Source: Rhizobium rhizoryzae
Lineage (GTDB): Bacteria > Pseudomonadota > Alphaproteobacteria > Rhizobiales > Rhizobiaceae
Length of the DNA stretch: 64,000 nucleotides
NCBI RefSeq assembly: GCF_011046895.1
Contig: NZ_CP049249.1
Location: forward strand, 124,001 to 188,000
Direction: 5' to 3'
Positions within the stretch are counted from its first letter, which is position 1. Every line of letters begins with the position of its first letter. The notes beneath the pieces were generated by a model. That model did not search any database, was not told where the DNA came from, and worked only from the letters and a program-made list of their open reading frames with translations. Both the position numbers and the translations under genes were made by a program. Shown here piece by piece: positions 1-64,000 of the stretch.

Positions 1-692
1 TTGGCGGGGTTGCGATATATGTCTTCCGGACGTCCCATCTGCTCGATGACGCCCGCCCGCATGACGATGACGAGATCGGACATGGCAAGCGCTTCTGCCT
101 GATCGTGGGTGACGTAGACGGCGGTGAACCCGTGCTCGCGCTGCAGCGCCCGTATCTCCATGCGCACATGATCCCGCAGCTTCGCATCGAGGTTGGACAG
201 CGGCTCATCGAAGAGCATGACCCCCGGGCGGACTGCCATGGCGCGCGCAAGCGCCACGCGTTGCTGCTGCCCGCCGGAAAGTTGCCCCGGCAGCTTGGCC
301 AGTTGCGAGGACAGGCCGACCTGCTCTGCGACTGCGGCAACCCGCGCGGCAATGTCCTGTGCGCCAAGCCTGCGCTGGCGAAGCCCGAACCCGATGTTGT
401 CGGCAACTGTCAGATGCGGGAAGAGAGCATAGGACTGAAAGCACATGGCCGTGTCGCGCTTTTCTGGCGGCACGTCCTGCATGTTCTGACCTTTGATCTC
501 AATCGTCCCGCCATCAAGCGGAATGAAGCCGGCAATTGCTTTCAGAAGTGTCGTCTTGCCGCAGCCGGAAGGGCCCAGCAGCGTAACCAAATGTCCTTGC
601 GATGCTTCGAAACTGACTTCGCTCAAGGCCTGGAATGTGCCGTAACGCAGACTTGCGCTGCGAACGGACAAAGCGGTCGACGCTTGTGCCAC
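1..692 (-). CDS. ABC transporter ATP-binding protein, UgpC/MsmK-type (5' part; 3' end outside window)
   Basis: ATPase of a CUT1-type importer for sugars, glycerol-3-phosphate or polyamines; it hydrolyses ATP on the cytoplasmic face of a two-permease complex. About 230 codons are present, read leftward. The GTG start at 692 follows a good Shine-Dalgarno (AGGGAGG). Walker A (GPSGCGKTT) lies at residues 40-48, followed by a Q-loop (CFQSYALFPHL), the signature LSGGQQQR, Walker B (VMLFDEP) and the H-loop (YVTHDQAEA). The missing C-terminus would hold the TOBE/MOP domain of this subfamily (about 350 residues complete). The permease and binding-protein genes presumably lie left of the window. The divergent ROK regulator at 957 suggests a carbohydrate substrate, but specificity cannot be read from the ATPase. 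Confidence 0.9.
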   Translation of the reverse strand, partial: MAQASTALSVRSASLRYGTFQALSEVSFEASQGHLVTLLGPSGCGKTTLLKAIAGFIPLDGGTIEIKGQNMQDVPPEKRDTAMCFQSYALFPHLTVADNIGFGLRQRRLGAQDIAARVAAVAEQVGLSSQLAKLPGQLSGGQQQRVALARAMAVRPGVMLFDEPLSNLDAKLRDHVRMEIRALQREHGFTAVYVTHDQAEALAMSDLVIVMRAGVIEQMGRPEDIYRNPA

Positions 693-956
693 GGTGTTAC
701 CCTCCCTGTAGACGAGCTCAATTCTGACGTTGAGCTTGATTTATCATGCTTTGTGTATAATATTTATGACAGGTTTTTGACTGTTGTAAATAGCGGCATC
801 ATCGGTAAAAAGCTCTTTGAATGGTAGAGAACACAGGTTGTGACCTTATGTTTTTATGTTTATTGCATAATTTTTATAGGAGCACCGTGTACGTATTGCC
901 GAGGGCGTTAAAAGCCTCTAGGGGTTGTATGTCCGGACTGAGAGGTAAAGGCTGAG
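693..956. promoter_or_regulatory. Divergent promoter region with an inverted repeat (715-736)
   Basis: This 264-bp AT-rich gap separates the leftward ABC ATPase gene from the rightward ROK regulator, so it should hold both promoters. An inverted repeat AGCTCAA (715-721) and TTGAGCT (730-736), with an 8-bp spacer, sits 23-44 bp upstream of the ATPase start. It is a reasonable place for the ROK protein to act. No coding signal is visible here. Confidence 0.4.
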
Positions 957-2090
957 ATGTCTGAGAAGGTGAGCGATCTCTCGGGAAACGAGCGAATGAT
1001 TCTCGAGATCGTGCGCAGGGCACCCAATATTCTGCGGTCTGCCGTTGCGCCTGCCACCAATCTCACACAGCCTTCGGTGCACAGAATCATCGATCAGCTT
1101 CTGGAGATGGGACTGCTCACCCTGGGCGATCCGGTCATTCACGGGCGCGGCAAGCCGAGCCCTTCGCTTAAGCTGAACGCTGAAGCACGTTTTACGATCG
1201 GCATTTCCGTCAATACCGACAGCATAGCGTTCGGATTGTGCGATTTTGCCTGCCGTATCGTTTACGAGGAAATGCTGGAGGTCGCGCCGACCAACAGGCG
1301 TGATACGCTCTTCGTTTTGAAAGAACGGCTGCGCGCGGTTCTGGCGGAGCGGGGAGTTATGCAGGACAAGCTCGCTGGCATAGGATTTTCCATGGCGGGT
1401 TTCTTTATTGGCCCCGAGCGATATTTCAATGCGCCGGAACTCCTGCGTGACTGGTCGCTGGTAGATCTACGCAAGGAACTGGAAACGCTCTTCGATCTTC
1501 CGGTCTGGACCGAAAACAACGGTACGACAGGCGCTATAGGGGAGTCTGCCGTTGGCGCAGGCCGAAACTTTTCTACCTTTGGCTACCTTTCCTTCAACTA
1601 CGGTTTTGGTGGAGGCATCGTTCTGGACGGCAAGCCATTCTTCGGCGCTTTCGGTAACGCAGGGGAACTTAGCCGGGTCTTCACTCTGGAGGAGGGACCT
1701 TCGCGGCCGGCTCTTGGCGAATTGCTCAAGCGGCTCGATCGTTCAGGCATCGCGATCGCGAATATTCGTGAGTTGCGACAACGCTTCGACCCGACCTGGC
1801 CGCAGGTTTCCGAATGGGTCGAGGAGGTTGCGCCCACACTCAACAGGGCGATCGACATGCTGCGCGCTGTCATCGATCCAGAGGCGATTGTCTTCGGTGG
1901 TGAACTTCCACCCGCCCTGGGTGAAATGCTGATTGCCATCCCCCCTTCGTCCACAAAGCCGCGATATGGTCTGGAAGCCCCTTATCCGCACCGGCTGCTA
2001 AGCCCCATTCAATCGGATCCCGCAATTCTGGGCGCAGCGCTCATTCCGCTGATGGATCAGTATTTTGCCTGGTCGCTTCCAAAGCCGTGA
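957..2090 (+). CDS. ROK family transcriptional regulator (NagC/XylR/Mlc-like)
   Basis: Sugar-responsive DNA-binding regulator of 377 residues, the usual length for ROK repressors. An N-terminal winged helix-turn-helix (about residues 10-70) precedes a sugar-kinase-like ROK fold with ENNGT at about 186-190 and a glycine-rich GFGGGIVLDG stretch. The zinc-binding CxCGxxGC cluster of NagC/Mlc is not present; the corresponding segment reads GNAGELSRVF near residue 233. ATG 957 follows AAAGG. It is divergent from the ABC ATPase gene and probably controls it. The inducer is unknown; a mono- or aminosugar is the family norm. Confidence 0.88.
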   Translation: MSEKVSDLSGNERMILEIVRRAPNILRSAVAPATNLTQPSVHRIIDQLLEMGLLTLGDPVIHGRGKPSPSLKLNAEARFTIGISVNTDSIAFGLCDFACRIVYEEMLEVAPTNRRDTLFVLKERLRAVLAERGVMQDKLAGIGFSMAGFFIGPERYFNAPELLRDWSLVDLRKELETLFDLPVWTENNGTTGAIGESAVGAGRNFSTFGYLSFNYGFGGGIVLDGKPFFGAFGNAGELSRVFTLEEGPSRPALGELLKRLDRSGIAIANIRELRQRFDPTWPQVSEWVEEVAPTLNRAIDMLRAVIDPEAIVFGGELPPALGEMLIAIPPSSTKPRYGLEAPYPHRLLSPIQSDPAILGAALIPLMDQYFAWSLPKP

Positions 2091-2115
2091 AGATGTGTGT
2101 TGTTCCCCTGAAAGA

Positions 2116-2136
2116 CCGTCGTTTCGAGAACGACGG
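2116..2136. terminator. Hairpin between convergent genes
   Basis: Perfect 8-bp stem CCGTCGTT/AACGACGG with a 5-nt loop lies between the ends of the ROK gene (plus) and tctA (minus). No clear T-run follows on either side, so it is a terminator-like hairpin, possibly bidirectional. Confidence 0.5.
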
Positions 2137-2196
2137 CCCTCGTCGCAAAAATGATGCGCATGATCACAGAGAGACCAAAGCGGGTGTCCCTGCCTG

Positions 2197-3699
2197 CTAC
2201 TCCGCAAACACTTCGTCACGACCTCTGCGGATATTCGGAATGATTGCAACGATCAGCAAAAGGGCAGACAGGATGATGAGTCCGGCGCTGATGGGCTCGG
2301 TTACGAAGGTGGACAGGGAGCCGCGTGACAGGATGAGCGCCCTGCGCAGGTTTTCTTCCAGAAGTTTGCCAAGCACGAAACCGAGCAGCATGGGTGCTGG
2401 CTCGAAGCCGAACCGGGTCAGCAGATAGCCCACGAAACCGAAGAGGCCGATCAGAAGGACATCCGTCGCCTGTGAGTTGATCGAGTAGATGCCGATACAG
2501 CAGAAGACGAGGATGGCCGGGAATAGCAACCGGTATGGCACCTTGAGCAGCTTCACCCAGACGCCGACCAGCGGCAGATTGATGATGAGCAACATCAGGT
2601 TGCCGATCCACATCGAAGCAATCATACCCCAGAAAAGTGAGGGTTTGCCCGTCATGACCTGTGGACCTGGAATAATGCCATGGATGGTCATCGCGCCGAC
2701 CATCAACGCCATGACGGCATTGGCGGGAATGCCGAGCGTCAGAAGCGGGATGAAAGATGTCTGGGCACCGGCGTTGTTTGCCGACTCTGGCCCTGCCACA
2801 CCTTCGACGGCACCCTTGCCGAAGCGAGAGGGGTCTTTCGAAAGCTTCTTTTCCATCGCGTACGACGCGAAGGGAGCCAGAATTGCGCCGTTCCCGGGCA
2901 GAATGCCGAAGGCGGATCCCAAAAGCGTTCCGCGCAAAACCGGCGCGATCGACTGGCGTAGTTCCTCCCGGTTTGGCAGCAGCCTGCCGATTGCTCCCCG
3001 CACGACATCGCGCTCTTCCGGTTGGCCGAGATTGCGCAGAATTTCCGATACACCGAACACACCCATTGCCAGCACGGCGAAATCGATCCCATCCCATAGG
3101 AAGGGTTGGCCGAAGGTCATGCGCTGGTCGCCTGTTTCCAGATCGGTGCCAACCGTGGAAAGCAGCAGGCCAAGCATGATCATGGCAATCGCCTTGATGA
3201 TCGAGCCGCCCGCCAGAACGACGGCGAACACGAGGCCCATGACCATCAGCGCGAAGTATTCGGTCGGTCCGAACAGAAGAGCGACGCGTGTCAGCGGGGC
3301 ACCGAGTGCTGCAATGAAGATCGTTGCAACGGTGCCGGCGAAGAAGGAGCCAAGTGCCGCGATGCCCAAAGCCGCTCCGGCCCGACCCCGACGAGCCATG
3401 GCATGACCATCAAGGGCGGTAACGACAGATGTTGCTTCACCGGGAATGTTCACCAGAATGGCAGTCGTCGAACCACCATATTGCGCTCCGTAGTAGATGC
3501 CGGCGAGCATGATCAGCGCGCCAGTCGGATCAAGGCTGAACGTAATTGGCAGAAGCATGGCAATGGTTGCGACAGGGCCAACACCCGGAAGAACGCCGAT
3601 CAGCGTTCCTACAAGGCAGCCAAGGAAAGCAAGCGCCAGGTTTTGCAGGCCAAGCGCGACCGAAAATCCCAGCGACAGGTTTGAAACAAGCGTATCCAT
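2197..3699 (-). CDS. tctA: Tripartite tricarboxylate transporter large permease, TctA family
   Basis: Large membrane subunit (500 residues, about 11-12 hydrophobic segments) of a TTT secondary importer. Such systems move citrate or other, often aromatic, carboxylates with a binding protein of the Bug family. The family's glycine/proline-rich motif (GVLPGVGP) is near residues 38-45, and a second such stretch (GILPGNGA) appears mid-protein. Its start codon overlaps the tctB stop (TGATG), so the two are translationally coupled. It is the last gene of the tct set. Substrate is inferred from context: an aromatic or hydroxylated carboxylate feeding the enzymes upstream. Confidence 0.95.
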   Translation of the reverse strand: MDTLVSNLSLGFSVALGLQNLALAFLGCLVGTLIGVLPGVGPVATIAMLLPITFSLDPTGALIMLAGIYYGAQYGGSTTAILVNIPGEATSVVTALDGHAMARRGRAGAALGIAALGSFFAGTVATIFIAALGAPLTRVALLFGPTEYFALMVMGLVFAVVLAGGSIIKAIAMIMLGLLLSTVGTDLETGDQRMTFGQPFLWDGIDFAVLAMGVFGVSEILRNLGQPEERDVVRGAIGRLLPNREELRQSIAPVLRGTLLGSAFGILPGNGAILAPFASYAMEKKLSKDPSRFGKGAVEGVAGPESANNAGAQTSFIPLLTLGIPANAVMALMVGAMTIHGIIPGPQVMTGKPSLFWGMIASMWIGNLMLLIINLPLVGVWVKLLKVPYRLLFPAILVFCCIGIYSINSQATDVLLIGLFGFVGYLLTRFGFEPAPMLLGFVLGKLLEENLRRALILSRGSLSTFVTEPISAGLIILSALLLIVAIIPNIRRGRDEVFAE

Positions 3700-4349
3700 C
3701 AGTCCTGCTTTCCATCAACCGTCGAATTTGAGAGATGCCTCTCTGTAGCGAACAAGCCTGCGGAGATGCAAAGCATCACAGCGGCTGTGACCCGCAGCAC
3801 CAGTTTTTGCGACCAGCCCTCGGGAAGGCTGTCGATGAGAAAGGCCGGCAGGATCGGGATCGGCAAGTTCAGCAGATCTCCAAACATCAGCATGCAGACC
3901 GGCGTCAATCCGAATGCCAGCGCCAGAAGCTCGCGCAGGCGTGCCTCTGGCGTCGCAAATCCGGCAATTATGATTGCAAAGGGGGCTGATACCATCAGGC
4001 CCAGTCCCGGAACGTTGACCGGGCCAATGCGCCATGAACTGATGGTCGCAGCGAAGAAGCCAATGGACAGGAGAACGAAAACGGTGCCGCGAAGCTCCGT
4101 TTTCTCGATCGCCGAACCATGACGCACGAGGGCGACACCAGCGATGATGAGACCAAGGCTACCCACACCGATGGCCAGGGCACGGGGCAGAAGCGCCGAA
4201 CCCATTTCGGAGAGCGAACCTGCATTGAGGTCACTCAGCAACCACAGCGCCAGGCCGGCGACACCGGCCAGAGCCAGCCCGCCGGCAAAGTTCTGAGGCG
4301 CCTTGATGGCCCGCCCGGCATCCCGCTGACGGGGTTCGATCTCATTCAT
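3699..4349 (-). CDS. tctB: Tripartite tricarboxylate transporter small permease, TctB family
   Basis: Small membrane subunit (216 residues, about four to five hydrophobic segments) partnering TctA. I chose ATG 4349 because GGGAGG lies six bases upstream; an ATG at 4370 has no such site. It lies between tctC and tctA with a 1-bp overlap to tctA, the usual TctC-TctB-TctA order. Sequence conservation in this family is low, so the call depends on size, hydrophobicity and position. Confidence 0.9.
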   Translation of the reverse strand: MNEIEPRQRDAGRAIKAPQNFAGGLALAGVAGLALWLLSDLNAGSLSEMGSALLPRALAIGVGSLGLIIAGVALVRHGSAIEKTELRGTVFVLLSIGFFAATISSWRIGPVNVPGLGLMVSAPFAIIIAGFATPEARLRELLALAFGLTPVCMLMFGDLLNLPIPILPAFLIDSLPEGWSQKLVLRVTAAVMLCISAGLFATERHLSNSTVDGKQD

Positions 4350-4382
4350 TCGCAGCCTCCCTGCAGTCATGCCCTAAAGATG

Positions 4383-5369
4383 TCAGTTCGGTTCGATTCC
4401 CAGATCCTTCAGGACCTGACCGGTATAGGCATGCTGGGCTGCTAGAAATTTCTTCGCGCCAGCCGGAGCCACGTTTTCACCCTTTTCCATCTCGAAGCCG
4501 AGCGTGGGAGCCCGTTCCAGAACGTCTGGTTCGGCAATTGCCTTGGCGACGGCCTTGCTCATGGTTTCGACGATCGCATCCGGCGTTCCAGCCGGAGCCA
4601 TGATCATGAACCAACCCTGTAGCTCCATGTTTTTCAGCGTTTCAGCAATGGCTGGCACATTGGGAAGCGTGGCGATCCGCTCCTTGCCGGCGACTGCAAT
4701 CGGACGCAGCGATCCGTCCTTGATGAAGGCCTCGACGACCGATGCAGACTGAATGGTCACGGGTGTACGACCACTGATGCTGTCCTGCACCGCGTTCGAG
4801 ATCGTGTTGTAGGGAACCAGTGCCATCTTGGTTCCGGCCTGCTTGTTGATAGCCTGCGCGATCAAGCCGGAAATGTTACGCGGCCCATCCACGGCGATGC
4901 TGAGAGAACCGGGATCAGCCTTTTCGAGGGCGATGAGCTCTGCAAGACTGTTTGCTTTCACGTCCGGATTGACAAGCAGGATGTGATGGCTGCGCGCAAC
5001 CATGGCAACCGGCACGAAGTCTTTCAACGGATCGTAGGACAGATTCTTGATCGTGTAGGGGTTCGTTACCAACGCTGCCGACGTTGCGAAGACGAAGGTG
5101 TATCCGTCATTGGTGGCGCGCGCTGCCGCCTGCATTCCGACGACATTGGCGGCGCCTGGACGGTTTTCAACGATGAACTGCTGGCCCAGGGCGCGTGAGA
5201 GCTTGTCGGTGATTATGCGGCACAGCACGTCGGGGCTGTTGCCAGCTGCCTGCGGCACGATGACGGTCACAGGCCGTTGCGGCCAGTCCGCTGCCGTTGC
5301 CAAGGTCGGGGCAGCAAGGGCTGCGCCCGCTGCGCCAGCGATGAACATGCGTCTAGAAATTTTGAACAT
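4383..5369 (-). CDS. tctC: Tripartite tricarboxylate transporter substrate-binding protein, Bug/TctC family
   Basis: Periplasmic solute receptor of 328 residues. The N-terminus has a twin-arginine-like signal (SRRMFIAG, then an Ala-rich core) with cleavage probably near residue 26. The mature start WPQRPVTVIVPQAAG is typical of Bug proteins, as is the later GTPD segment. ATG 5369 follows GGGAGG. It heads the tct set and delivers substrate to TctAB. The ligand is not readable; the neighbouring ring-cleavage genes suggest an aromatic or hydroxycarboxylic acid. Confidence 0.93.
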   Translation of the reverse strand: MFKISRRMFIAGAAGAALAAPTLATAADWPQRPVTVIVPQAAGNSPDVLCRIITDKLSRALGQQFIVENRPGAANVVGMQAAARATNDGYTFVFATSAALVTNPYTIKNLSYDPLKDFVPVAMVARSHHILLVNPDVKANSLAELIALEKADPGSLSIAVDGPRNISGLIAQAINKQAGTKMALVPYNTISNAVQDSISGRTPVTIQSASVVEAFIKDGSLRPIAVAGKERIATLPNVPAIAETLKNMELQGWFMIMAPAGTPDAIVETMSKAVAKAIAEPDVLERAPTLGFEMEKGENVAPAGAKKFLAAQHAYTGQVLKDLGIEPN

Positions 5370-5403
5370 TCTTACCTCCCAAGGTTCAAATCAAAATCGG
5401 GTA

Positions 5404-5431
5404 CAGGGCCGCCCTCCTCCGGGCGGCCCTG
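5404..5431. terminator. Strong intergenic hairpin between bicupin gene and tctC
   Basis: Perfect 11-bp stem (CAGGGCCGCCC and its complement) with a 6-nt loop, just after the stop of the bicupin gene. Reading leftward it is followed by a moderately T-rich stretch (GATTTTGATTTG). It may terminate or attenuate transcription from the catabolic genes before tctCBA, or protect the mRNA end. Confidence 0.6.
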
Positions 5432-5435
5432 CGCA

Positions 5436-6446
5436 TCAGGCCGCCAACGTCACATCGACAAGATTTGACGTAGGGCTCAGGATCTGCCGCAAATCCTGAT
5501 CGCGAGCAGCCTGGAAAGTGAATTCCTGTGTCTCTACGCCCTGGCTGTCCCAGAAGGCGAGGCCGGTGCCGTTTGCGGATGACAAAAGCCAGCGGGCCGA
5601 CCCGCTGAGGACCTGTGTCGAATAAACCGTGTCCGCCGGGATGTTGGCAAAGTCACCAGCGCCCATCACATAGGCTTCGCCATCGAGAACAAGCGACAAT
5701 GCGCCTGACAGAAGGTAAAGATTGACATGCGTCTCGGCGTGCCGGATTGGCGGCATGCTTGCACCGAGACCGGCCTCGATTGTGCGGATCTCCATCCTGT
5801 CATCGCAAAGGCTTGCTGGCAGCACCGTTGTGGCAAGATGGCCAGCCAGACGGTGGCGCGGTCCATATCCGGACTGAAGGACGAAAGACTGACGCTGCTG
5901 CGGCAACTGGCGGTCTGTCTCATTGCCATCGGTGACCTCGGCGTAGACCGCTTCCGGCATACGCATAACGCCAAAACGCTGCATTGCGGGACCCATGCGT
6001 GAGAAATCGAACGGGTGATTGGATGCTGGCAGTCCCGGTTCGAGCCAGACGCTGCCGGCACCTTCGAAGAAACCTTCCCAGCCGCCGGGCGCTACGATTC
6101 CAAAGAACTGCGTGCGCGGAGCAACCGATTGATAGGCATGAACCACGTTCGGCGGTACGAATGCGAAATCGCCCTCGGTCAGGATACGGGAGCTGTTCTC
6201 CGCCCAGATGCGGAGTCGGCCTCGTGTGCAGAACCAAGTGTCATATTCTCGCTCATGGTAATGAAGCGGGATAGGCTGCCGGTCGAGCGTTGCTTCGCAG
6301 ACGACCGCTCCATAGCCACCCGCAGTCTCATCGGTTCCTGCCAGGACCGTGATAATCTGACCGGCAACGTTGAATGCGTCGCCTTCTCCCTGGCGCAGGA
6401 CATAAGCAACTGATTTTCCCGGTAGGGTACGAAGTGATCCCGACAT
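5436..6446 (-). CDS. Bicupin-domain protein (quercetinase-like)
   Basis: A 336-residue protein with two cupin beta-barrels. The first carries the histidine/glutamate metal-site pattern HYHEREYDTW and later PPNVVHAY. The second has a weaker HAETHVNLYLL pattern. Such bicupins include quercetin 2,3-dioxygenase and pirin-like proteins that bind Fe, Mn or Ni. ATG 6446 follows GAGGAG with 7-bp spacing. It sits between the alpha/beta hydrolase gene and tctC. A role in oxygenating or hydrolysing a phenolic intermediate is inferred from neighbours only. Confidence 0.75.
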   Translation of the reverse strand: MSGSLRTLPGKSVAYVLRQGEGDAFNVAGQIITVLAGTDETAGGYGAVVCEATLDRQPIPLHYHEREYDTWFCTRGRLRIWAENSSRILTEGDFAFVPPNVVHAYQSVAPRTQFFGIVAPGGWEGFFEGAGSVWLEPGLPASNHPFDFSRMGPAMQRFGVMRMPEAVYAEVTDGNETDRQLPQQRQSFVLQSGYGPRHRLAGHLATTVLPASLCDDRMEIRTIEAGLGASMPPIRHAETHVNLYLLSGALSLVLDGEAYVMGAGDFANIPADTVYSTQVLSGSARWLLSSANGTGLAFWDSQGVETQEFTFQAARDQDLRQILSPTSNLVDVTLAA

Positions 6447-6465
6447 AAATTTTCTCCTCAAAATT

Positions 6466-7257
6466 CTACTGTTTCAGGCTGCGTTCGAAGAAACGAAGCA
6501 GCGGCGCCGCCAGCCGGGCCGAATGGGTGCCGGCCATTTCGGGATCTTCTTCGGAGAACCAGAGATGCGCGGCATCCGGCAGCTCGAGTGCGGTGACCGG
6601 ATATCCCGCCTGACGAAGTGTTTCGGCGAAATGGGCCGATTGCTGGGGCGAAACCTCCCGGTCCAGATGGCCCCAGCACAGGAAGACCGGCATGCGGCGT
6701 TGATGGCTGATCTGCCTCAGGGGCGACGCCTGATGGTAAAGCAGCGGTTCGGAAAAGGGTGAAGCGCCCAGCAGCAGTTCGGTCTTGTCTGGCGCCGTCA
6801 CGCTATTGATGGCGCGATCCGCCTGCCAGTGCGCCATAAGATCATAGACGCCATAGATCCCTGCAAGCGCCTTTGGCGCCGGGCAATCAATGGACGAAAG
6901 ACTGGCGAGTGCTGCCAGATGGCCACCTGCAGAAGCTCCCAGAATGCCGATGCGTTCGCCATCAATGCCATAGGTTGATGCCATGGCCGCGAAGTGGTGC
7001 AGAGACGCTTCGACGTCCTGAAGATTTCCAGGAAACGCAGGCGCACCTGCACTTGCGCGGCGATAGTCGACGCTGGCGAAAGCAAAGCCGTTTCTCGCGA
7101 ATAACTCGCCCCAGGACCGCAGCGCCGAACGATGGCCGCGGATCCAGCCACCTCCCGGTACCGCAACAATCAACGGAAAGGGACCAGACTCATCAGGCAT
7201 AAACAGATCTGCCTTGAGTGCCTGCCCGTCGGTGCTTGAATACTCGATCGTCTTCAT
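6466..7257 (-). CDS. Alpha/beta hydrolase (carboxylesterase / dienelactone-type)
   Basis: A 263-residue cytoplasmic hydrolase. It shows an oxyanion-hole motif in degenerate form (VPGGGW), the nucleophile elbow GASAGG (HSL/esterase style), a late Asp (GHLDREV) and a catalytic His (AAHLWF). No signal peptide. It lies 19 bp upstream of the bicupin gene and 33 bp downstream of the FAH gene, in the same operon. It probably hydrolyses an ester, lactone or ring-fission product of the local pathway. The exact substrate is unknown. Confidence 0.8.
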   Translation of the reverse strand: MKTIEYSSTDGQALKADLFMPDESGPFPLIVAVPGGGWIRGHRSALRSWGELFARNGFAFASVDYRRASAGAPAFPGNLQDVEASLHHFAAMASTYGIDGERIGILGASAGGHLAALASLSSIDCPAPKALAGIYGVYDLMAHWQADRAINSVTAPDKTELLLGASPFSEPLLYHQASPLRQISHQRRMPVFLCWGHLDREVSPQQSAHFAETLRQAGYPVTALELPDAAHLWFSEEDPEMAGTHSARLAAPLLRFFERSLKQ

Positions 7258-7290
7258 GAGCCGGTCCCTGGTTCTGATCAGCGCTGAGAT

Positions 7291-8136
7291 TTATGCTTCC
7301 TGTACGATCGGGTTGCGCAGGATGCCGAGGCGCTCGATCTCAACCTCGACGACGTCGCCCGGCTTCATCCAGAGCGGCGGATTACGCTTTGCACCGACGC
7401 CACCAGGGGTGCCGGAAGCGATAACGTCACCGGCTTCAAGACGCGTGAAGCTGGAGCAATATTCGATCTGCCGGGCGATATCGAAGATCATCTGGCTGAA
7501 GGTCGCGTCCTGCACCACCTGACCGTTCAATCGGGTCTGAATGCGAAGGTCATCAAGTGGTCCGAGTTCGTCCGGCGTCATCATCCACGGGCCGAAAGCA
7601 CCAGTCTCGGGGAAGTTCTTGCCAGGCGTGAACTGATGCGTATGGCGCTGATAGTCGCGCACGCTGCCGTCGTTGTAGCAGGCAAAACCCGCAATGTGTC
7701 CAAGCGCGTCTTCACGGGTGATATACCGGCCTGGCTTGCCGATGATGACGGCGAGTTCGCCTTCATAATCCAGTTCCGTCGAAACCTTCGGACGCAGGAT
7801 CGGCTTCAGGTGACCCGTCTGGCTGTTGGCGAACCGGCCGAATATGGTTGGATTGTCCACTTCGGCGCGACCGGTTTCCTTCCGGTGCATTTCGTAGTTC
7901 AGGCCGACGCAGAGGATCTTGTCGGGGTTGGGGATGACCGGCAGCCATTCAAGTTGCGACAATTCGAACGAGGGTGCCTTTGCCGCCGCTTCCGAAACAC
8001 CGGCCAGGCCCGCCGTGATTGCCGCTTTCAGATCCGCATAGCGGTCTGCCAAGATGGCGCCCGCATCACGAAACGTTTCGCCTTCAACAACGCCCCAGGT
8101 GGTGCGACCGGCAATCTTCACGGTAGAAAGTCTCAT
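7291..8136 (-). CDS. Fumarylacetoacetate hydrolase (FAH) family protein
   Basis: Metal-dependent C-C hydrolase, hydratase or isomerase of 281 residues. The FAH fold is shown by LCVGLNYEMHRKE, the metal-ligand segment DYEGELAVIIG and a downstream Asp (YNDGSVRDYQ), then ASGTPGGVGAKRNPP near the end, typical of FAHD1-like proteins. ATG 8136 follows AAGGAG. In meta-cleavage pathways such proteins act on 2-hydroxy-dienoates, fumarylpyruvate or 2-oxo-hept-3-ene-dioate, which fits the adjacent monooxygenase and dioxygenase. Confidence 0.9.
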   Translation of the reverse strand: MRLSTVKIAGRTTWGVVEGETFRDAGAILADRYADLKAAITAGLAGVSEAAAKAPSFELSQLEWLPVIPNPDKILCVGLNYEMHRKETGRAEVDNPTIFGRFANSQTGHLKPILRPKVSTELDYEGELAVIIGKPGRYITREDALGHIAGFACYNDGSVRDYQRHTHQFTPGKNFPETGAFGPWMMTPDELGPLDDLRIQTRLNGQVVQDATFSQMIFDIARQIEYCSSFTRLEAGDVIASGTPGGVGAKRNPPLWMKPGDVVEVEIERLGILRNPIVQEA

Positions 8137-8177
8137 AGGGATAACTCCTTGGAAATGGAACGTAGGACATCGGGCTT

Positions 8178-9755
8178 TCAGGCGAGCCGCGTGGCAAGGT
8201 CCCGTATCTGTTGGCGAAGGCCGTCAAGGTCGGCGGCGGCTGCAAAGACGTAATGATCGGGTCGGACAATCGCGCCGACAGCGCCGTGGCGATCAAACCA
8301 GTTGGCAAGTACGCCGTCCTTTTCGCACAGCATTGTACCGTCTGCCGATGCATCGACGACCGGAGCGATTGCGACGACGTCGAGGCCATCGAGTTCTTTG
8401 GCCAGAGATTCTCCCTCAGTCTGCGCGACGCGCCGACCATCAAGGACAAGACGCCAGGTTGGACCCGTGATCTGGTCGAGCAGCCTGATTTCGCCATCGC
8501 TGATGATCGCCGGTTGCGGGAAGAGCAGGCCGCGTGCCGGCGTGCCTTCTTTCGCGATCAGTCCTTCTTCGATCGGGGGAACGATCTCCTGGCGCGTGAT
8601 GACAAGCGGCTGGCCGCCGCCTTCTGCGAGGATGCGGGCATCGCGCGCTTCCGCGGCCTGAGGATCCCGTTCGCAGATGGCTTGTCCAATCGTCTTGATC
8701 CGGCCGGTCAGCGTCTGCACATGGCGCTTGCGCTCCTGTGTGTAGGTGGCAAACAGGGTTTCGCCCGATTGACCCTTCAGAACACGATCCAGACGCCAGA
8801 TAAGATTGGAGACATCACGCAAACCCTGGCACATGCCCTGGCCGATGAAGGGCGGCTGCTGATGCGCGGCATCGCCGGCAATCATGATGCGCCCCTTCTT
8901 CCAGTCGTCTGCCACCAACGCATGGAAGCGATAGGCGGCGGCGCGCCAAAGTTCACCATCAGCTTCGTCAAGCCATGGAGACAGCAGGCGCCAGACATTA
9001 TCCGGCTGCGTCATCTGCTGGGGGTCTTCCCCTGGAAGCAGCATGATTTCCCACCGACGGTGGTTCTGCGGCCCTATGATGAAGCTGGCAGGCCGGGCAG
9101 GATCGCAAAACTGCGCCGATGTCTGGGGTAGCTTGGCCAGTCCCGCCTCATTGGCGAGCACATCGATCACGAGCCATGGCTCATCGAACACCAGATCTTC
9201 CAGTTTTATGCCAGCGAGATCGCGTACGCGGCTGGAGGCCCCGTCGCATCCGATTACATAACGTGCGGTAACCGTGTGCACCTTGCCAGAGGCGTCCTTC
9301 AGCTTTGCCACGACCTCGTTTTCGCAATTGTCGAGGTCGATCATCTCGACGCCCAGCGAAACGGTGACGCAATCGAAACCAGCGGCATGCTTGCGCAGAA
9401 CCGCCTCGACGGGTGGCTGCGTGAAAACCATGCTTGGTGTATAGCCGAGCGGGTAGGGCTCCGGCACCATGTCGATCCGACGGATGAGCTGGCCTTTGGC
9501 GCCGAAATGCTGGGACGCTGTGAACGGTTCGATGTAGGGCATCACCTCTTCAGCAATGCCCATATTGTCAAAGTGGCGCAGGATCTCGTGGTCAATGGCA
9601 ATGGCGCGCGGCTTGTCGTAGATGTCTGTCAGTCGGTCGACGACAAGCGTGGAGTGACCGCGCGCACCCAACATGCCGGCAGCGACGGCACCTGCGGGAC
9701 CAAATCCGACAATCAGGACGTCGTAATGATCTGAAAATGAAATCTCGTTCGTCAC
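8178..9755 (-). CDS. FAD-dependent aromatic monooxygenase, MhpA-like
   Basis: Class A flavoprotein hydroxylase of 525 residues; it would use NAD(P)H and O2 to ortho-hydroxylate a phenolic substrate. The FAD motif GFGPAG is at 17-22, the DG motif (VIGCDGASSRVR) near 170 and the GD motif (MIAGDAAHQQPP) near 290. The C-terminal domain is thioredoxin-like, as in MhpA and phenol hydroxylase. I chose GTG 9755, which has AGAGG seven bases upstream and leaves the FAD motif at the usual distance; an in-frame ATG at 9854 would add 33 residues without similarity to the family. Its product should go to the VOC dioxygenase next door. Confidence 0.9.
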   Translation of the reverse strand: MTNEISFSDHYDVLIVGFGPAGAVAAGMLGARGHSTLVVDRLTDIYDKPRAIAIDHEILRHFDNMGIAEEVMPYIEPFTASQHFGAKGQLIRRIDMVPEPYPLGYTPSMVFTQPPVEAVLRKHAAGFDCVTVSLGVEMIDLDNCENEVVAKLKDASGKVHTVTARYVIGCDGASSRVRDLAGIKLEDLVFDEPWLVIDVLANEAGLAKLPQTSAQFCDPARPASFIIGPQNHRRWEIMLLPGEDPQQMTQPDNVWRLLSPWLDEADGELWRAAAYRFHALVADDWKKGRIMIAGDAAHQQPPFIGQGMCQGLRDVSNLIWRLDRVLKGQSGETLFATYTQERKRHVQTLTGRIKTIGQAICERDPQAAEARDARILAEGGGQPLVITRQEIVPPIEEGLIAKEGTPARGLLFPQPAIISDGEIRLLDQITGPTWRLVLDGRRVAQTEGESLAKELDGLDVVAIAPVVDASADGTMLCEKDGVLANWFDRHGAVGAIVRPDHYVFAAAADLDGLRQQIRDLATRLA

Positions 9756-9789
9756 GGATGAGCCTCTGATAAGCTGAAGACGGGCGGCG

Positions 9790-10689
9790 TTATGCGCCGG
9801 AAAAACCGATGGAAACCTGGGCCTTCTTGCAGGCATCGCTTTTGGGTGGCGCAATGCCCCAATGGTCTGTGCGGCCAGGAGGCCAGACCCACTCGTCAGG
9901 CCCTTTCACCCGATAGGTTTCGTCGACCTGCAGGACCTCTGCCGTGTATTCGATGACGACGCCAAGGGGATCGACGAAATAGGCAAAGACATTGTCGCCG
10001 GGGCCATGCCGCCCCACGCCCCAGCCGATCGGCACACCCTTGTCGACGACGAGGCCGGAGCCACGCATAACCGATTCCAGATCGGGCATCAGGAAGGCGA
10101 TGTGGTTGAGACCGTTCACGGGGGCTTCTGCCAGCACCACCGCGTGGTGGTCGCTGTTGCAGCACAGGAAGGCCATCATCTTGGATCGGTCGGTCAGCCG
10201 AAAGCCGAGAACATCGCGGTAGAACGCAGACAGGGCTTCGATGTCCGATGTATTGATGTTCACATGCGCCAGCCGCTCCACGCGGTTCGCCACCGTATTC
10301 GCGGGCTTGCGATGATCGTCGTGAACGAATTCGAGCACTGAACCTTGCGGTTCCCGGATGACGAAACGCTGCCCACCAGACGGTGCATCGGCCGTTCCGG
10401 GTTCGCGCAGGACTGTGCAGCCAAACGCCACTGCCTTCGCAAAAAGGTCCGCAAGATCTTCGGCGGAGCGGACGCGGAAGGTGATCTTGCGCAGTTCCGA
10501 TTGCTTGCTCTGTTTGAGCTCGAGGACGTGGAAATCGTCACCTGTGGCAGCAAGAAACACCTTGTCGCCCACTTCGGCCACAGTCTGCAGCCCCCAGACC
10601 CGCGTGTAGAAATCGACGGAGGTGGCAAGATCGGGCGTCCCGAGCTCGACGCTTCGAAGCCCGATCACAGGGAAATTGTTCATCGTCAT
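9790..10689 (-). CDS. VOC-family extradiol ring-cleavage dioxygenase
   Basis: A 299-residue, two-domain vicinal-oxygen-chelate protein of the catechol 2,3-dioxygenase type. The C-terminal domain keeps the 2-His-1-Glu iron triad: H142 (LAHVNI), H196 (LNHIAF) and E247 (VIEYTAE). ATG 10689 overlaps the amidohydrolase stop (ATGA) and has GAGGAG five bases upstream. Expected role: meta-cleavage of the catechol-like product of the adjacent monooxygenase. The natural catechol is unknown. Confidence 0.9.
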   Translation of the reverse strand: MTMNNFPVIGLRSVELGTPDLATSVDFYTRVWGLQTVAEVGDKVFLAATGDDFHVLELKQSKQSELRKITFRVRSAEDLADLFAKAVAFGCTVLREPGTADAPSGGQRFVIREPQGSVLEFVHDDHRKPANTVANRVERLAHVNINTSDIEALSAFYRDVLGFRLTDRSKMMAFLCCNSDHHAVVLAEAPVNGLNHIAFLMPDLESVMRGSGLVVDKGVPIGWGVGRHGPGDNVFAYFVDPLGVVIEYTAEVLQVDETYRVKGPDEWVWPPGRTDHWGIAPPKSDACKKAQVSIGFSGA

Positions 10690-11735
10690 AAAGTCTCCTC
10701 GTCCATCCCGAGAAAGGCGAGCGCATTGCGGAACGTCAGGCGTTCGCTCAGGGTCGGATCGGCAGAAATCTGCTCGATGCGCCTGACTGGTTCTTTCTCG
10801 CGGAAATTGAATGGGTAATCGGTGCCGATCATCACCCGGTCTTCGCCAAAGACGGATACGATGTGCGAGAGCATATCCGCGTCGAATACAAGGGAATCGA
10901 CATAGAGCTTGCGCGCCTGCTCGACGGGCGGTTCCGACAGGCTGTCTTTCAGTGCCGGAAATGTCTGGTACCCCTGCTGCAAACGGGGAAGCAGGGATGC
11001 AAGTGTCCCGCCGCCATGGCTGAAGGCGATGCGCAGGCTCGGAAACTTCTGCAGCAAACCTCCGGTGATGACGGAAGCCGCAGCAAGTCCCACATCCGTC
11101 GGGTAAGCGAGAACCTGCTGCAGGGGAGCGGGGCCAACCAGACGATCCATCCCGGCGGGCCTTACGGCGTGTACGAATACCGCGGCTCCAAGACGCTCTG
11201 CCTCCGCAAAGAACGGATGAAAGCGGGGATCTCCGATCGGTACGCCATTTATGTTGCTGCCAATTTCGACGCCACGGAAGCCGAGCTCGGAAACCACGCG
11301 ATGCAGTTCAGCAATGGCAAGATCGATATCCTGCAGCGGTAGTCCGCCCAACCCGACGAACCGGCCCGCCCCCTCACTGACCATACCTGCAATCACATCA
11401 TTGACATGCCGGATGAGGATCGCTGCCGCTGCCGCGTCAATCCAGTAGCCGAACAGTTCCGGCATGGGAGAGAGCGCCTGTACCGCGATGCCTGCGCGAT
11501 CCATTTCTTCGATCCGACGCTCTGCAAGCCAGCAGGCATCACTCACGGTTCGATAGGGCTTGTCATTAATGACGACTGTCGCGTGGCAGTTCTCAACGGG
11601 TGTCATGGACGGCCAGCCGGGAAGCGTTTCGTCTCCAGGCGCTCCCGGAAAGCTGGACGGTACGACATGGCAGTGAACGTCAATGCCGCGGCAGGTGCAC
11701 CCGCTTCTGAAGCGACTTGCTTGTATCTGGCTCAT
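10686..11735 (-). CDS. Amidohydrolase-family protein (ACMSD / gamma-resorcylate decarboxylase-like)
   Basis: PF04909-type TIM-barrel metalloenzyme of 349 residues. Metal ligands are visible: HxH (DVHCHVVP, near residue 21), a mid-protein His (FVHAVRPAGMD), SHGGG and a late Asp (IGTDYPF). The family includes non-oxidative decarboxylases of aromatic acids or of ring-fission semialdehydes, and some hydrolases. ATG 11735 has a GGAGCAGGGA leader and is preferred over an upstream ATG at 11771. It is the first gene of the operon, divergent from the GntR gene. Decarboxylation before hydroxylation and cleavage is a sensible order, but it is inferred. Confidence 0.87.
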   Translation of the reverse strand: MSQIQASRFRSGCTCRGIDVHCHVVPSSFPGAPGDETLPGWPSMTPVENCHATVVINDKPYRTVSDACWLAERRIEEMDRAGIAVQALSPMPELFGYWIDAAAAAILIRHVNDVIAGMVSEGAGRFVGLGGLPLQDIDLAIAELHRVVSELGFRGVEIGSNINGVPIGDPRFHPFFAEAERLGAAVFVHAVRPAGMDRLVGPAPLQQVLAYPTDVGLAAASVITGGLLQKFPSLRIAFSHGGGTLASLLPRLQQGYQTFPALKDSLSEPPVEQARKLYVDSLVFDADMLSHIVSVFGEDRVMIGTDYPFNFREKEPVRRIEQISADPTLSERLTFRNALAFLGMDEETL

Positions 11736-11762
11736 TCCCTGCTCCTCCGCTGCCAGTGTGGT

Positions 11763-11830
11763 AATATACAAAATTTAGTCCGTAAAGCAAAAATTTATAT
11801 ATTTTACTTTGATCGCTCGATTGTATATAA
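11763..11830. promoter_or_regulatory. Two VanR-like GntR half-matching operators in the divergent promoter region
   Basis: The 121-bp AT-rich gap between amidohydrolase and GntR starts carries AATATACAAA (11763-11772) and ATTGTATATAA (11820-11830). Both resemble the TTGTATACAA palindrome known for FadR-subfamily GntR regulators such as VanR. They face each other as an inverted pair (TATACAA...TTGTATA), suggesting control of both directions by the adjacent regulator. Confidence 0.5.
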
Positions 11831-11856
11831 AATCACACAAATTGCGGTGGGGTGGC

Positions 11857-12582
11857 ATGAATATCGAAATGCAGTCGAAAGCGGGCGAGAGCCCCGCAAC
11901 GCTGACCAGCAGCATCTACGAGCGCTTGAAGGCTGATATCCTATCCGCAACGCTGGAGCCCGGCCGCAAGCTTCAGTTGCGGTTTCTCATGGAAACCTAT
12001 GATGCGGGCCAGACGCCCCTGCGGGAGGCGCTCAACCGTTTGACGACAGAGGATCTGGTCATAGGCAAAGAGCAGCGAGGCTTCTTCGTAAAGCCCATCA
12101 GCCTTGAAGAGCTTGGAGAACTCACAAAAACACGCTGCTGGGTCGAGGGCCTTGCTTTGCGCGAATCCATTGCGAACGCGACTGCGGCCTGGGAAGAGGC
12201 ACTTTTGGTCGCTCATCACCGGCTGGAGCGCGCGCCGCGTTCGCTCAATTCAGAACGTTTCGAGAGCAACCCTGAATGGGAGCGGCTTCACAGGGCCTTC
12301 CACGACCGATTGATCGACGGCTGCGGTTCACGCCCGCTGATCGGTTTCTGCGAGCAGCTTGCGGATCGGTTGAACCGCTACCGTGCATTGTCCATTCGAA
12401 AGGCGTATCGGGTGCGCAAGGTCAGTCAGGAGCACAGCGAGATCCTGCAGGTCGTGCTGGACAAGAACAGCGATGAGGCCGTGCGGCTTCTGCAGCGGCA
12501 CTATGAGCAGACGGCAGACATTATTCGCGCAGATCTCGAAACGGGCGAAGCTGGCAGCATGATGCCACCAGCTTCGCCTTGA
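11857..12582 (+). CDS. GntR family transcriptional regulator, FadR subfamily (FCD domain)
   Basis: A 241-residue regulator with an N-terminal winged helix (about residues 15-80; SIYERLKADILSATLEPG and LREALNRL are typical) and an all-helical FCD ligand domain. The FCD metal/ligand pattern is suggested by the ELTKTRCWVEGLALR and RLHRAFHDRLI stretches. ATG 11857 is chosen for its purine-rich leader; upstream in-frame codons at 11809 lie in promoter-like sequence. Divergent from the amidohydrolase operon, it most likely represses it until a pathway acid binds. Confidence 0.9.
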   Translation: MNIEMQSKAGESPATLTSSIYERLKADILSATLEPGRKLQLRFLMETYDAGQTPLREALNRLTTEDLVIGKEQRGFFVKPISLEELGELTKTRCWVEGLALRESIANATAAWEEALLVAHHRLERAPRSLNSERFESNPEWERLHRAFHDRLIDGCGSRPLIGFCEQLADRLNRYRALSIRKAYRVRKVSQEHSEILQVVLDKNSDEAVRLLQRHYEQTADIIRADLETGEAGSMMPPASP

Positions 12583-12595
12583 TGAGGATTTCGAT

Positions 12596-13540
12596 CTATT
12601 TCGTCCGGTTCTGACGGATGAATTCTAGGATGTCCGGGCCGAGGCTTTCGTCCGCAGTTCCGAAGTGTTCGATGATCGAGATATGATTGTGGCCAAGTGC
12701 TGTCTTGTAGACGGGCAGACGGCTGTCGCGATTGAACAGCGCATCCACCAGTTTCTTGTTCTGGCGCTGGATGGACGGCATGTCGTTCTCGGCAACTGCG
12801 AGGAACACGGGCAGCTTGCGATCAGCAATACGCCGTATGATCGACATTTGCGGATACTGGCTTGCGTCCTCACCGTAATAGACCTTGTCCTGTGCCGCGA
12901 GATCCTCTGCATCGGCGGTCGGAATCGAGATCAGGATGAGGCCTCGCACACCGTCGTCCTGGCTTGAGGCGGAGGTGACGAAGCCGAACGTCGCGGCATG
13001 GGTTGCACCCGCCGAATTCCCGGAAACGAAAATCGACCTGGTATCGCCCGGATGGGCTGACGAATTGGTTCGCAGCCAGGCAACGGCCTTGCCGACATCT
13101 TCCCCACCTGCCGGAAAACGCGCCTGGGGCGCGAAGCCGTAGTTGATCAGTGCTGTCACAATCCCGTGCTGGGCAAAGTAATAGCCGAAGTGCGACACGT
13201 CCTTTTTATCGCCACGCACAAAGCCGCCGCCATGGGCGAAGACAAGGACAGGCGGCTTTGCTCCTTCAGGAAGGGTGGACGGGATGTAGAGGTCGAGCTT
13301 CTGGCGCTCACCGTTACCATAGGCGAGATCCTTCTCGACCTTCACTCCTTCCTTCGACGCTGCCTCGTGCAGGGGTCGATATAGTGTTGTGACGCCCTTC
13401 ACGACGTCTGGCCCGAGTTTGTCGCCGAAGGCACGCACACCTTCGCCGATCTCCGGCGGATTGGCAGACATTTGCGCCTGCGCGGGCAAGGCTTGCACCA
13501 GACATGCCGCAAGCGCAGCCAGAAAACGGATCGACTGCAT
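12596..13540 (-). CDS. Secreted alpha/beta hydrolase (HSL-type esterase)
   Basis: A 314-residue esterase with a clear Sec signal peptide (about residues 1-22, ending QALPAQAQ). It carries the HGGG oxyanion motif (FAHGGGFVRG), the nucleophile elbow GNSAGA, an Asp in AVAENDMPS and a His in LGHNHISII. ATG 13540 follows GGGAGG. It is the most downstream gene of the leftward ABC transporter set and converges on the GntR gene with a 13-bp gap. It probably cleaves an ester in the periplasm to release a transported acid; this is inferred from export plus context. Confidence 0.82.
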   Translation of the reverse strand: MQSIRFLAALAACLVQALPAQAQMSANPPEIGEGVRAFGDKLGPDVVKGVTTLYRPLHEAASKEGVKVEKDLAYGNGERQKLDLYIPSTLPEGAKPPVLVFAHGGGFVRGDKKDVSHFGYYFAQHGIVTALINYGFAPQARFPAGGEDVGKAVAWLRTNSSAHPGDTRSIFVSGNSAGATHAATFGFVTSASSQDDGVRGLILISIPTADAEDLAAQDKVYYGEDASQYPQMSIIRRIADRKLPVFLAVAENDMPSIQRQNKKLVDALFNRDSRLPVYKTALGHNHISIIEHFGTADESLGPDILEFIRQNRTK

Positions 13541-13607
13541 GACTTCCTCCCTCTCTCCTCTTTCGACCGGGTTTTTATCCCGGCCATCCTCCGCGGTGTT
13601 GACGGGT

Positions 13608-14045
13608 TTAGTCCGTCAAGCCCTTTGGCGCGGCGCGGAAACCGGCGCGCTCTATGCCGACAATCGCGCAAACCTCATCATTGTCGCCGATATCGCCTGA
13701 TATGCCGACGGCTCCGATCACTTCACCCGCCTGATCGACAACCAGGACACCGCCCGGAGAGGGCACCATGCGCCCACCGCTCACCGAGGCGAGGATGGTG
13801 ATGAAGGTGGGGTTCTTGGCGGCGCGTTCGGTCAACTCTCGGGTTCCGAACCCCATGCCCAGAGAGCCCCAGGCCTTGCCAAAGGCGATGTCGAAACGGA
13901 CGATACCGGCACCGTCTTCGCGTTTGTAGGCAATGAGATGCCCGCCTGCGTCGAGGACTGCGACGGCGAGCGGCGCAAGAGAGCGGGCGCGTGCTTCGGT
14001 CAGAGCTGCATCGATGATAGTCGTTGCGTCAGCGAGTTTGAACAT
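13608..14045 (-). CDS. HbpS/GlcG family heme-binding-like protein
   Basis: A 145-residue protein of the GlcG/HbpS family (PF03928), covering the whole domain: DAGGHLIAYKREDGA, FGKAWGSLGMGF and a C-terminal GAVGISG turn. Family members are found beside glycolate, diol and aromatic catabolism genes; HbpS itself is an extracellular heme-binding sensor, while most GlcG proteins have no proven role. No signal peptide is seen. It lies between the esterase and the ABC permease genes and may be an accessory protein of this pathway. Confidence 0.82.
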   Translation of the reverse strand: MFKLADATTIIDAALTEARARSLAPLAVAVLDAGGHLIAYKREDGAGIVRFDIAFGKAWGSLGMGFGTRELTERAAKNPTFITILASVSGGRMVPSPGGVLVVDQAGEVIGAVGISGDIGDNDEVCAIVGIERAGFRAAPKGLTD

Positions 14046-14072
14046 GGGACACTTTCAATAAGTTAGGTTGGA

Positions 14073-14840
14073 TTAGCGGGAAGAGGCCTGCCAGCGCAGC
14101 AACCGGCGTTCGGCCATCGATAGAAGGCGGCTGCCTATCAGGCCGATGGCGCCCAGAATGACGATACCGGCGAAAAGATCGGCCGAGCGGAAGCTTCGAC
14201 TGGCGAGCAGAATACTTTGGCCCAATCCTTCCCGGCTCGCCAGCATCTCTCCGACGACGGCGAGAATAAGGGAGATGGTGAGCCCGAGCCGAAGGCTGGC
14301 GAGAACCATGGGCATGGCGCTGGGCAGAGCGAGCTTCCAGATGACCTGAAGGCGGTTGAGCCCGAGGACTGCGCTTACCTCATAAAGACGAGGCTCCATA
14401 GCGGCAAAGCCATGGATCGTTGCGAGAAGCATCGGCCATAGAGCGCCAAAGGCGATCACCACGAGAACCATCTGGTCCGAGAAGCCAAGAAACGCGATGG
14501 CAATCGGGATCATGGCCGAGGCTGGCAACGGGCGCAGCAATTCGAGGGTCGGTGCGATATATGTTCGAGCGCGTCGCGATACGCCGATGAGCGCGCCTAG
14601 CAGAATGCCGACAAGAGAAGCGAGCAGCCAGCCCAGTAGCATGCGCTCTACTGTCTCAACCGTCTGTCCCAGAAGAGGGCCGCCAGCCAGCCCATTCATG
14701 AGCGCGGTGAATGTGCGCTCCGGTCCGGGCAGAAAGATCGGCGAAACGATCTTCGCGTCGGTGACAAGTTTCCAGATCAGGAGGAATGCTGCGAGGCCCG
14801 ACAAACCAAGTCCGAATTTTCTGAATGAGAATCCCGTCAT
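14073..14840 (-). CDS. ABC transporter permease, SsuC/TauC-type (first copy)
   Basis: A 255-residue inner-membrane permease with about six hydrophobic segments. The BPD_transp_1 coupling region is at the conserved place (EVSAVLGLNRLQVIWKLALP). ATG 14840 overlaps the stop of the next permease gene (ATGA) and has GGGAG upstream; a longer reading from 14912 would run into that gene. Family members import sulfonates, taurine, nitrate, pyrimidine precursors and aromatic acids. It is clearly paralogous to the permease at 59322-60086 (shared FLPGP, RPLPASA and FGALWP stretches). Confidence 0.9.
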   Translation of the reverse strand: MTGFSFRKFGLGLSGLAAFLLIWKLVTDAKIVSPIFLPGPERTFTALMNGLAGGPLLGQTVETVERMLLGWLLASLVGILLGALIGVSRRARTYIAPTLELLRPLPASAMIPIAIAFLGFSDQMVLVVIAFGALWPMLLATIHGFAAMEPRLYEVSAVLGLNRLQVIWKLALPSAMPMVLASLRLGLTISLILAVVGEMLASREGLGQSILLASRSFRSADLFAGIVILGAIGLIGSRLLSMAERRLLRWQASSR

Positions 14841-15607
14841 TGGCGTTCTCCCTTCGCATAGGCTGGAAAGAAGATGCGTTGTACTGCATTGAGACCCATG
14901 CTGATCACCCATCCAATCGTGCCGATCCAGACGAGGTAGGCAAACATCTCCGCCGGACGAAGGGCCTGCTGTGCCATCATGATTCCATAGCCGAGGCCGA
15001 ACGGATTGGCGGTGATCTCTACCGTGACCGCCACGACGAGCGCGTAGCCCGCCGCGAGTTTCAACGACATGAAGAGCTGCGGCAGGATCGCGGGAAGCAC
15101 GACCTTGCGCAGCCTTGCCGAAAAGCCGAGCTGGAGTACAGCCGACACCTCCATCAGTCTCGGCTCAACTTCTTTAACGGCAGCACGCGCAAGGACGACG
15201 GAAGGCCAGAGAAGTCCGAGCGAGATGATGACGACTTCCATGCTGGCGCCAAAGCCCAGAAGCATCATCACGACAGGAATGAGCGCAACGACCGGGACCG
15301 GACGCAGCAATTCGATGGTCAGGTCGAGCAGATCGTCTGCGAGACGAAAAAGGCCCAGCACGATGCCGATCAGCGATCCCAACCCGACCCCGATGATACA
15401 GCCGAAGAAAGCGGCTGTCAGAGTATCGAAGGTTGCGCGCAAGAGGGAACCATCCGCAATTACGCTGAACAGGGCGAGCACGATCGCGGCCGGACTGGCG
15501 AGACTATCGCTTTCCAGTCTTGTTGCCGTCGCAGTGATTTGCGCGACGGCGATCACGCCCAGTGGCAGAAGGGCTGCCCGCCAACTTTTCCCGAAAGCGG
15601 CAGTCAT
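14837..15607 (-). CDS. ABC transporter permease, SsuC/TauC-type (second copy of this operon)
   Basis: A 256-residue inner-membrane permease, six or so hydrophobic segments, with the coupling motif EVSAVLQLGFSARLRKVVLP. It forms the second membrane subunit next to 14073-14840. Start and stop both overlap neighbours by ATGA, so ATPase, this permease and the next are translationally coupled. It is paralogous to 60083-60835 (LRPVP, ANPFGLG/ANPIGLG and RPAEMFA/RPADMFA matches). Two distinct permeases indicate a heterodimeric channel rather than the homodimer usual for SsuC. Confidence 0.9.
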   Translation of the reverse strand: MTAAFGKSWRAALLPLGVIAVAQITATATRLESDSLASPAAIVLALFSVIADGSLLRATFDTLTAAFFGCIIGVGLGSLIGIVLGLFRLADDLLDLTIELLRPVPVVALIPVVMMLLGFGASMEVVIISLGLLWPSVVLARAAVKEVEPRLMEVSAVLQLGFSARLRKVVLPAILPQLFMSLKLAAGYALVVAVTVEITANPFGLGYGIMMAQQALRPAEMFAYLVWIGTIGWVISMGLNAVQRIFFPAYAKGERQ

Positions 15608-16431
15608 TGGTGGTCGTCCTTGATCAGGTCGTAGAGTTCACGCCGCAAACGCAGGAATTCCGGATCCTCGCGGGTCAGCAACTGATCGCGCGGGCGGGCA
15701 AGGCGCACATCGACAATGCGCCCTATACGCCCTGGGTTTGGCTGGAGGCATACGATCCGGTCACCGAGATAGATGGCTTCCTCCAGATCATGCGTGACGA
15801 AAACCATCGTTGCGCCGGTGGTTGCGACAAGCCCCAGAACCTCGTCCTGCAACGCTTGTCGCGTCATGGCATCCAGCGCACCGAATGGCTCGTCCATGAG
15901 AAGAACCTTCGGTTCCTGCGCAAGGCATCGGGCGATCTGCAGGCGCTGCTGCATGCCACCGGACATTTCAGAGGGATATTTGTCGGCGTGCCGTCCAAGA
16001 CCTATCTTCTGTAGAAGATCCTGAATGATGGCCGGCCGCTCCTTGGCAGGGCAGCCTCGCGCTTCGAGCGCAAGGGATACGTTGCCCGCTGCCGTCCGCC
16101 AAGGCAGAAGCGCTTTGCCGTAATCCTGAAAAACGATGGCGATGGAGCGATCCGGTCCGCCGAGGACCGCCCCATCGAGCTCCACACTGCCGGATGTCGG
16201 GCGAGCAAGGCCCGCCAGCATGCGAAGAAGTGTGGTTTTGCCGCACCCTGACGGGCCAATGACGGAAATCGTTTCGCCCGGAGCGATGTCCACGCTGATC
16301 CCGCCGATGATCTGCAAGGCACCATAGGAGAGCGTCACATCGCTAATCCTGATGCGTGGCTCAAGCGTGCTCATCTCGGAATCGGGCACGGTCTTCTTGG
16401 AAGCAGTGGACTGGCTTTGCATCGCAATCAT
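15604..16431 (-). CDS. ABC transporter ATP-binding protein, SsuB/TauB-type
   Basis: Cytoplasmic ATPase of 275 residues. Walker A (GPSGCGKTT), a Q-loop (VFQDYGKALLPWRTAAGN), signature SGGMQQRLQIAR, Walker B (VLLMDEPFGALD) and H-loop (VFVTHDLEEAI) are all present. The LLPWRT stretch is typical of the nitrate/taurine/sulfonate branch. ATG 16431 has AAAGGAG upstream, within the end of the ThDP-enzyme gene; a second ATG about 20 codons in is possible. Paralogous to 60832-61644. Confidence 0.93.
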   Translation of the reverse strand: MIAMQSQSTASKKTVPDSEMSTLEPRIRISDVTLSYGALQIIGGISVDIAPGETISVIGPSGCGKTTLLRMLAGLARPTSGSVELDGAVLGGPDRSIAIVFQDYGKALLPWRTAAGNVSLALEARGCPAKERPAIIQDLLQKIGLGRHADKYPSEMSGGMQQRLQIARCLAQEPKVLLMDEPFGALDAMTRQALQDEVLGLVATTGATMVFVTHDLEEAIYLGDRIVCLQPNPGRIGRIVDVRLARPRDQLLTREDPEFLRLRRELYDLIKDDHQ

Positions 16432-16432
16432 G

Positions 16433-18178
16433 TCAGGCTCCTTTCACCAGCGCAGCATGGGGTCCGGCGGCTGTGCCTTTCTGAAAGCCATAGGCATTCA
16501 TCTTTGCAAAATACGGCATGCTGGGATGGGCTTCGAAGCGGACACGGCAATCCAGAACCGCTGGAAGACCGCAGGCGATCGCACGCTGCAGCGCCGGTTC
16601 TATTTCTTCCACCGAGCTGACAACCTCGCCATGGCAGCCAAAACCACGAGCGATCTCGGCATAATCCGTTCCATCCAGGTCGGTCCCGAAGGAAAAGTCG
16701 AAGCTCCTTCGCTGACCCATCTTGATGACACCCCAGGACGCATTGTTATGGATGATGTTGATGATCGGCAAGCCGGCACGACGGGCGGTATCGAGCTCCG
16801 AGAGCGTGAAACCGAAGGCACCGTCGCCGCAGATGTTGAAGACGGGTCGATCGGGATGCAGCAATTTGAGCGCAACCGCATAAGGCGTCCCAAATCCCAG
16901 CTGGCACATGCCCGGTTCGTGGAACCGCGTTCTTTCAGCAAGCGCTGGCGTCAGATCATTGCTCCAGAAGGATGTATGTCCACCATCATAGACGATCAGC
17001 GCATCATCTGGCAGCAGGCTGCCAAGGGCGAAACCAAGCCGCGCTGGATGCATAACCGCGCCATCATCCGTCTTCAAATGTTCAAGCTTCTGCCTGTAGC
17101 CGCCATAGACGGAGCGCATCCGGTGAAGCCAGTCCGAACAATCTGCGAGGTTGCGCGCGCGCAAGGCCGCCGTTAGGTCATCGAGTGCGCTTGCGGCATC
17201 GGCCCAAATGCCGACTGCGTGTGGCGTATTTGCGCCGAGGCTCATCGGGTCGATGTTAATGTTGATGAGATGCGCGTCGCCCTTGGTCAGGGCGCCCCCT
17301 TCGTTCCAAAGCCAGGATGAGAAACGGCACCCGACAGCAAGAACAACATCCGCCTCCCGGAATGCGGCGGGAATAGCATCGCCGCCGATGATTCCGCCAT
17401 GGCCGATGAAGTAGGGCGAGGTCGATGGAACGGTGCCGATCCCCATCTGCGTTGCAAGAGCAGGGGCCTTCATCAGTTCCATAAGATTCCGGAAGCGCTC
17501 GCCCGCCCCTGCCGATACGACACCGCCGCCAGCCACGAGCAGTGGTCGCCTTGCATTTGCCAGAAGCTCCGCTGCCTGACTGATCTGGGTCGCCGATGGG
17601 CGAGGTCCCTCAATAGCTCGGTACTGCTGTGGTGGGACTGCGAGCGCATCTTCGTCAAAATCGAAACGGCCGCTGAGAATTTCCTGCGGTATATCCAGGT
17701 GAACGGGTCCCCTTCGACCTGTCAACGCATGGCGAAACGCGTCTCGCACCAGATCCGGCAGCCGGCGCCCATCATGCACCACCGCGCTCCATTTGGTCAG
17801 CGGCTTCAAAAGCGCGTGCGTATCCAGATCCATGAACATGCCACGGTTCGGATAGGACGCGGCCAGATGATTGTTGGACGTGATCAGTAGAAGGGGAAGA
17901 TTATTGTTGAATGCCGTGCCAAGCCCGCCGACCAGATTGGCCGAACCCGGTCCCATCTCGCCAAGTGCGACACAGATTCTCCCGCTGGCCGCCGCAATGG
18001 CCGCCCCCATCAGAGGCCCCGAGGCTTCGTGACGCACGCCGAGATATCGGATGGATGGCTCGCGCGAGATGGCATGCAGCAGGGGGTTCAGCTTTCCTCC
18101 CGCAATACCGAAGACGAACGGAACGGATTCCGGAACAAGCAAACGGGTCAGCGCTTCCGCGCCGGTCATCTGGGTCAT
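16433..18178 (-). CDS. Thiamine diphosphate-dependent enzyme (acetolactate synthase / benzoylformate decarboxylase family)
   Basis: A 581-residue three-domain ThDP enzyme: Pyr domain with the catalytic Glu in RHEASGPLMGAA (near residue 50), a central Rossmann-like domain, and a PP domain with the cofactor motif GDGAFGFTLSEL...NN. The family decarboxylates 2-oxo acids or condenses their aldehydes. It is not the anabolic IlvB: no small subunit is nearby. Position inside an ABC transporter operon, between permease/ATPase and the binding protein, suggests it acts on an imported 2-oxo or aromatic 2-oxo acid, or cleaves a related compound. Substrate unknown. Confidence 0.88.
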   Translation of the reverse strand: MTQMTGAEALTRLLVPESVPFVFGIAGGKLNPLLHAISREPSIRYLGVRHEASGPLMGAAIAAASGRICVALGEMGPGSANLVGGLGTAFNNNLPLLLITSNNHLAASYPNRGMFMDLDTHALLKPLTKWSAVVHDGRRLPDLVRDAFRHALTGRRGPVHLDIPQEILSGRFDFDEDALAVPPQQYRAIEGPRPSATQISQAAELLANARRPLLVAGGGVVSAGAGERFRNLMELMKAPALATQMGIGTVPSTSPYFIGHGGIIGGDAIPAAFREADVVLAVGCRFSSWLWNEGGALTKGDAHLININIDPMSLGANTPHAVGIWADAASALDDLTAALRARNLADCSDWLHRMRSVYGGYRQKLEHLKTDDGAVMHPARLGFALGSLLPDDALIVYDGGHTSFWSNDLTPALAERTRFHEPGMCQLGFGTPYAVALKLLHPDRPVFNICGDGAFGFTLSELDTARRAGLPIINIIHNNASWGVIKMGQRRSFDFSFGTDLDGTDYAEIARGFGCHGEVVSSVEEIEPALQRAIACGLPAVLDCRVRFEAHPSMPYFAKMNAYGFQKGTAAGPHAALVKGA

Positions 18179-18204
18179 GATGTCACCTGTGAATGGGTAG
18201 AAAA

Positions 18205-18228
18205 GCGGGCGCTTGGATCAGCGCCCGC
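18205..18228 (-). terminator. Intrinsic terminator/attenuator after the binding-protein gene
   Basis: Perfect 8-bp GC stem (GCGGGCGC/GCGCCCGC) with an 8-nt loop, followed leftward by TTTTC. It lies between the substrate-binding-protein gene and the downstream ThDP, ATPase and permease genes. Partial termination here would give the excess of binding protein over membrane subunits commonly seen in ABC importers. Confidence 0.65.
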
Positions 18229-18236
18229 GCCAAGCC

Positions 18237-19163
18237 TCATGGGGCAATCAAACCGGCAGTGTCGATCTTGCTCTTCAGCATGCCGCCTTCGCGCATTGCC
18301 TTGTCGAGGTAGTCGATGGCTGCGACGGTCGGCACCGGCTTGCATTCCGGAAGTTCGATCTTGCTTAGAACTTCGAGCGGCAGGCGGGTATACTTGGAGA
18401 CGATCTCCCGCGTCTTGTCCTGATTCTTGCCAATGAAGTCAGCAGCCTGTCCGAAGGATGTGCGGAAGGCAGCGATTGTGGCCGCGTTTGCCTTTGCCCA
18501 CTCCCGGGTCGTTACGAAGGTCGTGTAGGGAATATCTGCCGGAAGATCCGACATGAAGTGGAAGGCAATCTTGCCATTTGACTGGGCGACGGCGCGTCCG
18601 AGGGAAGGTTGTCCCGCAATGATGGCGTCGATGGTTCCACCCTTCAGGACGTCAGCAGTATTCGGAATAGGGACTTCTATGAAGGTAATGCCTTTGTCCG
18701 AAACCTTCTTCTGCTTCAGCCACTGGCGAAACAGAATATCGAGCGTTCCACCGATGCTTGGAGTGCCGATCTTCTTGCCAAGCAGATCTTCCGGTTTGTC
18801 GATGGCAACACCTTCGCGAACGGCGAGGCCGACGTTCTTGGCCGTGCGAGGCGAGGTCACGCCGCAATTGGCGACGACCACAAGGTCAATTCCGCTTTCT
18901 ACCGCCTGCAGCATCACAGTCGGCGAGACGGCAACGATCTGATGCGAGCCCGCTACGAGTGCAGCGACGAGCGTCTGGTTTGATCCCGTCGGCAGGAACT
19001 CGACTTGAAGGCCGTTCTTCTCGAAGAGACCTTCATCCTTGGCCACGAAGGCGGCCTCGACTTCGGCAATCGGCGGTGTGCCAATTGCAATCTTCGTCTG
19101 GGCAAAAGCCGGAACCGCTGCGACGGCCAGTGCACCCGCGATCATGAATGCGCGCTTGAACAT
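18237..19163 (-). CDS. ABC transporter substrate-binding protein, SsuA/TauA/NMT1-like
   Basis: A 308-residue periplasmic receptor with a Sec signal (FKRAFMIAGALAVAAVPAFAQ; cleavage near residue 22). The NMT1/SsuA fold is indicated by GLFEKNGLQVEFLPTGS, QIVAVSPTVMLQAVESG and GKKIGTPSIGGTLD. ATG 19163 follows GGAGGAG; the upstream in-frame codons to 19232 fall in the promoter region. First gene of its operon, divergent from a LysR gene. It is paralogous to the receptor at 58348-59295. The ligand is likely an organic anion. Confidence 0.92.
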   Translation of the reverse strand: MFKRAFMIAGALAVAAVPAFAQTKIAIGTPPIAEVEAAFVAKDEGLFEKNGLQVEFLPTGSNQTLVAALVAGSHQIVAVSPTVMLQAVESGIDLVVVANCGVTSPRTAKNVGLAVREGVAIDKPEDLLGKKIGTPSIGGTLDILFRQWLKQKKVSDKGITFIEVPIPNTADVLKGGTIDAIIAGQPSLGRAVAQSNGKIAFHFMSDLPADIPYTTFVTTREWAKANAATIAAFRTSFGQAADFIGKNQDKTREIVSKYTRLPLEVLSKIELPECKPVPTVAAIDYLDKAMREGGMLKSKIDTAGLIAP

Positions 19164-19294
19164 TTTTTTCTCCTCCTGTGCGGGCTCCTCAACCCTTGTC
19201 GCAACTATTCCAGCCGCATTGACTTTCATCAATAGACAGAACGGCAGTTCAGATATAACTTGAAATGCATATCAGGCGACATCAAGGGATATGG

Positions 19295-20221
19295 ATGAAC
19301 CTTCGCAAATGGGAGTATTTCCTGAAGGCTGCAGAACTGGGAAATCTTTCCCGCGTCGCAGAGAAGCTGGATATCTCACAGCCAGCACTCAGCCGACAGA
19401 TTGCGGCACTTGAGCAGGAAGTGGGCGCCTCCCTGTTTCACCGAACTGGCCGTGGTTTGACGCTTACTCCGGCGGGTGAAGTCTTTCGCAGCCGCGCCGA
19501 GGGGATCCTGGAAGAGATTGCTCGGGTTCCTGAAGAGGTTGTGCATGCGGCCAACACGCCATCCGGGCGGCTGGCTTTTGGCGCGCCTCCCTTCATGGGC
19601 CGCATGCTGACTGGCAAGCTGGTGGCGGATTTTCTTGAGAACTATCCCCATGTGCGTCTTCGGGTACGCGGCGCGCATTCGCTTCAACTGCGTGAAGCCA
19701 TCTTCTTTCGAGATATCGATGTCGGCATCCTTGCCGCTCCTTTGACTGAACCCGATCTCCTCATCGAACCGCTGCTGGAAGAGCAACTTTACCTCGTTGG
19801 ACCCGTCGGCTGTGGCTTGCGTTCAGATCGGCCGATCAGCCTTGATGGCGTCGCCGATCGCAAGCTTATCCTGACACCGCGTCCGGATGGACTGCGCACC
19901 TTGATCGAGGCGGAGTTCGCCCGTATCGGCCGCAGGGTCAAGGTTGCGGTTGAGACCGAATATGCCCCCATGGATGATCTCATCCGACGCAACGTGGGTT
20001 ATGCGATCATGCCCTTCTGCGGCATGGTCGATTCTCCGCTGACACAGTTTGAATGGGCGCCGATTGATGGTCTCAAGGTGACATGGGTCATCGCTTTGCT
20101 GGGCGCATCCGAGAGGACGCTTGCGGCGCGCTGTCTTGTGGACATGATCAAAACCTTGACATTTGCCAATCTACAGTCCGGGCGTTGGAAGGGTGACTAT
20201 CTGGGTCATCAACCCGCTTGA
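19295..20221 (+). CDS. LysR family transcriptional regulator
   Basis: A 308-residue LTTR: winged helix-turn-helix at about residues 1-60 (NLSRVAEKLDISQPALSRQIAALEQEVG) and a LysR_substrate effector domain. ATG 19295 follows AAGGG and places the HTH at the standard distance; an upstream ATG at 19265 is less likely. It is divergent from the ABC/ThDP operon (131 bp apart) and by LTTR custom should control it with a pathway intermediate as coinducer. Confidence 0.92.
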   Translation: MNLRKWEYFLKAAELGNLSRVAEKLDISQPALSRQIAALEQEVGASLFHRTGRGLTLTPAGEVFRSRAEGILEEIARVPEEVVHAANTPSGRLAFGAPPFMGRMLTGKLVADFLENYPHVRLRVRGAHSLQLREAIFFRDIDVGILAAPLTEPDLLIEPLLEEQLYLVGPVGCGLRSDRPISLDGVADRKLILTPRPDGLRTLIEAEFARIGRRVKVAVETEYAPMDDLIRRNVGYAIMPFCGMVDSPLTQFEWAPIDGLKVTWVIALLGASERTLAARCLVDMIKTLTFANLQSGRWKGDYLGHQPA

Positions 20222-20435
20222 AACCCGGCGAGCGCTTCGATCTCGTCAGCTGATTTTCCAAGCATCTGTTATTCCAGAGAAATTTTCTCACTCAGTCCAA
20301 GGGGCGCCTGAGGCGATGCGCCAGTCGGTGCTCAAAACACGTCGTCGCGGTAGCCGAGGACCTGTTTGCGACCATATATCATATATAAAGATTATTATTT
20401 TTTACTATGAAAGAGATTAAACGATTCCTCAATAA

Positions 20436-22727
<2,292 letters not shown>

Positions 22728-22760
22728 GACCCTCTGAGATATGAAGTTCTTGCATCGTTT

Positions 22761-22791
22761 TATGCCGGAGCCACTTGTGGTCTCCGGCATA
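22761..22791 (+). terminator. Hairpin after the chemoreceptor gene
   Basis: Perfect 10-bp stem TATGCCGGAG/CTCCGGCATA with an 11-nt loop, 34 bp after the MCP stop and followed by GATTTCGTCC. It lacks a strong T-run, so it may be a weak terminator for the MCP transcript, and possibly a stop for the convergent cyclase operon. The remaining bases to 22936 show no gene. Confidence 0.5.
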
Positions 22792-22936
22792 GATTTCGTC
22801 CAATGCGGCCCCGGATCATGTCCTGCCAGATGAAACTCGAAAGCACTTCAGTAGTCGATGGAAACTTTCAAAGCTCCCTTCACTCGATGTGTTGAAACTC
22901 GAAAAATGGAAACCTGTTTGCGCTTTCGATCGCGGT

Positions 22937-23704
22937 CTACGACAGGATTGCGACAGCACGGCACCAACCAGCAGATCCGCCCTTGATCTTGACGGGGAGA
23001 CAGGAGACCGTAAAGCCGGATGGCGGCAATTCCTCCAGCCGTGTCAGCTTTTCCATGTGCATGAAAATGCCTTCCCGCGCCGCTTTGTGGCCTTCCCATA
23101 TCAGTCCGGCATCCCCGGTTTCAGCGAAGCGCTTCGCGGTTACGGGGAAGGGCGCATCCCACGACCATGCATCCGTTCCCGCAATGTGAATGCCCTTGTC
23201 CATCAGCCAGTGCGTCGCAGCCCGTCCGATGCCGCATCCACGACCCAGAAAATCCGGACGTCCATAGGCTGCGCCCGCCGCTGTGTTGATCAGAACGATA
23301 TCGAAGGGCTGCAGGTCATGGCCGCTTGCCTTGACGGCAGCCTCGATATCCTGTGCGGTCGCCACATAGCCATCGGGCAGATCACGCAGATCAAGCTTGA
23401 CGCCGGGGCGAATACACCAGTCGAGTGGTACTTCATCGATGGTCCAGGCTTTCTCGCCGTTGTTCATGGTCGATGCGAAATGCCAGGGTGCGTCGAGATG
23501 CGTCCCTGCATGAGCGGTCAGATTGAGTTGCTCGACCGCCCAACCCTCGCCACCGGGTACATCGGCAATATTGAGGCCTGGAAAGAAGCGAAGAACTTCG
23601 GCGCTGCCTTGTGCGTGACCGGTATAGTCGATCCGGGGGCCGAGGCCCGGCGGATCCGCCGGAACATCATTTTCAATGGCTACAGACAGGTCAAGTATCT
23701 TCAT
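22937..23704 (-). CDS. Cyclase family protein (PF04199, kynurenine formamidase-like)
   Basis: Metal-dependent hydrolase of 255 residues. The family motif HxGTHxDxPxH is present as HAGTHLDAPWH, about residue 66 onward. The family hydrolyses N-formylkynurenine, isatin or cyclic amides/lactones. It is the last gene of the operon that starts at 31192, 3 bp from the SDR gene. A clear paralog is at 57507-58286 (shared DPPGLGP, DGYVAT/DGHVVT, SWDAP and AGWCR). The job is probably to open a cyclic intermediate, inferred from family and context. Confidence 0.88.
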   Translation of the reverse strand: MKILDLSVAIENDVPADPPGLGPRIDYTGHAQGSAEVLRFFPGLNIADVPGGEGWAVEQLNLTAHAGTHLDAPWHFASTMNNGEKAWTIDEVPLDWCIRPGVKLDLRDLPDGYVATAQDIEAAVKASGHDLQPFDIVLINTAAGAAYGRPDFLGRGCGIGRAATHWLMDKGIHIAGTDAWSWDAPFPVTAKRFAETGDAGLIWEGHKAAREGIFMHMEKLTRLEELPPSGFTVSCLPVKIKGGSAGWCRAVAILS

Positions 23705-23707
23705 TGA

Positions 23708-24625
23708 TCAAACTCCTGAAAATGCGGCCTGCGCCAGCGTGTCTACGTTGGCATCGGCGCGAAAGCCGCGTGAGAATGCCTGGCTCGCATCAAGATGAGG
23801 CATACTGCCGAAAATCCGCTGGAGAGCATCATTCCTGCCGTAGGAAACGAGTGGCCGGCGGCCAGCGACGCGCATTGCGGCCTCGACAACCTCTGCGACA
23901 GTCGCCCTGAGGGCAGGCGGCTGGATGATGCATCCCTCGGTGGCCGCCAGTCCTGCGGCGTGCAGAAGAGTACCGACTGCCGCGTCTCTCGACATCCACC
24001 AGCAGGTGCTCTCTGCTGGCACCGGGCATTCGAAAGGCTCGTTGGCCCGGATCCTGTGGAAAAGCTGGCTCATGAAGGCAGAGCCATGCCCGCTCTCCGA
24101 CTGCGGTCGGGCTACAATCCCGGGAAAACGGATGCTTATGGTGGACAGTGCGCCGCGTCTCGTCATGTCCGACAGCATGATCTCTGTCATCAGCTTGTGT
24201 GCGCCGTAGGTCAGCTGCGGATGACATGGGGTATCGGGATTGACGGTGCGGGACGCAAGATCTCCATAGACCGCGATGGAAGACGCAAACACAAATCGGG
24301 TGCCAGCGTTCCCCGCCGCCAGCCTGTCTGCCAAAGACAGGGGCGCCATCAGATTGACGCGATGGCCGAGTGCCTGATCCTGCTCGGCCCGGCTTCCGGG
24401 AATGCTTGCGAGATGAAAAACCAGATCGAAGCCGGATTGAGTGAGTTCATCCAGAAACGATGGATCTCCGAGATCTCCAGGCTTGAAATCCATGAAATCT
24501 GGACAGGTTTCGGATCGCCCGAGGTCAGTCAGCGTGATCTTGTCCGCACGATTGTTTCTCGCCGCCAGCGCGTTGACCAGTCCGCGCCCCAGAAAGCCGT
24601 CGGCGCCTGTCACGAGAATACGCAT
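23708..24625 (-). CDS. NAD-dependent epimerase/dehydratase (DenD-like SDR)
   Basis: Extended SDR of 305 residues. It has the Rossmann motif TGADGFLG near residues 6-13, FHLASIPGSRAEQD, the serine region FASSIAVYGD, and the active-site YGAHK (YxxxK). The overall pattern resembles D-erythronate dehydrogenase (DenD) proteins. Start ATG overlaps the FAH stop (TGATG), so both are coupled. In this operon it may oxidise a hydroxy acid left after ring opening, but a nucleotide-sugar role cannot be excluded from sequence alone. Confidence 0.82.
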   Translation of the reverse strand: MRILVTGADGFLGRGLVNALAARNNRADKITLTDLGRSETCPDFMDFKPGDLGDPSFLDELTQSGFDLVFHLASIPGSRAEQDQALGHRVNLMAPLSLADRLAAGNAGTRFVFASSIAVYGDLASRTVNPDTPCHPQLTYGAHKLMTEIMLSDMTRRGALSTISIRFPGIVARPQSESGHGSAFMSQLFHRIRANEPFECPVPAESTCWWMSRDAAVGTLLHAAGLAATEGCIIQPPALRATVAEVVEAAMRVAGRRPLVSYGRNDALQRIFGSMPHLDASQAFSRGFRADANVDTLAQAAFSGV

Positions 24626-25602
24626 CAGCCTTTTGCCACGGTCTGGTCAATTATGCCGAAGGGTGCCGAGCCATCCGGCATGCGAGCTTCCATGCGTATC
24701 CGGTCACCCCAGGTCAGGAAGGGCGTTCGTGACGCACCTTCATCAAGGAGCTCTATCACCCTGATTTCCGAAATACAGGAGGAACCCGCTTCGCGATCCG
24801 CGTTCGAAACCGTGCCGGAACCCAGAATGGTACCGGCAGACAGCCGCCGTGTGCGTGCGCAGTGCGCAATCAGTTGGCCGAATGAAAAGTGCATCTCGCT
24901 TCCGATTGCTCGTCCGACGTTCCGCTCGTTTATTTCGACATCCAGTCTGAGGTGAATTCGTCCATCGGACCAATAGTCCCCCAGTTCGTCCGGCGTGATC
25001 GCCACTGGCGCGAAGGCTGTGGATGGTTTTGCCTGAAGGAAGCCAAAGCCAGCACGCATTTCCCGCGGACCAAGCGCTCTGAGCGACCAGTCGTTGATCT
25101 GTACAAGGAGCCGCACGTGTTGAAGCGCCGCATCTGCCTGTGTTCCCATGGGTACATCCGACAGAATGACGCCGAACTCCCCTTCCATGTCGATGCCCAG
25201 CCCGTCATCCGGGAAATGCATGGGTCCGAGCGGACCGCGCAGATCGTCGCTGGCGCCTTGGTAGATCAGGGGAATTTTTTCAAAATCGGGATTGTGAGGA
25301 TTGTCGAAGGCCTTGTCCATCAACCGCCCATGGTTCAGGAAGGCTGACGCATCGAGCCATTGCGGCGCACGCGGCAAGGGTGCAAGGCAACGCCCGGCGT
25401 CGAATGGCGTTGCGAACGGTTCCTGTCCCGCGTTCAGGCGATCGGACAAAGCCTGTAGCGCTGGGTGCACAGCATCCCACGTTTCAATCGCATCAATCAT
25501 GGTACCGGCGATGGCCGTCGCCGGAACGGCCCGATTGAGATCACGCGAAACGACCCAAAGTTGACCGTCGCGTGTTCCGTCATGGTATGTCGCAAGCTTC
25601 AT
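24625..25602 (-). CDS. Fumarylacetoacetate hydrolase family protein (long form, first paralog)
   Basis: A 325-residue FAH-family enzyme with an extra N-terminal domain, as in true fumarylacetoacetases. Metal ligands: EGEFGVIL (E-x-E) and an Asp in VQINDWSLRALGP; the GSGTVSNAD turn follows. It is strongly paralogous to 56507-57484, same length, with shared LAPLPRA, QINDWSLRA and GSGTVSNA. Such enzymes hydrolyse fumarylacetoacetate-, fumarylpyruvate- or maleylpyruvate-like ring-fission products. Operon neighbours: cupin upstream, SDR downstream. Confidence 0.9.
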   Translation of the reverse strand: MKLATYHDGTRDGQLWVVSRDLNRAVPATAIAGTMIDAIETWDAVHPALQALSDRLNAGQEPFATPFDAGRCLAPLPRAPQWLDASAFLNHGRLMDKAFDNPHNPDFEKIPLIYQGASDDLRGPLGPMHFPDDGLGIDMEGEFGVILSDVPMGTQADAALQHVRLLVQINDWSLRALGPREMRAGFGFLQAKPSTAFAPVAITPDELGDYWSDGRIHLRLDVEINERNVGRAIGSEMHFSFGQLIAHCARTRRLSAGTILGSGTVSNADREAGSSCISEIRVIELLDEGASRTPFLTWGDRIRMEARMPDGSAPFGIIDQTVAKG

Positions 25603-25665
25603 GTCGAACGAGATCCTGCTGTAGCGGCTGAAGGTTTGAAGGATTTCAAGTCGGGCATACCGGCT

Positions 25666-26247
25666 TCATCGAATTGCCAGTTTCGCGGCCAGCTCCGGGT
25701 CGTATGAACCAGCGACAAGGACGAAGAGCATGCGGCAAGGCTTGCCCGAACGGTTGGCCCAGGCATGATTGGTGCCTCGCTGGACAACGACTGAACCCGG
25801 CTTCAGCAGCACTTCACCCTCATCGAGAACAAGGGTCATTTCACCCTCGATAACGATGCCGTAGTCGATCGATTCCGTCCGGTGCATCAGGGGATGCGGT
25901 GAATCGCCCTTGACGGTGGACGCTGCCTTGTCGCCAATCTGGTCGAAAGCGTCTTCCATCCGGGAGGCCCCGTTTCTCAGAAACTCTTCCGTATCCGGAG
26001 GAATATCGACAAAGCGAATCCGGGTTCCACCAGGCGGTGGTGGCAGTGACAGCGGTCCAAGGCTTGGATCCGGACCATTGTCGACCGGGGCAGGCGCCCC
26101 TGACGTGGCCCAGACTTCATGAAACAGCGTGCCGGGGATGGCTGCAATCTCGACTACGGTCGGCAGGGAGCCCTGTTCCCAGATGACCGAGCGGCCGTCC
26201 GGTGCATGTCCGGTGACGATCCTGGTGATCGAAGGGAATGCACTCAT
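25666..26247 (-). CDS. Cupin-domain protein
   Basis: A 193-residue single-cupin protein. The barrel is in the C-terminal half: HRTESIDYGIVIEGEMTLVLDEGE, then NHAWANRSGKPCRM, a form common in uncharacterised cupins of aromatic-degradation operons. The first cupin motif keeps one His and a Glu; the second keeps one His. Start ATG overlaps the MFS stop (ATGA). It could be an isomerase, dioxygenase or ligand-binding protein; function unknown. Confidence 0.8.
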   Translation of the reverse strand: MSAFPSITRIVTGHAPDGRSVIWEQGSLPTVVEIAAIPGTLFHEVWATSGAPAPVDNGPDPSLGPLSLPPPPGGTRIRFVDIPPDTEEFLRNGASRMEDAFDQIGDKAASTVKGDSPHPLMHRTESIDYGIVIEGEMTLVLDEGEVLLKPGSVVVQRGTNHAWANRSGKPCRMLFVLVAGSYDPELAAKLAIR

Positions 26248-27389
26248 GCCGTCTTTACCTTCAATGCTGCGCCTGCTGACCGGGCAAGCGTGAAGCAGGT
26301 GATGGAACTTGCCGCCACGAGCACCGCAGCAACACCCAGGGCACCGAAGCCAAGGTTTTCACCCAGAACACCTCCGACGATCGGACCGAGTGCGGCACCA
26401 ATCATCAGCATCGCAGGCGTTGCCGCCGCCGCGCGTCCCGTCGGGTCCAACTGAGACAGAAGGCCGAAGACGAAGGTATGCGTGAAAATCTGCACGGCAA
26501 CGAAAACGGCTGCGGCTGGTGCCCAGATCTGGAATGCTGTCGCCGAGGTGACGAGGATAGCCAGTACAGCCTGTACCGCGGGACCGATCTGCGTCACCAA
26601 CGGTGCCGACACACGGTTCTGCAGGAATGTCGCCAGCGGTGCGGGGAACAGGAAGTTCACGAACCCAAGCGCAATCAGTACGCCAAGGACATGTGCCGCC
26701 TCAAAGCCACGAGATTTGCCGATGACTTCCACGAAGGAAAACACCATGGCCTGATTGAACGTCATGATACTGATACCGAGGATCGTCAGCCAGATGACGC
26801 GATTGAACGGCTTCTTCTCGTGCTCGGTAATGCTCGTGGGGTTCCGGAAGAACAGCGCCGCTACCACTGCCGCGACCGCCATGATGCCACTGAAGACCTG
26901 AAACAGCACCGGTCCGCCGCGTAGGATGAGCAGTTGCGGCACTGCTGCGAGAAGGATGATTGCAAACAGGCCAAGTGCCATGCCGGCAATGGCAAACAAG
27001 CGGTGAGGATTAACACTCTGTCCCATGACGCCGTGCACCATGGACAGTGCGGTCCCAACGGAAACGCCTGCTGCAAGGTGCGCAATTGCCAGCGTGGAGA
27101 ATGAGGTTTGGGTGGACGCATAGAGGAAGATGGCTGCCGTTACAGCAAATCCGCCCACCGTCAACACCTTCTGGTTCAGACCGTTGAAGCGCGCTGCCGT
27201 GAACATGCTGGCAGCAACGGCACCCAGCAGGAAGAGTGTCGCGAGGGTACCTGACTGCTGCGGGCTGAAACCGAAGCGCTCGACAAGCGCTCCGACCCAA
27301 ACCGGCAGCGCAACGAGATCAAGCATCCCTGCGCAGTGGCCAATGACGAGTGCCGTGGCTCCAGCAACGCCGAATTTTTGTCCTGACAT
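26244..27389 (-). CDS. MFS transporter
   Basis: A 381-residue major facilitator permease with about 12 hydrophobic segments, probably a proton-coupled importer or exporter of the operon's substrate. ATG 27389 is preferred because GGAGGAG stands five bases upstream, versus a start at 27407. It overlaps the downstream cupin gene by 4 bp and follows the FAD monooxygenase gene by 83 bp. Substrate is not readable; context suggests an aromatic acid. Confidence 0.85.
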   Translation of the reverse strand: MSGQKFGVAGATALVIGHCAGMLDLVALPVWVGALVERFGFSPQQSGTLATLFLLGAVAASMFTAARFNGLNQKVLTVGGFAVTAAIFLYASTQTSFSTLAIAHLAAGVSVGTALSMVHGVMGQSVNPHRLFAIAGMALGLFAIILLAAVPQLLILRGGPVLFQVFSGIMAVAAVVAALFFRNPTSITEHEKKPFNRVIWLTILGISIMTFNQAMVFSFVEVIGKSRGFEAAHVLGVLIALGFVNFLFPAPLATFLQNRVSAPLVTQIGPAVQAVLAILVTSATAFQIWAPAAAVFVAVQIFTHTFVFGLLSQLDPTGRAAAATPAMLMIGAALGPIVGGVLGENLGFGALGVAAVLVAASSITCFTLARSAGAALKVKTA

Positions 27390-27472
27390 TATGACTCCTC
27401 CAGTCAATGATGATCCGCCGGGGGGCTTGGGCGCGCGGTCTCCTCAGCCGCGGCACCGGCGTAAAATTTGTC

Positions 27473-28603
27473 TCAAATTGCTTCTGCGAGTGTTTTCATC
27501 GACACTTGCATGATGGATGCATGCTCTTCACGGCTGCCGCCCTTCACCTCGATGTCCGCGAGGCGGCCGGAATTTTCGACTACCATGCGACACCGTTCCC
27601 AACGGCGGGCTTCGAAGGCTTCCAGGGCAGACAATGCATTGTTGTGGCGCCCCAATTCTTGCGCCAGCACCATCGCGTCCTCGATGCCGATACAGGCGCC
27701 GGCTGCGAGGTGCGGAGTGGTCGCGTGAACGGCGTCACCGATCAGCACGACGCGACCTTTCGACCATGGACGCGGCAGCAGCATCTGCTCCAGTGGCCGA
27801 TAAATGATGTGATTTTCCGAAGAAAGTTCTGCTGCAATGTTACGAATGAGGGGCGATGGGAACCGCTCCAGAAGCGCGCGCAGCGTTTCCACGAAGGTCT
27901 CCGGTGCCACGAAATCGTTTGTTTCCCGGTCTTCCGTCAGGAACAGATAGACTTGCTCCCTGTTGACCCCGTTAAGGCCGACCTTGAGTTTCGGGCCCAT
28001 CCACATGGTTACCGTATCGATCTCAGGCGGCTTCGGCAGAACGGCGCGCCATACGGATTGACCGATGAAGCGCGGCTTCGGGGCATTTTCAAAGAGTCTC
28101 GCGCGGACTGCCGAGTACAGACCGTCTGCTCCGATTACCAGATCGTAGCGACCCACAGACCCATCGTTGAAAGTGACCTGAACGCCATCGTCATCCTGGT
28201 TGAACTCGGTGAAGGTTACCCCGAGCCTGACATTGACCGATGATGAACGGACCGCTGCGGAAAGGATACCGGCAAGCGCAGGACGCATGATGCCGCCACT
28301 GCCTGGAATATCCGCACCGGCCACGCGAGGGGTCGGAATGCGCATGATAACGCTATCATCGGCTCCCCGAATGGCGAGGCCATCGCTGGCATAGCCTTCC
28401 TCCAGGAAGCGTTCGATCAGGCCAAGATCCTTAAGGACACGCAGGGTGGAGCCGTGAAGGCTGATGCCTGCGCCGTAGGAACGCCATCCAGCGTCAATCT
28501 CGGCCAGATCGACCTCAAAGCCGTGACGGGACAGCTGCAGCGCGGCTGTCATTCCGGCGAAACCGCCGCCGATGACCAGTATCTTCTTGATTCCGGAATT
28601 CAT
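27473..28603 (-). CDS. FAD-dependent monooxygenase, salicylate-hydroxylase-like (first paralog)
   Basis: Class A flavin monooxygenase of 376 residues. The FAD motif GGGFAG is at 12-17, YDLVIGADGLYSAVR carries the DG motif, and VLIGDAVHATTPHLAAG the GD motif. Size and pattern match salicylate or 6-hydroxynicotinate 3-monooxygenase-type enzymes. ATG 28603 overlaps the Rieske gene stop (ATGA) with GGAGGAG upstream. Paralogous along its whole length to 38030-39154. It would hydroxylate, possibly with decarboxylation, the ring that the nearby VOC dioxygenase opens. Confidence 0.9.
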   Translation of the reverse strand: MNSGIKKILVIGGGFAGMTAALQLSRHGFEVDLAEIDAGWRSYGAGISLHGSTLRVLKDLGLIERFLEEGYASDGLAIRGADDSVIMRIPTPRVAGADIPGSGGIMRPALAGILSAAVRSSSVNVRLGVTFTEFNQDDDGVQVTFNDGSVGRYDLVIGADGLYSAVRARLFENAPKPRFIGQSVWRAVLPKPPEIDTVTMWMGPKLKVGLNGVNREQVYLFLTEDRETNDFVAPETFVETLRALLERFPSPLIRNIAAELSSENHIIYRPLEQMLLPRPWSKGRVVLIGDAVHATTPHLAAGACIGIEDAMVLAQELGRHNNALSALEAFEARRWERCRMVVENSGRLADIEVKGGSREEHASIMQVSMKTLAEAI

Positions 28604-28995
28604 GTTTCTCCTCCTTCGCGTGGCGGGATGACGAAAACGTCACCGGCCTGGTCCACCGCGATTTCAATGCGTGTCAGCCTCTGTCCCAGACATGGGCCCA
28701 GAATGCATTCTCCCGTGTCCATCTCGAACAATGCGTTGTGGGAATGGCAGGTGAGATGGGTGCGCTCGCCATTCAGGTATGCGTCGATTTTCCAGGCCAT
28801 CGGTGTCCCGGTGGAATAATGCGGGCAAGCGTCGAGCCAGGCATGCAGGGTTCCGTTTCGTCTCACGACGATGATCTTGCGTCTGAAGCCCGTCAAAGGA
28901 CCAAAGCCCTTTGCCTCCCCCTCCTGCACCTCTGCTGAATTGCAAAGATGCAGGCCTTCGGGCGTGTCCTGTGATTGGATCGTGGCAATCGGCAT
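28600..28995 (-). CDS. Rieske [2Fe-2S] domain protein
   Basis: A 131-residue soluble Rieske protein. Cluster ligands are C57-x-H59 and C83-x-x-H86; the gap between them (23 residues) is longer than the 15-17 usual in ferredoxins. No catalytic domain and no membrane anchor. It is coupled by ATGA to the FAD monooxygenase and lies 30 bp after the VOC dioxygenase gene. No Rieske oxygenase alpha subunit or ferredoxin reductase is visible in the window, so its partner is unclear. It might deliver electrons to, or reactivate, the dioxygenase; this is inference. Confidence 0.88.
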   Translation of the reverse strand: MPIATIQSQDTPEGLHLCNSAEVQEGEAKGFGPLTGFRRKIIVVRRNGTLHAWLDACPHYSTGTPMAWKIDAYLNGERTHLTCHSHNALFEMDTGECILGPCLGQRLTRIEIAVDQAGDVFVIPPREGGET

Positions 28996-29025
28996 GGAAA
29001 TACCCGCGTTGTCCTCTCGTGCCGC

Positions 29026-29973
29026 TCAGAGCTTGGCACCGGGAGGAGGGCCACCGCCCGGTGCCCATTTCTCACGATATTCGAACAGGACGATCTGCGA
29101 TGCCTCCGCTCCGTTCTGGGCTTCGCGCGCAACCCAGGTATCGTCGTGCTTGTCCATGTCGGCGTCGTATTCGAAATGACAGCCCAGCGGACTGTTGAAG
29201 TACCAGAACCAGTTCGATCCGAACTTGTGACGCCCCGGACCCCAGAAGCTTTGGAAACCCTTCTTCATGAAGCGCGTACCGGCCACCATGAGCTCGGTGG
29301 GACCGCCCATGTGGAAGGCGAGATGCTCGCAACCCTTCATATAGTCCGGTGTCCGGATGAAGAAGAGTGTGTGATGGTCATCATTTGCCTTTGGTCGAAG
29401 GAAGGGGCCAGCGCCGGTGAGAATGTCCGTCACGACGAAACCCAGGCGCTCGCAGTAGAATTTCTCAGCGATTTCAATATCCGGTACAAACAACACGACG
29501 TGGCTTAGCGTGCGTGGGAGAGCCGGCATTTCTTCCCAGACGCCCAGTTCATTCGGTCCGCGCTGCGCAGGCGCACCGGGTGCGTTGATCTTCTCTGCAG
29601 GCATGTCTAGTTCGCGGCGGACCGTAACCTGAAACTTGAGCTCGAAGCCGTGATCATCCTTTACTTCGATAGATCCATTCGACAGTCGGGTAACGCGCCG
29701 ATCCTTCCCAAGCTCTGCCTCGATGGCGTCGAGATCTTCGGTAGACTTTACGCCATAGACCTGCTGGCGCAGCATGTTGGACGTCGGAAGTGGTGGTGGC
29801 AATGACGGGTCGGACTTATGCCGAACAATGACGCCGGTGCCATCAAGTGTTTCAAAAAGCCCGCCCTTTTCGGTCACATCGACCGGCTTCAATCCCCATG
29901 CCGTCAGAAATTCGGTGGCAGCTGCAACGTCGTCGACTCCAAAGACCAGATAATCAGGACCCACAATATTCAT
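29026..29973 (-). CDS. VOC-family extradiol dioxygenase
   Basis: A 315-residue two-domain VOC protein. The C-terminal domain holds the likely iron triad H158 (LSHVVLF), H217 (CEHLAFH) and E268 (HFEYDADMD). The N-terminal domain keeps the fold but not the metal ligands, as in catechol 2,3-dioxygenases. ATG 29973 (NIVGPDYLVFGV) is chosen because the domain begins there; upstream in-frame codons to 30141 overlap the hydrolase gene. Second gene of the operon. Likely opens the ring hydroxylated by the FAD monooxygenase at 27473. Confidence 0.88.
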   Translation of the reverse strand: MNIVGPDYLVFGVDDVAAATEFLTAWGLKPVDVTEKGGLFETLDGTGVIVRHKSDPSLPPPLPTSNMLRQQVYGVKSTEDLDAIEAELGKDRRVTRLSNGSIEVKDDHGFELKFQVTVRRELDMPAEKINAPGAPAQRGPNELGVWEEMPALPRTLSHVVLFVPDIEIAEKFYCERLGFVVTDILTGAGPFLRPKANDDHHTLFFIRTPDYMKGCEHLAFHMGGPTELMVAGTRFMKKGFQSFWGPGRHKFGSNWFWYFNSPLGCHFEYDADMDKHDDTWVAREAQNGAEASQIVLFEYREKWAPGGGPPPGAKL

Positions 29974-30028
29974 TCTTCTCACTCCCCGTTGGCGGACCTG
30001 AAGTCCGCCCTGTAGATGTTGCAGATGC

Positions 30029-31192
30029 TCAGCCGGCGGTCGTGGAACCGCCAAGGACTTCCGCGACCCAGTCGGCGATGTAGGCCCCGGCATTGGCTGA
30101 GTTATCGAAGCTGGAATGCTGGACGCCACCGGTCCGCTCATCGAAGATCTTCAACTCGCGCTTTGGGCTGTTGACCAGCTGATCATAGGTTGCGTGCGCC
30201 CACTGAAGCGGGATCTGGCTGTCCTTTTCGCCATGGGTGACGAGGAAAGGCACCCGGATCCGGTCGAGAATCCCGTGCAGGTGCACGTTTTCGGCAATCG
30301 CCATGAAATCATCGATGTCCTTTGCGCCCCAGACCCACATCACGTGGCTCCAGTAATGCGGAACAGGAAAATTGCCTTCGCGAGCAAGGCGCTTCTTCTG
30401 GACATCTCGCCAGTCGTGGTTGGCACCCCAGACGACGCCACAGGCGAAGCGGGGCTCGAAAGCCACGGCGCGCGGGCAGTAGTAACCGCCAAGGGAAACG
30501 CCTTCCATGCCGATACGTTTGGCATCCACTTCCGGTCGGGTCTCCAACCAGTCTACCACGCGGCTTGCCCAGTGTTCGCTGTCGAAACGCGCTGTCATGT
30601 CATGCAGACGCAGGGCCTCGCCCGTGCCCGGCTGATCCACGATCAGAGAGGCAATGCCACGCTTGGCCAGCCAGGCCGGAAGACCCACAAGGAGTTTCAT
30701 CTCCTTTGTACTGTCGAGGCCGTTGACCTGGACAAGCAGCGGCTGCGGCCCCTCCACACCTTCAGCAGGCACATAGAGGGCTGAAAGATGCTTGCCTTCG
30801 TAGGGAATTTCCACGCGCCGACAGGTGGACCCGGACAGCTTGAGCCCCTTCTCGAAAGCGGCAAGGAAACGCTGGTAAAGGGCGAGACGGCCCTCCGTCC
30901 CATGGGCAAGAAGTCGTTCGGCGGTCAGCATGTAGTTGGATGCGCGGATGAGCTTGTCACCGGCCGAGATCAATCGCCCGCGTGCCTCGTCCTCCTCCGC
31001 AAGGGAAACGAGCTTGTCGGCCATCTTGATCCAGGTCTCGCGAAAGGCCTGTGTGCCGGCTGCATCAGGCGCCTTTGCTGCTTCCTGCAGCGGCGCGCAC
31101 ATTTCTTCGATCTCTCCCATACGGGCACCCATCTCGATCGAAAGATTGACCGAAAGGTTCCACACGTAATTGGTCGGAAAGTACTTGAACAT
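30029..31192 (-). CDS. Alpha/beta hydrolase, FrsA / 2,6-dihydroxypseudooxynicotine hydrolase-like
   Basis: A 387-residue hydrolase with a helical N-terminal part (about 1-120) before the alpha/beta core. Triad: S233 in GVSLGG, D324 in GEKDSQIP and H359 in GVQHSSF. This architecture matches the group containing 2,6-dihydroxypseudooxynicotine hydrolase, a C-C bond hydrolase of nicotine catabolism, and FrsA-like proteins. ATG 31192 follows GAGGAG. It is the first gene of the operon, divergent from LysR. Related to 35725-36867. C-C hydrolysis of a ring-derived 1,3-dione is plausible. Confidence 0.82.
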   Translation of the reverse strand: MFKYFPTNYVWNLSVNLSIEMGARMGEIEEMCAPLQEAAKAPDAAGTQAFRETWIKMADKLVSLAEEDEARGRLISAGDKLIRASNYMLTAERLLAHGTEGRLALYQRFLAAFEKGLKLSGSTCRRVEIPYEGKHLSALYVPAEGVEGPQPLLVQVNGLDSTKEMKLLVGLPAWLAKRGIASLIVDQPGTGEALRLHDMTARFDSEHWASRVVDWLETRPEVDAKRIGMEGVSLGGYYCPRAVAFEPRFACGVVWGANHDWRDVQKKRLAREGNFPVPHYWSHVMWVWGAKDIDDFMAIAENVHLHGILDRIRVPFLVTHGEKDSQIPLQWAHATYDQLVNSPKRELKIFDERTGGVQHSSFDNSANAGAYIADWVAEVLGGSTTAG

Positions 31193-31376
31193 ATCATCTC
31201 CTCGAAAGCGCGAAGTGCGGCGCACCCATCTGCAGGAGGGCAGTCGAGCCGCGATGCACACGGCAGCGCAGCGACCACTTATCCTCCCGGCCCGAGATGT
31301 AGCGAAAAATAAACTGTTTACAAAATTGCTTCTCTGAATGATTTGTATTTACGTTGTGAATGTCTGGGAGGGCGTC

Positions 31377-32303
31377 ATGCGATTCAAGAATCTCGATCTA
31401 AACCTGCTTGTTGCACTCGATACGCTGATACAGGTCCGGAATGTGAGCCGGGCTGCCGAAGAGATGTTCATCACCCAATCAGCCATGAGCAATGCTCTCG
31501 GACGACTTCGGGATTACTTCGATGATCCGTTGTTGATACAGGTCGGTCGCACGATGGAACTGTCGCCATTGGCGACGTCGCTTGCGGAACCGTTGCGGGA
31601 TATCATCGTCAGGATAGAGGCTGCAGTCGTCTCCACCCCATCCTTTGTCGCGGGTGAATCTACGCGCATCATGAGCCTGATCGTTTCGGATTATTCTCTC
31701 AGCACCATCATGCCGGAATTCCTGAGACTGGCATCCCGATCAGCGCCGTTCATGCAGTTTCAGTTCAAGCCGCAGCAGAATTATCCTCATGTGCTGCTCG
31801 AACGGGGGGAGGCTGACCTGCTGATCGCTCCGACGCTTTTCTGTTCGACCAACCATCCGTCGGAGGTTTTGCTCGAGGATGATCTTGTGTGTCTGGTCGC
31901 AACCAATGGTCCATTTGCCACCGCTGATCTGACGGAAGAGATTTTTCAGAGCCAGGGGCAGGTGGTGATGCAGCCGCCGAACGGAGGCGAGAGCTTTGCG
32001 CAGCGCGTCTGCACGCAGGCCGGCATCAAGATCCGGGTCGAGGTATCCACCTATTCCTTTGCGTCGATTCCACTGCTTGTTGCTGGCTCCAGCCGATTTG
32101 CGATCGTGCAACGGCGTCTGGGTGAGGCGTTCGCATCAATGGGTGATGTGAGGATCGTGCCGTCGCCTGTCGCTCTCCCAAAACTGCAACAGTCCTTGCA
32201 GTGGCACAGTTACCGAACCCGCGATCCCGCTCTTGTCTGGTTGCGGGAACAACTGCATTCCGCAGTACAGGCCATGACTGCAAGAGCAAATGGAACAGGG
32301 TGA
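31377..32303 (+). CDS. LysR family transcriptional regulator (NodD/NahR-like start)
   Basis: A 308-residue LTTR. The opening MRFKNLDLNLLVALDTLI is characteristic of the NodD/NahR/LinR branch, whose members answer to flavonoids or aromatic acids. The HTH spans residues 18-40 (VSRAAEEMFITQSAMSNALGRL). ATG 31377 follows GGGAGGG. It is divergent from the nine-gene operon ending at 22937. The 184-bp promoter gap holds an AT-rich stretch with ACAAAAT and ATTTGTA elements (about 31320-31347) that could be its site. Confidence 0.9.
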   Translation: MRFKNLDLNLLVALDTLIQVRNVSRAAEEMFITQSAMSNALGRLRDYFDDPLLIQVGRTMELSPLATSLAEPLRDIIVRIEAAVVSTPSFVAGESTRIMSLIVSDYSLSTIMPEFLRLASRSAPFMQFQFKPQQNYPHVLLERGEADLLIAPTLFCSTNHPSEVLLEDDLVCLVATNGPFATADLTEEIFQSQGQVVMQPPNGGESFAQRVCTQAGIKIRVEVSTYSFASIPLLVAGSSRFAIVQRRLGEAFASMGDVRIVPSPVALPKLQQSLQWHSYRTRDPALVWLREQLHSAVQAMTARANGTG

Positions 32304-32654
32304 AAATTAGAGTATTAATGTATTCATCCAAAAAATACCAAGCATTACAAATGTGGATTTTACAATTTATACCAAATTAAATAGGCAAGGTAGAGGGATG
32401 AGCACGTACTGATTCTCAATTGTATGTGTATCGGGGACGTAATTTAGTGATGCCGGAATCGTTGCTTGTGGCAACTGTGAAGGTAACATGATTTGCAAGT
32501 CATGACAGGACTTGGAGCCGTGCGCGCAATGCTATGCGCTGCGGCGTTCAATCATGCGCTTTTTCGTTTTCGTGGCCGGAATGGTCAGTGCGTCTACCAC
32601 TGTCGACGCAGTTACGTGGCGTGATCATCCATTGTTTTGTTGAGGAGGAATGGA
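32304..32654. other. 351-bp AT-rich gene-free stretch
   Basis: Holds no convincing coding sequence. The first half is markedly AT-rich compared with its surroundings. A small hairpin GTTGC-TTGTG-GCAAC sits at 32461-32475, followed by an imperfect palindrome ATGATTTGCAAGTCAT. The right end carries the GAGGAGGA site of the outer-membrane protein gene. The promoter of that gene must lie here. Confidence 0.5.
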
Positions 32655-33554
32655 ATGAGCAAAAGACATATCTTCAAATGCCTCGCCCTTGCTGCCCTGA
32701 TGTCGAGTTCGGCGGTCGGCGCGGTGAAGGCGGCGGAGAATGGTAATACGCAGTATGCACCGGGTTCGCCCCAGTTTTACGCCGGTGGTATTCCTCCCTT
32801 CCCGGGGCTCTATTTCCTGTCCCAGACCAGTTACTACGCATCCGACCGGACAAACGATTCCAATGGAAACGAGGTGCCGATCAAGTTCAAGGTCAATTCG
32901 CTCGCTGAGACGATGCGTTTTCTCTACATCAGCGATCTCAAGATTGCCGGTGGTGACGTCTGGGGGCAGTTGGTCGTTCCGCTGGTTCGCCTCGATCTGA
33001 CGCTGCCGTTCGGTCGTGACAAGACCTTCACGCTTGCGGATATGACCGCGACGGTCGGTGTTGCCTGGCATCTCGATCGTGCCAATACTTTCCTGGTCGG
33101 TCTCGACGTTGCCATGCCGACAGGCCCCTACAGCTCTTCGAACCTCGCGAACGTCGGTTTGAACCACTGGTCGTTCCAACCAACGATCGGCTATCACTAT
33201 CTCGATCCTCAGGGTCTTGAAATTGGAACGACGGCTCGCCTCATTTTCAATACTGAGAATGAAAGCACGGATTACCGGACGGGTACCGAATTTGTCTGGG
33301 ACTATGCGATTGGCTGGAACTTCGATAAGTGGCGGGTTGGCGCTGTCGGCTACTACCTGCAGCAGTTGACGGACGACAAGGGGCCTCGTGCGGCCGCTGA
33401 CGGTCACAGAGGCAAGGGCTTTGCCATCGGCCCGTCCATTACCTACACGTTCAATCCTGCAATGCAGATCAGTGCATCCTGGCAGCATGACATCGTGGCG
33501 GAGAACAGATCGCAGGGTGATACGATCTGGCTGAACTTCGCGACCAAGTTCTGA
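32655..33554 (+). CDS. Outer-membrane transporter, phenol-degradation MetA family (PF13557)
   Basis: A 299-residue exported beta-barrel protein. It has a signal peptide (about 1-28, ending AVKAA) and alternating beta-strand patterns with many aromatic residues, ending in a C-terminal Phe (WLNFATKF) as outer-membrane proteins do. The family (MetA/SphA-like) accompanies phenol, sphingosine or hydrocarbon catabolism and is thought to form an uptake channel. ATG 32655 follows GAGGAGGA. It lies between a LysR gene and the TetR/BKACE region, so it may serve either operon. Confidence 0.8.
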   Translation: MSKRHIFKCLALAALMSSSAVGAVKAAENGNTQYAPGSPQFYAGGIPPFPGLYFLSQTSYYASDRTNDSNGNEVPIKFKVNSLAETMRFLYISDLKIAGGDVWGQLVVPLVRLDLTLPFGRDKTFTLADMTATVGVAWHLDRANTFLVGLDVAMPTGPYSSSNLANVGLNHWSFQPTIGYHYLDPQGLEIGTTARLIFNTENESTDYRTGTEFVWDYAIGWNFDKWRVGAVGYYLQQLTDDKGPRAAADGHRGKGFAIGPSITYTFNPAMQISASWQHDIVAENRSQGDTIWLNFATKF

Positions 33555-33563
33555 TTTTCTTGA

Positions 33564-33591
33564 CAGGCCCGGTTGACGTTGTCCGGGCCTG
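33564..33591 (+). terminator. Hairpin after the outer-membrane protein gene
   Basis: Perfect 9-bp stem CAGGCCCGG/CCGGGCCTG with a 10-nt loop starting 10 bp after the stop codon. The bases after it (CATCCGTCTTGAG) have no T-run. It probably ends or stabilises the outer-membrane protein mRNA. Confidence 0.55.
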
Positions 33592-33797
33592 CATCCGTCT
33601 TGAGCTGATCTCAAGACAACCGTATGGTCCTCGCATCCTGCGCTGGGACGAACCAGCTTGGCAATTTTCAAGATTCAGCTGCTGGGGATGGCGGGCTGTG
33701 TCTCCCTCGCTTTTTTGCCCGCCCTCTTGATCATCCGGCGCACGATCGCATACTGGTCAGGCGGTAACCCCGCCAGAGACTGGAATCGAGAGTGACA

Positions 33798-34454
33798 ATG
33801 AAGCGTCAAAGCTTGCGGGAGAAAAACAAGGAAGACAAGCTGCTGCGCATCAAGAATGCCGCTTTCGACCTCTTCCTGTCCAAAGGCTTCGACGATACCA
33901 CAACGCGCGAGATTGCGGCACGTGCTGGCGTCGGCATGGGCACCGTATTCGTCTATGCCGAGACCAAGAGAGACTTGCTGTTTCTCATCGTCAACGATGG
34001 ACTCGAGCGATGCATCGAAGATTCTCGCGCCCGGATCAGCGTTGACAACTCTCTGCTGACCAATCTCCTGATAATCTTGAGGCGGCACTATCACTATTTC
34101 GCCGAGAACCCGGTATTGTCGCGAGCGGCGTTGCGTGAGATGTACTTCTATCAATCCGGCAAGCAGGCAGAACGGTTCAACAGGACGAGGCAAAGTCTGC
34201 GTCATCTGCTGTTCGAACTGATAGAAGATGCCCTTAGAGCGAAAGTCATTTCATCATCCGAGCCGGCGGACATCATCGCCCAGGTCATTTTCGCCATTTA
34301 CCAGGTGGACCTCCGTATCTGGCTTTCTGAGGCGGAACTGGACCTCGATAGTGGAGGGGACAGGTTGAGGCGTCAGATCGAGGTCGTCCTGAACGGGCTC
34401 TCTCCTGCACCCATTGCCTTGGTGATCAACGCGGATGCGCTCGGTCCGGTGTGA
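33798..34454 (+). CDS. TetR/AcrR family transcriptional regulator
   Basis: A 218-residue TetR-type repressor. The DNA-binding domain spans about residues 10-60 (KNAAFDLFLSKGFDDTTTREIAARAGVGMGTVFVYAET); the rest is an all-helical ligand domain. ATG 33798 is used; a GTG two codons earlier is possible. It lies upstream of, and in line with, the BKACE operon and next to the outer-membrane protein gene, either of which it may control. The perfect 18-bp inverted repeat pair at 34685-34747 is a candidate operator. Confidence 0.88.
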   Translation: MKRQSLREKNKEDKLLRIKNAAFDLFLSKGFDDTTTREIAARAGVGMGTVFVYAETKRDLLFLIVNDGLERCIEDSRARISVDNSLLTNLLIILRRHYHYFAENPVLSRAALREMYFYQSGKQAERFNRTRQSLRHLLFELIEDALRAKVISSSEPADIIAQVIFAIYQVDLRIWLSEAELDLDSGGDRLRRQIEVVLNGLSPAPIALVINADALGPV

Positions 34455-34834
34455 TCCAGGGCTGAATCTTCCGCATCGTCACACCTGCGCGTCTCCCCCA
34501 AGCGTGCTGACGCTCCGCGCCTGCCTGCATATTAGCCACTACCAGAAAAGGCTCTGCCGGACGTTACCTGTCCGGGCAGTCTCCTGATGCGACGCCTTAG
34601 GCGGCAGTCTGCCACAAGAGCACTAATTTGCTGCTGCCCATCGCCTGCATTTCCCTGCAGACGGAATTTAAGACAGCACGCAAAAAATTGAGCATGATCA
34701 AATTGACAGGAGGCAGACTCTATGTAATTTTTGATCATGCTCAATTTGCTGATGGAGGTCAGTTTCTGAGCAACCGGATGTGAGGCCGGTTTCGTCCGTG
34801 AATTCCATTGCGCGGACATCGGGAGGACTATTCG
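34455..34834. other. 380-bp gene-free leader of the BKACE operon
   Basis: No convincing gene. The right half carries the inverted repeat pair described separately (34685-34747). Between the arms is an AGGAGG (34708-34713) followed eight bases later by ATG directly joined to TAA (34722-34727). The BKACE site GGGAGG is at 34821-34826. A 29-codon reading frame from 34694 exists but has no ribosome site. Confidence 0.5.
34685..34747. promoter_or_regulatory. Perfect 18-bp inverted repeat pair upstream of the BKACE operon
   Basis: Left arm AAATTGAGCATGATCAAA at 34685-34702, right arm its exact reverse complement at 34730-34747, separated by 27 bp. Each arm is itself nearly dyad-symmetric (TTGA-N6-TCAA). 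The centres are 45 bp apart, close to four helical turns. The layout suits two operators bound cooperatively, for example by the TetR or LysR regulator upstream. If transcribed it would also form a strong stem. Confidence 0.6.
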
Positions 34835-35689
34835 ATGACCGAGACTTTAACGACGGCCAATGGCCGGCGAGGCGTTGCGCTCGCCGTGGCGCCAAACGGT
34901 GGCCGGCACATGAAAGTAGATCATGCTGCGCTCCCCATCACGCCGATGGAGCTTGCAGACTGTGCCCAGGCCTGCCTGCTCGCGGGAGCCAGCATGATCC
35001 ACCTTCATGTGCGCAACGAGGCGGGCCGGCATTGTCTTGACGTGCAACGCTACAGGGCTGCGCTGGATGCGGTACGGACGCGGGTAGGCGATCGGCTCAT
35101 CACCCAGATCACGACGGAATCCCTCGGTTTGTATCAGCCGGTCGACCAGATCGATCTCATTCGTACCCTCCGGCCGGAGGCGTGTTCGATTGCTCTGCGG
35201 GAGATCGCCCCGGATGCGGCGCATGAGATCGGATTTGCATCGCTTCTGGAATGGATGCGACGCGAGCGCGTGTTTCCGCAGATCATTTTGTACGATGCAA
35301 CCGATGTGGTTCGATTGCAGGGGATGCGCCAGAGGGGACTTATTCCAGCGTCTGATATCCCGGTCCTCTTCGTGCTCGGACGTTATACGGCCGGTCAGCA
35401 ATCTGCACCCGGAGATCTGCGCCAATTCATGGCAGTGGCGCGGCAGTCTCCCTTTGCGCACTGGACAGTCTGCGCTTTCGGTCGCGACGAGGCGGCCTGC
35501 GCAGTTGCGGCGGCGCTGCTGGGCGGTCACGTCCGCGTCGGCTTCGAGAACAACTTTCACCTGCCAGATGGCACGGTCGCAGCTGAAAATGCGGACTTGC
35601 TTCGCCCGGTTGCGGGAGCGTTGCAACATCTTGGACGCACTCTCGAAACGGCCGAAAGCCAGCGCGCCGCCTTGGAAGCGATCTGGTGA
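34835..35689 (+). CDS. BKACE-family beta-keto acid cleavage enzyme (DUF849)
   Basis: A 284-residue TIM-barrel zinc enzyme of the 3-keto-5-aminohexanoate cleavage (Kce) family. Such enzymes condense a beta-keto acid with acetyl-CoA and split it into a CoA thioester and acetoacetate. Zinc ligands are H56 and H58 (IHLHVR) and E238 (GFENNFH). The DHAALPITPMEL start is diagnostic. ATG 34835 follows GGGAGG. First gene of the seven-gene operon; it may process an aliphatic keto acid after ring opening. The actual keto acid is unknown. Confidence 0.92.
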   Translation: MTETLTTANGRRGVALAVAPNGGRHMKVDHAALPITPMELADCAQACLLAGASMIHLHVRNEAGRHCLDVQRYRAALDAVRTRVGDRLITQITTESLGLYQPVDQIDLIRTLRPEACSIALREIAPDAAHEIGFASLLEWMRRERVFPQIILYDATDVVRLQGMRQRGLIPASDIPVLFVLGRYTAGQQSAPGDLRQFMAVARQSPFAHWTVCAFGRDEAACAVAAALLGGHVRVGFENNFHLPDGTVAAENADLLRPVAGALQHLGRTLETAESQRAALEAIW

Positions 35690-35724
35690 TGGTGGCGAAA
35701 ACCGAAACGAATGGAGAATTGTCG

Positions 35725-36867
35725 ATGCCGATCACAGTGCAGGCCGGTGGAGAACTTGCCGGACCACGATCATTGGAAAACGCCAAGGAGTGGATGCGCG
35801 ATCGTCTCGCCAAACGTATCCATCCCTTGGGATTGACCGATCCGCAGGCGACTCTCGACACCATTGAGTCGCTGCGTGGTCTGGACGGCGACAGCTGGGC
35901 AAGCGCCTGGATCGGTACTGCCAATCGCTTTCTCGAGAAGGCCGAAACGCAGATGGCGGAAGGAAACACGGCCGCGGCCCGTGACGCTTATTATCAGGCC
36001 TACGGTTTCTTTTTCCTGGGCCGTTTTCCTTGTCCGAACCATCCCGCCAAGGAAGAGGCCTATCGCCTGGAACTCGCGGCCTATGAGAAGTTCGGCGCGC
36101 TTGCCGAGCCGCCAATCGTGCCGGTCGTAGTGCCGTTCGAGGCGGAAAACGCGCTTTCCAACGAGATCCGCTTCTATCTTCGCAAACCTGAGGGTGTGGA
36201 AAAGCCGCCGGTCCTGATCATGTGGGGCGGCGTCGATGCCTGGAAGGAGGAGATGACGGAACTCTCCAACGCACTGGTCGCCCAACGCATCGCGACGATC
36301 GCCATGGACAATGTCGGCACCGGTCAATCGCCGTTGAAAGCTCGGCGGAACGGCGAAATCCAGTTCTTGCCGGTCATCGAATGGGTGCGAGCGAGCGCTG
36401 ACCTCGATGGCAACCGTATCGGCCTTATCGGTCGCTCTTTCGGGGGGCATTGGGCAACGAAGCTGGCCCATCTTATTCCGGAGCAGTTGCGCTGCGCCGT
36501 CAACTGGGGCGGTGGCGTCCATTACATGTTTCAGCCGGAATGGGTGGAGGCCTCCCGCTATCCAGACAGCTATCTGATGGAACTGGTGGAAACCCGCAGC
36601 CGTATGCTGGGCGCGAAGAACGACGCCGAATACGTCGAGGGTTTTCGGGCTCTGTCGCTTCTCGACCAAGAGCTGCTGTCGAAGCCTTGTGCGCCGCTTT
36701 TGCTGGTCAATGGCAAGGAAGACAAGCAGTGCCCCATTGCCGATATCCACTTGCTTCTCGAACACGGCAGCCCGAAGTCCGTCCGGCTTTTCCCCGGCGG
36801 ACACATGGGCTTTGGCCCGCATACCGTCCCCACGATCGTTTCGTGGGTTCGCAACCATCTGACCTGA
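35725..36867 (+). CDS. Alpha/beta hydrolase, FrsA / DHPON hydrolase-like
   Basis: A 380-residue hydrolase with a helical N-terminal part and alpha/beta core. Nucleophile S238 in GRSFGG, Asp in GKEDKQCP, His in PGGHMGFG. It is related in architecture to 30029-31192. I chose ATG 35725 because GGAGAA lies six bases upstream; ATG 35689, which overlaps the BKACE stop as TGATG, is an equally in-frame alternative adding 12 residues. C-C or ester hydrolysis of a ring-fission product is inferred. Confidence 0.8.
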   Translation: MPITVQAGGELAGPRSLENAKEWMRDRLAKRIHPLGLTDPQATLDTIESLRGLDGDSWASAWIGTANRFLEKAETQMAEGNTAAARDAYYQAYGFFFLGRFPCPNHPAKEEAYRLELAAYEKFGALAEPPIVPVVVPFEAENALSNEIRFYLRKPEGVEKPPVLIMWGGVDAWKEEMTELSNALVAQRIATIAMDNVGTGQSPLKARRNGEIQFLPVIEWVRASADLDGNRIGLIGRSFGGHWATKLAHLIPEQLRCAVNWGGGVHYMFQPEWVEASRYPDSYLMELVETRSRMLGAKNDAEYVEGFRALSLLDQELLSKPCAPLLLVNGKEDKQCPIADIHLLLEHGSPKSVRLFPGGHMGFGPHTVPTIVSWVRNHLT

Positions 36868-36883
36868 GGAGGAGGAACACCCC

Positions 36884-37195
36884 ATGAGCAACTGGCGGCT
36901 GATGATGCCGACGACCGAGGCCTATCTGCTCGATAAGGTTCTCTACGAACTTCATCACAAGCCTGATGATCTCGCGGCCTACAATCAGGACAAGGCTGCC
37001 TATCTGGCGCGCTTCAACCTCAGCCCTGACATGGCCGCGAAGATCAGCGGCAACGACGTTGCTGGCCTCTATGAGGCAGGCGTCAATCCATATCTGCTGC
37101 GCGCGCACTGCATCGGCGTGCGCATTCCCGAAGACGTATCGCTTGCGGCACTTCGCAGCCTGATGAAAGAAGGAGACGACAAATGGCTGAACTGA
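36884..37195 (+). CDS. Aromatic ring-opening dioxygenase small subunit, LigA family
   Basis: A 103-residue all-helical protein matching the LigA domain (PF07746), the alpha subunit of protocatechuate 4,5-dioxygenase-type enzymes. The LigA-like features are PDDLAAYNQDKAAYLARFNL and NDVAGLYEAGVNPYLL. It covers the lid of the active site formed by LigB. It overlaps the LigB-family gene by 13 bp, confirming the pair. Upstream is the hydrolase (16-bp gap). Confidence 0.9.
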   Translation: MSNWRLMMPTTEAYLLDKVLYELHHKPDDLAAYNQDKAAYLARFNLSPDMAAKISGNDVAGLYEAGVNPYLLRAHCIGVRIPEDVSLAALRSLMKEGDDKWLN

Positions 37196-38037
37196 CGGGC
37201 ATTTACACCGCAAGTCATACTCCTGTGATGCTGAACTTTCCGGACCGGATTCCAGCCGAGTTGCGGACGGAAATATTCGGTGCCTATGAGGCCATGGGTC
37301 GCGATTTCGAGGCGGGAAAGCCGGATGCCCTGGTGGTGCTATCCAACGACCACCTGCATAACTTCTTTCTCGATAATTTCCCGGCCCTCTGCATCGGGGT
37401 TGGCGAAAGCTATGAAAGCCCGATCGAGCATTGGCTGAAGGCGAAGCGTCGCGTCTTTGCCGGCAATCAGGCCTTCGGCGCCTATCTGCTCCAGGAAGCT
37501 CTCAAGGCTGATTTCGATCCGAGCTTTTCCATGGAAATGGTGCTCGATCACGGTTCCCTGACTCCGCTGGAGCTTGCAGGGCTCGATCCGGATTTGCCCA
37601 TCGTGCCAATCTTGTTCAACTGCGTGCAGCCCCCGATGCCGACCATGAGACGTTGCTACCAGTTCGGCAAGTTCTTGGGCGATGCCATCCGCCGTTACGA
37701 CGGGGTGGAGCGCGTTGCAATCCTCGCCACCGGCGGCATCAGCCACGATATCGCAACGCCTCGTATGGGGATGGTCAATCGGGAGTTTGATGAAAACCTG
37801 CTACTGCTCCTGGAAGCAGGCGATCCGGATGCGGTGGTGAACTTTGCTACCGAGCAGGTGCATACGGCCGGAAATGGCGCTGAAGAAATCCGTATGTGGA
37901 TGGCGGCAATGGGAGCCGCGAATGGCTTGCCATTCCGCCGCGCTTACTACCGTGCGGTCAATGATTGGTACACGGGTATCGGTATCGGTCATTTCGGCCA
38001 AAGCGAACTGGCAGCATCGGCGGGCGGTCATGGCTGA
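37183..38037 (+). CDS. Class III extradiol dioxygenase catalytic subunit, LigB family
   Basis: A 284-residue Fe(II) dioxygenase subunit (PF02900). Expected iron ligands are H12 (TASHTP), H57 (NDHLHNF) and a Glu near 234-235 (GAEEIRMW); the catalytic His corresponds to H188 (TGGISHD), and H123 lies in LDHGS. This matches the layout of Sphingobium LigB (His12, His61, Glu242, His195). ATG 37183 follows AAGGAG. It should cleave a catechol or protocatechuate-like acid produced by the FAD monooxygenase encoded next. Confidence 0.92.
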   Translation: MAELTGIYTASHTPVMLNFPDRIPAELRTEIFGAYEAMGRDFEAGKPDALVVLSNDHLHNFFLDNFPALCIGVGESYESPIEHWLKAKRRVFAGNQAFGAYLLQEALKADFDPSFSMEMVLDHGSLTPLELAGLDPDLPIVPILFNCVQPPMPTMRRCYQFGKFLGDAIRRYDGVERVAILATGGISHDIATPRMGMVNREFDENLLLLLEAGDPDAVVNFATEQVHTAGNGAEEIRMWMAAMGAANGLPFRRAYYRAVNDWYTGIGIGHFGQSELAASAGGHG

Positions 38038-39154
38038 TCGTCGCAAGGCTCTCATCATCGGCGGCGGCATCGCGGGCATGTCGGCTGCAATCGCCCTGCG
38101 CGAAGCCGGCCTGGAGGTTCACCTCTGCGATCAGGATCCGCACTGGCGGGTCTACGGAGCGGGCATCACGATTACCGGTCCTACTCTGCGGGCGATGGGA
38201 CGGCTTGGCATCCTGAACGCCGTGCTCGAGCAGGGCTATGCGGCAGACGGGATAGACATCTGTTCGGCAGAGGGCAGGCTTCTGTTCCAACTGGATACCC
38301 GTAGCAAGGCGCTTGGCGCGATACCGAGTGCCGGTGGGATCCTGCGCCCGGTCCTGCATAAGATCATGTCGGAACGCCTGCTGGCTCTGACCCCCACGGT
38401 CATGCTGGGGGTCACCGTGGACGCGATAGAATGGCATGGCGACCTTGCTACTGTGCGCTTCAGCAATGGTGCCTCTGCGACATACGATCTCGTCGTCGGA
38501 GCCGATGGCATCTATTCGCGTACCCGGCAGCAGATGTTCCAAGACGCACCGGTTCCCCGTTACGCGGGCCAGATGTGTTGGCGTCTCATGATGCCGCGCC
38601 ATCCCGATATCAAGCGCCGGACGTTTTTTCTCGGTGGCCCCGCGAAGGTTGGGCTCAATCCGGTCGCACCGGACCAGATGTACATGTTCTACCTGGAAGC
38701 CCAGGCGCAGCCGGTCTGGCGCGAAGAGGAGAACCTGCATGAGGTTCTGCGTGAACTTATGCAAGACTATGGCGGTGTGCTGCAGGAGATTGCGGAGGGG
38801 TTGACGCGGACCTCCAACATTATCTGCCGTCCGCTGGAAACAGTGTTGGCCGGTGAAAGCTGGGTTTTCGGCAACGCCGTACTCATCGGTGATGCGGCCC
38901 ATGCCACCACACCGCAGCTGGCATCCGGTGCCGGCATGGGCATCGAAGATGGGCTTGTCCTCGGGGAGGAAATCGCACGGCACGACCATGTGCCGACAGC
39001 GCTAGAGAACTTCATGCGTCGACGCTACGACCGCTGCAAGCTGGTGGTGGACTCCTCTCTTGAAATCAGCCGGCTGGAGCGAGAGCGGGCAGCACCGCAG
39101 GCACAGACCGCCATTGTGGAAAAGGCGCTCGCCGCGCTTAGCGAGGAGTTCTGA
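38030..39154 (+). CDS. FAD-dependent monooxygenase, salicylate-hydroxylase-like (second paralog)
   Basis: A 374-residue class A flavin monooxygenase: FAD motif GGGIAG at 11-16, YDLVVGADGIYSRTR for the DG motif, VLIGDAAHATTPQLASG for the GD motif. ATG 38030 overlaps the LigB gene end by 8 bp; longer in-frame starts lie inside that gene. It is a full-length paralog of 27473-28603, sharing GGGxAGM, WRxYGAG, EGYAxDG and ATTP segments. It probably hydroxylates the aromatic acid that LigAB then opens. Confidence 0.9.
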   Translation: MADRRKALIIGGGIAGMSAAIALREAGLEVHLCDQDPHWRVYGAGITITGPTLRAMGRLGILNAVLEQGYAADGIDICSAEGRLLFQLDTRSKALGAIPSAGGILRPVLHKIMSERLLALTPTVMLGVTVDAIEWHGDLATVRFSNGASATYDLVVGADGIYSRTRQQMFQDAPVPRYAGQMCWRLMMPRHPDIKRRTFFLGGPAKVGLNPVAPDQMYMFYLEAQAQPVWREEENLHEVLRELMQDYGGVLQEIAEGLTRTSNIICRPLETVLAGESWVFGNAVLIGDAAHATTPQLASGAGMGIEDGLVLGEEIARHDHVPTALENFMRRRYDRCKLVVDSSLEISRLERERAAPQAQTAIVEKALAALSEEF

Positions 39155-39157
39155 GCC

Positions 39158-39934
39158 ATGTTCCTCGATATTGATGGTCATTGCCAGCACGTTGCCCTCT
39201 ATGGTTCAGAAAACCATCCAGCGCTGGTGCTCCTGCATTCGCTTGGAACCTGTCACGCGGTCTGGGAGCGCCAGATCAGGGCCTTCAGCAAGTCGCATTT
39301 CGTTATTTGTCCCGATTTCAGGGGGCACGGGCTGAGCGAGGTTTCACGGACACCTGTGACTGTCGAGGCTCTGGCGGAGGACGTGGTTGCCATTCTTGCC
39401 GCGATCGGCGTCAACCGGTTCGATCTGGCGGGAATATCGATCGGCGGGCTCGTGGCGCAACGAGTGGCAGCAACATTGCGGGAAGAGGTGCGGACCCTGA
39501 CTTTGCTGGATTCCAACATTGTCAGCCTCGCTCCCCAAATGTGGAAAGATCGCGCTGCCAAGGTTCGAGCCGAGGGACTTGCCGCCATCGAGGAGGCGGT
39601 TCTCTCACGCTGGACCACGCCGCAGGGCAGGCGCAGCGAGGAGGGACGAGGCCTCGCCATGATGCTCGCTCGAACCCCATCCGAAGGCTATGCCGCCGGT
39701 TGTGACGCACTGGCGCTGGCCGATTGTCGTGCCTGCGCCGCAAGCCTCATCATGCCGGTCACCGTCGCGGTCGGAGACCTTGACGAGGCGACGCCGCCGC
39801 AAGCTGCACGAGCCTTGGCCGACGCCATTGTCGGTGCGCGTTTTGAGATCATCGAGGGTGCTGCGCATATCCCCCTTTTTGAGCGGGCAGATGCAGTGAA
39901 TGCGATCTTGCGGGGTTCGGTCGAGGGAGGCTGA
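39158..39934 (+). CDS. Alpha/beta hydrolase, 3-oxoadipate enol-lactonase (PcaD)-like
   Basis: A 258-residue hydrolase of the PcaD/haloperoxidase type. HSLGTCHAVWE is the oxyanion region; nucleophile elbow GISIGG, Asp in GDLDEATPP, and His in GAAHIPLFE complete the triad. ATG 39158 follows GAGGAG, 3 bp after the monooxygenase stop. It would open a lactone or hydrolyse a fission product. In an extradiol pathway a true 3-oxoadipate enol-lactone is not expected, so the substrate is probably different. Confidence 0.85.
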   Translation: MFLDIDGHCQHVALYGSENHPALVLLHSLGTCHAVWERQIRAFSKSHFVICPDFRGHGLSEVSRTPVTVEALAEDVVAILAAIGVNRFDLAGISIGGLVAQRVAATLREEVRTLTLLDSNIVSLAPQMWKDRAAKVRAEGLAAIEEAVLSRWTTPQGRRSEEGRGLAMMLARTPSEGYAAGCDALALADCRACAASLIMPVTVAVGDLDEATPPQAARALADAIVGARFEIIEGAAHIPLFERADAVNAILRGSVEGG

Positions 39935-40012
39935 GCCGCAGACTTTCACCGCGGACTGGCGTCTTGTCCGGTCCGCACATTGATGAATGCATGGTCATCG
40001 GGAGGGAAACAA

Positions 40013-41272
40013 ATGACCGACAATATCGTCGCTGCCGCGGCGGGCCAAAAGCCGCCTAGTGTTCTGGACGCATCAAACCGTCCTGCGATTGGTGCAACCT
40101 TTGCTGCTACCGTGGGCCTTGTCTTCGGGCCCAGCACATTCCTGCTTTTCGTCTTCGGGGTGTTTGTCGAGCCTTTGTCAAAGACCTTTGGATGGTCCAA
40201 GCCTTCCATTCTCTTTGCGGCGACCATAGTCTCACTGATGATCATGGTCGTATCTCCCCTGCAGGGTTATCTCATCGATCGCTTTGGGGCGCGACCCATC
40301 GTTCTATCCTCCTGCCTCGCCTTCGCGTTGGGCCTGGGCGGTATGTATTTCCTGAGCAGCAATATCAGCAGCTTCTACATCATGTATGGCCTTCTGCCGC
40401 TGTTGGCCATCGGGCTGTGGCCTGTATCCTATCTTCGCGTCGTCTCCACATGGTTCGAGAAGAGGCTGGGGCTCGCAATCGGGATTGCCAATGGCGGTAT
40501 CGGCCTTGGCGCCGCCATGCTGCCGCCCATTCTCACTTACATTATCCTGAACGGCTCGGTGCAATGGGCCTATGTCAGCCTGGGTGTGATCGTTTTGCTG
40601 GTCGTGTTGCCGATCAATGCCCTGCTGCTATACGAATCTCCTGAAACCCGTCCGGCGCGCGGCGTTGCGAGCGCTTCCAACGAGGACTTCAAGAGCCTGA
40701 TCAAAACTCAAACCTTTATTGTTCTGACACTTGCCTTCTTCTTCCTCGGTTTTGTCAACACCGGTCTTGTCACCAATCAGATCTCGCTGCTGATCGATGG
40801 TGGTGCAACTCCCCAACAGGCCGCCTTCGTCCAGGCCGTCTTCGGACTTGCCGTGTTGATCGGCCGCTTCCTGACTGGCGTTCTTCTGGATTATGTTTCC
40901 GCCAAACGCCTAATGAGCGTGGTCTGCATTGGTGGCGCGGCCGCCTGCCTGCTTTACGCCATGGGTCCCGCGGGTGCGATCGTCTATCTCTGCGCCATCC
41001 TGATTGGCATGGTTTATGGTGCCGAGTTCGATGTGTTAAGCTACATCATCAAGCGTAGTTTTGGTCTTGCCTCCTTCGGGCGCGTCTACGGCACCATCTT
41101 CGCGGTATTCCAGCTTGGCGCCGCTCTGGGTGCCACACTCCTGCCGCTGAGCCGCACGCAGTTCCAGAGTTATGGTCCAGGCCTTGCGGTCTACGCCGCT
41201 GTCCTTGTTCTCAGCGGCATCCTGTTCGTTGTCCTCAAGGATCGTGTCGGCTCTGAAAAGGCTGTCGCCTGA
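40013..41272 (+). CDS. MFS transporter (oxalate/formate or monocarboxylate-like)
   Basis: A 419-residue major facilitator with about 12 hydrophobic segments and the DRFGARP loop between TM2 and TM3. Its pattern is like the OFA/monocarboxylate transporters. ATG 40013 follows GGGAGGG; an upstream in-frame start at 39980 is less likely. Last gene of the BKACE operon, probably the uptake system for the pathway's aromatic or keto acid. Confidence 0.85.
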   Translation: MTDNIVAAAAGQKPPSVLDASNRPAIGATFAATVGLVFGPSTFLLFVFGVFVEPLSKTFGWSKPSILFAATIVSLMIMVVSPLQGYLIDRFGARPIVLSSCLAFALGLGGMYFLSSNISSFYIMYGLLPLLAIGLWPVSYLRVVSTWFEKRLGLAIGIANGGIGLGAAMLPPILTYIILNGSVQWAYVSLGVIVLLVVLPINALLLYESPETRPARGVASASNEDFKSLIKTQTFIVLTLAFFFLGFVNTGLVTNQISLLIDGGATPQQAAFVQAVFGLAVLIGRFLTGVLLDYVSAKRLMSVVCIGGAAACLLYAMGPAGAIVYLCAILIGMVYGAEFDVLSYIIKRSFGLASFGRVYGTIFAVFQLGAALGATLLPLSRTQFQSYGPGLAVYAAVLVLSGILFVVLKDRVGSEKAVA

Positions 41273-41330
41273 CCGTCCGGTTGCGATTGGCAGGGGCATA
41301 GTTCTGTAGGTGTTTCTCTAACCAGGCAAG

Positions 41331-41355
41331 GAGCGGTGGGCGTCGCCCGCCGCTC
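41331..41355. terminator. Hairpin between convergent MFS and LysR genes
   Basis: 10-bp stem GAGCGGTGGG/CCCGCCGCTC (one G-T pair) with a 5-nt loop. It sits between the stop of the MFS gene and the stop of the LysR gene, so it can end both transcripts. No long T-run. Confidence 0.55.
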
Positions 41356-41403
41356 TAATGTTCGATCTTGTCACCGTGCGAGAAACAACGGATCGGACAA
41401 GGC

Positions 41404-42282
41404 TTAAATCGGTATGCTGAGCAAAGGCTGGATCAGTGGATTGGGGAAGCGTCGCTTGATGGTCACGGCATAAAAGGATTCGACCATTCCGGGCAAGGCA
41501 TCGAACTCCACCAGCGTGCCTGCCTCCAACTCGCCCTTGACGACAATCGGTGGCAGTACGGCAAGGCCTGCTCCCTCGCGTGCCAGAAGTCGCATCATTG
41601 CCATGTCGTCCACTTCGGCGGCGATTTGCGGCGTGATACCAAGCCGCGCAACAAGCGCTTCGAACTGTGCGCGGACGCCGCTTTCCAGCGTCGGCAGGAT
41701 GACGGGATGTGTTTCCAGCAGATCCGCCAGGCCTGCACCCGGTTGCCCGTAGGAGGGTTTGCCAATCAGGCCGATACGTTGCTGGTAGACGTGTTGCGCG
41801 ATAAATGGCGTGACGGAATCGGCCATCGGTGGCTGGTTCAGAAGTACGATGTCGAGGTTCAGCGTCTCCAGTGCGCGCAAGAGTTCTGCGGTGCTTCCCG
41901 AACGCAGGATCATATCGACATCCGCACGTCCAAGAATCGGGCGAAGGAATTCGATCTGGAAGTTGCGAGAGAGCGTCGCCAACGCGCCAATGCGGATGGC
42001 CCGGCGATTTCTGCCGGTTTCTTTCAGCGTCTCGACCAGTTCTTCGCCAGCCGCGAAAATGGTGTCGGCACGGTCAAGCGCGATGCGCCCTGCCTCTGTG
42101 AGATAGAGTTGTCGCCCCCGCCGCTCGAACAGCGCATGCCCGAGCCTTTCCTCCAACTGCTTGATTTGAATTGACAATGCCGACTGGGAAAGGTTCAGCC
42201 GCTCGGCTGTGCGCGTCAGGTTGCCGTCATGGGCGACAGCACGAAAATAGCGAAGGTGATGATAGTTCAGGTCAGACATCAT
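41404..42282 (-). CDS. LysR family transcriptional regulator, divergent from dabBA
   Basis: A 292-residue LTTR with HTH at about residues 17-45 (NLTRTAERLNLSQSALSIQIKQLEERLG) and the effector domain after it. The Asn-Tyr-His-His-Leu-Arg start resembles NhaR- and CbbR-like regulators. The ATGATG start leaves one codon of doubt. Divergent from dabB with a 121-bp gap containing a perfect T-N11-A palindrome at 42282-42296. It is probably the regulator of inorganic carbon uptake here. Confidence 0.9.
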   Translation of the reverse strand: MMSDLNYHHLRYFRAVAHDGNLTRTAERLNLSQSALSIQIKQLEERLGHALFERRGRQLYLTEAGRIALDRADTIFAAGEELVETLKETGRNRRAIRIGALATLSRNFQIEFLRPILGRADVDMILRSGSTAELLRALETLNLDIVLLNQPPMADSVTPFIAQHVYQQRIGLIGKPSYGQPGAGLADLLETHPVILPTLESGVRAQFEALVARLGITPQIAAEVDDMAMMRLLAREGAGLAVLPPIVVKGELEAGTLVEFDALPGMVESFYAVTIKRRFPNPLIQPLLSIPI

Positions 42283-42296
42283 TCTATTTTATAGAA
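42282..42296. promoter_or_regulatory. LysR-type T-N11-A palindrome between LysR and dabB
   Basis: TTCTAT-TTT-ATAGAA is a perfect 15-bp dyad containing a T-N11-A core, overlapping the LysR start codon. Such sites are the classic LTTR recognition motif, and the position suits autorepression plus control of dabBA. A further stem CCCCTGT/ACAGGGG lies in the dabB leader (about 42360-42383). Confidence 0.55.
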
Positions 42297-42403
42297 CGTT
42301 TTTGAAGAAACAATGTATTTTTATTGCGATCACGTGCCTGATAACTCCTCTGTGAGCCGCCCCTGTGACCTCCCAAACAGGGGGCAACGATCGGAGAAAT
42401 GCC

Positions 42404-43987
42404 ATGATCCATGCTCTGCCGCTTCTCGCACCGCTCTTTCTGGCCGGTGCCTCCTGGTATGCCTTCCGGTCGCCCGGCCTTCGTCCACGCCGCGCCATTC
42501 GTTTGGCCGAGCTTGCCGCTCTCGCCGCCATCCTGGTTGCGATCCTGTCTGGCGTCGCGCTTTACGCTTATGGTCCCGGCACCAGTCCGGCGATCGGTTA
42601 CGGCTATGTTGCGCTGGCAAGCAGGCTCGATCTCGTCAGCCTCGTCATGCTGCTGCTTGTCTCCTTCATCGGCTGGGTGGTGTTGCGCTATGCTGGCACC
42701 TTTCTCGATGGCGAGGAAAGGCAAGGGCCCTTTACCGGTTGGATGACGGCAACGCTTGCAGTAGTCCTGCTGCTTGTCCAGTCCGGCACGCTTTTGCAAC
42801 TGGTGCTCGGCTGGGTCGGAACCAGCCTGCTGCTGCACCAGCTTCTCCTATTCTATCCGGACCGCATTGCGGCCCGTCGTGCCGCGCGCAAGAAGTTCAT
42901 CATTTCCCGCATCGGCGATGTCGCTTTGGTCGGCGCGGTCATCCTGCTCGCCATTTCCTTCGGGACAGGTGACATAGCTACCATCCTTGCTGCCGCGCGG
43001 GAAGGCGCTGGCCTGCCACTGACCGTAGCTGGCGCTGCACTCCTTGCCGTGGCGGCACTGTTGAAGTCCGCCCAATTCCCCACGCATGGCTGGCTGACGG
43101 AAGTGATGGAAACGCCCACGCCCGTCTCCGCTCTCCTGCATGCGGGCGTCGTCAACGCCGGTGGCTTCCTGCTGATCCGGTTTGCGGATGTCATGCTGCA
43201 GGCGCCAATCGTGCTGGCAGTTCTGGTCATGGTCGGCGGCTTCACCGCGCTCTTCGGCAGTCTGGTCATGCTCACCCAGTCGGCGGTCAAGACATCGCTC
43301 GCCTGGTCGACGGTGGCACAGATGGGCTTCATGATCCTGCAATGTGGTCTGGCACTCTTCCCCATCGCCCTCCTGCACATTGTCGCCCATTCGCTTTACA
43401 AGGCCCATGCTTTCCTGGGGTCCGGCTCGGCGGTGGAAACGGTTGCTTCCATCCGTCGGCCGGGGCCGGTCGCGATCCCGAGTGCGAAGGCCGTGGGCCG
43501 GGCCTTCCTGCTGGCGCTTGCCATCTATGCGGTGATTGGCGTGCTCTTCGGCTTTGCGGACAAGCCACCGCAGGCACTGGCGCTCGGCGCAATCCTCATC
43601 TTCGGCGTCGCCTATCTCATCGCACAGGGGCTGGCGGATGCCGCCCCCTGGGCGCTCACCTGGCGCACCTCGCTGTATTCCATGTCAGCGGCCACGGCCT
43701 ACTTCGCTCTACAGCGCATCTCCGACCAGATGATGCATGGCACGCTGCCTGCAACGCCCCAACCCGGCCCGCTTGAGTGGACCCTGATGCTGCTCGCTGT
43801 CGTCACCTTCGGCATTGTGGCCGTGGCCCAGTCTCTGTTTCCGCTCTGGGCCTATCATCCGGCAGCGGCGGGCCTGCGTGTCCACCTTGCCAACGGCCTC
43901 TATGTGAATGCCATTTTCGATCGCCTGCTCGGCGGCTGGACCCTTACTCGCCCTGTTTCCGCAACGCCTGCTGCCAGCAAGGAATAA
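42404..43987 (+). CDS. dabB: DabB: proton-conducting subunit of the DAB inorganic carbon uptake complex (NuoL family)
   Basis: A 527-residue integral membrane protein of the proton-antiporter (PF00361) family, about 13-15 hydrophobic segments. The family's proton-path features are visible: [28 protein letters not shown], then [24 protein letters not shown]. It looks like NuoL but stands alone with dabA and no other nuo gene, as in DAB operons. It is thought to couple the membrane potential to CO2 hydration by DabA. ATG 42404 follows GGAGAA; an in-frame GTG at 42365 is less likely. Confidence 0.9.
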
Positions 43988-43991
43988 ACCG

Positions 43992-46397
43992 ATGACCGAG
44001 ACGACAATTGATACGCTCCACGGTGAAGCGCTTGCAAAGGCGGCAGATCAGGCTGTCCGCGCCATCCCCCCGGCCTGGCCTCTGACGGCGACTGTTGCCG
44101 TCAATCCATTCCTCGGCCAGATCAGTGAGACCTTCGAGCAGACCTCCGCGCGGCTGGCGCGCATTTGCGGCGTGCGCCTTGCGCTGCCGCGTGCCCATTA
44201 TGCCGAAAAGATAAACAAGGGAGAGATCACGGACGAAGATCTCATGGCGGCTCTGCAATCGAGTGCTGCCGCCAAGGGGCTCGATCTGTCGGCGCTCAAG
44301 TTGGCGCTGACAACGGAGCCGCAACCTGCTGTATCGCTGCCCACCATTGCCGAGCTTGCCGCACAGGCAACGGGGAAAGATTGGCCGGGTTTGGTGAGCG
44401 AGCGGATCGGCGCCTTTGCTGCCGGTTTCTTCGATCAGGGACAGGCGCTCTGGGCCGCGTCGCGGCGCAATGGTCTCTATGCCGCATGGCGCGCCTTTGC
44501 GACCCATGACCTGACACCGGAGATCCTTGGCTTGAAAGGCTTCAGCATCCATGTCGATGAAACGCCGGAAACGCCGCAGGGTGCGATCGAGCGGGCAGCC
44601 GTCTCTCTCGGCCTTGGGGCTGAGCCGGGAACCTATTTCCATCAATTATTGCTAACCCTCGGCGGCTGGGCGCAATACGCCCGTCATATCCACTTCAAGG
44701 CAGAGGTGGAAGGTCGCACGGATACGACGGCGCTCGAACTGCTGGCGATCCGGCTCGTTTTTGAAGAGGCACTTTATGCCCGTCACAAGGCGGCCATCGA
44801 AGGACAATGGCAGCGGATCCGCCGCATTCATGCCGAGCCGATTTCGATCGAACGGGACACCGTGATCGATGGCATTCTGCAGCTTGCTGCGGAGCGTGCC
44901 GCTCAAAGGCGGCTTTCTGCCACGCTGGCCGCACCGTCTGCTGCTAAGGTTGTGGAGCTGCGGCCCATGCTTCAGGCGGCCTTCTGCATCGATGTGCGTT
45001 CGGAGGTCTTCCGCCGTTCGCTTGAGAGCATTGATCCCGCAATCCGCACGCTGGGCTTTGCTGGCTTCTTCGGGCTTGGCGCAAGTCACAAGGGTTTTGC
45101 GTCTGATGTGTCCGAGCACCGCTTGCCGGTCCTGCTGAAGCCGTCCGTCTTCACCTGCAGCGCGGTCGATCACGATGAGGAGGCCGATCGGCAAGCCCGG
45201 TTTGGTGCCCGCGCCGTGCGTGCATGGGGCCGGTTCAAGCTTGCCGCCGTCTCATCCTTCGCCTTTGTCGAAGCCATGGGGCCTGTCTATGCCGGCAAGC
45301 TCCTGCGCGACGGTCTGGGCTTTGGCAAAGGCCGTGGGCCAGATAAGGCAAAGCCTCGTTTTGCTGCGGGTCTGGATCTTGATACACGGGCGGTGTTTGC
45401 CGAAACGGTGCTGAAGGCCATGTCTCTGACCGAGGGTTTCGCGCGTTATGTTCTGATCTCGGGCCACGGCGCCAATGTGGTCAACAATCCCTATGCCAGC
45501 GCGCTGCATTGCGGCGCCTGCGGCGGCTATGCGGGGGATGTCAATGCGCGCCTCCTTGCCGATCTCCTGAATGACGCCGAGGTTCGCCGGAAGCTTGTCG
45601 AGAAGGGTATCACTGTTCCGGCAGACACTGTTTTCATCGGCGGACTGCACGATACGACGACCGATAGTATCACGCTGTTCGAGGAGGATCTGGCTCACGA
45701 TATCCGGGCCGAGGATCTGGTACGGATCCGGCAGTGGCTGCGGCAAGCGGGCCAACTGACCCGGGCAGAGCGGGCGCGGCGTCTTCCACGGGCAACAGCC
45801 GAAAACGTCATGGCACGCGCAAAGGACTGGTCCGAAGTTCGGCCTGAACTCGGGCTGGCCGGGTGCCGCGCCTTCATTGCCGCTCCCCGGGCGCGTACAG
45901 CTGGGCGGTCGCTGGAGGGGCAGGCTTTCCTGCATGATTATGTCTGGAGCAGGGACGAAGGCTTCAAGGTGCTTGAGCTTATCCTCACGGCCCCGGTCGT
46001 CGTGGCCAGTTGGATCAGCCTCCAGTATTTCGGTTCGTCGGTCGCCCCCTCGCTGTTTGGCGCCGGAAACAAACTGTTGCACAATGTCGTCGGCGGAATC
46101 GGTGTCGTCGAGGGCAATGGCGGCAATCTGCGCGCTGGCCTTCCCTGGCAGTCGGTGCATGATGGCGAAGGTTTTGTGCACGAACCACTGCGGCTGACCG
46201 TTGCCGTCGAGGCGCCAAAGGAAGCGATTTCCGACATCCTGCGTCGCCATCCACAGGTTCGTGCGCTTTTCGACAATGGTTGGCTTTCTCTCTTTGCGAT
46301 TGACGACCAAGGTCAACTCGGCTGGCGCTATGAGAGAGATGGGATCTGGAATTCGGTGCAGGTTGACAGCCATTCGCAGCGACGGCTGGTCGGTTGA
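43992..46397 (+). CDS. dabA: DabA: beta-carbonic-anhydrase-like subunit of the DAB complex (DUF2309)
   Basis: An 801-residue peripheral protein of the DUF2309 family. The zinc site seen in Halothiobacillus DabA (Cys351, Asp353, His524, Cys539) is matched by C332 and D334 (FCIDVRSE), H492 (SGHGAN) and C507 (LHCGACGG), with identical C-x-D and H-N14-C spacing. It should hydrate CO2 to bicarbonate vectorially, driven by DabB. ATG 43992 is 4 bp after the dabB stop, with AAGGA upstream. Complete and apparently functional. Confidence 0.93.
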
Positions 46398-46481
46398 GAT
46401 GAATTCTCGGAGGATCAAGGGGCTTGCCGCTGCTGATACATCTTGCAAAACTCGCCCCGATGGTCGGAAAGGATTCACTTG

Positions 46482-47056
46482 ATGTTTACCACATGCACGT
46501 GGCTCAACGAGCCGAAAGTGTGGTCTCTCACCGGAGAAACGCTTCACGTAACGACTGACAGCAAAAGTGATTTCTGGCGGCAGACGCACTATGGCTTCAC
46601 GCGTGACAGTGGGCATTTTTTCGGGGCCACATGCGAGGGCAGCTTTTCCGCCTCATTGCGCGTGAAGGCTCGCTACGAGTCTCTCTACGATCAGGCAGGA
46701 ATCATGGTCCGCATCGATGAAGCGCGTTGGATCAAGGCCGGGATCGAATGGACAGATGGAGCAGCGTGTATCGGTAGCGTCTTGACTGTCGACCAGTCGG
46801 ACTGGTCGACAGCGGTCTACGCCGGAGATGCCACGGACATACATCTGCGTGTGACCGTTGATGCAGGTGTGTTGAAGCTTCAGATGTCGGATAATGGGCA
46901 TCGCTGGCAGTTGATGCGCCTGTGCCCGTTTCCCCTTGCTCGCTCATACACAGTGGGCCCCATGTGTGCACGCCGGAGCGGGAAGGGCTGGACGTGAGCT
47001 TTTCCGAGTTCCGGGTCGGCCCGCCGCTCGGCAAGGATCTCCACGATCTGACCTGA
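46482..47056 (+). pseudogene. DUF1349 (concanavalin-like) protein, frameshifted near the 3' end
   Basis: ATG 46482 begins a DUF1349 reading frame (TWLNEPKVW, HYGFTRDSGHFF, DQAGIMVRIDEARWIKAGIEW, TVGPMCA). At about 46970 the frame is lost and stops at 46997. The expected ending continues in a neighbouring frame as PEREGLDVSFSEFRVGPP and stops at 47056. One missing base would restore a 191-residue protein, the family's normal size. DUF1349 proteins are of unknown function with a jelly-roll fold. This is either a recent pseudogene or a sequencing error. Confidence 0.82.
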
Positions 47057-47140
47057 CTAGGATTGCAGTCAGCCCTGCTTCATGTTCTGTCGAAGCGATT
47101 ATTTTGAAGCAGAGGCGTTCCTACATGGCCTGACCGAGCC

Positions 47141-47165
47141 AGCGGAGGGGCAGTTCCCCTCCGCT
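47141..47165. terminator. Hairpin downstream of the dehydrogenase gene
   Basis: Perfect 10-bp stem AGCGGAGGGG/CCCCTCCGCT with a 5-nt loop, in the gap between the DUF1349 remnant (plus) and the saccharopine dehydrogenase-like gene (minus), which converge here. It can act for both transcripts; no T-run. Confidence 0.55.
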
Positions 47166-47183
47166 AGTCCTGCGCTCAACTGT

Positions 47184-48287
47184 TCAGACCGCCTTTTTCA
47201 AATCCATGGTCTTCGGTTCGTAGGCGCGGCCAAAGCGATTATTGAGCACATCCTCGAGCGAAATTTCTTCCTGGCGCACGAAGCCTCGCTGAGGAAGCCT
47301 GCCATTCGCCAGCAGATCCAGGACGGTCGTGATGCCGGCGGCGGTCGTGATCTGGATTGCACTCATTCTCTTTCCGGCCACGACGCCAGCATACACCTTG
47401 TTGGCATAGCTCTCTTGCAGATATCTTCCGTCCTTCCAGCCGCACACAGTCACGAAAATCACCACCACATCCTGCATTGTGGCAGGCAGCGCATTCTCGA
47501 AAAGATCCTTCAGAACATCGCGTCGATTTTTCAGGTTGAGGTCGTTGAGCAGCGCCTTGATGATCGCCTGGTGACCCGGATACCGTATCGTCCGGTAGTT
47601 CATGGTACGTACGCGTCCCTCGAGGCTTTTGGCGAGTGTGCCGAGCCCTCCGGATGTATTGAAGGCTTCGTAAGTCACGCCATCCAGGGAAAACTCTTCG
47701 CGCTCCTCCATGGCGGGAACCATGACGAATTTACCCTCGACGATCGCTTCGCAAGGCTCGATATATTCGTTGATCAGCCCGTCCGTGCTCCAGGTAAGAT
47801 TGTAGTTGAGCGCATTCGACGGATATTGTGGCAGCGCGCCAACGCGCATGCGTACGCTTTCCAGACTGTCGAAATTCTTCGCAAGGTCATTTGCGACGAT
47901 GGAGATGAAACCCGGTGCGAGCCCGCATTGCGGTATGAATGCGACGTCGGCGTCTTGCGCCAGTTGCTCCACCCGTTTTGTCGTGGCGACGTCTTCGGTA
48001 AGGTCGAGATAGTGAACGCCGCTCGCCTTGGCAGCCTCGGCGATCAAGCCCGTGAGATTGAAAGGAGCGGCAGAGAGCACAGCGAACTTGCCGGTAAGGG
48101 CTCCTATAAGTTCCGCCCGGTCCGAAATGTCGAGCCTAATCGGGGCAATCGCAGGATGCTTGTCCAGGTTTGCCAGCTGCTGTTCGTTACGATCGGCCAC
48201 CGTGACCTGATAGTCTCCTGTCGATGCCAGCATGAGCGCGATGGCCCCACCGATCTTGCCGCCACCAATAACAATAATGTTTTTCAC
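47184..48287 (-). CDS. Saccharopine dehydrogenase / L-lysine 6-dehydrogenase-like protein
   Basis: A 367-residue NAD(P)-dependent dehydrogenase of the saccharopine dehydrogenase family. The N-terminal Rossmann motif is GGGKIGGAIA near residues 8-17. Mid-protein segments HYLDLTED and CGLAPGF are typical of lysine 6-dehydrogenase and related enzymes. It probably oxidises a basic amino acid (lysine to aminoadipate semialdehyde) or cleaves saccharopine. It is divergent from an Lrp-type regulator, the standard arrangement for amino acid catabolism. Confidence 0.87.
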   Translation of the reverse strand: MKNIIVIGGGKIGGAIALMLASTGDYQVTVADRNEQQLANLDKHPAIAPIRLDISDRAELIGALTGKFAVLSAAPFNLTGLIAEAAKASGVHYLDLTEDVATTKRVEQLAQDADVAFIPQCGLAPGFISIVANDLAKNFDSLESVRMRVGALPQYPSNALNYNLTWSTDGLINEYIEPCEAIVEGKFVMVPAMEEREEFSLDGVTYEAFNTSGGLGTLAKSLEGRVRTMNYRTIRYPGHQAIIKALLNDLNLKNRRDVLKDLFENALPATMQDVVVIFVTVCGWKDGRYLQESYANKVYAGVVAGKRMSAIQITTAAGITTVLDLLANGRLPQRGFVRQEEISLEDVLNNRFGRAYEPKTMDLKKAV

Positions 48288-48417
48288 CGAGCGTCCCCTT
48301 CAGATTTCAACATTAGAAGTGTGCAAGGAGAGACTGTTGATTCATAGCTAGATTATGAGCATTATGTGGTATCAAATTCTGCAGAACGCCGATCAATCTG
48401 ATCATAATGATGTTTCG

Positions 48418-48846
48418 ATGCTGACTGAAAAAGATCGCGAGCTTCTGGCACTTCTCGGCGAAAACAGCCGTATCCCTGTAGCGACTTTGGCAAAGAAACT
48501 CGGCTTGTCGCGAACTACGGTTCAGGCGAGGATAGAGCGGCTGGAACGTGAGGGTGTGATTGCGGGCTACGGCATCCGTCTGTCAGAACAGTATGCCTCC
48601 TCGCTCATCCGCGCCCATATCCTGATTACGATTGCGCCCAAGGCCCTGTCACAGGTCGTCCGTGCGCTTGATAGGTTGAAGCCGGTGACTACTCTTCATT
48701 CCGTCAGCGGCAGCTTTGATCTCATTGCGCTTCTCGCCGCGCCATCCATTCTCGAACTGGACCAAGCCATTGACGAGATCGGGACCATCGACGGCGTGGA
48801 GCGGACGCTGTCTTCAATCATACTTTCAACGCGAATTGCTCGGTAG
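48418..48846 (+). CDS. Lrp/AsnC family transcriptional regulator
   Basis: A 142-residue regulator. HTH about residues 5-50 (LLALLGENSRIPVATLAKKLGLSRTTVQARIERLEREGVI), then a RAM ligand/oligomerisation domain. Start is uncertain: ATG 48418 gives a normal-length protein, while ATG 48355 would add 21 residues of promoter-like character; neither has a clear ribosome site. Divergent from the saccharopine dehydrogenase-like gene, which it likely controls in response to lysine or a related amino acid. The gap contains CATTATG (48360-48366) and CATAATG (48403-48409) as a possible inverted element. Confidence 0.87.
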   Translation: MLTEKDRELLALLGENSRIPVATLAKKLGLSRTTVQARIERLEREGVIAGYGIRLSEQYASSLIRAHILITIAPKALSQVVRALDRLKPVTTLHSVSGSFDLIALLAAPSILELDQAIDEIGTIDGVERTLSSIILSTRIAR

Positions 48847-48881
48847 GCGCGGAAAAGCAAGCTTGTGCCTTTGCTCACCCT

Positions 48882-49796
48882 TCAGTGCTGATCGCTGACG
48901 CGCAGATTGTGAACCAGCCTGGCAAGCCAGTCCACGAATACCCTGACCTTGTTCGACAGGTGACGGGTCTGCGGATAGACGATATAGAGCGCCAGGCTCT
49001 CGCAATGCCAATCCCGCAATACCTCGACAAGTTCTCCTCGCGCCACAGCGTCTCGCACCATGAAACGCGGTGACTGCACGACGCCCAGTCCCGCGATCGC
49101 CGCATTGACATAGGAGCGCGCATCGTTGACCGAGACTAGATAGCGCGGACTGATCTCGATCTTTTCCTGACTGTTCTGAAATTCTGCCGACATGACCCTG
49201 CCAGAAGTTGCGTTGAGATAACCGACGGAGAAATGATCCTGCTCCAGATCTCGCGGATGCTGCGGTTCACCGAATTTCTGGATATAGTTGGGTGCCGCAT
49301 AGGCGTTCATGGCAAGTTCCCCGACCTTGCGTGCAATCAGCGACTGATCGGTTGGAGTGCCTGCCCGAAGTGCGCAGTCAACGTTCTCCGCAATATAGTC
49401 AACAAGGCGATCACCAACCCCGATGTCGAGCCGGATCTGCGGAAAGCGGTTATGAAAATCGCATAGATTGGGCAAGACGAGCAAATCCGCGAAGGCACCT
49501 GCCATCTCCACGCGCAAGCGGCCGGAAGGTTGGGCTTGCGAATTCGACATGCTCCCATCTAGCTCATCGATCTCGGACAGGATTTGCTGCGCGCGCTCAT
49601 AGTAGAGGGCGCCGTCGGTGGTGACCATCACGCGCCGGGTCGTGCGGTTGAGAAGCGTCGTGCGCAGATGCTGCTCAAGGCCCTGTACCATGTTCGTCAC
49701 TGTGGTCTTGGGCATGTCGAGCGCGGCGGCAGCGCGCGTAAAATTGCCAGTTTCCACGACGCGCACAAAAACGCGCATTGCCGAAAGCTGATCCAT
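48882..49796 (-). CDS. LysR family transcriptional regulator, divergent from RND pump operon
   Basis: A 304-residue LTTR of the common DsdC/CrgA-like branch (opening MDQLSAMRVFVRVVETGNFTRAA; HTH about 15-45). Substrate domain follows. It is divergent from a degenerate hydrolase gene and the RND efflux genes. The intergenic gap (about 110-130 bp) holds a 9-bp inverted repeat at 49808 and 49863 that could be its site. Confidence 0.9.
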   Translation of the reverse strand: MDQLSAMRVFVRVVETGNFTRAAAALDMPKTTVTNMVQGLEQHLRTTLLNRTTRRVMVTTDGALYYERAQQILSEIDELDGSMSNSQAQPSGRLRVEMAGAFADLLVLPNLCDFHNRFPQIRLDIGVGDRLVDYIAENVDCALRAGTPTDQSLIARKVGELAMNAYAAPNYIQKFGEPQHPRDLEQDHFSVGYLNATSGRVMSAEFQNSQEKIEISPRYLVSVNDARSYVNAAIAGLGVVQSPRFMVRDAVARGELVEVLRDWHCESLALYIVYPQTRHLSNKVRVFVDWLARLVHNLRVSDQH

Positions 49797-49807
49797 GGGC
49801 GTGCCTC

Positions 49808-49871
49808 ATTGTTCGGATTTTGCGAATAGTGATGCCCAAGAGGATGACTTGTGCAAATTTCGCCGAACAAT
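49808..49871. promoter_or_regulatory. Nine-bp inverted repeat in LysR/RND divergent promoter
   Basis: ATTGTTCGG (49808-49816) and CCGAACAAT (49863-49871) form a perfect inverted pair with centres 55 bp apart. The left arm also starts a smaller dyad TTCG-N7-CGAA with a T-N11-A core. These are probable recognition and activation half-sites for the adjacent LysR regulator. Confidence 0.5.
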
Positions 49872-49927
49872 AATATGCAACGGTACACTTTAGCAAGCGC
49901 GGTCTCATGCCGACCGATAGGATGCCT

Positions 49928-50728
49928 ATGACCGATCGTTGGGAAAACATTGGAGTGAATGGCCCTCTGACGCCGCCTATCCCAATGCGGCTCTACGGAG
50001 AGGTGTCGAAAACCAAGGGTGCGCCAATCGTTCTGTATTTTCGCGGTGATGCGTTTCAAGGACGCAGCATGTCTCAAGCTGAGCGTCCGGTTGGGACAGC
50101 GCTGGTTGCGGCGGGTGCGACTGTCATTGAAGCCGATTATGCGCGCGGCTCTGACAACCGGTTTCCGCAGGCCATGGAGCACGCGTTCATGGCCTTGGCC
50201 TACCTTAGCACCAAACGCAAGCTTTATAGTGGCATGAACAAATCCCTGCTCTTTGTTGCCGGGGAGGAAGCCGGGGGCAATATTGCCGCTGGCGTTGCCT
50301 TGAAGGCGAGGGACGTGTTGCCGGGGGATCTTTCCGGGCAGCTTCTCCTGTCGCCGATGATTGATCCGATGATGACGTCCGAATCCTTTCGGAGGGCGGA
50401 CGAAATCGGGATGGCCCGTCGATGGGCTGAAGGATGGAGCCACTATTTGGGGAATGCTTGCGGTTCCCAGCATCCCTATGCGGCGCCTTGTATCTGTTCG
50501 CGGCTTTCGGGTGTCGCGCCTGCACTTGTTGTGACATCAGACGACGACCCCTTGCATGATGAGGTGGATGGATATGCGGATCGGCTGGCAGCCTCAGGTG
50601 TCTCGGTTACCAAAAAGATTTTCCCGCCTGCTCTTGAATGGCCCGATGTTTATCGAGGCGAGAGTGGCAGGTGGATGGACGTCTTGCGCGATGAATTCGC
50701 GAACTTCGTCCACGTGTTGAGTGAATAA
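49928..50728 (+). CDS. Degenerate alpha/beta hydrolase-fold protein (active site lost)
   Basis: A 266-residue protein with the HSL-type alpha/beta fold. The oxyanion motif HGGG is replaced by FRGDA (near residue 39). The nucleophile elbow reads GEEAGG (112-117), with Glu where the catalytic Ser should be. The Asp (DDDPLHDE, near 207) survives, but no His-Gly pair follows (FPPALEW instead). It should therefore not be an active esterase and may be a binding or regulatory protein. ATG 49928 is preferred for AGGA upstream; ATG 49907 is an alternative. First gene of the RND operon. Confidence 0.82.
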   Translation: MTDRWENIGVNGPLTPPIPMRLYGEVSKTKGAPIVLYFRGDAFQGRSMSQAERPVGTALVAAGATVIEADYARGSDNRFPQAMEHAFMALAYLSTKRKLYSGMNKSLLFVAGEEAGGNIAAGVALKARDVLPGDLSGQLLLSPMIDPMMTSESFRRADEIGMARRWAEGWSHYLGNACGSQHPYAAPCICSRLSGVAPALVVTSDDDPLHDEVDGYADRLAASGVSVTKKIFPPALEWPDVYRGESGRWMDVLRDEFANFVHVLSE

Positions 50729-50786
50729 AACGAATTGCATTGAGGAATGAAGGCGACCGACTCCCAGGGTCGCAAGGAGAGTAACA

Positions 50787-51971
50787 ATGATATCGAAGTC
50801 CAAAAGCTGGGCCCTGTGGGGCACCGGAGCGGTTGCGGCCGTCCTGCTTGCAGGCGGATCGATCTATCTGGATCTGTCGCAGTCAGCAGTCGCAGCACAA
50901 GCGACGGCAGCTGCCGCGCCGCCACCAGCCGTTCCGGTAACCGTAGCAGTCGTCAATCCGCGAAACGTCACGACGTGGCAAGAATTCTCGGGGCGCCTTG
51001 AAGCCGTTGATCGCGTTCAGGTCCGCCCGCGCGTCGCGGGTGCCATACAATCGGTTCATTTCCGGGAAGGTGGTCTCGTCAAAGCTGGCGACCTTCTGGT
51101 GACGATCGATCCCGAACCCTATCGTGCCGAGGTAGCGCAGGCCCAGGGGCAGGTGGCTTCGGCTGAGGCAAAGCTTGAGTTTGCAAGCTCCGAACTCGAG
51201 CGTGGAAAGAGTCTCGCGGCCAGGAACACGATTTCCCAGAGTGATCTGACCCAACGTCAAAGCGTACAGAGCGAAGCTCTTGCCAATCTGCAATCGGCAA
51301 AGGCTACTCTCAAGACCGCGCAACTGAACCTGGATTATACGCAAATCCGGGCGCCGATTGCCGGTCGTGCGGGCAAGCTCGAGATTACTGTCGGCAATCT
51401 GGTGGCGGCAGGTTCTGCTTCCGCGCCTTTGGTCACATTGGTCTCCAGCGATCCGATCTATGCCAGCTTCGATGCCAGTGAAGAACTGGTGGCACGCATC
51501 CTTGCCGATCTTCCGGTCGCAAACGGCGTTCCGACAATCGATCAGGTTCCGGTGGAAGTTGTAACCCTCGCAGCCGATGCGCCGGTTCGCGGCAAGCTAC
51601 AATTGATCGACAATGAAGTGAATGCCGCAAGCGGTACGATCCGGGTTCGGGCAGTCTTCGACAATCCCGGTTCGAAGCTCATTCCCGGCCAGTTCGTGCG
51701 CGTGCGTATGGGGCAGCCGAAAGCGCAGGATCATTTGATGGTCAGCGAAAAGGCTGTCGGGATCGACCAGGACAAAAAATTCGTCTTCGTGGTCAACGGT
51801 GAAAACAAAGTCGACTATCGGCAGGTAGAGCTTGGTTCTGCAGTCGATGGTTTGAGAATCGTCGAAAAGGGCCTCAATCCGGGCGACCGTATCGTCGTCA
51901 ATGGTCTGCAGCGCGTTCGCCCCGGTGTCGTCGTCGCGCCGCAGGACGAAGCTCAGGTCGCCAACAAGTAA
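50787..51971 (+). CDS. RND efflux periplasmic adaptor (membrane fusion protein)
   Basis: A 394-residue adaptor that bridges inner-membrane RND pump and outer-membrane channel. An N-terminal hydrophobic segment (about 8-35) is followed by a lipoyl-like region (VRPRVAGAIQSVHFREGGLVKAGDLL), a coiled-coil hairpin (about 100-165) and beta-barrel domains. ATG 50787 follows AAGGAG. It is not an obvious lipoprotein (no lipobox Cys). It partners the permease at 52099. No outer-membrane TolC-like gene is present, so a distant one must be used. Confidence 0.93.
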   Translation: MISKSKSWALWGTGAVAAVLLAGGSIYLDLSQSAVAAQATAAAAPPPAVPVTVAVVNPRNVTTWQEFSGRLEAVDRVQVRPRVAGAIQSVHFREGGLVKAGDLLVTIDPEPYRAEVAQAQGQVASAEAKLEFASSELERGKSLAARNTISQSDLTQRQSVQSEALANLQSAKATLKTAQLNLDYTQIRAPIAGRAGKLEITVGNLVAAGSASAPLVTLVSSDPIYASFDASEELVARILADLPVANGVPTIDQVPVEVVTLAADAPVRGKLQLIDNEVNAASGTIRVRAVFDNPGSKLIPGQFVRVRMGQPKAQDHLMVSEKAVGIDQDKKFVFVVNGENKVDYRQVELGSAVDGLRIVEKGLNPGDRIVVNGLQRVRPGVVVAPQDEAQVANK

Positions 51972-52098
51972 ATCGCCGCGCGCGCAAACGCACGTCTGTC
52001 CTGACACAATCCACCGATCCTCCTGTTCGCCTGCGGCCCTCTGGCCGTGGGGCAGGGTCGCTTAGCTTTCTGCTTACCTCTGGAGAGAGGGTTTCGAG

Positions 52099-55000
52099 AT
52101 GAATATTTCCCGCTTTTTTATCGACCGGCCTGTTTTCGCGGCCGTCTTGTCGATCCTTATCGTGATCGCCGGATTGATCGGTCTGCGATCTTTGCCGATT
52201 TCGGAATACCCGAATGTCGTTCCGCCTTCGATTGTCGTGAGGGCCACGTATCCTGGCGCCAACCCGACGGTCATTGCCGAAACGGTTGCCACCCCGCTCG
52301 AAGAGCAGATCAACGGCGTTGAAGACATGCTCTACATGTCCAGCCAGGCGACATCTGACGGCGTTCTGAACGTCACCGTCACGTTCAAGCTGGGGACCGA
52401 CCCTGACAAGGCCCAGCAGCTCGTGCAAAACCGGGTATCGCAGGCAGAGCCACGCCTGCCCGCCGAAGTGCGTGCCTTGGGACTGACCACGGTCAAGAGC
52501 TCACCGGATTTCATCATGGTGGTCAATCTGGTTTCGGATGTCGAGCGCTACGATATCACCTATCTTCGCAACTATGCGACACTGAACGTCAAGGACCGGC
52601 TGAACCGCATCCAGGGCGTCGGCCAGGTGCAGGTTTTCGGCGCTGGCGATTACTCGATGCGTGTCTGGATCGATCCCCAGAAGGCTGCCGAACATGGTCT
52701 GGCGGCAAGCGACGTCTCTAATGCCATCCGGAGCCAGAACGTACAGGCCGCCGCAGGCACGATTGGCGCATCGCCAAGCCAGCCGGGGGTCAACCTGCAG
52801 CTCAACGTCAACGCTCAGGGTCGTCTGCGTTCGCCGGAAGAGTTCGGAAACATCATCGTCAAAAGCGGTGCCAACGGAGAAATCACGCGTCTGCGAGACG
52901 TCGCGCGGATCGAACTCGGTGCCGCCGACTACTCGTTGCGCTCGCTGCTTGACGGTCGCCCGGCTGTTGCTGTCGCCGTGCTTCAGGCACCGGGCTCCAA
53001 TGCCATCGAGATCGCCGATAACGTCAAGGCGACGATGGATCAGCTTCAGCTCGCAATGCCGCAGGGCGTCAAATACGAGATCGTCTACGATACAACCAAG
53101 TTCGTACGTGCCTCAATCGAAAAGGTCGTTGATACCCTGCTCGAGGCGATTGCCCTTGTTGTCCTCGTCGTCATCGTCTTCCTCCAGACATGGCGTGCCT
53201 CCATCATTCCGTTGATCGCCGTTCCCGTGTCGATCATCGGTACCTTCGCCGTGATGTATGCCTTCGGCTTTTCCATCAACGCGTTGACGCTGTTCGGCCT
53301 CGTTCTGGCGATCGGGATTGTCGTCGATGATGCCATCGTTGTAGTGGAAAACGTCGAACGAAACATCGAGAGCGGCCTCAGTCCGCGCGATGCAACCTAT
53401 AAGGCCATGAAGGAGGTTTCCGGCCCGATTATCGCGATTGCACTTGTGCTTGTTGCCGTGTTCGTGCCTCTCGCCTTCATCAGCGGCCTGTCCGGTCAGT
53501 TCTACCGCCAGTTCGCACTGACGATCGCTATTTCGACCGTCATTTCGGCCATCAATTCCCTGACGTTGTCCCCTGCGCTTGCAGCTCTTCTGCTCAAGGA
53601 CCACCACGCCAAAAAGGATTGGCTGACGAGGTTCATGGATGCGATCTTCGGATGGTTCTTCCGCGGCTTTAACCGTGCGTTCGGCGCTGCGTCCAATGGA
53701 TATGGGCGAACGGTCGGCGGGCTTCTGTCGCGCAAAAGCCTGGTCATGATCCTTTATCTGGCACTCGTGGGCGCGACCTACAGCATGTTCAGCGCGGTGC
53801 CGAGTGGCTTCGTCCCGGCTCAGGACAAGCAATATCTCATTGGCTTCGCACAATTGCCCGATGGAGCAACCCTCGACCGCACTGAAACCGTGATCAAACG
53901 AATGAGCGATATTGCACTGGAACAGCCTGGCGTTGCCCATGCCATCGCTTTCCCCGGCCTGTCGATCAATGGTTTCACAATCGGCTCGAATGCGGGCATC
54001 GTCTTCGCTGTGCTGGATGACTTCGAGGAGCGCAAGTCGCCTGAGCTTTCAGGTGGTGCAATTGCCATGGCGCTGAACCAGAAGTTTGCCGGAATCCAGG
54101 ATGCCTACATCGCCATGTTCCCGCCGCCGCCCGTCAATGGGCTGGGTACCACGGGCGGCTTCAAGCTCCAGATCGAAGATCGTGCCGGGCTTGGAAAGCA
54201 GGCTTTGAATGAAGCTGCCAAGGCAGTTCTCGCAAAAGCCTATCAGACACCGGAACTGGCCGGAATATTCTCGAGCTTCCAGATCAATGTACCTCAGCTC
54301 TACGCCGATCTTGATCGTGCAAAGGCCGAGCAACTGGGCGTATCCGTAACCGATGTATTCGAGACGCTGCAGATCTATCTGGGCTCGCTCTATGTGAACG
54401 ACTTCAACGCGTTCGGGCGCACCTACAGCGTCAGAATTCAGGCAGATGCGAAATTTCGCGCCAAGCCGGAGGATATCGGCCAGCTCAAGGTTCGTTCTCA
54501 GTCGGGGCAGATGATACCGCTTTCGGCTCTTCTGAAGGTGGATGCCCAGACCGGTCCGGAACGCACGACCCGTTACAACGGCTTCCTGGCCGCAGACATC
54601 AATGGTGGTCCGGCACCCGGTTTTTCCTCCGGTCAGGCAGAGGCGGCGATCACCAAGATCCTGAATGAGACACTTCCCGCCGGTATCGAGTTCGAGTGGA
54701 CAGATCTGACCTATCAGCAGATCCTGGCCGGAAATTCCAGTATCGTCGTGTTCCCGCTCGCGTTGCTGCTCGTCTTCCTCGTTCTGGCTGCGCAATATGA
54801 AAGCCTGACCCTGCCGCTCGCCATCATCATGATCGTGCCGATGGGTGTACTCGCTGCATTGACAGGCGTCTGGTTGACCGGTGGCGACAACAACATCTTC
54901 ACACAGATCGGGCTGGTGGTGCTCGTCGGGCTTTCTGCGAAAAATGCGATCCTTATCGTAGAGTTCGCGAGAGAGCTTGAGTTCGATGGACGAACGCCCT

Positions 55001-55284
55001 TCCAGGCAGCGGTGGAAGCCAGCCGGTTGAGACTGCGTCCAATTCTCATGACCTCAATGGCCTTCATCATGGGCGTCGTTCCGCTCGTGCTTTCAACGGG
55101 TGCCGGTGCGGAAATGCGCGTTGCCATGGGCATCGCCGTCTTTTCAGGCATGATCGGCGTCACCTTCTTCGGGATCTTCATGACGCCTGTCTTCTACATG
55201 CTCGCCCGTTTGCTAACCGGCAGCCGCCCACTGCGGCAGCATGGTGAGGTGCCAGCTTCTCCGGGTTTCTCTCCAGCGGAGTAA
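52099..55284 (+). CDS. RND multidrug efflux permease, HAE1 (AcrB) family
   Basis: A 1061-residue inner-membrane proton-drug antiporter. The first segment (ISRFFIDRPVFAAVLSI) and TM4 with the proton-relay Asp pair (GIVVDDAIVVVENVER) are diagnostic; TM10 (GLSAKNAILIVEFA) carries the Lys. Two large periplasmic loops follow TM1 and TM7, and the length is normal. It forms the pump with the adaptor upstream (127-bp gap). Typical substrates are antibiotics, bile salts or plant phenolics; local LysR control is likely. Confidence 0.95.
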   Translation: MNISRFFIDRPVFAAVLSILIVIAGLIGLRSLPISEYPNVVPPSIVVRATYPGANPTVIAETVATPLEEQINGVEDMLYMSSQATSDGVLNVTVTFKLGTDPDKAQQLVQNRVSQAEPRLPAEVRALGLTTVKSSPDFIMVVNLVSDVERYDITYLRNYATLNVKDRLNRIQGVGQVQVFGAGDYSMRVWIDPQKAAEHGLAASDVSNAIRSQNVQAAAGTIGASPSQPGVNLQLNVNAQGRLRSPEEFGNIIVKSGANGEITRLRDVARIELGAADYSLRSLLDGRPAVAVAVLQAPGSNAIEIADNVKATMDQLQLAMPQGVKYEIVYDTTKFVRASIEKVVDTLLEAIALVVLVVIVFLQTWRASIIPLIAVPVSIIGTFAVMYAFGFSINALTLFGLVLAIGIVVDDAIVVVENVERNIESGLSPRDATYKAMKEVSGPIIAIALVLVAVFVPLAFISGLSGQFYRQFALTIAISTVISAINSLTLSPALAALLLKDHHAKKDWLTRFMDAIFGWFFRGFNRAFGAASNGYGRTVGGLLSRKSLVMILYLALVGATYSMFSAVPSGFVPAQDKQYLIGFAQLPDGATLDRTETVIKRMSDIALEQPGVAHAIAFPGLSINGFTIGSNAGIVFAVLDDFEERKSPELSGGAIAMALNQKFAGIQDAYIAMFPPPPVNGLGTTGGFKLQIEDRAGLGKQALNEAAKAVLAKAYQTPELAGIFSSFQINVPQLYADLDRAKAEQLGVSVTDVFETLQIYLGSLYVNDFNAFGRTYSVRIQADAKFRAKPEDIGQLKVRSQSGQMIPLSALLKVDAQTGPERTTRYNGFLAADINGGPAPGFSSGQAEAAITKILNETLPAGIEFEWTDLTYQQILAGNSSIVVFPLALLLVFLVLAAQYESLTLPLAIIMIVPMGVLAALTGVWLTGGDNNIFTQIGLVVLVGLSAKNAILIVEFARELEFDGRTPFQAAVEASRLRLRPILMTSMAFIMGVVPLVLSTGAGAEMRVAMGIAVFSGMIGVTFFGIFMTPVFYMLARLLTGSRPLRQHGEVPASPGFSPAE

Positions 55285-55297
55285 GTTGGCATCCATG

Positions 55298-55331
55298 CCG
55301 CGCGGGCTCTTCCCAGGAGAGGCCCGCGCGG
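55298..55331 (+). terminator. Rho-independent terminator of the RND operon
   Basis: Perfect 10-bp GC stem CCGCGCGGGC/GCCCGCGCGG with a 14-nt loop, followed by TAATCTATTTTT. It starts 14 bp after the RND permease stop and separates it from the convergent mannonate dehydratase-like gene. Confidence 0.75.
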
Positions 55332-55361
55332 TAATCTATTTTTAGGCAGGCCGCCGCCTGT

Positions 55362-56342
55362 TCAGAGGTGGCCGCGATCCAGTGCCTCCAGCAGGGCGGC
55401 AATATAGCCATAGCAGAAGCTAAAGGCGACGCCGACGGGATCGCGTCCCGATATCGTTGGAACATGATCGGGCATGATCATGTACTTATAGCCGACTTCC
55501 TTGTAGACCTTGAGCGAGCGAACCATGTCCATGTCGCCCTCGTCCGGGAAGGTTTCCATAAAGGACAGCTTGCCGCCGCGTATGTTGCGGTAGTGGACGT
55601 TGAAGATCTTGTCGCGGCTGCCGAACCAGCGAATGATATCGTCGATTTCGTCATGCGGATTGTCCAGCATTTCCCCGATCGACCCTTGGCAGAAGTTGAG
55701 GCCGTGGTAGGGGTTCTCGCGCATGAGCACAAACTTCTTCAGACCTTCCACGGTGCCCAGAACGCGGGTTACCCCTTTGTAGCCGGGCGGCGTGTAAGGA
55801 TCATGCGGATGGCAGGCCAGACGAACGCGATTGCTTTCGGCTACGGGCACGACGCGTTCCAGGAAGTAGTCTATCCGCTCCCAGTTCTCGTCTTCGGACA
55901 AGACGCCTGCAAGGCCCGGCGCAGCGTTCGGGTTCGCTTTTTCCCAGCGCCACGCCTCGTTCAGTGAGCCGCCGCGGCCTCGCTCCATCTCTGTGCGGGG
56001 AATGCCAATGAGGTTGAGATTGTATTTCGCTGCGGGAATGCCCGCTTTCGCAATGTTTTCGATCATGCGGCATACGGCATCTATCTGACGGTCGCGATCT
56101 GGTCCGGCCAGAAGAATATCCGGATAGGATGCCTTTTCGATCGGCTGCGAAGGCAGTGGCAGCTGGATCATATCCAGGATCAGGTCAAAGCTCTCGACCT
56201 TGTCTCTGTGCCGCTCGATATCGTTTAGCGTCCAGCTGGCCGGGTCTCCTGGCGGATCGGCGCAGATGTGTTTCAGTCCCAACTGCGCCCAGACGCGAAA
56301 ATCATCGTCGTCCCGGGCCGTGACCTGTGTACCAACATACAT
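55362..56342 (-). CDS. Mannonate dehydratase (UxuA)-family TIM-barrel protein
   Basis: A 326-residue protein of the UxuA / xylose-isomerase-like barrel family. Metal-ligand segments include RLACHPHDPY, LNFCQGSIGEM, FNVHYRNI and IMPDHVP. True UxuA is about 390-400 residues, so this is a shorter relative often seen in sugar-acid or lactone catabolism. It may dehydrate or isomerise a sugar acid. It is the last gene of the operon containing FAH and cyclase genes (164-bp gap to FAH), so its link to them is weaker. Confidence 0.82.
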   Translation of the reverse strand: MYVGTQVTARDDDDFRVWAQLGLKHICADPPGDPASWTLNDIERHRDKVESFDLILDMIQLPLPSQPIEKASYPDILLAGPDRDRQIDAVCRMIENIAKAGIPAAKYNLNLIGIPRTEMERGRGGSLNEAWRWEKANPNAAPGLAGVLSEDENWERIDYFLERVVPVAESNRVRLACHPHDPYTPPGYKGVTRVLGTVEGLKKFVLMRENPYHGLNFCQGSIGEMLDNPHDEIDDIIRWFGSRDKIFNVHYRNIRGGKLSFMETFPDEGDMDMVRSLKVYKEVGYKYMIMPDHVPTISGRDPVGVAFSFCYGYIAALLEALDRGHL

Positions 56343-56399
56343 TTCGAATTCATCCCTGCTGAAGATGCGTAACTGACGGCAGCGCCTTACGGAGCCGGA

Positions 56400-56434
56400 A
56401 CTGGCGGCGCGCGCTACACTGGCGGCGCGCCGCC
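56400..56434. repeat. Direct repeat and GC palindrome between UxuA-like and FAH genes
   Basis: ACTGGCGGCGCGC occurs at 56400-56412 and again at 56418-56430. The second copy runs into the perfect 14-bp palindrome GGCGGCGCGCCGCC (56421-56434). It is after the FAH stop and may act as a terminator or mRNA-end structure. Confidence 0.5.
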
Positions 56435-56506
56435 TGTCACTCTAAGTCTGCCGTTTAGATAAGTCATCCATGATATGATGCGGGATGCCACCAAATAGCG
56501 GGCAAT

Positions 56507-57484
56507 TCAGAGCACGCTGACAGTCTGGTCGATCGCGCCGAAAAGCGGCTGGCCGCCGGGTAGTCTGGCCTCCATGCGGACATATTCTCCGTTACGCATG
56601 AACGGAGTCGAAGCTTGACCATGATCCAGGATCTCGATGCCCCGCCGCTCCGCTATGCACGAAGAGCCGACTTCGCGGTAAGTTGCGTTGGACACTGTGC
56701 CGGAGCCAATAACCGTCCCGGCGACGAGATCGCGAGAATATGCCGCATGTGCGACGAGACGATCGAAACCGGCGGACATTGCGTAACCGTTTGCCGCCCC
56801 GAACCTCTCTCCCCGAAAATCGACTGCCAGATCGATATCCAGCTGGTAGTCACGCCAGGATGCACCGAGTTCGTCTGGCGTCACGGCGACAGGCGCCATT
56901 GAGCAACGAGGTTTGCAACGCAACACACCGAAGCCCGTCTTCATCTCATGCGGACCGATCGCTCTCAGGCTCCAGTCATTGATCTGCACGAGCAGACGGA
57001 TGTGGCGACCCGCCTGTTCAGGGCTCACACCCATCGGAACCTTGTCCACGATCACGCCGAATTCACCTTCGAAGTCGATTTGGTCGTCCTCTCTCGGGAA
57101 GACTGCTGTTTCGGTGGGAGCCAGAAAGCGGTCGGAAATCCCCTGATACATGAGAATGGTGTCTGGATTGCCCTGCTTTGCATCGAAGCCAAAGACCGAC
57201 GCCAGCAGATCGCCATGGCTATCAAAGGCCGATCCATCCAGCCATTGCCAGGCGCGGGGCAGTGGCGCCAGCGCTGACGTCGGCTCAAATGAAAACGCAG
57301 TCTTGGCCTGCCCGCTGTTCAAGGCGCTGGATTGTGCTTCCAGATGAGGGATCAAGGCGTCCCAGTTTTCGAGCAATGACTGAAGAGTTGTGCACGCCTC
57401 GGCGGCCACGGCAAAGGCATTGTCACGGGAAATGAGATGAAGGCGGCCATCGGGGCTGCCATCAGGCAAAGTGGCGAAACGCAT
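56507..57484 (-). CDS. Fumarylacetoacetate hydrolase family protein (long form, second paralog)
   Basis: A 325-residue FAH-family enzyme, the same length as its paralog at 24625-25602. It has the E-x-E ligand (FEGEFGVIV), the Asp of QINDWSLRAIGP and the GSGTVSNAT turn. ATG 57484 follows AAAGGA. Likely hydrolyses a fumaryl- or acyl-pyruvate-like acid. It is 22 bp downstream of the second cyclase gene, so the cyclase-FAH pair has been kept or duplicated together. Confidence 0.9.
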   Translation of the reverse strand: MRFATLPDGSPDGRLHLISRDNAFAVAAEACTTLQSLLENWDALIPHLEAQSSALNSGQAKTAFSFEPTSALAPLPRAWQWLDGSAFDSHGDLLASVFGFDAKQGNPDTILMYQGISDRFLAPTETAVFPREDDQIDFEGEFGVIVDKVPMGVSPEQAGRHIRLLVQINDWSLRAIGPHEMKTGFGVLRCKPRCSMAPVAVTPDELGASWRDYQLDIDLAVDFRGERFGAANGYAMSAGFDRLVAHAAYSRDLVAGTVIGSGTVSNATYREVGSSCIAERRGIEILDHGQASTPFMRNGEYVRMEARLPGGQPLFGAIDQTVSVL

Positions 57485-57506
57485 TGGATTTCCTTTTGAA
57501 GTTCGA

Positions 57507-58286
57507 TCAATGGGATTCGTCGAGAATTGCGACGGGACGACACCAGCCGGCTGACGCGGCCTTCACGTTGACTGGAAAGCAGATGACATCGAAGCCGGTC
57601 GACGGAAGCGTCTCCAGATTGCCGAGTTTTTCGATATGGCAAAAGACGCACTCGGCTCCGGCCTTATGGCCCTCCCAGAAAAGGGAGTAGTCTCCCGTTT
57701 CGCGAATCCGCTCCATCTGGGAGGCTATCGGCGCATCCCAACTCCATCCGTCGGTGCCGCAGACCTTCATGCCGCGCCCGGTCAGCCATAGAGTTGCCTC
57801 CCTGCCCATTCCGCACCCGGCGGAGACATAATCATCTTGGCCATAGCGTTCGCCTGCGCGCGTGTTGACAAGGACGATATCACCGGGCCTCAGATCATGG
57901 TCGATGCGTGCCAGTTCCTGCTTCACCTCTGCAGCAGTCACAACATGGCCGTCGGGCAGATGGCGGAAATCCAGCTTCACGCCTCGGCCCATGCACCATT
58001 CCAGCGGTACCTCATCTATGGTGAGGGCCCGCCTGCCGTTATCCATGGTCGGGTGATAGTGCCACGGTGCATCCATATGCGTGCCGTTATGCGTTGTGAT
58101 AATGCATTTTTCAGCCGCGGCACCCTTGCCTTCCAGCTGTGAGCTGACTGGGATGCCGAAAATCTGCTCAAACTCGCGCGCACCCTGATCGTGTGCCATG
58201 TATTCGATTTTTGGACCAAGTCCGGGCGGGTCCGATGCTATGCCGCTCATAAGCGGTACGGATAGGTCAATGATGCGTTTGGCCAT
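57507..58286 (-). CDS. Cyclase family protein (PF04199), second paralog
   Basis: A 259-residue metal-dependent hydrolase with HNGTHMDAPWH as the metal motif. It closely resembles 22937-23704. ATG 58286 (AKRIIDLSVPL) is where the domain begins; in-frame codons up to 58370 have no similarity to the paralog. It lies between the FAH gene and the second ABC transporter's receptor gene. Role in opening an imported cyclic amide or lactone is inferred. Confidence 0.88.
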   Translation of the reverse strand: MAKRIIDLSVPLMSGIASDPPGLGPKIEYMAHDQGAREFEQIFGIPVSSQLEGKGAAAEKCIITTHNGTHMDAPWHYHPTMDNGRRALTIDEVPLEWCMGRGVKLDFRHLPDGHVVTAAEVKQELARIDHDLRPGDIVLVNTRAGERYGQDDYVSAGCGMGREATLWLTGRGMKVCGTDGWSWDAPIASQMERIRETGDYSLFWEGHKAGAECVFCHIEKLGNLETLPSTGFDVICFPVNVKAASAGWCRPVAILDESH

Positions 58287-58347
58287 GCGAATGTGTTTCC
58301 TTGATTGAAAAGGCTTGGAGATAGAGATGAATGCCCGCGATGCCTCC

Positions 58348-59295
58348 TCAGGGGCGGAACGGAATGACAACCTTGGTGAGGTCTACCGGTTCTGTGATGA
58401 GGCCCTGTTCCAGCGCAATCTTCTGCCAGAAGCCGAGGCTTTTGTTCGGGTCGAGGCGAAGATTTGTCAGGTTCGGCATGGGGATGTTTGCCAGCACGGG
58501 CAAAGGCAGCGACGTGTATTTCGCAATGGCAGCACGTGCTTCGCCAGGATGCGTTGCGATGAATGCCGCCGCTTCTTCAAGCGCGCGCTGCATGCCGGCA
58601 ATCGCCTCCGGATGGGACGAGGCCCATTCACCTGTCGTTGTCAAAAGTGCAGCTGGCGAGCCTGGTTCGATGACGCTCATATAGCTGCCGAGGATGGTGC
58701 CTGCTCCGCTCTCAACGGCGCGGCTTGCGAACGGATCCACCGAGGTGACCGCATCGACCTGCTTCGACCTGAGTGCGTCACCCGTTTGAGGCAGAATGAC
58801 TTCGACAATATTCATTTTGCCGCTATCGCCGCCGTTTTCGTCGACCCATTTCCGCATGACGACATCCAGAAGCCCTCCGATGCCCGGTACGCCTACTTTC
58901 TTGCCGCTCAGGTCTGCCGCTTTTCGGATTCCGCTGTCGGTGCCGACAATCAGGCTGGCAGCGGTGGAATCCGGGAAAATGTTTGTGGCAGCAAAAACGC
59001 GTAAATCCATACCGTTGTTGATGGCCTGCAGAATGACGGTTGGGGTCGGCAAGCCGACTTGCGCGGAGTTGGACAGGATCCCCGCCAGAAGAACCGAACC
59101 GTTCTGCGCCAGTTGCAGTTCAACCCGAACACCGTTCTTGTCAAAGAACCCCTGTTCTTTCGCCACGTATACGGCCACAAAGGGCGAAGCCGCAGTATAC
59201 AGAAGCTTCACATCCGTCTTTGCCTCATCGGCGTGAACCGTTGTAGCGAATGCCAGTAGCATCGACGCGGCTATGCCCCTCAGAAACTTCATCAT
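58348..59295 (-). CDS. ABC transporter substrate-binding protein, SsuA/NMT1-like (second paralog)
   Basis: A 315-residue periplasmic receptor with a signal peptide (about 1-22, ending TTVHA). Domain features: GFFDKNGVRVELQLAQNGS, GLPTPTVILQAINNG, GKKVGVPGIGGLLD, matching the paralog at 18237-19163. ATG 59295 follows GGGGGAG; longer in-frame readings run antisense-like through the permease gene and are rejected. Unlike the first ABC operon, the receptor is at the downstream end of the transporter genes. Confidence 0.92.
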   Translation of the reverse strand: MMKFLRGIAASMLLAFATTVHADEAKTDVKLLYTAASPFVAVYVAKEQGFFDKNGVRVELQLAQNGSVLLAGILSNSAQVGLPTPTVILQAINNGMDLRVFAATNIFPDSTAASLIVGTDSGIRKAADLSGKKVGVPGIGGLLDVVMRKWVDENGGDSGKMNIVEVILPQTGDALRSKQVDAVTSVDPFASRAVESGAGTILGSYMSVIEPGSPAALLTTTGEWASSHPEAIAGMQRALEEAAAFIATHPGEARAAIAKYTSLPLPVLANIPMPNLTNLRLDPNKSLGFWQKIALEQGLITEPVDLTKVVIPFRP

Positions 59296-59321
59296 GGTCT
59301 CCCCCCTCTTGAAATTGTGAA

Positions 59322-60086
59322 TTATCTGCGTTGCCAGCGTAAGAGATGATTTTGAAGGATGGACAATCCCGCGTTCGTCAGCAGGCCGATCAGACCGAGG
59401 AGGACGATGCCTGCAAATATGTTCGGGGAATTGAAGCGTCGCGCACCGTTGATGATGAGAGCACCAAGCCCGCCCTGTACGGTGATCATCTCTCCAACGA
59501 CCGTAAGGATGAGCGCAACGGTCAGTGCCAGACGCAATCCGCTGAGAATATCCGGCATCGAGGCAGGCAGAGCGATCTTCCAGGCAAAACTGAGACGTGT
59601 CATTCCAAGCGAGCGGGCCACCTCGCGCCTGCGGATATGCACGACGGAAATGCCATGAGCCGTGGTCAATAGAGCCGGCCACAAGGCACCGAATGCCACG
59701 AGAATCAGGATCATCGTATCGGATAGGCCAAAGAGCAGGATTGCCAATGGCGCAATGGCAGAGGCGGGAAGAGGACGTATCGCCTCGAACATCGGCAGGA
59801 TGAAGATCCGCGCTCGCTCCGAAAGGCCGATCACAACGCCAAGTGCGATGCCGGTCAAAGAGGCCAGAGCCCAGCCGAGCGCCATGCGGCGAAGCGTGAG
59901 AAGAGTATCCGCCCACAGAGATCCGTTCGAGAACCCCTTTTGCAGAGCGGCCCATGTTCTGTCCGGACCGGGAAAGAAGGCCTTGGGGAGAAGCTGCGCA
60001 TCTGCAACCATCTGCCATGCCAAAATCAGGCCTGCGAAGACCAGACAGGAGCCGAGCGACCACGCAAACTTTTCGACCTTGGTCAT
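59322..60086 (-). CDS. ABC transporter permease, SsuC/TauC-type (second operon)
   Basis: A 254-residue membrane protein, about six hydrophobic segments, coupling motif EVARSLGMTRLSFAWKIALP. It shares FFPGPDRTWAAL, RPLPASAIAPLAI and FGALWPALL with the permease at 14073-14840. ATG 60086 overlaps the next permease's stop (ATGA), with GGGAG upstream. Part of the receptor-permease-permease-ATPase set. Confidence 0.9.
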   Translation of the reverse strand: MTKVEKFAWSLGSCLVFAGLILAWQMVADAQLLPKAFFPGPDRTWAALQKGFSNGSLWADTLLTLRRMALGWALASLTGIALGVVIGLSERARIFILPMFEAIRPLPASAIAPLAILLFGLSDTMILILVAFGALWPALLTTAHGISVVHIRRREVARSLGMTRLSFAWKIALPASMPDILSGLRLALTVALILTVVGEMITVQGGLGALIINGARRFNSPNIFAGIVLLGLIGLLTNAGLSILQNHLLRWQRR

Positions 60087-60835
60087 TGTGCTTCGCTCCC
60101 TCGCTTTGGAAACAGAAACTTCTCGATCTGCAGAAAAAGCCAATTCACAAGCCAGCCCAGGAGGCACACCAGGAAAAGAGTTGCAAACATGTCCGCCGGT
60201 CGCAGTGACTGACCTGCCTTGATCAGCCGGTTGCCCAGACCGATCGGATTGGCAGCGATTTCCACGGTGATGGCGACGATCAGCGCCAAGCCGGCCGCCA
60301 GGCGAAGCGCAATGAAGACACGTGGAATGACTGAAGGAATGACGATCTTGTTGATGTAGCCATAAGTCGAGAGGTTCAATGCGCGGGCTACTTCCGAAAG
60401 TCTCGGCGCAATTTGTCCGACCGCGCTTTCCGTCAGTATCAGCATCGGAAAGAAGGTCGCGAAGGCCACAATCGCAATTTCCATCGTGTAGCCGAAGCCG
60501 AAGACCAGAATGGCGATCGGTGCGAGCGCGATTGCCGGAACCGGTCGAAGCACTTCGATTGTGAGACGTAGCAACCGCGAGGCCGGAGGCAGCAACCCGA
60601 GGCTGATGCCTGTTGCAAATCCGAGCATTCCCCCGACGAGCAGGCCCAAGGTCGCGGCAGCGACGGTGTCCCGCACGTCCAACCAGAGAGATGGGCTCAC
60701 AATGGCAGCCACAAGAGCAGAGGCGATCTCGACCGGTGCGGCAAGACTGTCACTCCTGATGCCGTAGATCAGAGCCAGGCCCTGCCAGAGGACGATGAGA
60801 CAAACAGGGACATAAAGGCCACGTAAGCTCCTCAT
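60083..60835 (-). CDS. ABC transporter permease, SsuC/TauC-type (partner subunit)
   Basis: A 250-residue membrane permease with coupling motif EVARALNLSTYGYINKIVIP and the end segments ANPIGLG and RPADMFA shared with 14837-15607. It overlaps both neighbours by ATGA, showing tight translational coupling with the ATPase and the other permease. Confidence 0.9.
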   Translation of the reverse strand: MRSLRGLYVPVCLIVLWQGLALIYGIRSDSLAAPVEIASALVAAIVSPSLWLDVRDTVAAATLGLLVGGMLGFATGISLGLLPPASRLLRLTIEVLRPVPAIALAPIAILVFGFGYTMEIAIVAFATFFPMLILTESAVGQIAPRLSEVARALNLSTYGYINKIVIPSVIPRVFIALRLAAGLALIVAITVEIAANPIGLGNRLIKAGQSLRPADMFATLFLVCLLGWLVNWLFLQIEKFLFPKRGSEAQ

Positions 60836-61644
60836 TTCTCGTACCGCCAGACAAAGTCGAACAATTGTCGACGCAGGGTAACGAAGGCCTGGTTCTCCCT
60901 GGTTTCCAGTTGATCTCGCGGATGAGAGAGGCAGACAGGAAAATCTTCGGCAATGCGGCCGGGTCTTGGCTCAAGTGCGATAACCCGGTCACCGAGATAG
61001 ATTGCCTCTTCAAGATCATGCGTTACGAAAAACGCGGTGATACCCCTATCGCTGACGATCCGCAGCAGTTCGTCCTGAAGACGCTGGCGGGTCATTGCAT
61101 CGAGGGCCCCGAAGGGTTCATCCATCAGCAGAACGCTGGGGTTCTGTGCCAGACACCGGGCAATCTGTAGCCGCTGTTGCATGCCACCGGAAAGTTCCGA
61201 CGGGTAATGATGCGCATGCCCATGCAGACCAACAGTCTCCAGAAGATCAGCAATTCGTTCGCGACGCTCTTCCTTGGGTGTGCCTATTGCTTCGAGCGCT
61301 AAGGCGACGTTGCCCGCTACATCTCGCCACGGCAGAAGTGCGTTGGCATAATCTTGAAAAACAATCGCAATTTCCGGGGACGGTTGCATATGCGGCCTGT
61401 CGCGGTAAAGCACGAGGCCCTCGCTTGGCCTCTGCAGCCCGGCCAGCACGCGCAGCAAAGTCGTCTTGCCGCTGCCCGACGGGCCGATGACACAGACAAA
61501 CTCTCGCTCATGAAGGCTGAAATCGATATTTTTCAGTATCTCGATTGCACCGAAGCGCACCGTCGCCTGCTGCAACTGCAAGGCTACGCGTCGCTGCGCC
61601 TTGGATTCGGCCTCACCGGTCAGGCGAACTGCGTCCTGTTTCAT
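60832..61644 (-). CDS. ABC transporter ATP-binding protein, SsuB/TauB-type (second operon)
   Basis: A 270-residue ATPase: Walker A GPSGSGKTT, Q-loop VFQDYANALLPWRDVAGN, signature SGGMQQRLQIAR, Walker B VLLMDEPFGALD, H-loop FFVTHDLEEAI. I chose ATG 61644, which has GGAGG upstream; an in-frame ATG at 61716 lies within a palindromic promoter region. First gene of the ABC operon and paralogous to 15604-16431. Confidence 0.92.
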   Translation of the reverse strand: MKQDAVRLTGEAESKAQRRVALQLQQATVRFGAIEILKNIDFSLHEREFVCVIGPSGSGKTTLLRVLAGLQRPSEGLVLYRDRPHMQPSPEIAIVFQDYANALLPWRDVAGNVALALEAIGTPKEERRERIADLLETVGLHGHAHHYPSELSGGMQQRLQIARCLAQNPSVLLMDEPFGALDAMTRQRLQDELLRIVSDRGITAFFVTHDLEEAIYLGDRVIALEPRPGRIAEDFPVCLSHPRDQLETRENQAFVTLRRQLFDFVWRYEK

Positions 61645-61702
61645 TCCTTGCCTCCCAGCGTCCCGGACAACACTGGTAGGCGATTGCGACATATGTGTCG
61701 AA

Positions 61703-61740
61703 TGACTTGAAATCATTCAATGCATGATTTCTGATCATGC
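61703..61740. promoter_or_regulatory. Two adjacent T-N11-A palindromes ahead of the ABC operon
   Basis: GAATGA-N7-TCATTC (61700-61718) and GCATGAT-N5-ATCATGC (61722-61740) are both perfect dyads with LysR-type T-N11-A cores, placed 22 bp apart centre to centre, i.e. on the same DNA face. They lie just before the ABC ATPase start; the second overlaps the LysR stop codon. This is a typical recognition-plus-activation LTTR site for the regulator encoded immediately upstream. Confidence 0.62.
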
Positions 61741-62664
61741 TATAGGTGCGGGCTCTCCCTGCATCTCCTGGAGTACATCCTTCATGACGGTGCGCACCCA
61801 TCTGAAGGCCAGGTCATCAGCCCGCTTGGGATGCCATTGTAATGTCTGCTGAATCGGCGGAATGTCGATGGGAGGTTTCATTCGCCGCAAGGGCAGGTTG
61901 GTGGGAAGCTGGGCTGCCAGACGGGCGTGGATCGTCGCCAGAAGCGGCGTACCTATGACGCAACTGGGCAGAAGGACGAAGCTCGGCACGAACATTGCGA
62001 CCTTGAGATCAATCCCTGCGACTTTGAGATAACTTTCGAGATGGCTGTCAAATCGGTGCGAACCAAAGGCTGTTGCAACATGCCGGGAGGTCAGGAAGGT
62101 CTTCTCGTCCAGCGTCTCGCCGATGTCCGGGTTCGCGTCCCAGGCGATGCTGACGAAATGATCCTCGAACAGTGGGCTGCCGGGAAATGTCGGATCGATA
62201 AAGTCGTCCGGCAAGATTCGAAAGTCGATATCGCCCTTCAGGAACAGTTCCTCGCTGTGATTGTCGATGGAGATCGAGCGAATGGTGATACCGGGGGCCA
62301 GTAGACACAGTCGTTGGATGAGACGCGTGAGGAATACGACGGTGACGTAGTCAGAGCACAGGATCGAAAACTCTCGCACCTCCCTTGAAGGGTCGAAATC
62401 AGCACGCATCTGGCTGAAGCTTCGTGCCTCCTGGATCAGTCCCTGAACCTTCAGGTAAAGTGTTTCGCCGAAAGCCGTCGGTACAAATCGGCGGCCCACC
62501 TGAACGACGATAGGATCACCGAAGTGATCCCGAAGTCGGGCCAGTGCGCGGGACAAGGCAGGCTGTGTGAGATGCGTCTCGCGTGCTGCTGCCGAGACGG
62601 ATCTCAGCCGCAGTATGGCTTCAAGCGCAACCACGAGGTTCAGATCAAGGCCTCCGAGACGCAT
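61735..62664 (-). CDS. LysR family transcriptional regulator (NodD/NahR-like start)
   Basis: A 309-residue LTTR. MRLGGLDLNLVVALEAIL and the HTH (VSAAARETHLTQPALSRALARL) resemble the NodD/NahR branch, like 31377-32303. ATG 62664 follows AGGGGA. It reads in the same direction as, and upstream of, the second ABC operon, an unusual non-divergent arrangement. It probably activates that operon through the two palindromes at its 3' end. Confidence 0.9.
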   Translation of the reverse strand: MRLGGLDLNLVVALEAILRLRSVSAAARETHLTQPALSRALARLRDHFGDPIVVQVGRRFVPTAFGETLYLKVQGLIQEARSFSQMRADFDPSREVREFSILCSDYVTVVFLTRLIQRLCLLAPGITIRSISIDNHSEELFLKGDIDFRILPDDFIDPTFPGSPLFEDHFVSIAWDANPDIGETLDEKTFLTSRHVATAFGSHRFDSHLESYLKVAGIDLKVAMFVPSFVLLPSCVIGTPLLATIHARLAAQLPTNLPLRRMKPPIDIPPIQQTLQWHPKRADDLAFRWVRTVMKDVLQEMQGEPAPIA

Positions 62665-62745
62665 GTGTTTCCCCTGTCGAACTCGCCTGGTTGTGGCCGT
62701 TTTCCAAACGCATGACAACCCGACATGGGACGTTTGAAGCCAGGC

Positions 62746-63531
62746 TTATGCTTCGAACCCGAGCGAGCGGGAGGCCTCGGAACTGGCATCCTTCAGAAGC
62801 GCAATATATTCCGGCTTTCGATCTTCCTGGAAACGGAAGAGAGGAAACGAGATCGACATGGCCGCGATTGGTTTTCCAAGATGATTGAAGATCGGAACGG
62901 CCATGCATCGCACGCCTGCTTCGCTTTCCTCTATCTCTTCGGCAAAGCCACGTTCACGTGTCTTCTTCAATTCTTCTGAGAAGCGACCGCGCTCGGTGAT
63001 CGTATTCGGTGCGAGAGGCGTGAACTCCATCTTGGCAAGGCGGTCGCTGATCTCTTCGTCATTGCGCCATGCAAGAAGCGCTTTGCCAAGTGATGTGCTA
63101 TGGAGCGGGTTGCGCAGACCAAGCGTCGATTTCATCGAAAGATTGAAGACGGAATCATATTTGTGAATGTAGACCACGCGCTGATCGCGATCATCCAGGA
63201 TGCCCAGGTTGACTGCCTCGCCTGTGGCGCGTGACAACCTCCCCATGGCGGTATCGGCCACTTTCAGCATATCCGCATGCTCGTTCAAGGAGCGCGCGCC
63301 AAGGCTGAACAGCTTGAGTGTCAGGCCGTATTTCTCCGTTTCCGGATCCTGTTCGACATAGCCGAGCTCCACCATTGTCTGCAGCAGGCGATGGGCCGTG
63401 GTCTTGGACGTCATCGCTTTTTGCGCCAGATCGGCAAGGCTCGCTCGCTTGTCTTCGACGAGCGCCTCCATCACCGCAAAGACCTTCAGCACGGCGGCAA
63501 CATTTTCGGTTTTGACTTGAAGATCGGACAT
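62746..63531 (-). CDS. IclR family transcriptional regulator
   Basis: A 261-residue regulator: winged HTH (about residues 12-65; SLADLAQKAMTSKTTAHRLLQTMVELGYV) and C-terminal IclR effector domain (RCMAVPIFNHLGKPIAAMSISFP). It is divergent from a GH88/105 gene and likely responds to a pectin-derived or related sugar acid, as KdgR-type IclR proteins do. The start has no strong ribosome site. Confidence 0.9.
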   Translation of the reverse strand: MSDLQVKTENVAAVLKVFAVMEALVEDKRASLADLAQKAMTSKTTAHRLLQTMVELGYVEQDPETEKYGLTLKLFSLGARSLNEHADMLKVADTAMGRLSRATGEAVNLGILDDRDQRVVYIHKYDSVFNLSMKSTLGLRNPLHSTSLGKALLAWRNDEEISDRLAKMEFTPLAPNTITERGRFSEELKKTRERGFAEEIEESEAGVRCMAVPIFNHLGKPIAAMSISFPLFRFQEDRKPEYIALLKDASSEASRSLGFEA

Positions 63532-63686
63532 GAGGCGCGTTTCACAAAATTTGGAATTGCATTCTGAAATTTAAAGCTCAGTCTGTCAACCGGCTGACGA
63601 GCAGGGTGTCTAGCAGAGCCTTCTTTCACAAGCCTAACCGAAAAAACAGGATTGAAAAGCGTTAAGGGATGTGATTTCTTATTTTC

Positions 63687-63701
63687 CGGAATGATGTTCC
63701 G
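63687..63701. promoter_or_regulatory. IclR-type palindrome upstream of the GH88/105 gene
   Basis: CGGAA-TGATG-TTCCG is a perfect 15-bp dyad, flanked by TTTTC and AAAA, 28 bp before the glycoside hydrolase ATG. IclR-family operators are short palindromes of this size, and the IclR gene is divergent. Binding here could block the hydrolase promoter. The rest of the 198-bp gap (63532-63729) holds no gene. Confidence 0.5.
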
Positions 63702-63729
63702 AAAATTTTTTTATGCGAGGAATTGTTGC

Positions 63730-64000
63730 ATGCACCCGCTGCTGAGGCAGAAACAGCATTTCATTCAGCGAGCGGAAGTATGCGCTCTCATCGAGCGTTT
63801 GACGCATAATCTCGTCAACATCGAAGACAGGACGGGCGAGTTCCTGCTGCGCCTTGAAGATGGCCGCGTGATCGACACGAAGGGTTGGGCAGGCTGGGAA
63901 TGGACGCACGGCATCGGTCTCTACGGGCTGTTGAAGTACTGGCAGCTTACCGGCAGCAAGCAGGCGATGGATACCATCACCGGTTGGTTTGATGCGCGGC
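63730..64000 (+). CDS. Glycoside hydrolase family 88/105 unsaturated glycuronyl hydrolase (5' part)
   Basis: The first 90 codons are present; the gene runs out of the window. ATG 63730 has AGGA eight bases upstream. The segment GWAGWEWTHGIGLYGLLKYWQLTG is typical of the first alpha-helical hairpins of GH88/GH105 (alpha/alpha)6 barrels such as YteR, which remove unsaturated galacturonic or glucuronic residues from pectin fragments. No signal peptide, so probably cytoplasmic. Control by the divergent IclR regulator is likely. Confidence 0.82.
   Translation, partial: MHPLLRQKQHFIQRAEVCALIERLTHNLVNIEDRTGEFLLRLEDGRVIDTKGWAGWEWTHGIGLYGLLKYWQLTGSKQAMDTITGWFDAR

Follow-up and report, generated by a model that had tools for sequence, protein, structure and literature searches.

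The window analysed here is a 64,000-nucleotide stretch of Rhizobium rhizoryzae DNA in which nine minus-strand open reading frames, none with internal stops, occupy positions 22937–31192 at the coordinates given by an earlier sequence-only reading. Both the coordinates and our domain searches bore out what that reading had described, namely nine intact leftward genes that are tightly packed, carry the named domains and are in part joined by ATGA or TGATG couplings. Running from the hydrolase gene to the cyclase gene the spacings are 55, 30, -4, 83, -4, 63, -1 and 3 bases, where the two -4 spacings (ATGA) fall in the Rieske/monooxygenase and MFS/cupin pairs and the -1 spacing (TGATG) in the FAH/SDR pair. 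For the MFS gene we used the ATG start that gives the positions in Table 1; the mechanical ORF begins at a TTG at 27407. Two additional genes that the earlier list lacked, encoding a LysR-type regulator and a Phenol_MetA_deg protein, belong to the same system.

Table 1. Features of the region, with amino acid identities to the Herbaspirillum counterparts; Fde letters other than A, C, D, E and R are presumptive, in part assigned by gene order.
Feature	Positions	Strand	Identity	Domains, motifs and remarks
Cyclase-family metal-dependent hydrolase	22937-23704	-	57%	PF04199; HxGTHxDxPxH motif
SDR/epimerase-family dehydrogenase	23708-24625	-	40%	PF01370
Fumarylacetoacetate-hydrolase (FAH) family protein	24625-25602	-	58%	PF01557 + PF18288 (N-terminal domain 2)
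Cupin protein (Cupin_2)	25666-26247	-	74%	PF07883
MFS transporter, FdeF-type	26244-27389	-	48%	PF07690
Group A FAD monooxygenase (FMO), FdeE-type	27473-28603	-	59%/376 aa	FAD_binding_3; GxGxxG + GDAxH
Rieske [2Fe-2S] protein, FdeD-type	28600-28995	-	39%/108 aa	PF00355; CxH...CxxH
VOC extradiol dioxygenase, FdeC-type	29026-29973	-	63% (304-313 aa)	Glyoxalase domain
Alpha/beta hydrolase, FdeB-type	30029-31192	-	74%/384 aa	FrsA-like/S9 domains; GVSLG nucleophile motif
Divergent regulatory region	31193-31337			Conserved block around GCAATTTTGTAAAC (intergenic alignment)
LysR-type regulator, FdeR-type	31338-32303	+	44%/308 aa	Divergent from operon
Phenol_MetA_deg protein, FdeA-type	32637-33554	+	33%/303 aa	PF13557, 220 bits

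The catalytic motifs of the hydrolase, VOC, Rieske, monooxygenase and cyclase-family proteins are intact. In a PDB comparison the nearest solved relative of the hydrolase was the 2,6-dihydroxypseudooxynicotine (DHPON) hydrolase (2jbw, E = 1.7e-19), and the likeness to that enzyme seen on first reading is thus real, if distant only. The VOC protein gave distant matches to models of catechol 2,3- and 2,3-dihydroxybiphenyl dioxygenases, and its residues H158, H221 and E268 are conserved in an alignment of 43 homologues. The monooxygenase reached 97.8 bits against the salicylate monooxygenase model (cut-off 446) and passed a single model, that of subfamily PRK06847 (514.6 bits, cut-off 372); its best solved relatives, 6-hydroxynicotinate 3-monooxygenase among them, matched at E = 1e-21 to 1e-28. 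The SDR protein scored 193 bits against the D-erythronate dehydrogenase model, under the cut-off of 325. We presume that the Rieske protein is the partner of the monooxygenase, and that the MetA-type protein forms an outer-membrane channel.

The fde operon comprises ten genes, fdeA–J. It was characterised as the naringenin degradation operon of Herbaspirillum seropedicae SmR1 (Marin 2013, 2016, as described in citing papers), in which FdeA, RefSeq WP_041310253.1, is a phenol-degradation-type protein and FdeED the hydroxylase pair that starts the pathway before the A ring is opened (passages of PMC8552027), FdeE, UniProt D8J0W9, being a flavonoid 8-hydroxylase that accepts flavanones, flavones, isoflavones and flavonols (passages of PMC11303751). 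The operon that we compared is that of Herbaspirillum genome G1232 rather than of strain SmR1; the RecA of this genome and that of H. seropedicae (PDB 5JRJ) agree in all 339 residues compared (100% identity), which may fail to tell close Herbaspirillum species apart. A RecA query found no match at E 1e-200 in 398 genomes of family f66, which implies only that this sample holds no near-identical RecA. All eleven gene types found between 22937 and 33554 were matched in one operon of genome G1232, the nine operon proteins over near full length and with 39–74% identity, and the weakest similarities were those of the MetA-type (33%), Rieske (39%), SDR (40%) and LysR (44%) proteins. The matches cover the gene set A–J plus LysR, including the ATGA-coupled FdeED-type pair with its motifs intact (59% and 39% identity) and, by its 63% identity and its three conserved residues, an FdeC-type dioxygenase. 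In genome G1232 the LysR gene is divergent from an operon of the order MetA-hydrolase-VOC-Rieske-FMO-MFS-cyclase-cupin-FAH-SDR, in agreement with the published divergence of fdeR from fdeA and with the ten genes of fdeA–J; we counted this layout in favor of fde identity.

The window shares with the H. seropedicae system the eleven gene types, the divergent LysR gene and the core order FMO-Rieske-VOC, and it keeps the order within both the hydrolase-VOC-Rieske-FMO-MFS block and the cupin-FAH-SDR block. It differs in that its fdeA counterpart lies behind fdeR and on the same strand, whereas the Herbaspirillum fdeA heads the operon, and in that its cyclase gene comes last, whereas the Herbaspirillum cyclase gene directly follows the MFS gene; in addition, its proteins are 33–74% identical to their counterparts and its host is alphaproteobacterial. 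The exact Herbaspirillum gene order, which we did not take as defining fde, is thus absent from the window. Judged from its sequence, the locus is very probably an fde-type operon for aerobic flavonoid catabolism under a divergent FdeR-type LysR activator, and the full system (22937–33554, with the LysR and MetA-type genes) is assigned to the eleven-gene fde set. While the sequence-only reading was right to propose hydroxylation, extradiol cleavage and C-C hydrolysis of an aromatic compound, its acid substrate with no described match gave way to this eleven-gene counterpart, and the finding that it had held to refute its proposal, shared synteny with an operon already characterised for a known substrate, applies here as regards gene content but not the precise gene order. 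By these gene assignments the pathway is a described rather than an unassigned one, and the difference lies chiefly in how this bacterial group arranges the genes.

Of 16 alphaproteobacterial loci, 11 have the nine genes in the order and orientation seen in the window, which argues that the operon is more than a chance arrangement; the MetA-type gene lies behind the LysR gene in seven of the 16 and elsewhere in one more. Among 18 fetched genome regions, six have the Herbaspirillum-type eleven-gene order, eight have a partial set or another order (L097, L099–L103, L105 and L106), and four further regions (L091, L092, L095 and L104) gave no cupin or SDR match. The same eleven-gene order, plus an EthD-domain gene, is found on a plasmid of Burkholderia anthina. 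In three of 19 named loci, all from Pseudomonadaceae (L016–L018, L016 being Stutzerimonas), the FMO is 57–58% identical and has no surrounding operon, with a VOC match ~6 kb away in two of the three; the FMO alone is accordingly no proof of fde, and it is the whole set that counts. Matches were found in 14 of 199 Rhizobiaceae genomes at E 1e-120, a patchy distribution, and in seven of 398 genomes of a phylum sample at E 1e-60 (the window's own genome included in both counts), as well as in 39 of 398 genomes of family f66 at E 1e-90; an FMO match was present in 6 of 298 genomes at E 1e-100 in a family that we infer to be Pseudomonadaceae (f44). In the FMO tree the window clade stands apart from the Herbaspirillum clade and the fork uniting them is moderately supported (94/83), so that the substrate may have shifted.

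The LysR gene is divergent from the hydrolase gene in 14 of the 16 alphaproteobacterial loci. When the intergenic regions of the window and 14 loci were aligned, the block around GCAATTTTGTAAAC was near-identical in all 15, and little else was conserved except a GGAGG-like stretch and the ribosome-binding site. As a raw count, the divergent region contains six matches to T-N11-A. FdeR of Herbaspirillum responds to naringenin, and its gene runs divergently from the operon, which fdeA heads (passages of PMC10799723); the region at 31193–31337 is a probable FdeR-type operator and promoter.

In the pathway that we propose, a flavonoid would cross the outer membrane through the MetA-type protein, be taken up by the MFS carrier and activate the LysR regulator. 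Hydroxylation of the A ring at C8, to give a 7,8-diol, would fall to the FAD monooxygenase together with the Rieske protein, and the VOC enzyme, acting as a type I, Fe(II)-dependent extradiol dioxygenase, would cleave the ring of this diol in meta fashion. Both the alpha/beta hydrolase and the FAH-family protein may then break the ring-fission product at C-C bonds; the C-ring pyranone that remains would be the substrate of the cupin, and the cyclase-family hydrolase and the dehydrogenase would complete the breakdown of the short fragments. Of these steps, hydroxylation at C8 and cleavage of the A ring have been demonstrated in H. seropedicae (passages of PMC11303751 and PMC8552027) and the cupin step in the ifc pathway of Variovorax (passages of PMC11069340), whose cupins IfcD1/D2 suggest that the window's cupin may open or oxidise the pyranone intermediate; the order of the remaining steps, and every step for the window proteins, we infer. 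Disruption of the alpha/beta hydrolase gene in Variovorax left daidzein degradation unaffected (passages of PMC11069340), which suggests that the hydrolase step may be dispensable or different.

A pathway of the isoflavone-specific ifc type (Variovorax sp. V35 and Bradyrhizobium relatives), as opposed to an fde pathway that is broad or directed at flavanones, would share much with the above chemistry: ifc enzymes put a hydroxyl on C8 of daidzein and reach the cupin via a pyranone, and the ifc alpha/beta hydrolase shows the same resemblance to DHPON hydrolase (passages of PMC11069340), so that C8 hydroxylation, VOC cleavage and the cupin and DHPON-type hydrolase families are common to both. Moreover, the VOC tree places the Bradyrhizobium ifc-type VOC beside the window clade with moderate support (88/87, joint set), and daidzein also affects FdeR–DNA complexes (passages of PMC10799723). 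However, the window FMO belongs to another clade, being 36% identical to the Bradyrhizobium ifc-type FMO (the comparison used this rather than a Variovorax sequence) vs 59% to that of Herbaspirillum. The neighbours differ as well, as the Bradyrhizobium cluster (L039) consists of LysR, VOC, Rieske and FMO genes with no hydrolase, MFS-type, cyclase, cupin, FAH or SDR match in the fetched stretch. We rejected ifc as the closest kind because its FMO is too distant, and consider an isoflavone-specific pathway here improbable.

Even less probable is an fde-derived operon redirected to a non-flavonoid, such as another 7-hydroxychromone-like compound, an acylphenol or a pyridine acid. The patchy presence in Rhizobiaceae would fit such a redirection, as would the solved relatives of the FMO and the hydrolase described above, of which the latter shares its fold family with the nicotine catabolism enzyme. 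Yet these relatives are distant, while Herbaspirillum matches every gene type, and none of the eleven genes is specific to nicotine or pyridine breakdown (molybdenum hydroxylase, maleamate amidase). By domain, the ten genes accompanying the hydrolase are not of the nicotine pathway, and none of them is known to have an assigned role in it. A nicotine/DHPON, pyridine acid or indole acid pathway proper was rejected, the similarity being distant only.

The fde-type assignment removes a supposed unknown pathway and puts a concrete, testable substrate class in its place; with a flavonoid as the expected substrate, the panel of acids earlier proposed for growth screening would probably miss it. It also assigns the full fde set to alphaproteobacterial relatives of Rhizobium, Ciceribacter and Agrobacterium. 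For Rhizobium-related bacteria flavonoids are also nodulation signals. Among titles, abstracts and passages of the open-access papers searched we found no description of fde itself in Rhizobiaceae; these sources discuss fde in Herbaspirillum, a related cluster in Pseudomonas, and the ifc cluster in Variovorax and Bradyrhizobium.

A second ring-cleavage cluster (33792–41272) adjoins the fde set and encodes LigA/LigB-type ring cleavage, an Ayg1-like C-C hydrolase, a beta-keto acid cleavage enzyme, a PcaD-like hydrolase and an MFS protein. It is conceivable, if rather doubtful, that the two form one catabolic island, with fde acting on the A ring and the second cluster on the rest of the molecule or on a second flavonoid-like or acylphenol substrate; if so, the second pathway would be undescribed. 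The cluster is fragmented in a relative whose fde is intact, and in the window it carries a paralogous FMO that is 41% identical to the fde-type FMO.

Because of the gene families in the window, we considered the flavonoid-degradation (fde) operon of Herbaspirillum seropedicae, which we sought among 260 genomes of the order through a RecA equal to PDB 5JRJ, the H. seropedicae RecA (PMC6472873). The RecA of Herbaspirillum genome G1232 matched at 100% over 339 residues (next-best genome, 91%). G1232 is a strain other than H. seropedicae SmR1. Its one strong match to the VOC extradiol dioxygenase lies inside an operon with all gene types of the window, at identities of 74% for the hydrolase and for the cupin, 63% for VOC, 59% for the FAD monooxygenase (FMO), 58% for FAH, 57% for the cyclase, 48% for MFS, 40% for SDR, 39% for the Rieske protein, 44% for LysR (divergent there) and 33% for MetA (first gene there). 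The sequence-only reading had left the ring-cleavage pathway unmatched, but with an fde match for every gene type in G1232 the operon is predicted to encode an already known pathway, its specific substrate class probably being flavonoids. The fdeR-fdeA gap of G1232 (280 bases) has 12 T-N11-A sites, at most eight of them within 50 bases, similar but not equal to the 14 sites, nine within 50 bases, described for SmR1 (PMC10799723). A Burkholderia anthina plasmid and six of 18 regions taken from further genomes share the eleven-gene order of G1232 (the nine genes plus LysR and MetA-type genes). While in Herbaspirillum the MetA-type gene comes first and the cyclase gene follows the MFS gene, in the window the former lies behind the regulator and the latter is last, an arrangement common to alphaproteobacterial relatives.

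The nine minus-strand ORFs of the window are open, correctly positioned and tightly packed; ATGA overlaps occur twice and a TGATG overlap once. Their earlier labels agree with domain searches, but several are resemblances under curated cut-offs: the FMO scored 97.8 bits against the salicylate monooxygenase model (cut-off 446) and the SDR 193 bits against that of D-erythronate dehydrogenase (cut-off 325). DHPON hydrolase is the best solved relative of the hydrolase (E 1.7e-19). Searching the contigs of named genomes once with the window FMO yielded 19 loci, three in Pseudomonadaceae and 16 alphaproteobacterial (Rhizobium, Ciceribacter, Peteryoungia, Agrobacterium vitis, Allorhizobium, other Rhizobiales and Roseibium). 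Eleven of the 16 have the full nine genes in the order and orientation of the window; among the remaining five, a contig end cuts L006, and the tail is shortened or rearranged in L005, L008, L009 and L012. In 14 of the 16 the LysR and hydrolase genes diverge, and in eight a MetA-type gene is near the operon; seven of these have it behind the regulator, matching the window. As the operon is conserved in alphaproteobacterial loci, including an Allorhizobium pseudoryzae plasmid with the whole eleven-gene set arranged as in the window, we regard it as real and maintained. Its occurrence is scattered (14 of 199 genomes in the source family, own included; only the source genome itself among three of the genus searched), and it may well have spread horizontally. 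In an FMO tree of 55 rows, the window FMO grouped with Rhizobium sp. FKY42 in a 17-row alphaproteobacterial clade (support 100/99), separate from Herbaspirillum, which grouped with Diaphorobacter; the fork uniting these two groups had moderate support (94/83), and the FMO of the Bradyrhizobium isoflavone (ifc) type fell outside them, its long branch being of uncertain position. On Roseomonas mucosa plasmid p1-AD3 lies a reduced fde-like core: genes for the hydrolase, the FMO and a VOC protein 79% identical to that of the window, but no match to the Rieske protein.

Catalytic motifs are present in the FMO (FAD motif and GDAxH), Rieske protein (CxH/CxxH), hydrolase (serine nucleophile) and cyclase (HxGTHxDxP), and VOC residues H158, H221 and E268 are kept in 43 homologues. 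These three are spaced like the iron ligands of type I extradiol enzymes such as BphC. The motifs support each catalytic part of a route in which a flavonoid would be hydroxylated at C8, the ring meta-cleaved and the A-ring fragment released, after which the cupin would act on the leftover pyranone and FAH, SDR and cyclase would clean up. The first two steps are reported for H. seropedicae (PMC8552027, PMC11303751) and the cupin step for Variovorax (PMC11069340); the others we infer. FdeE is described as a flavonoid 8-hydroxylase of broad flavonoid range (PMC11303751), acting with FdeD at C8 before A-ring fission, and FdeA as a phenol-degradation-type protein (PMC8552027). The ifc alpha/beta hydrolase is reported to resemble DHPON hydrolase, and FdeC to share 65.8% identity with IfcB; in Variovorax, daidzein was still degraded as before when the gene for this hydrolase was disrupted, which argues against its being essential there (PMC11069340). 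fdeR and fdeA, the first gene, are described as divergent, with naringenin as the signal for FdeR (PMC10799723). In the divergent intergenic region of the window, a conserved block is the likely operator.

Coordinates of the operon, its neighbours and compared loci
Feature	Position	Strand	Content
Nine-gene operon	22937-31192	-	hydrolase, VOC, Rieske, FMO, MFS, cupin, FAH, SDR, cyclase
FMO	27473-28603	-	
VOC	29026-29973	-	
LysR gene	31338-32303	+	
MetA-type gene	32637-33554	+	
Second aromatic cluster	33792-41272	+	TetR, beta-keto acid cleavage enzyme (BKACE), Ayg1-like C-C hydrolase, small LigA-like frame, LigB-type dioxygenase, FMO, PcaD-like hydrolase, MFS
Region adjoining far end of operon	16433-20221		TPP-dependent enzyme, NMT1-like solute-binding protein, divergent LysR gene (domain search)
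Gene pair	42365-46397		proton-pumping-type membrane subunit gene, then large ORF
R. mucosa p1-AD3 (L036)	7733-12107		
R. rosettiformans p1 (L123)	4012-15416		
Rhizobium sp. FKY42 (L019)	2254-4782		MFS, PcaD-like, FMO, LigB, hydrolase, BKACE, TetR gene fragments

The FMO of the second cluster shares 41% identity with the fde FMO of the window, and its Ayg1-like hydrolase matches 8qd7 (E 8.4e-40). In A. pseudoryzae this cluster lies ~20 kb from fde, and the stretch of Rhizobium rosettiformans plasmid p1 that was examined has it but no fde; there it is accompanied by genes for a molybdenum hydroxylase (xanthine-dehydrogenase-family subunits) and an amidohydrolase and by CoA-transferase genes, neighbours that hint at a different substrate, perhaps N-heterocyclic. 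In Rhizobium sp. FKY42 the cluster is apparently in decay; because only fragments remain beside an intact fde operon, fde is independent of it there. The pair beyond the second cluster in the window may be a DabAB-like inorganic carbon pair.
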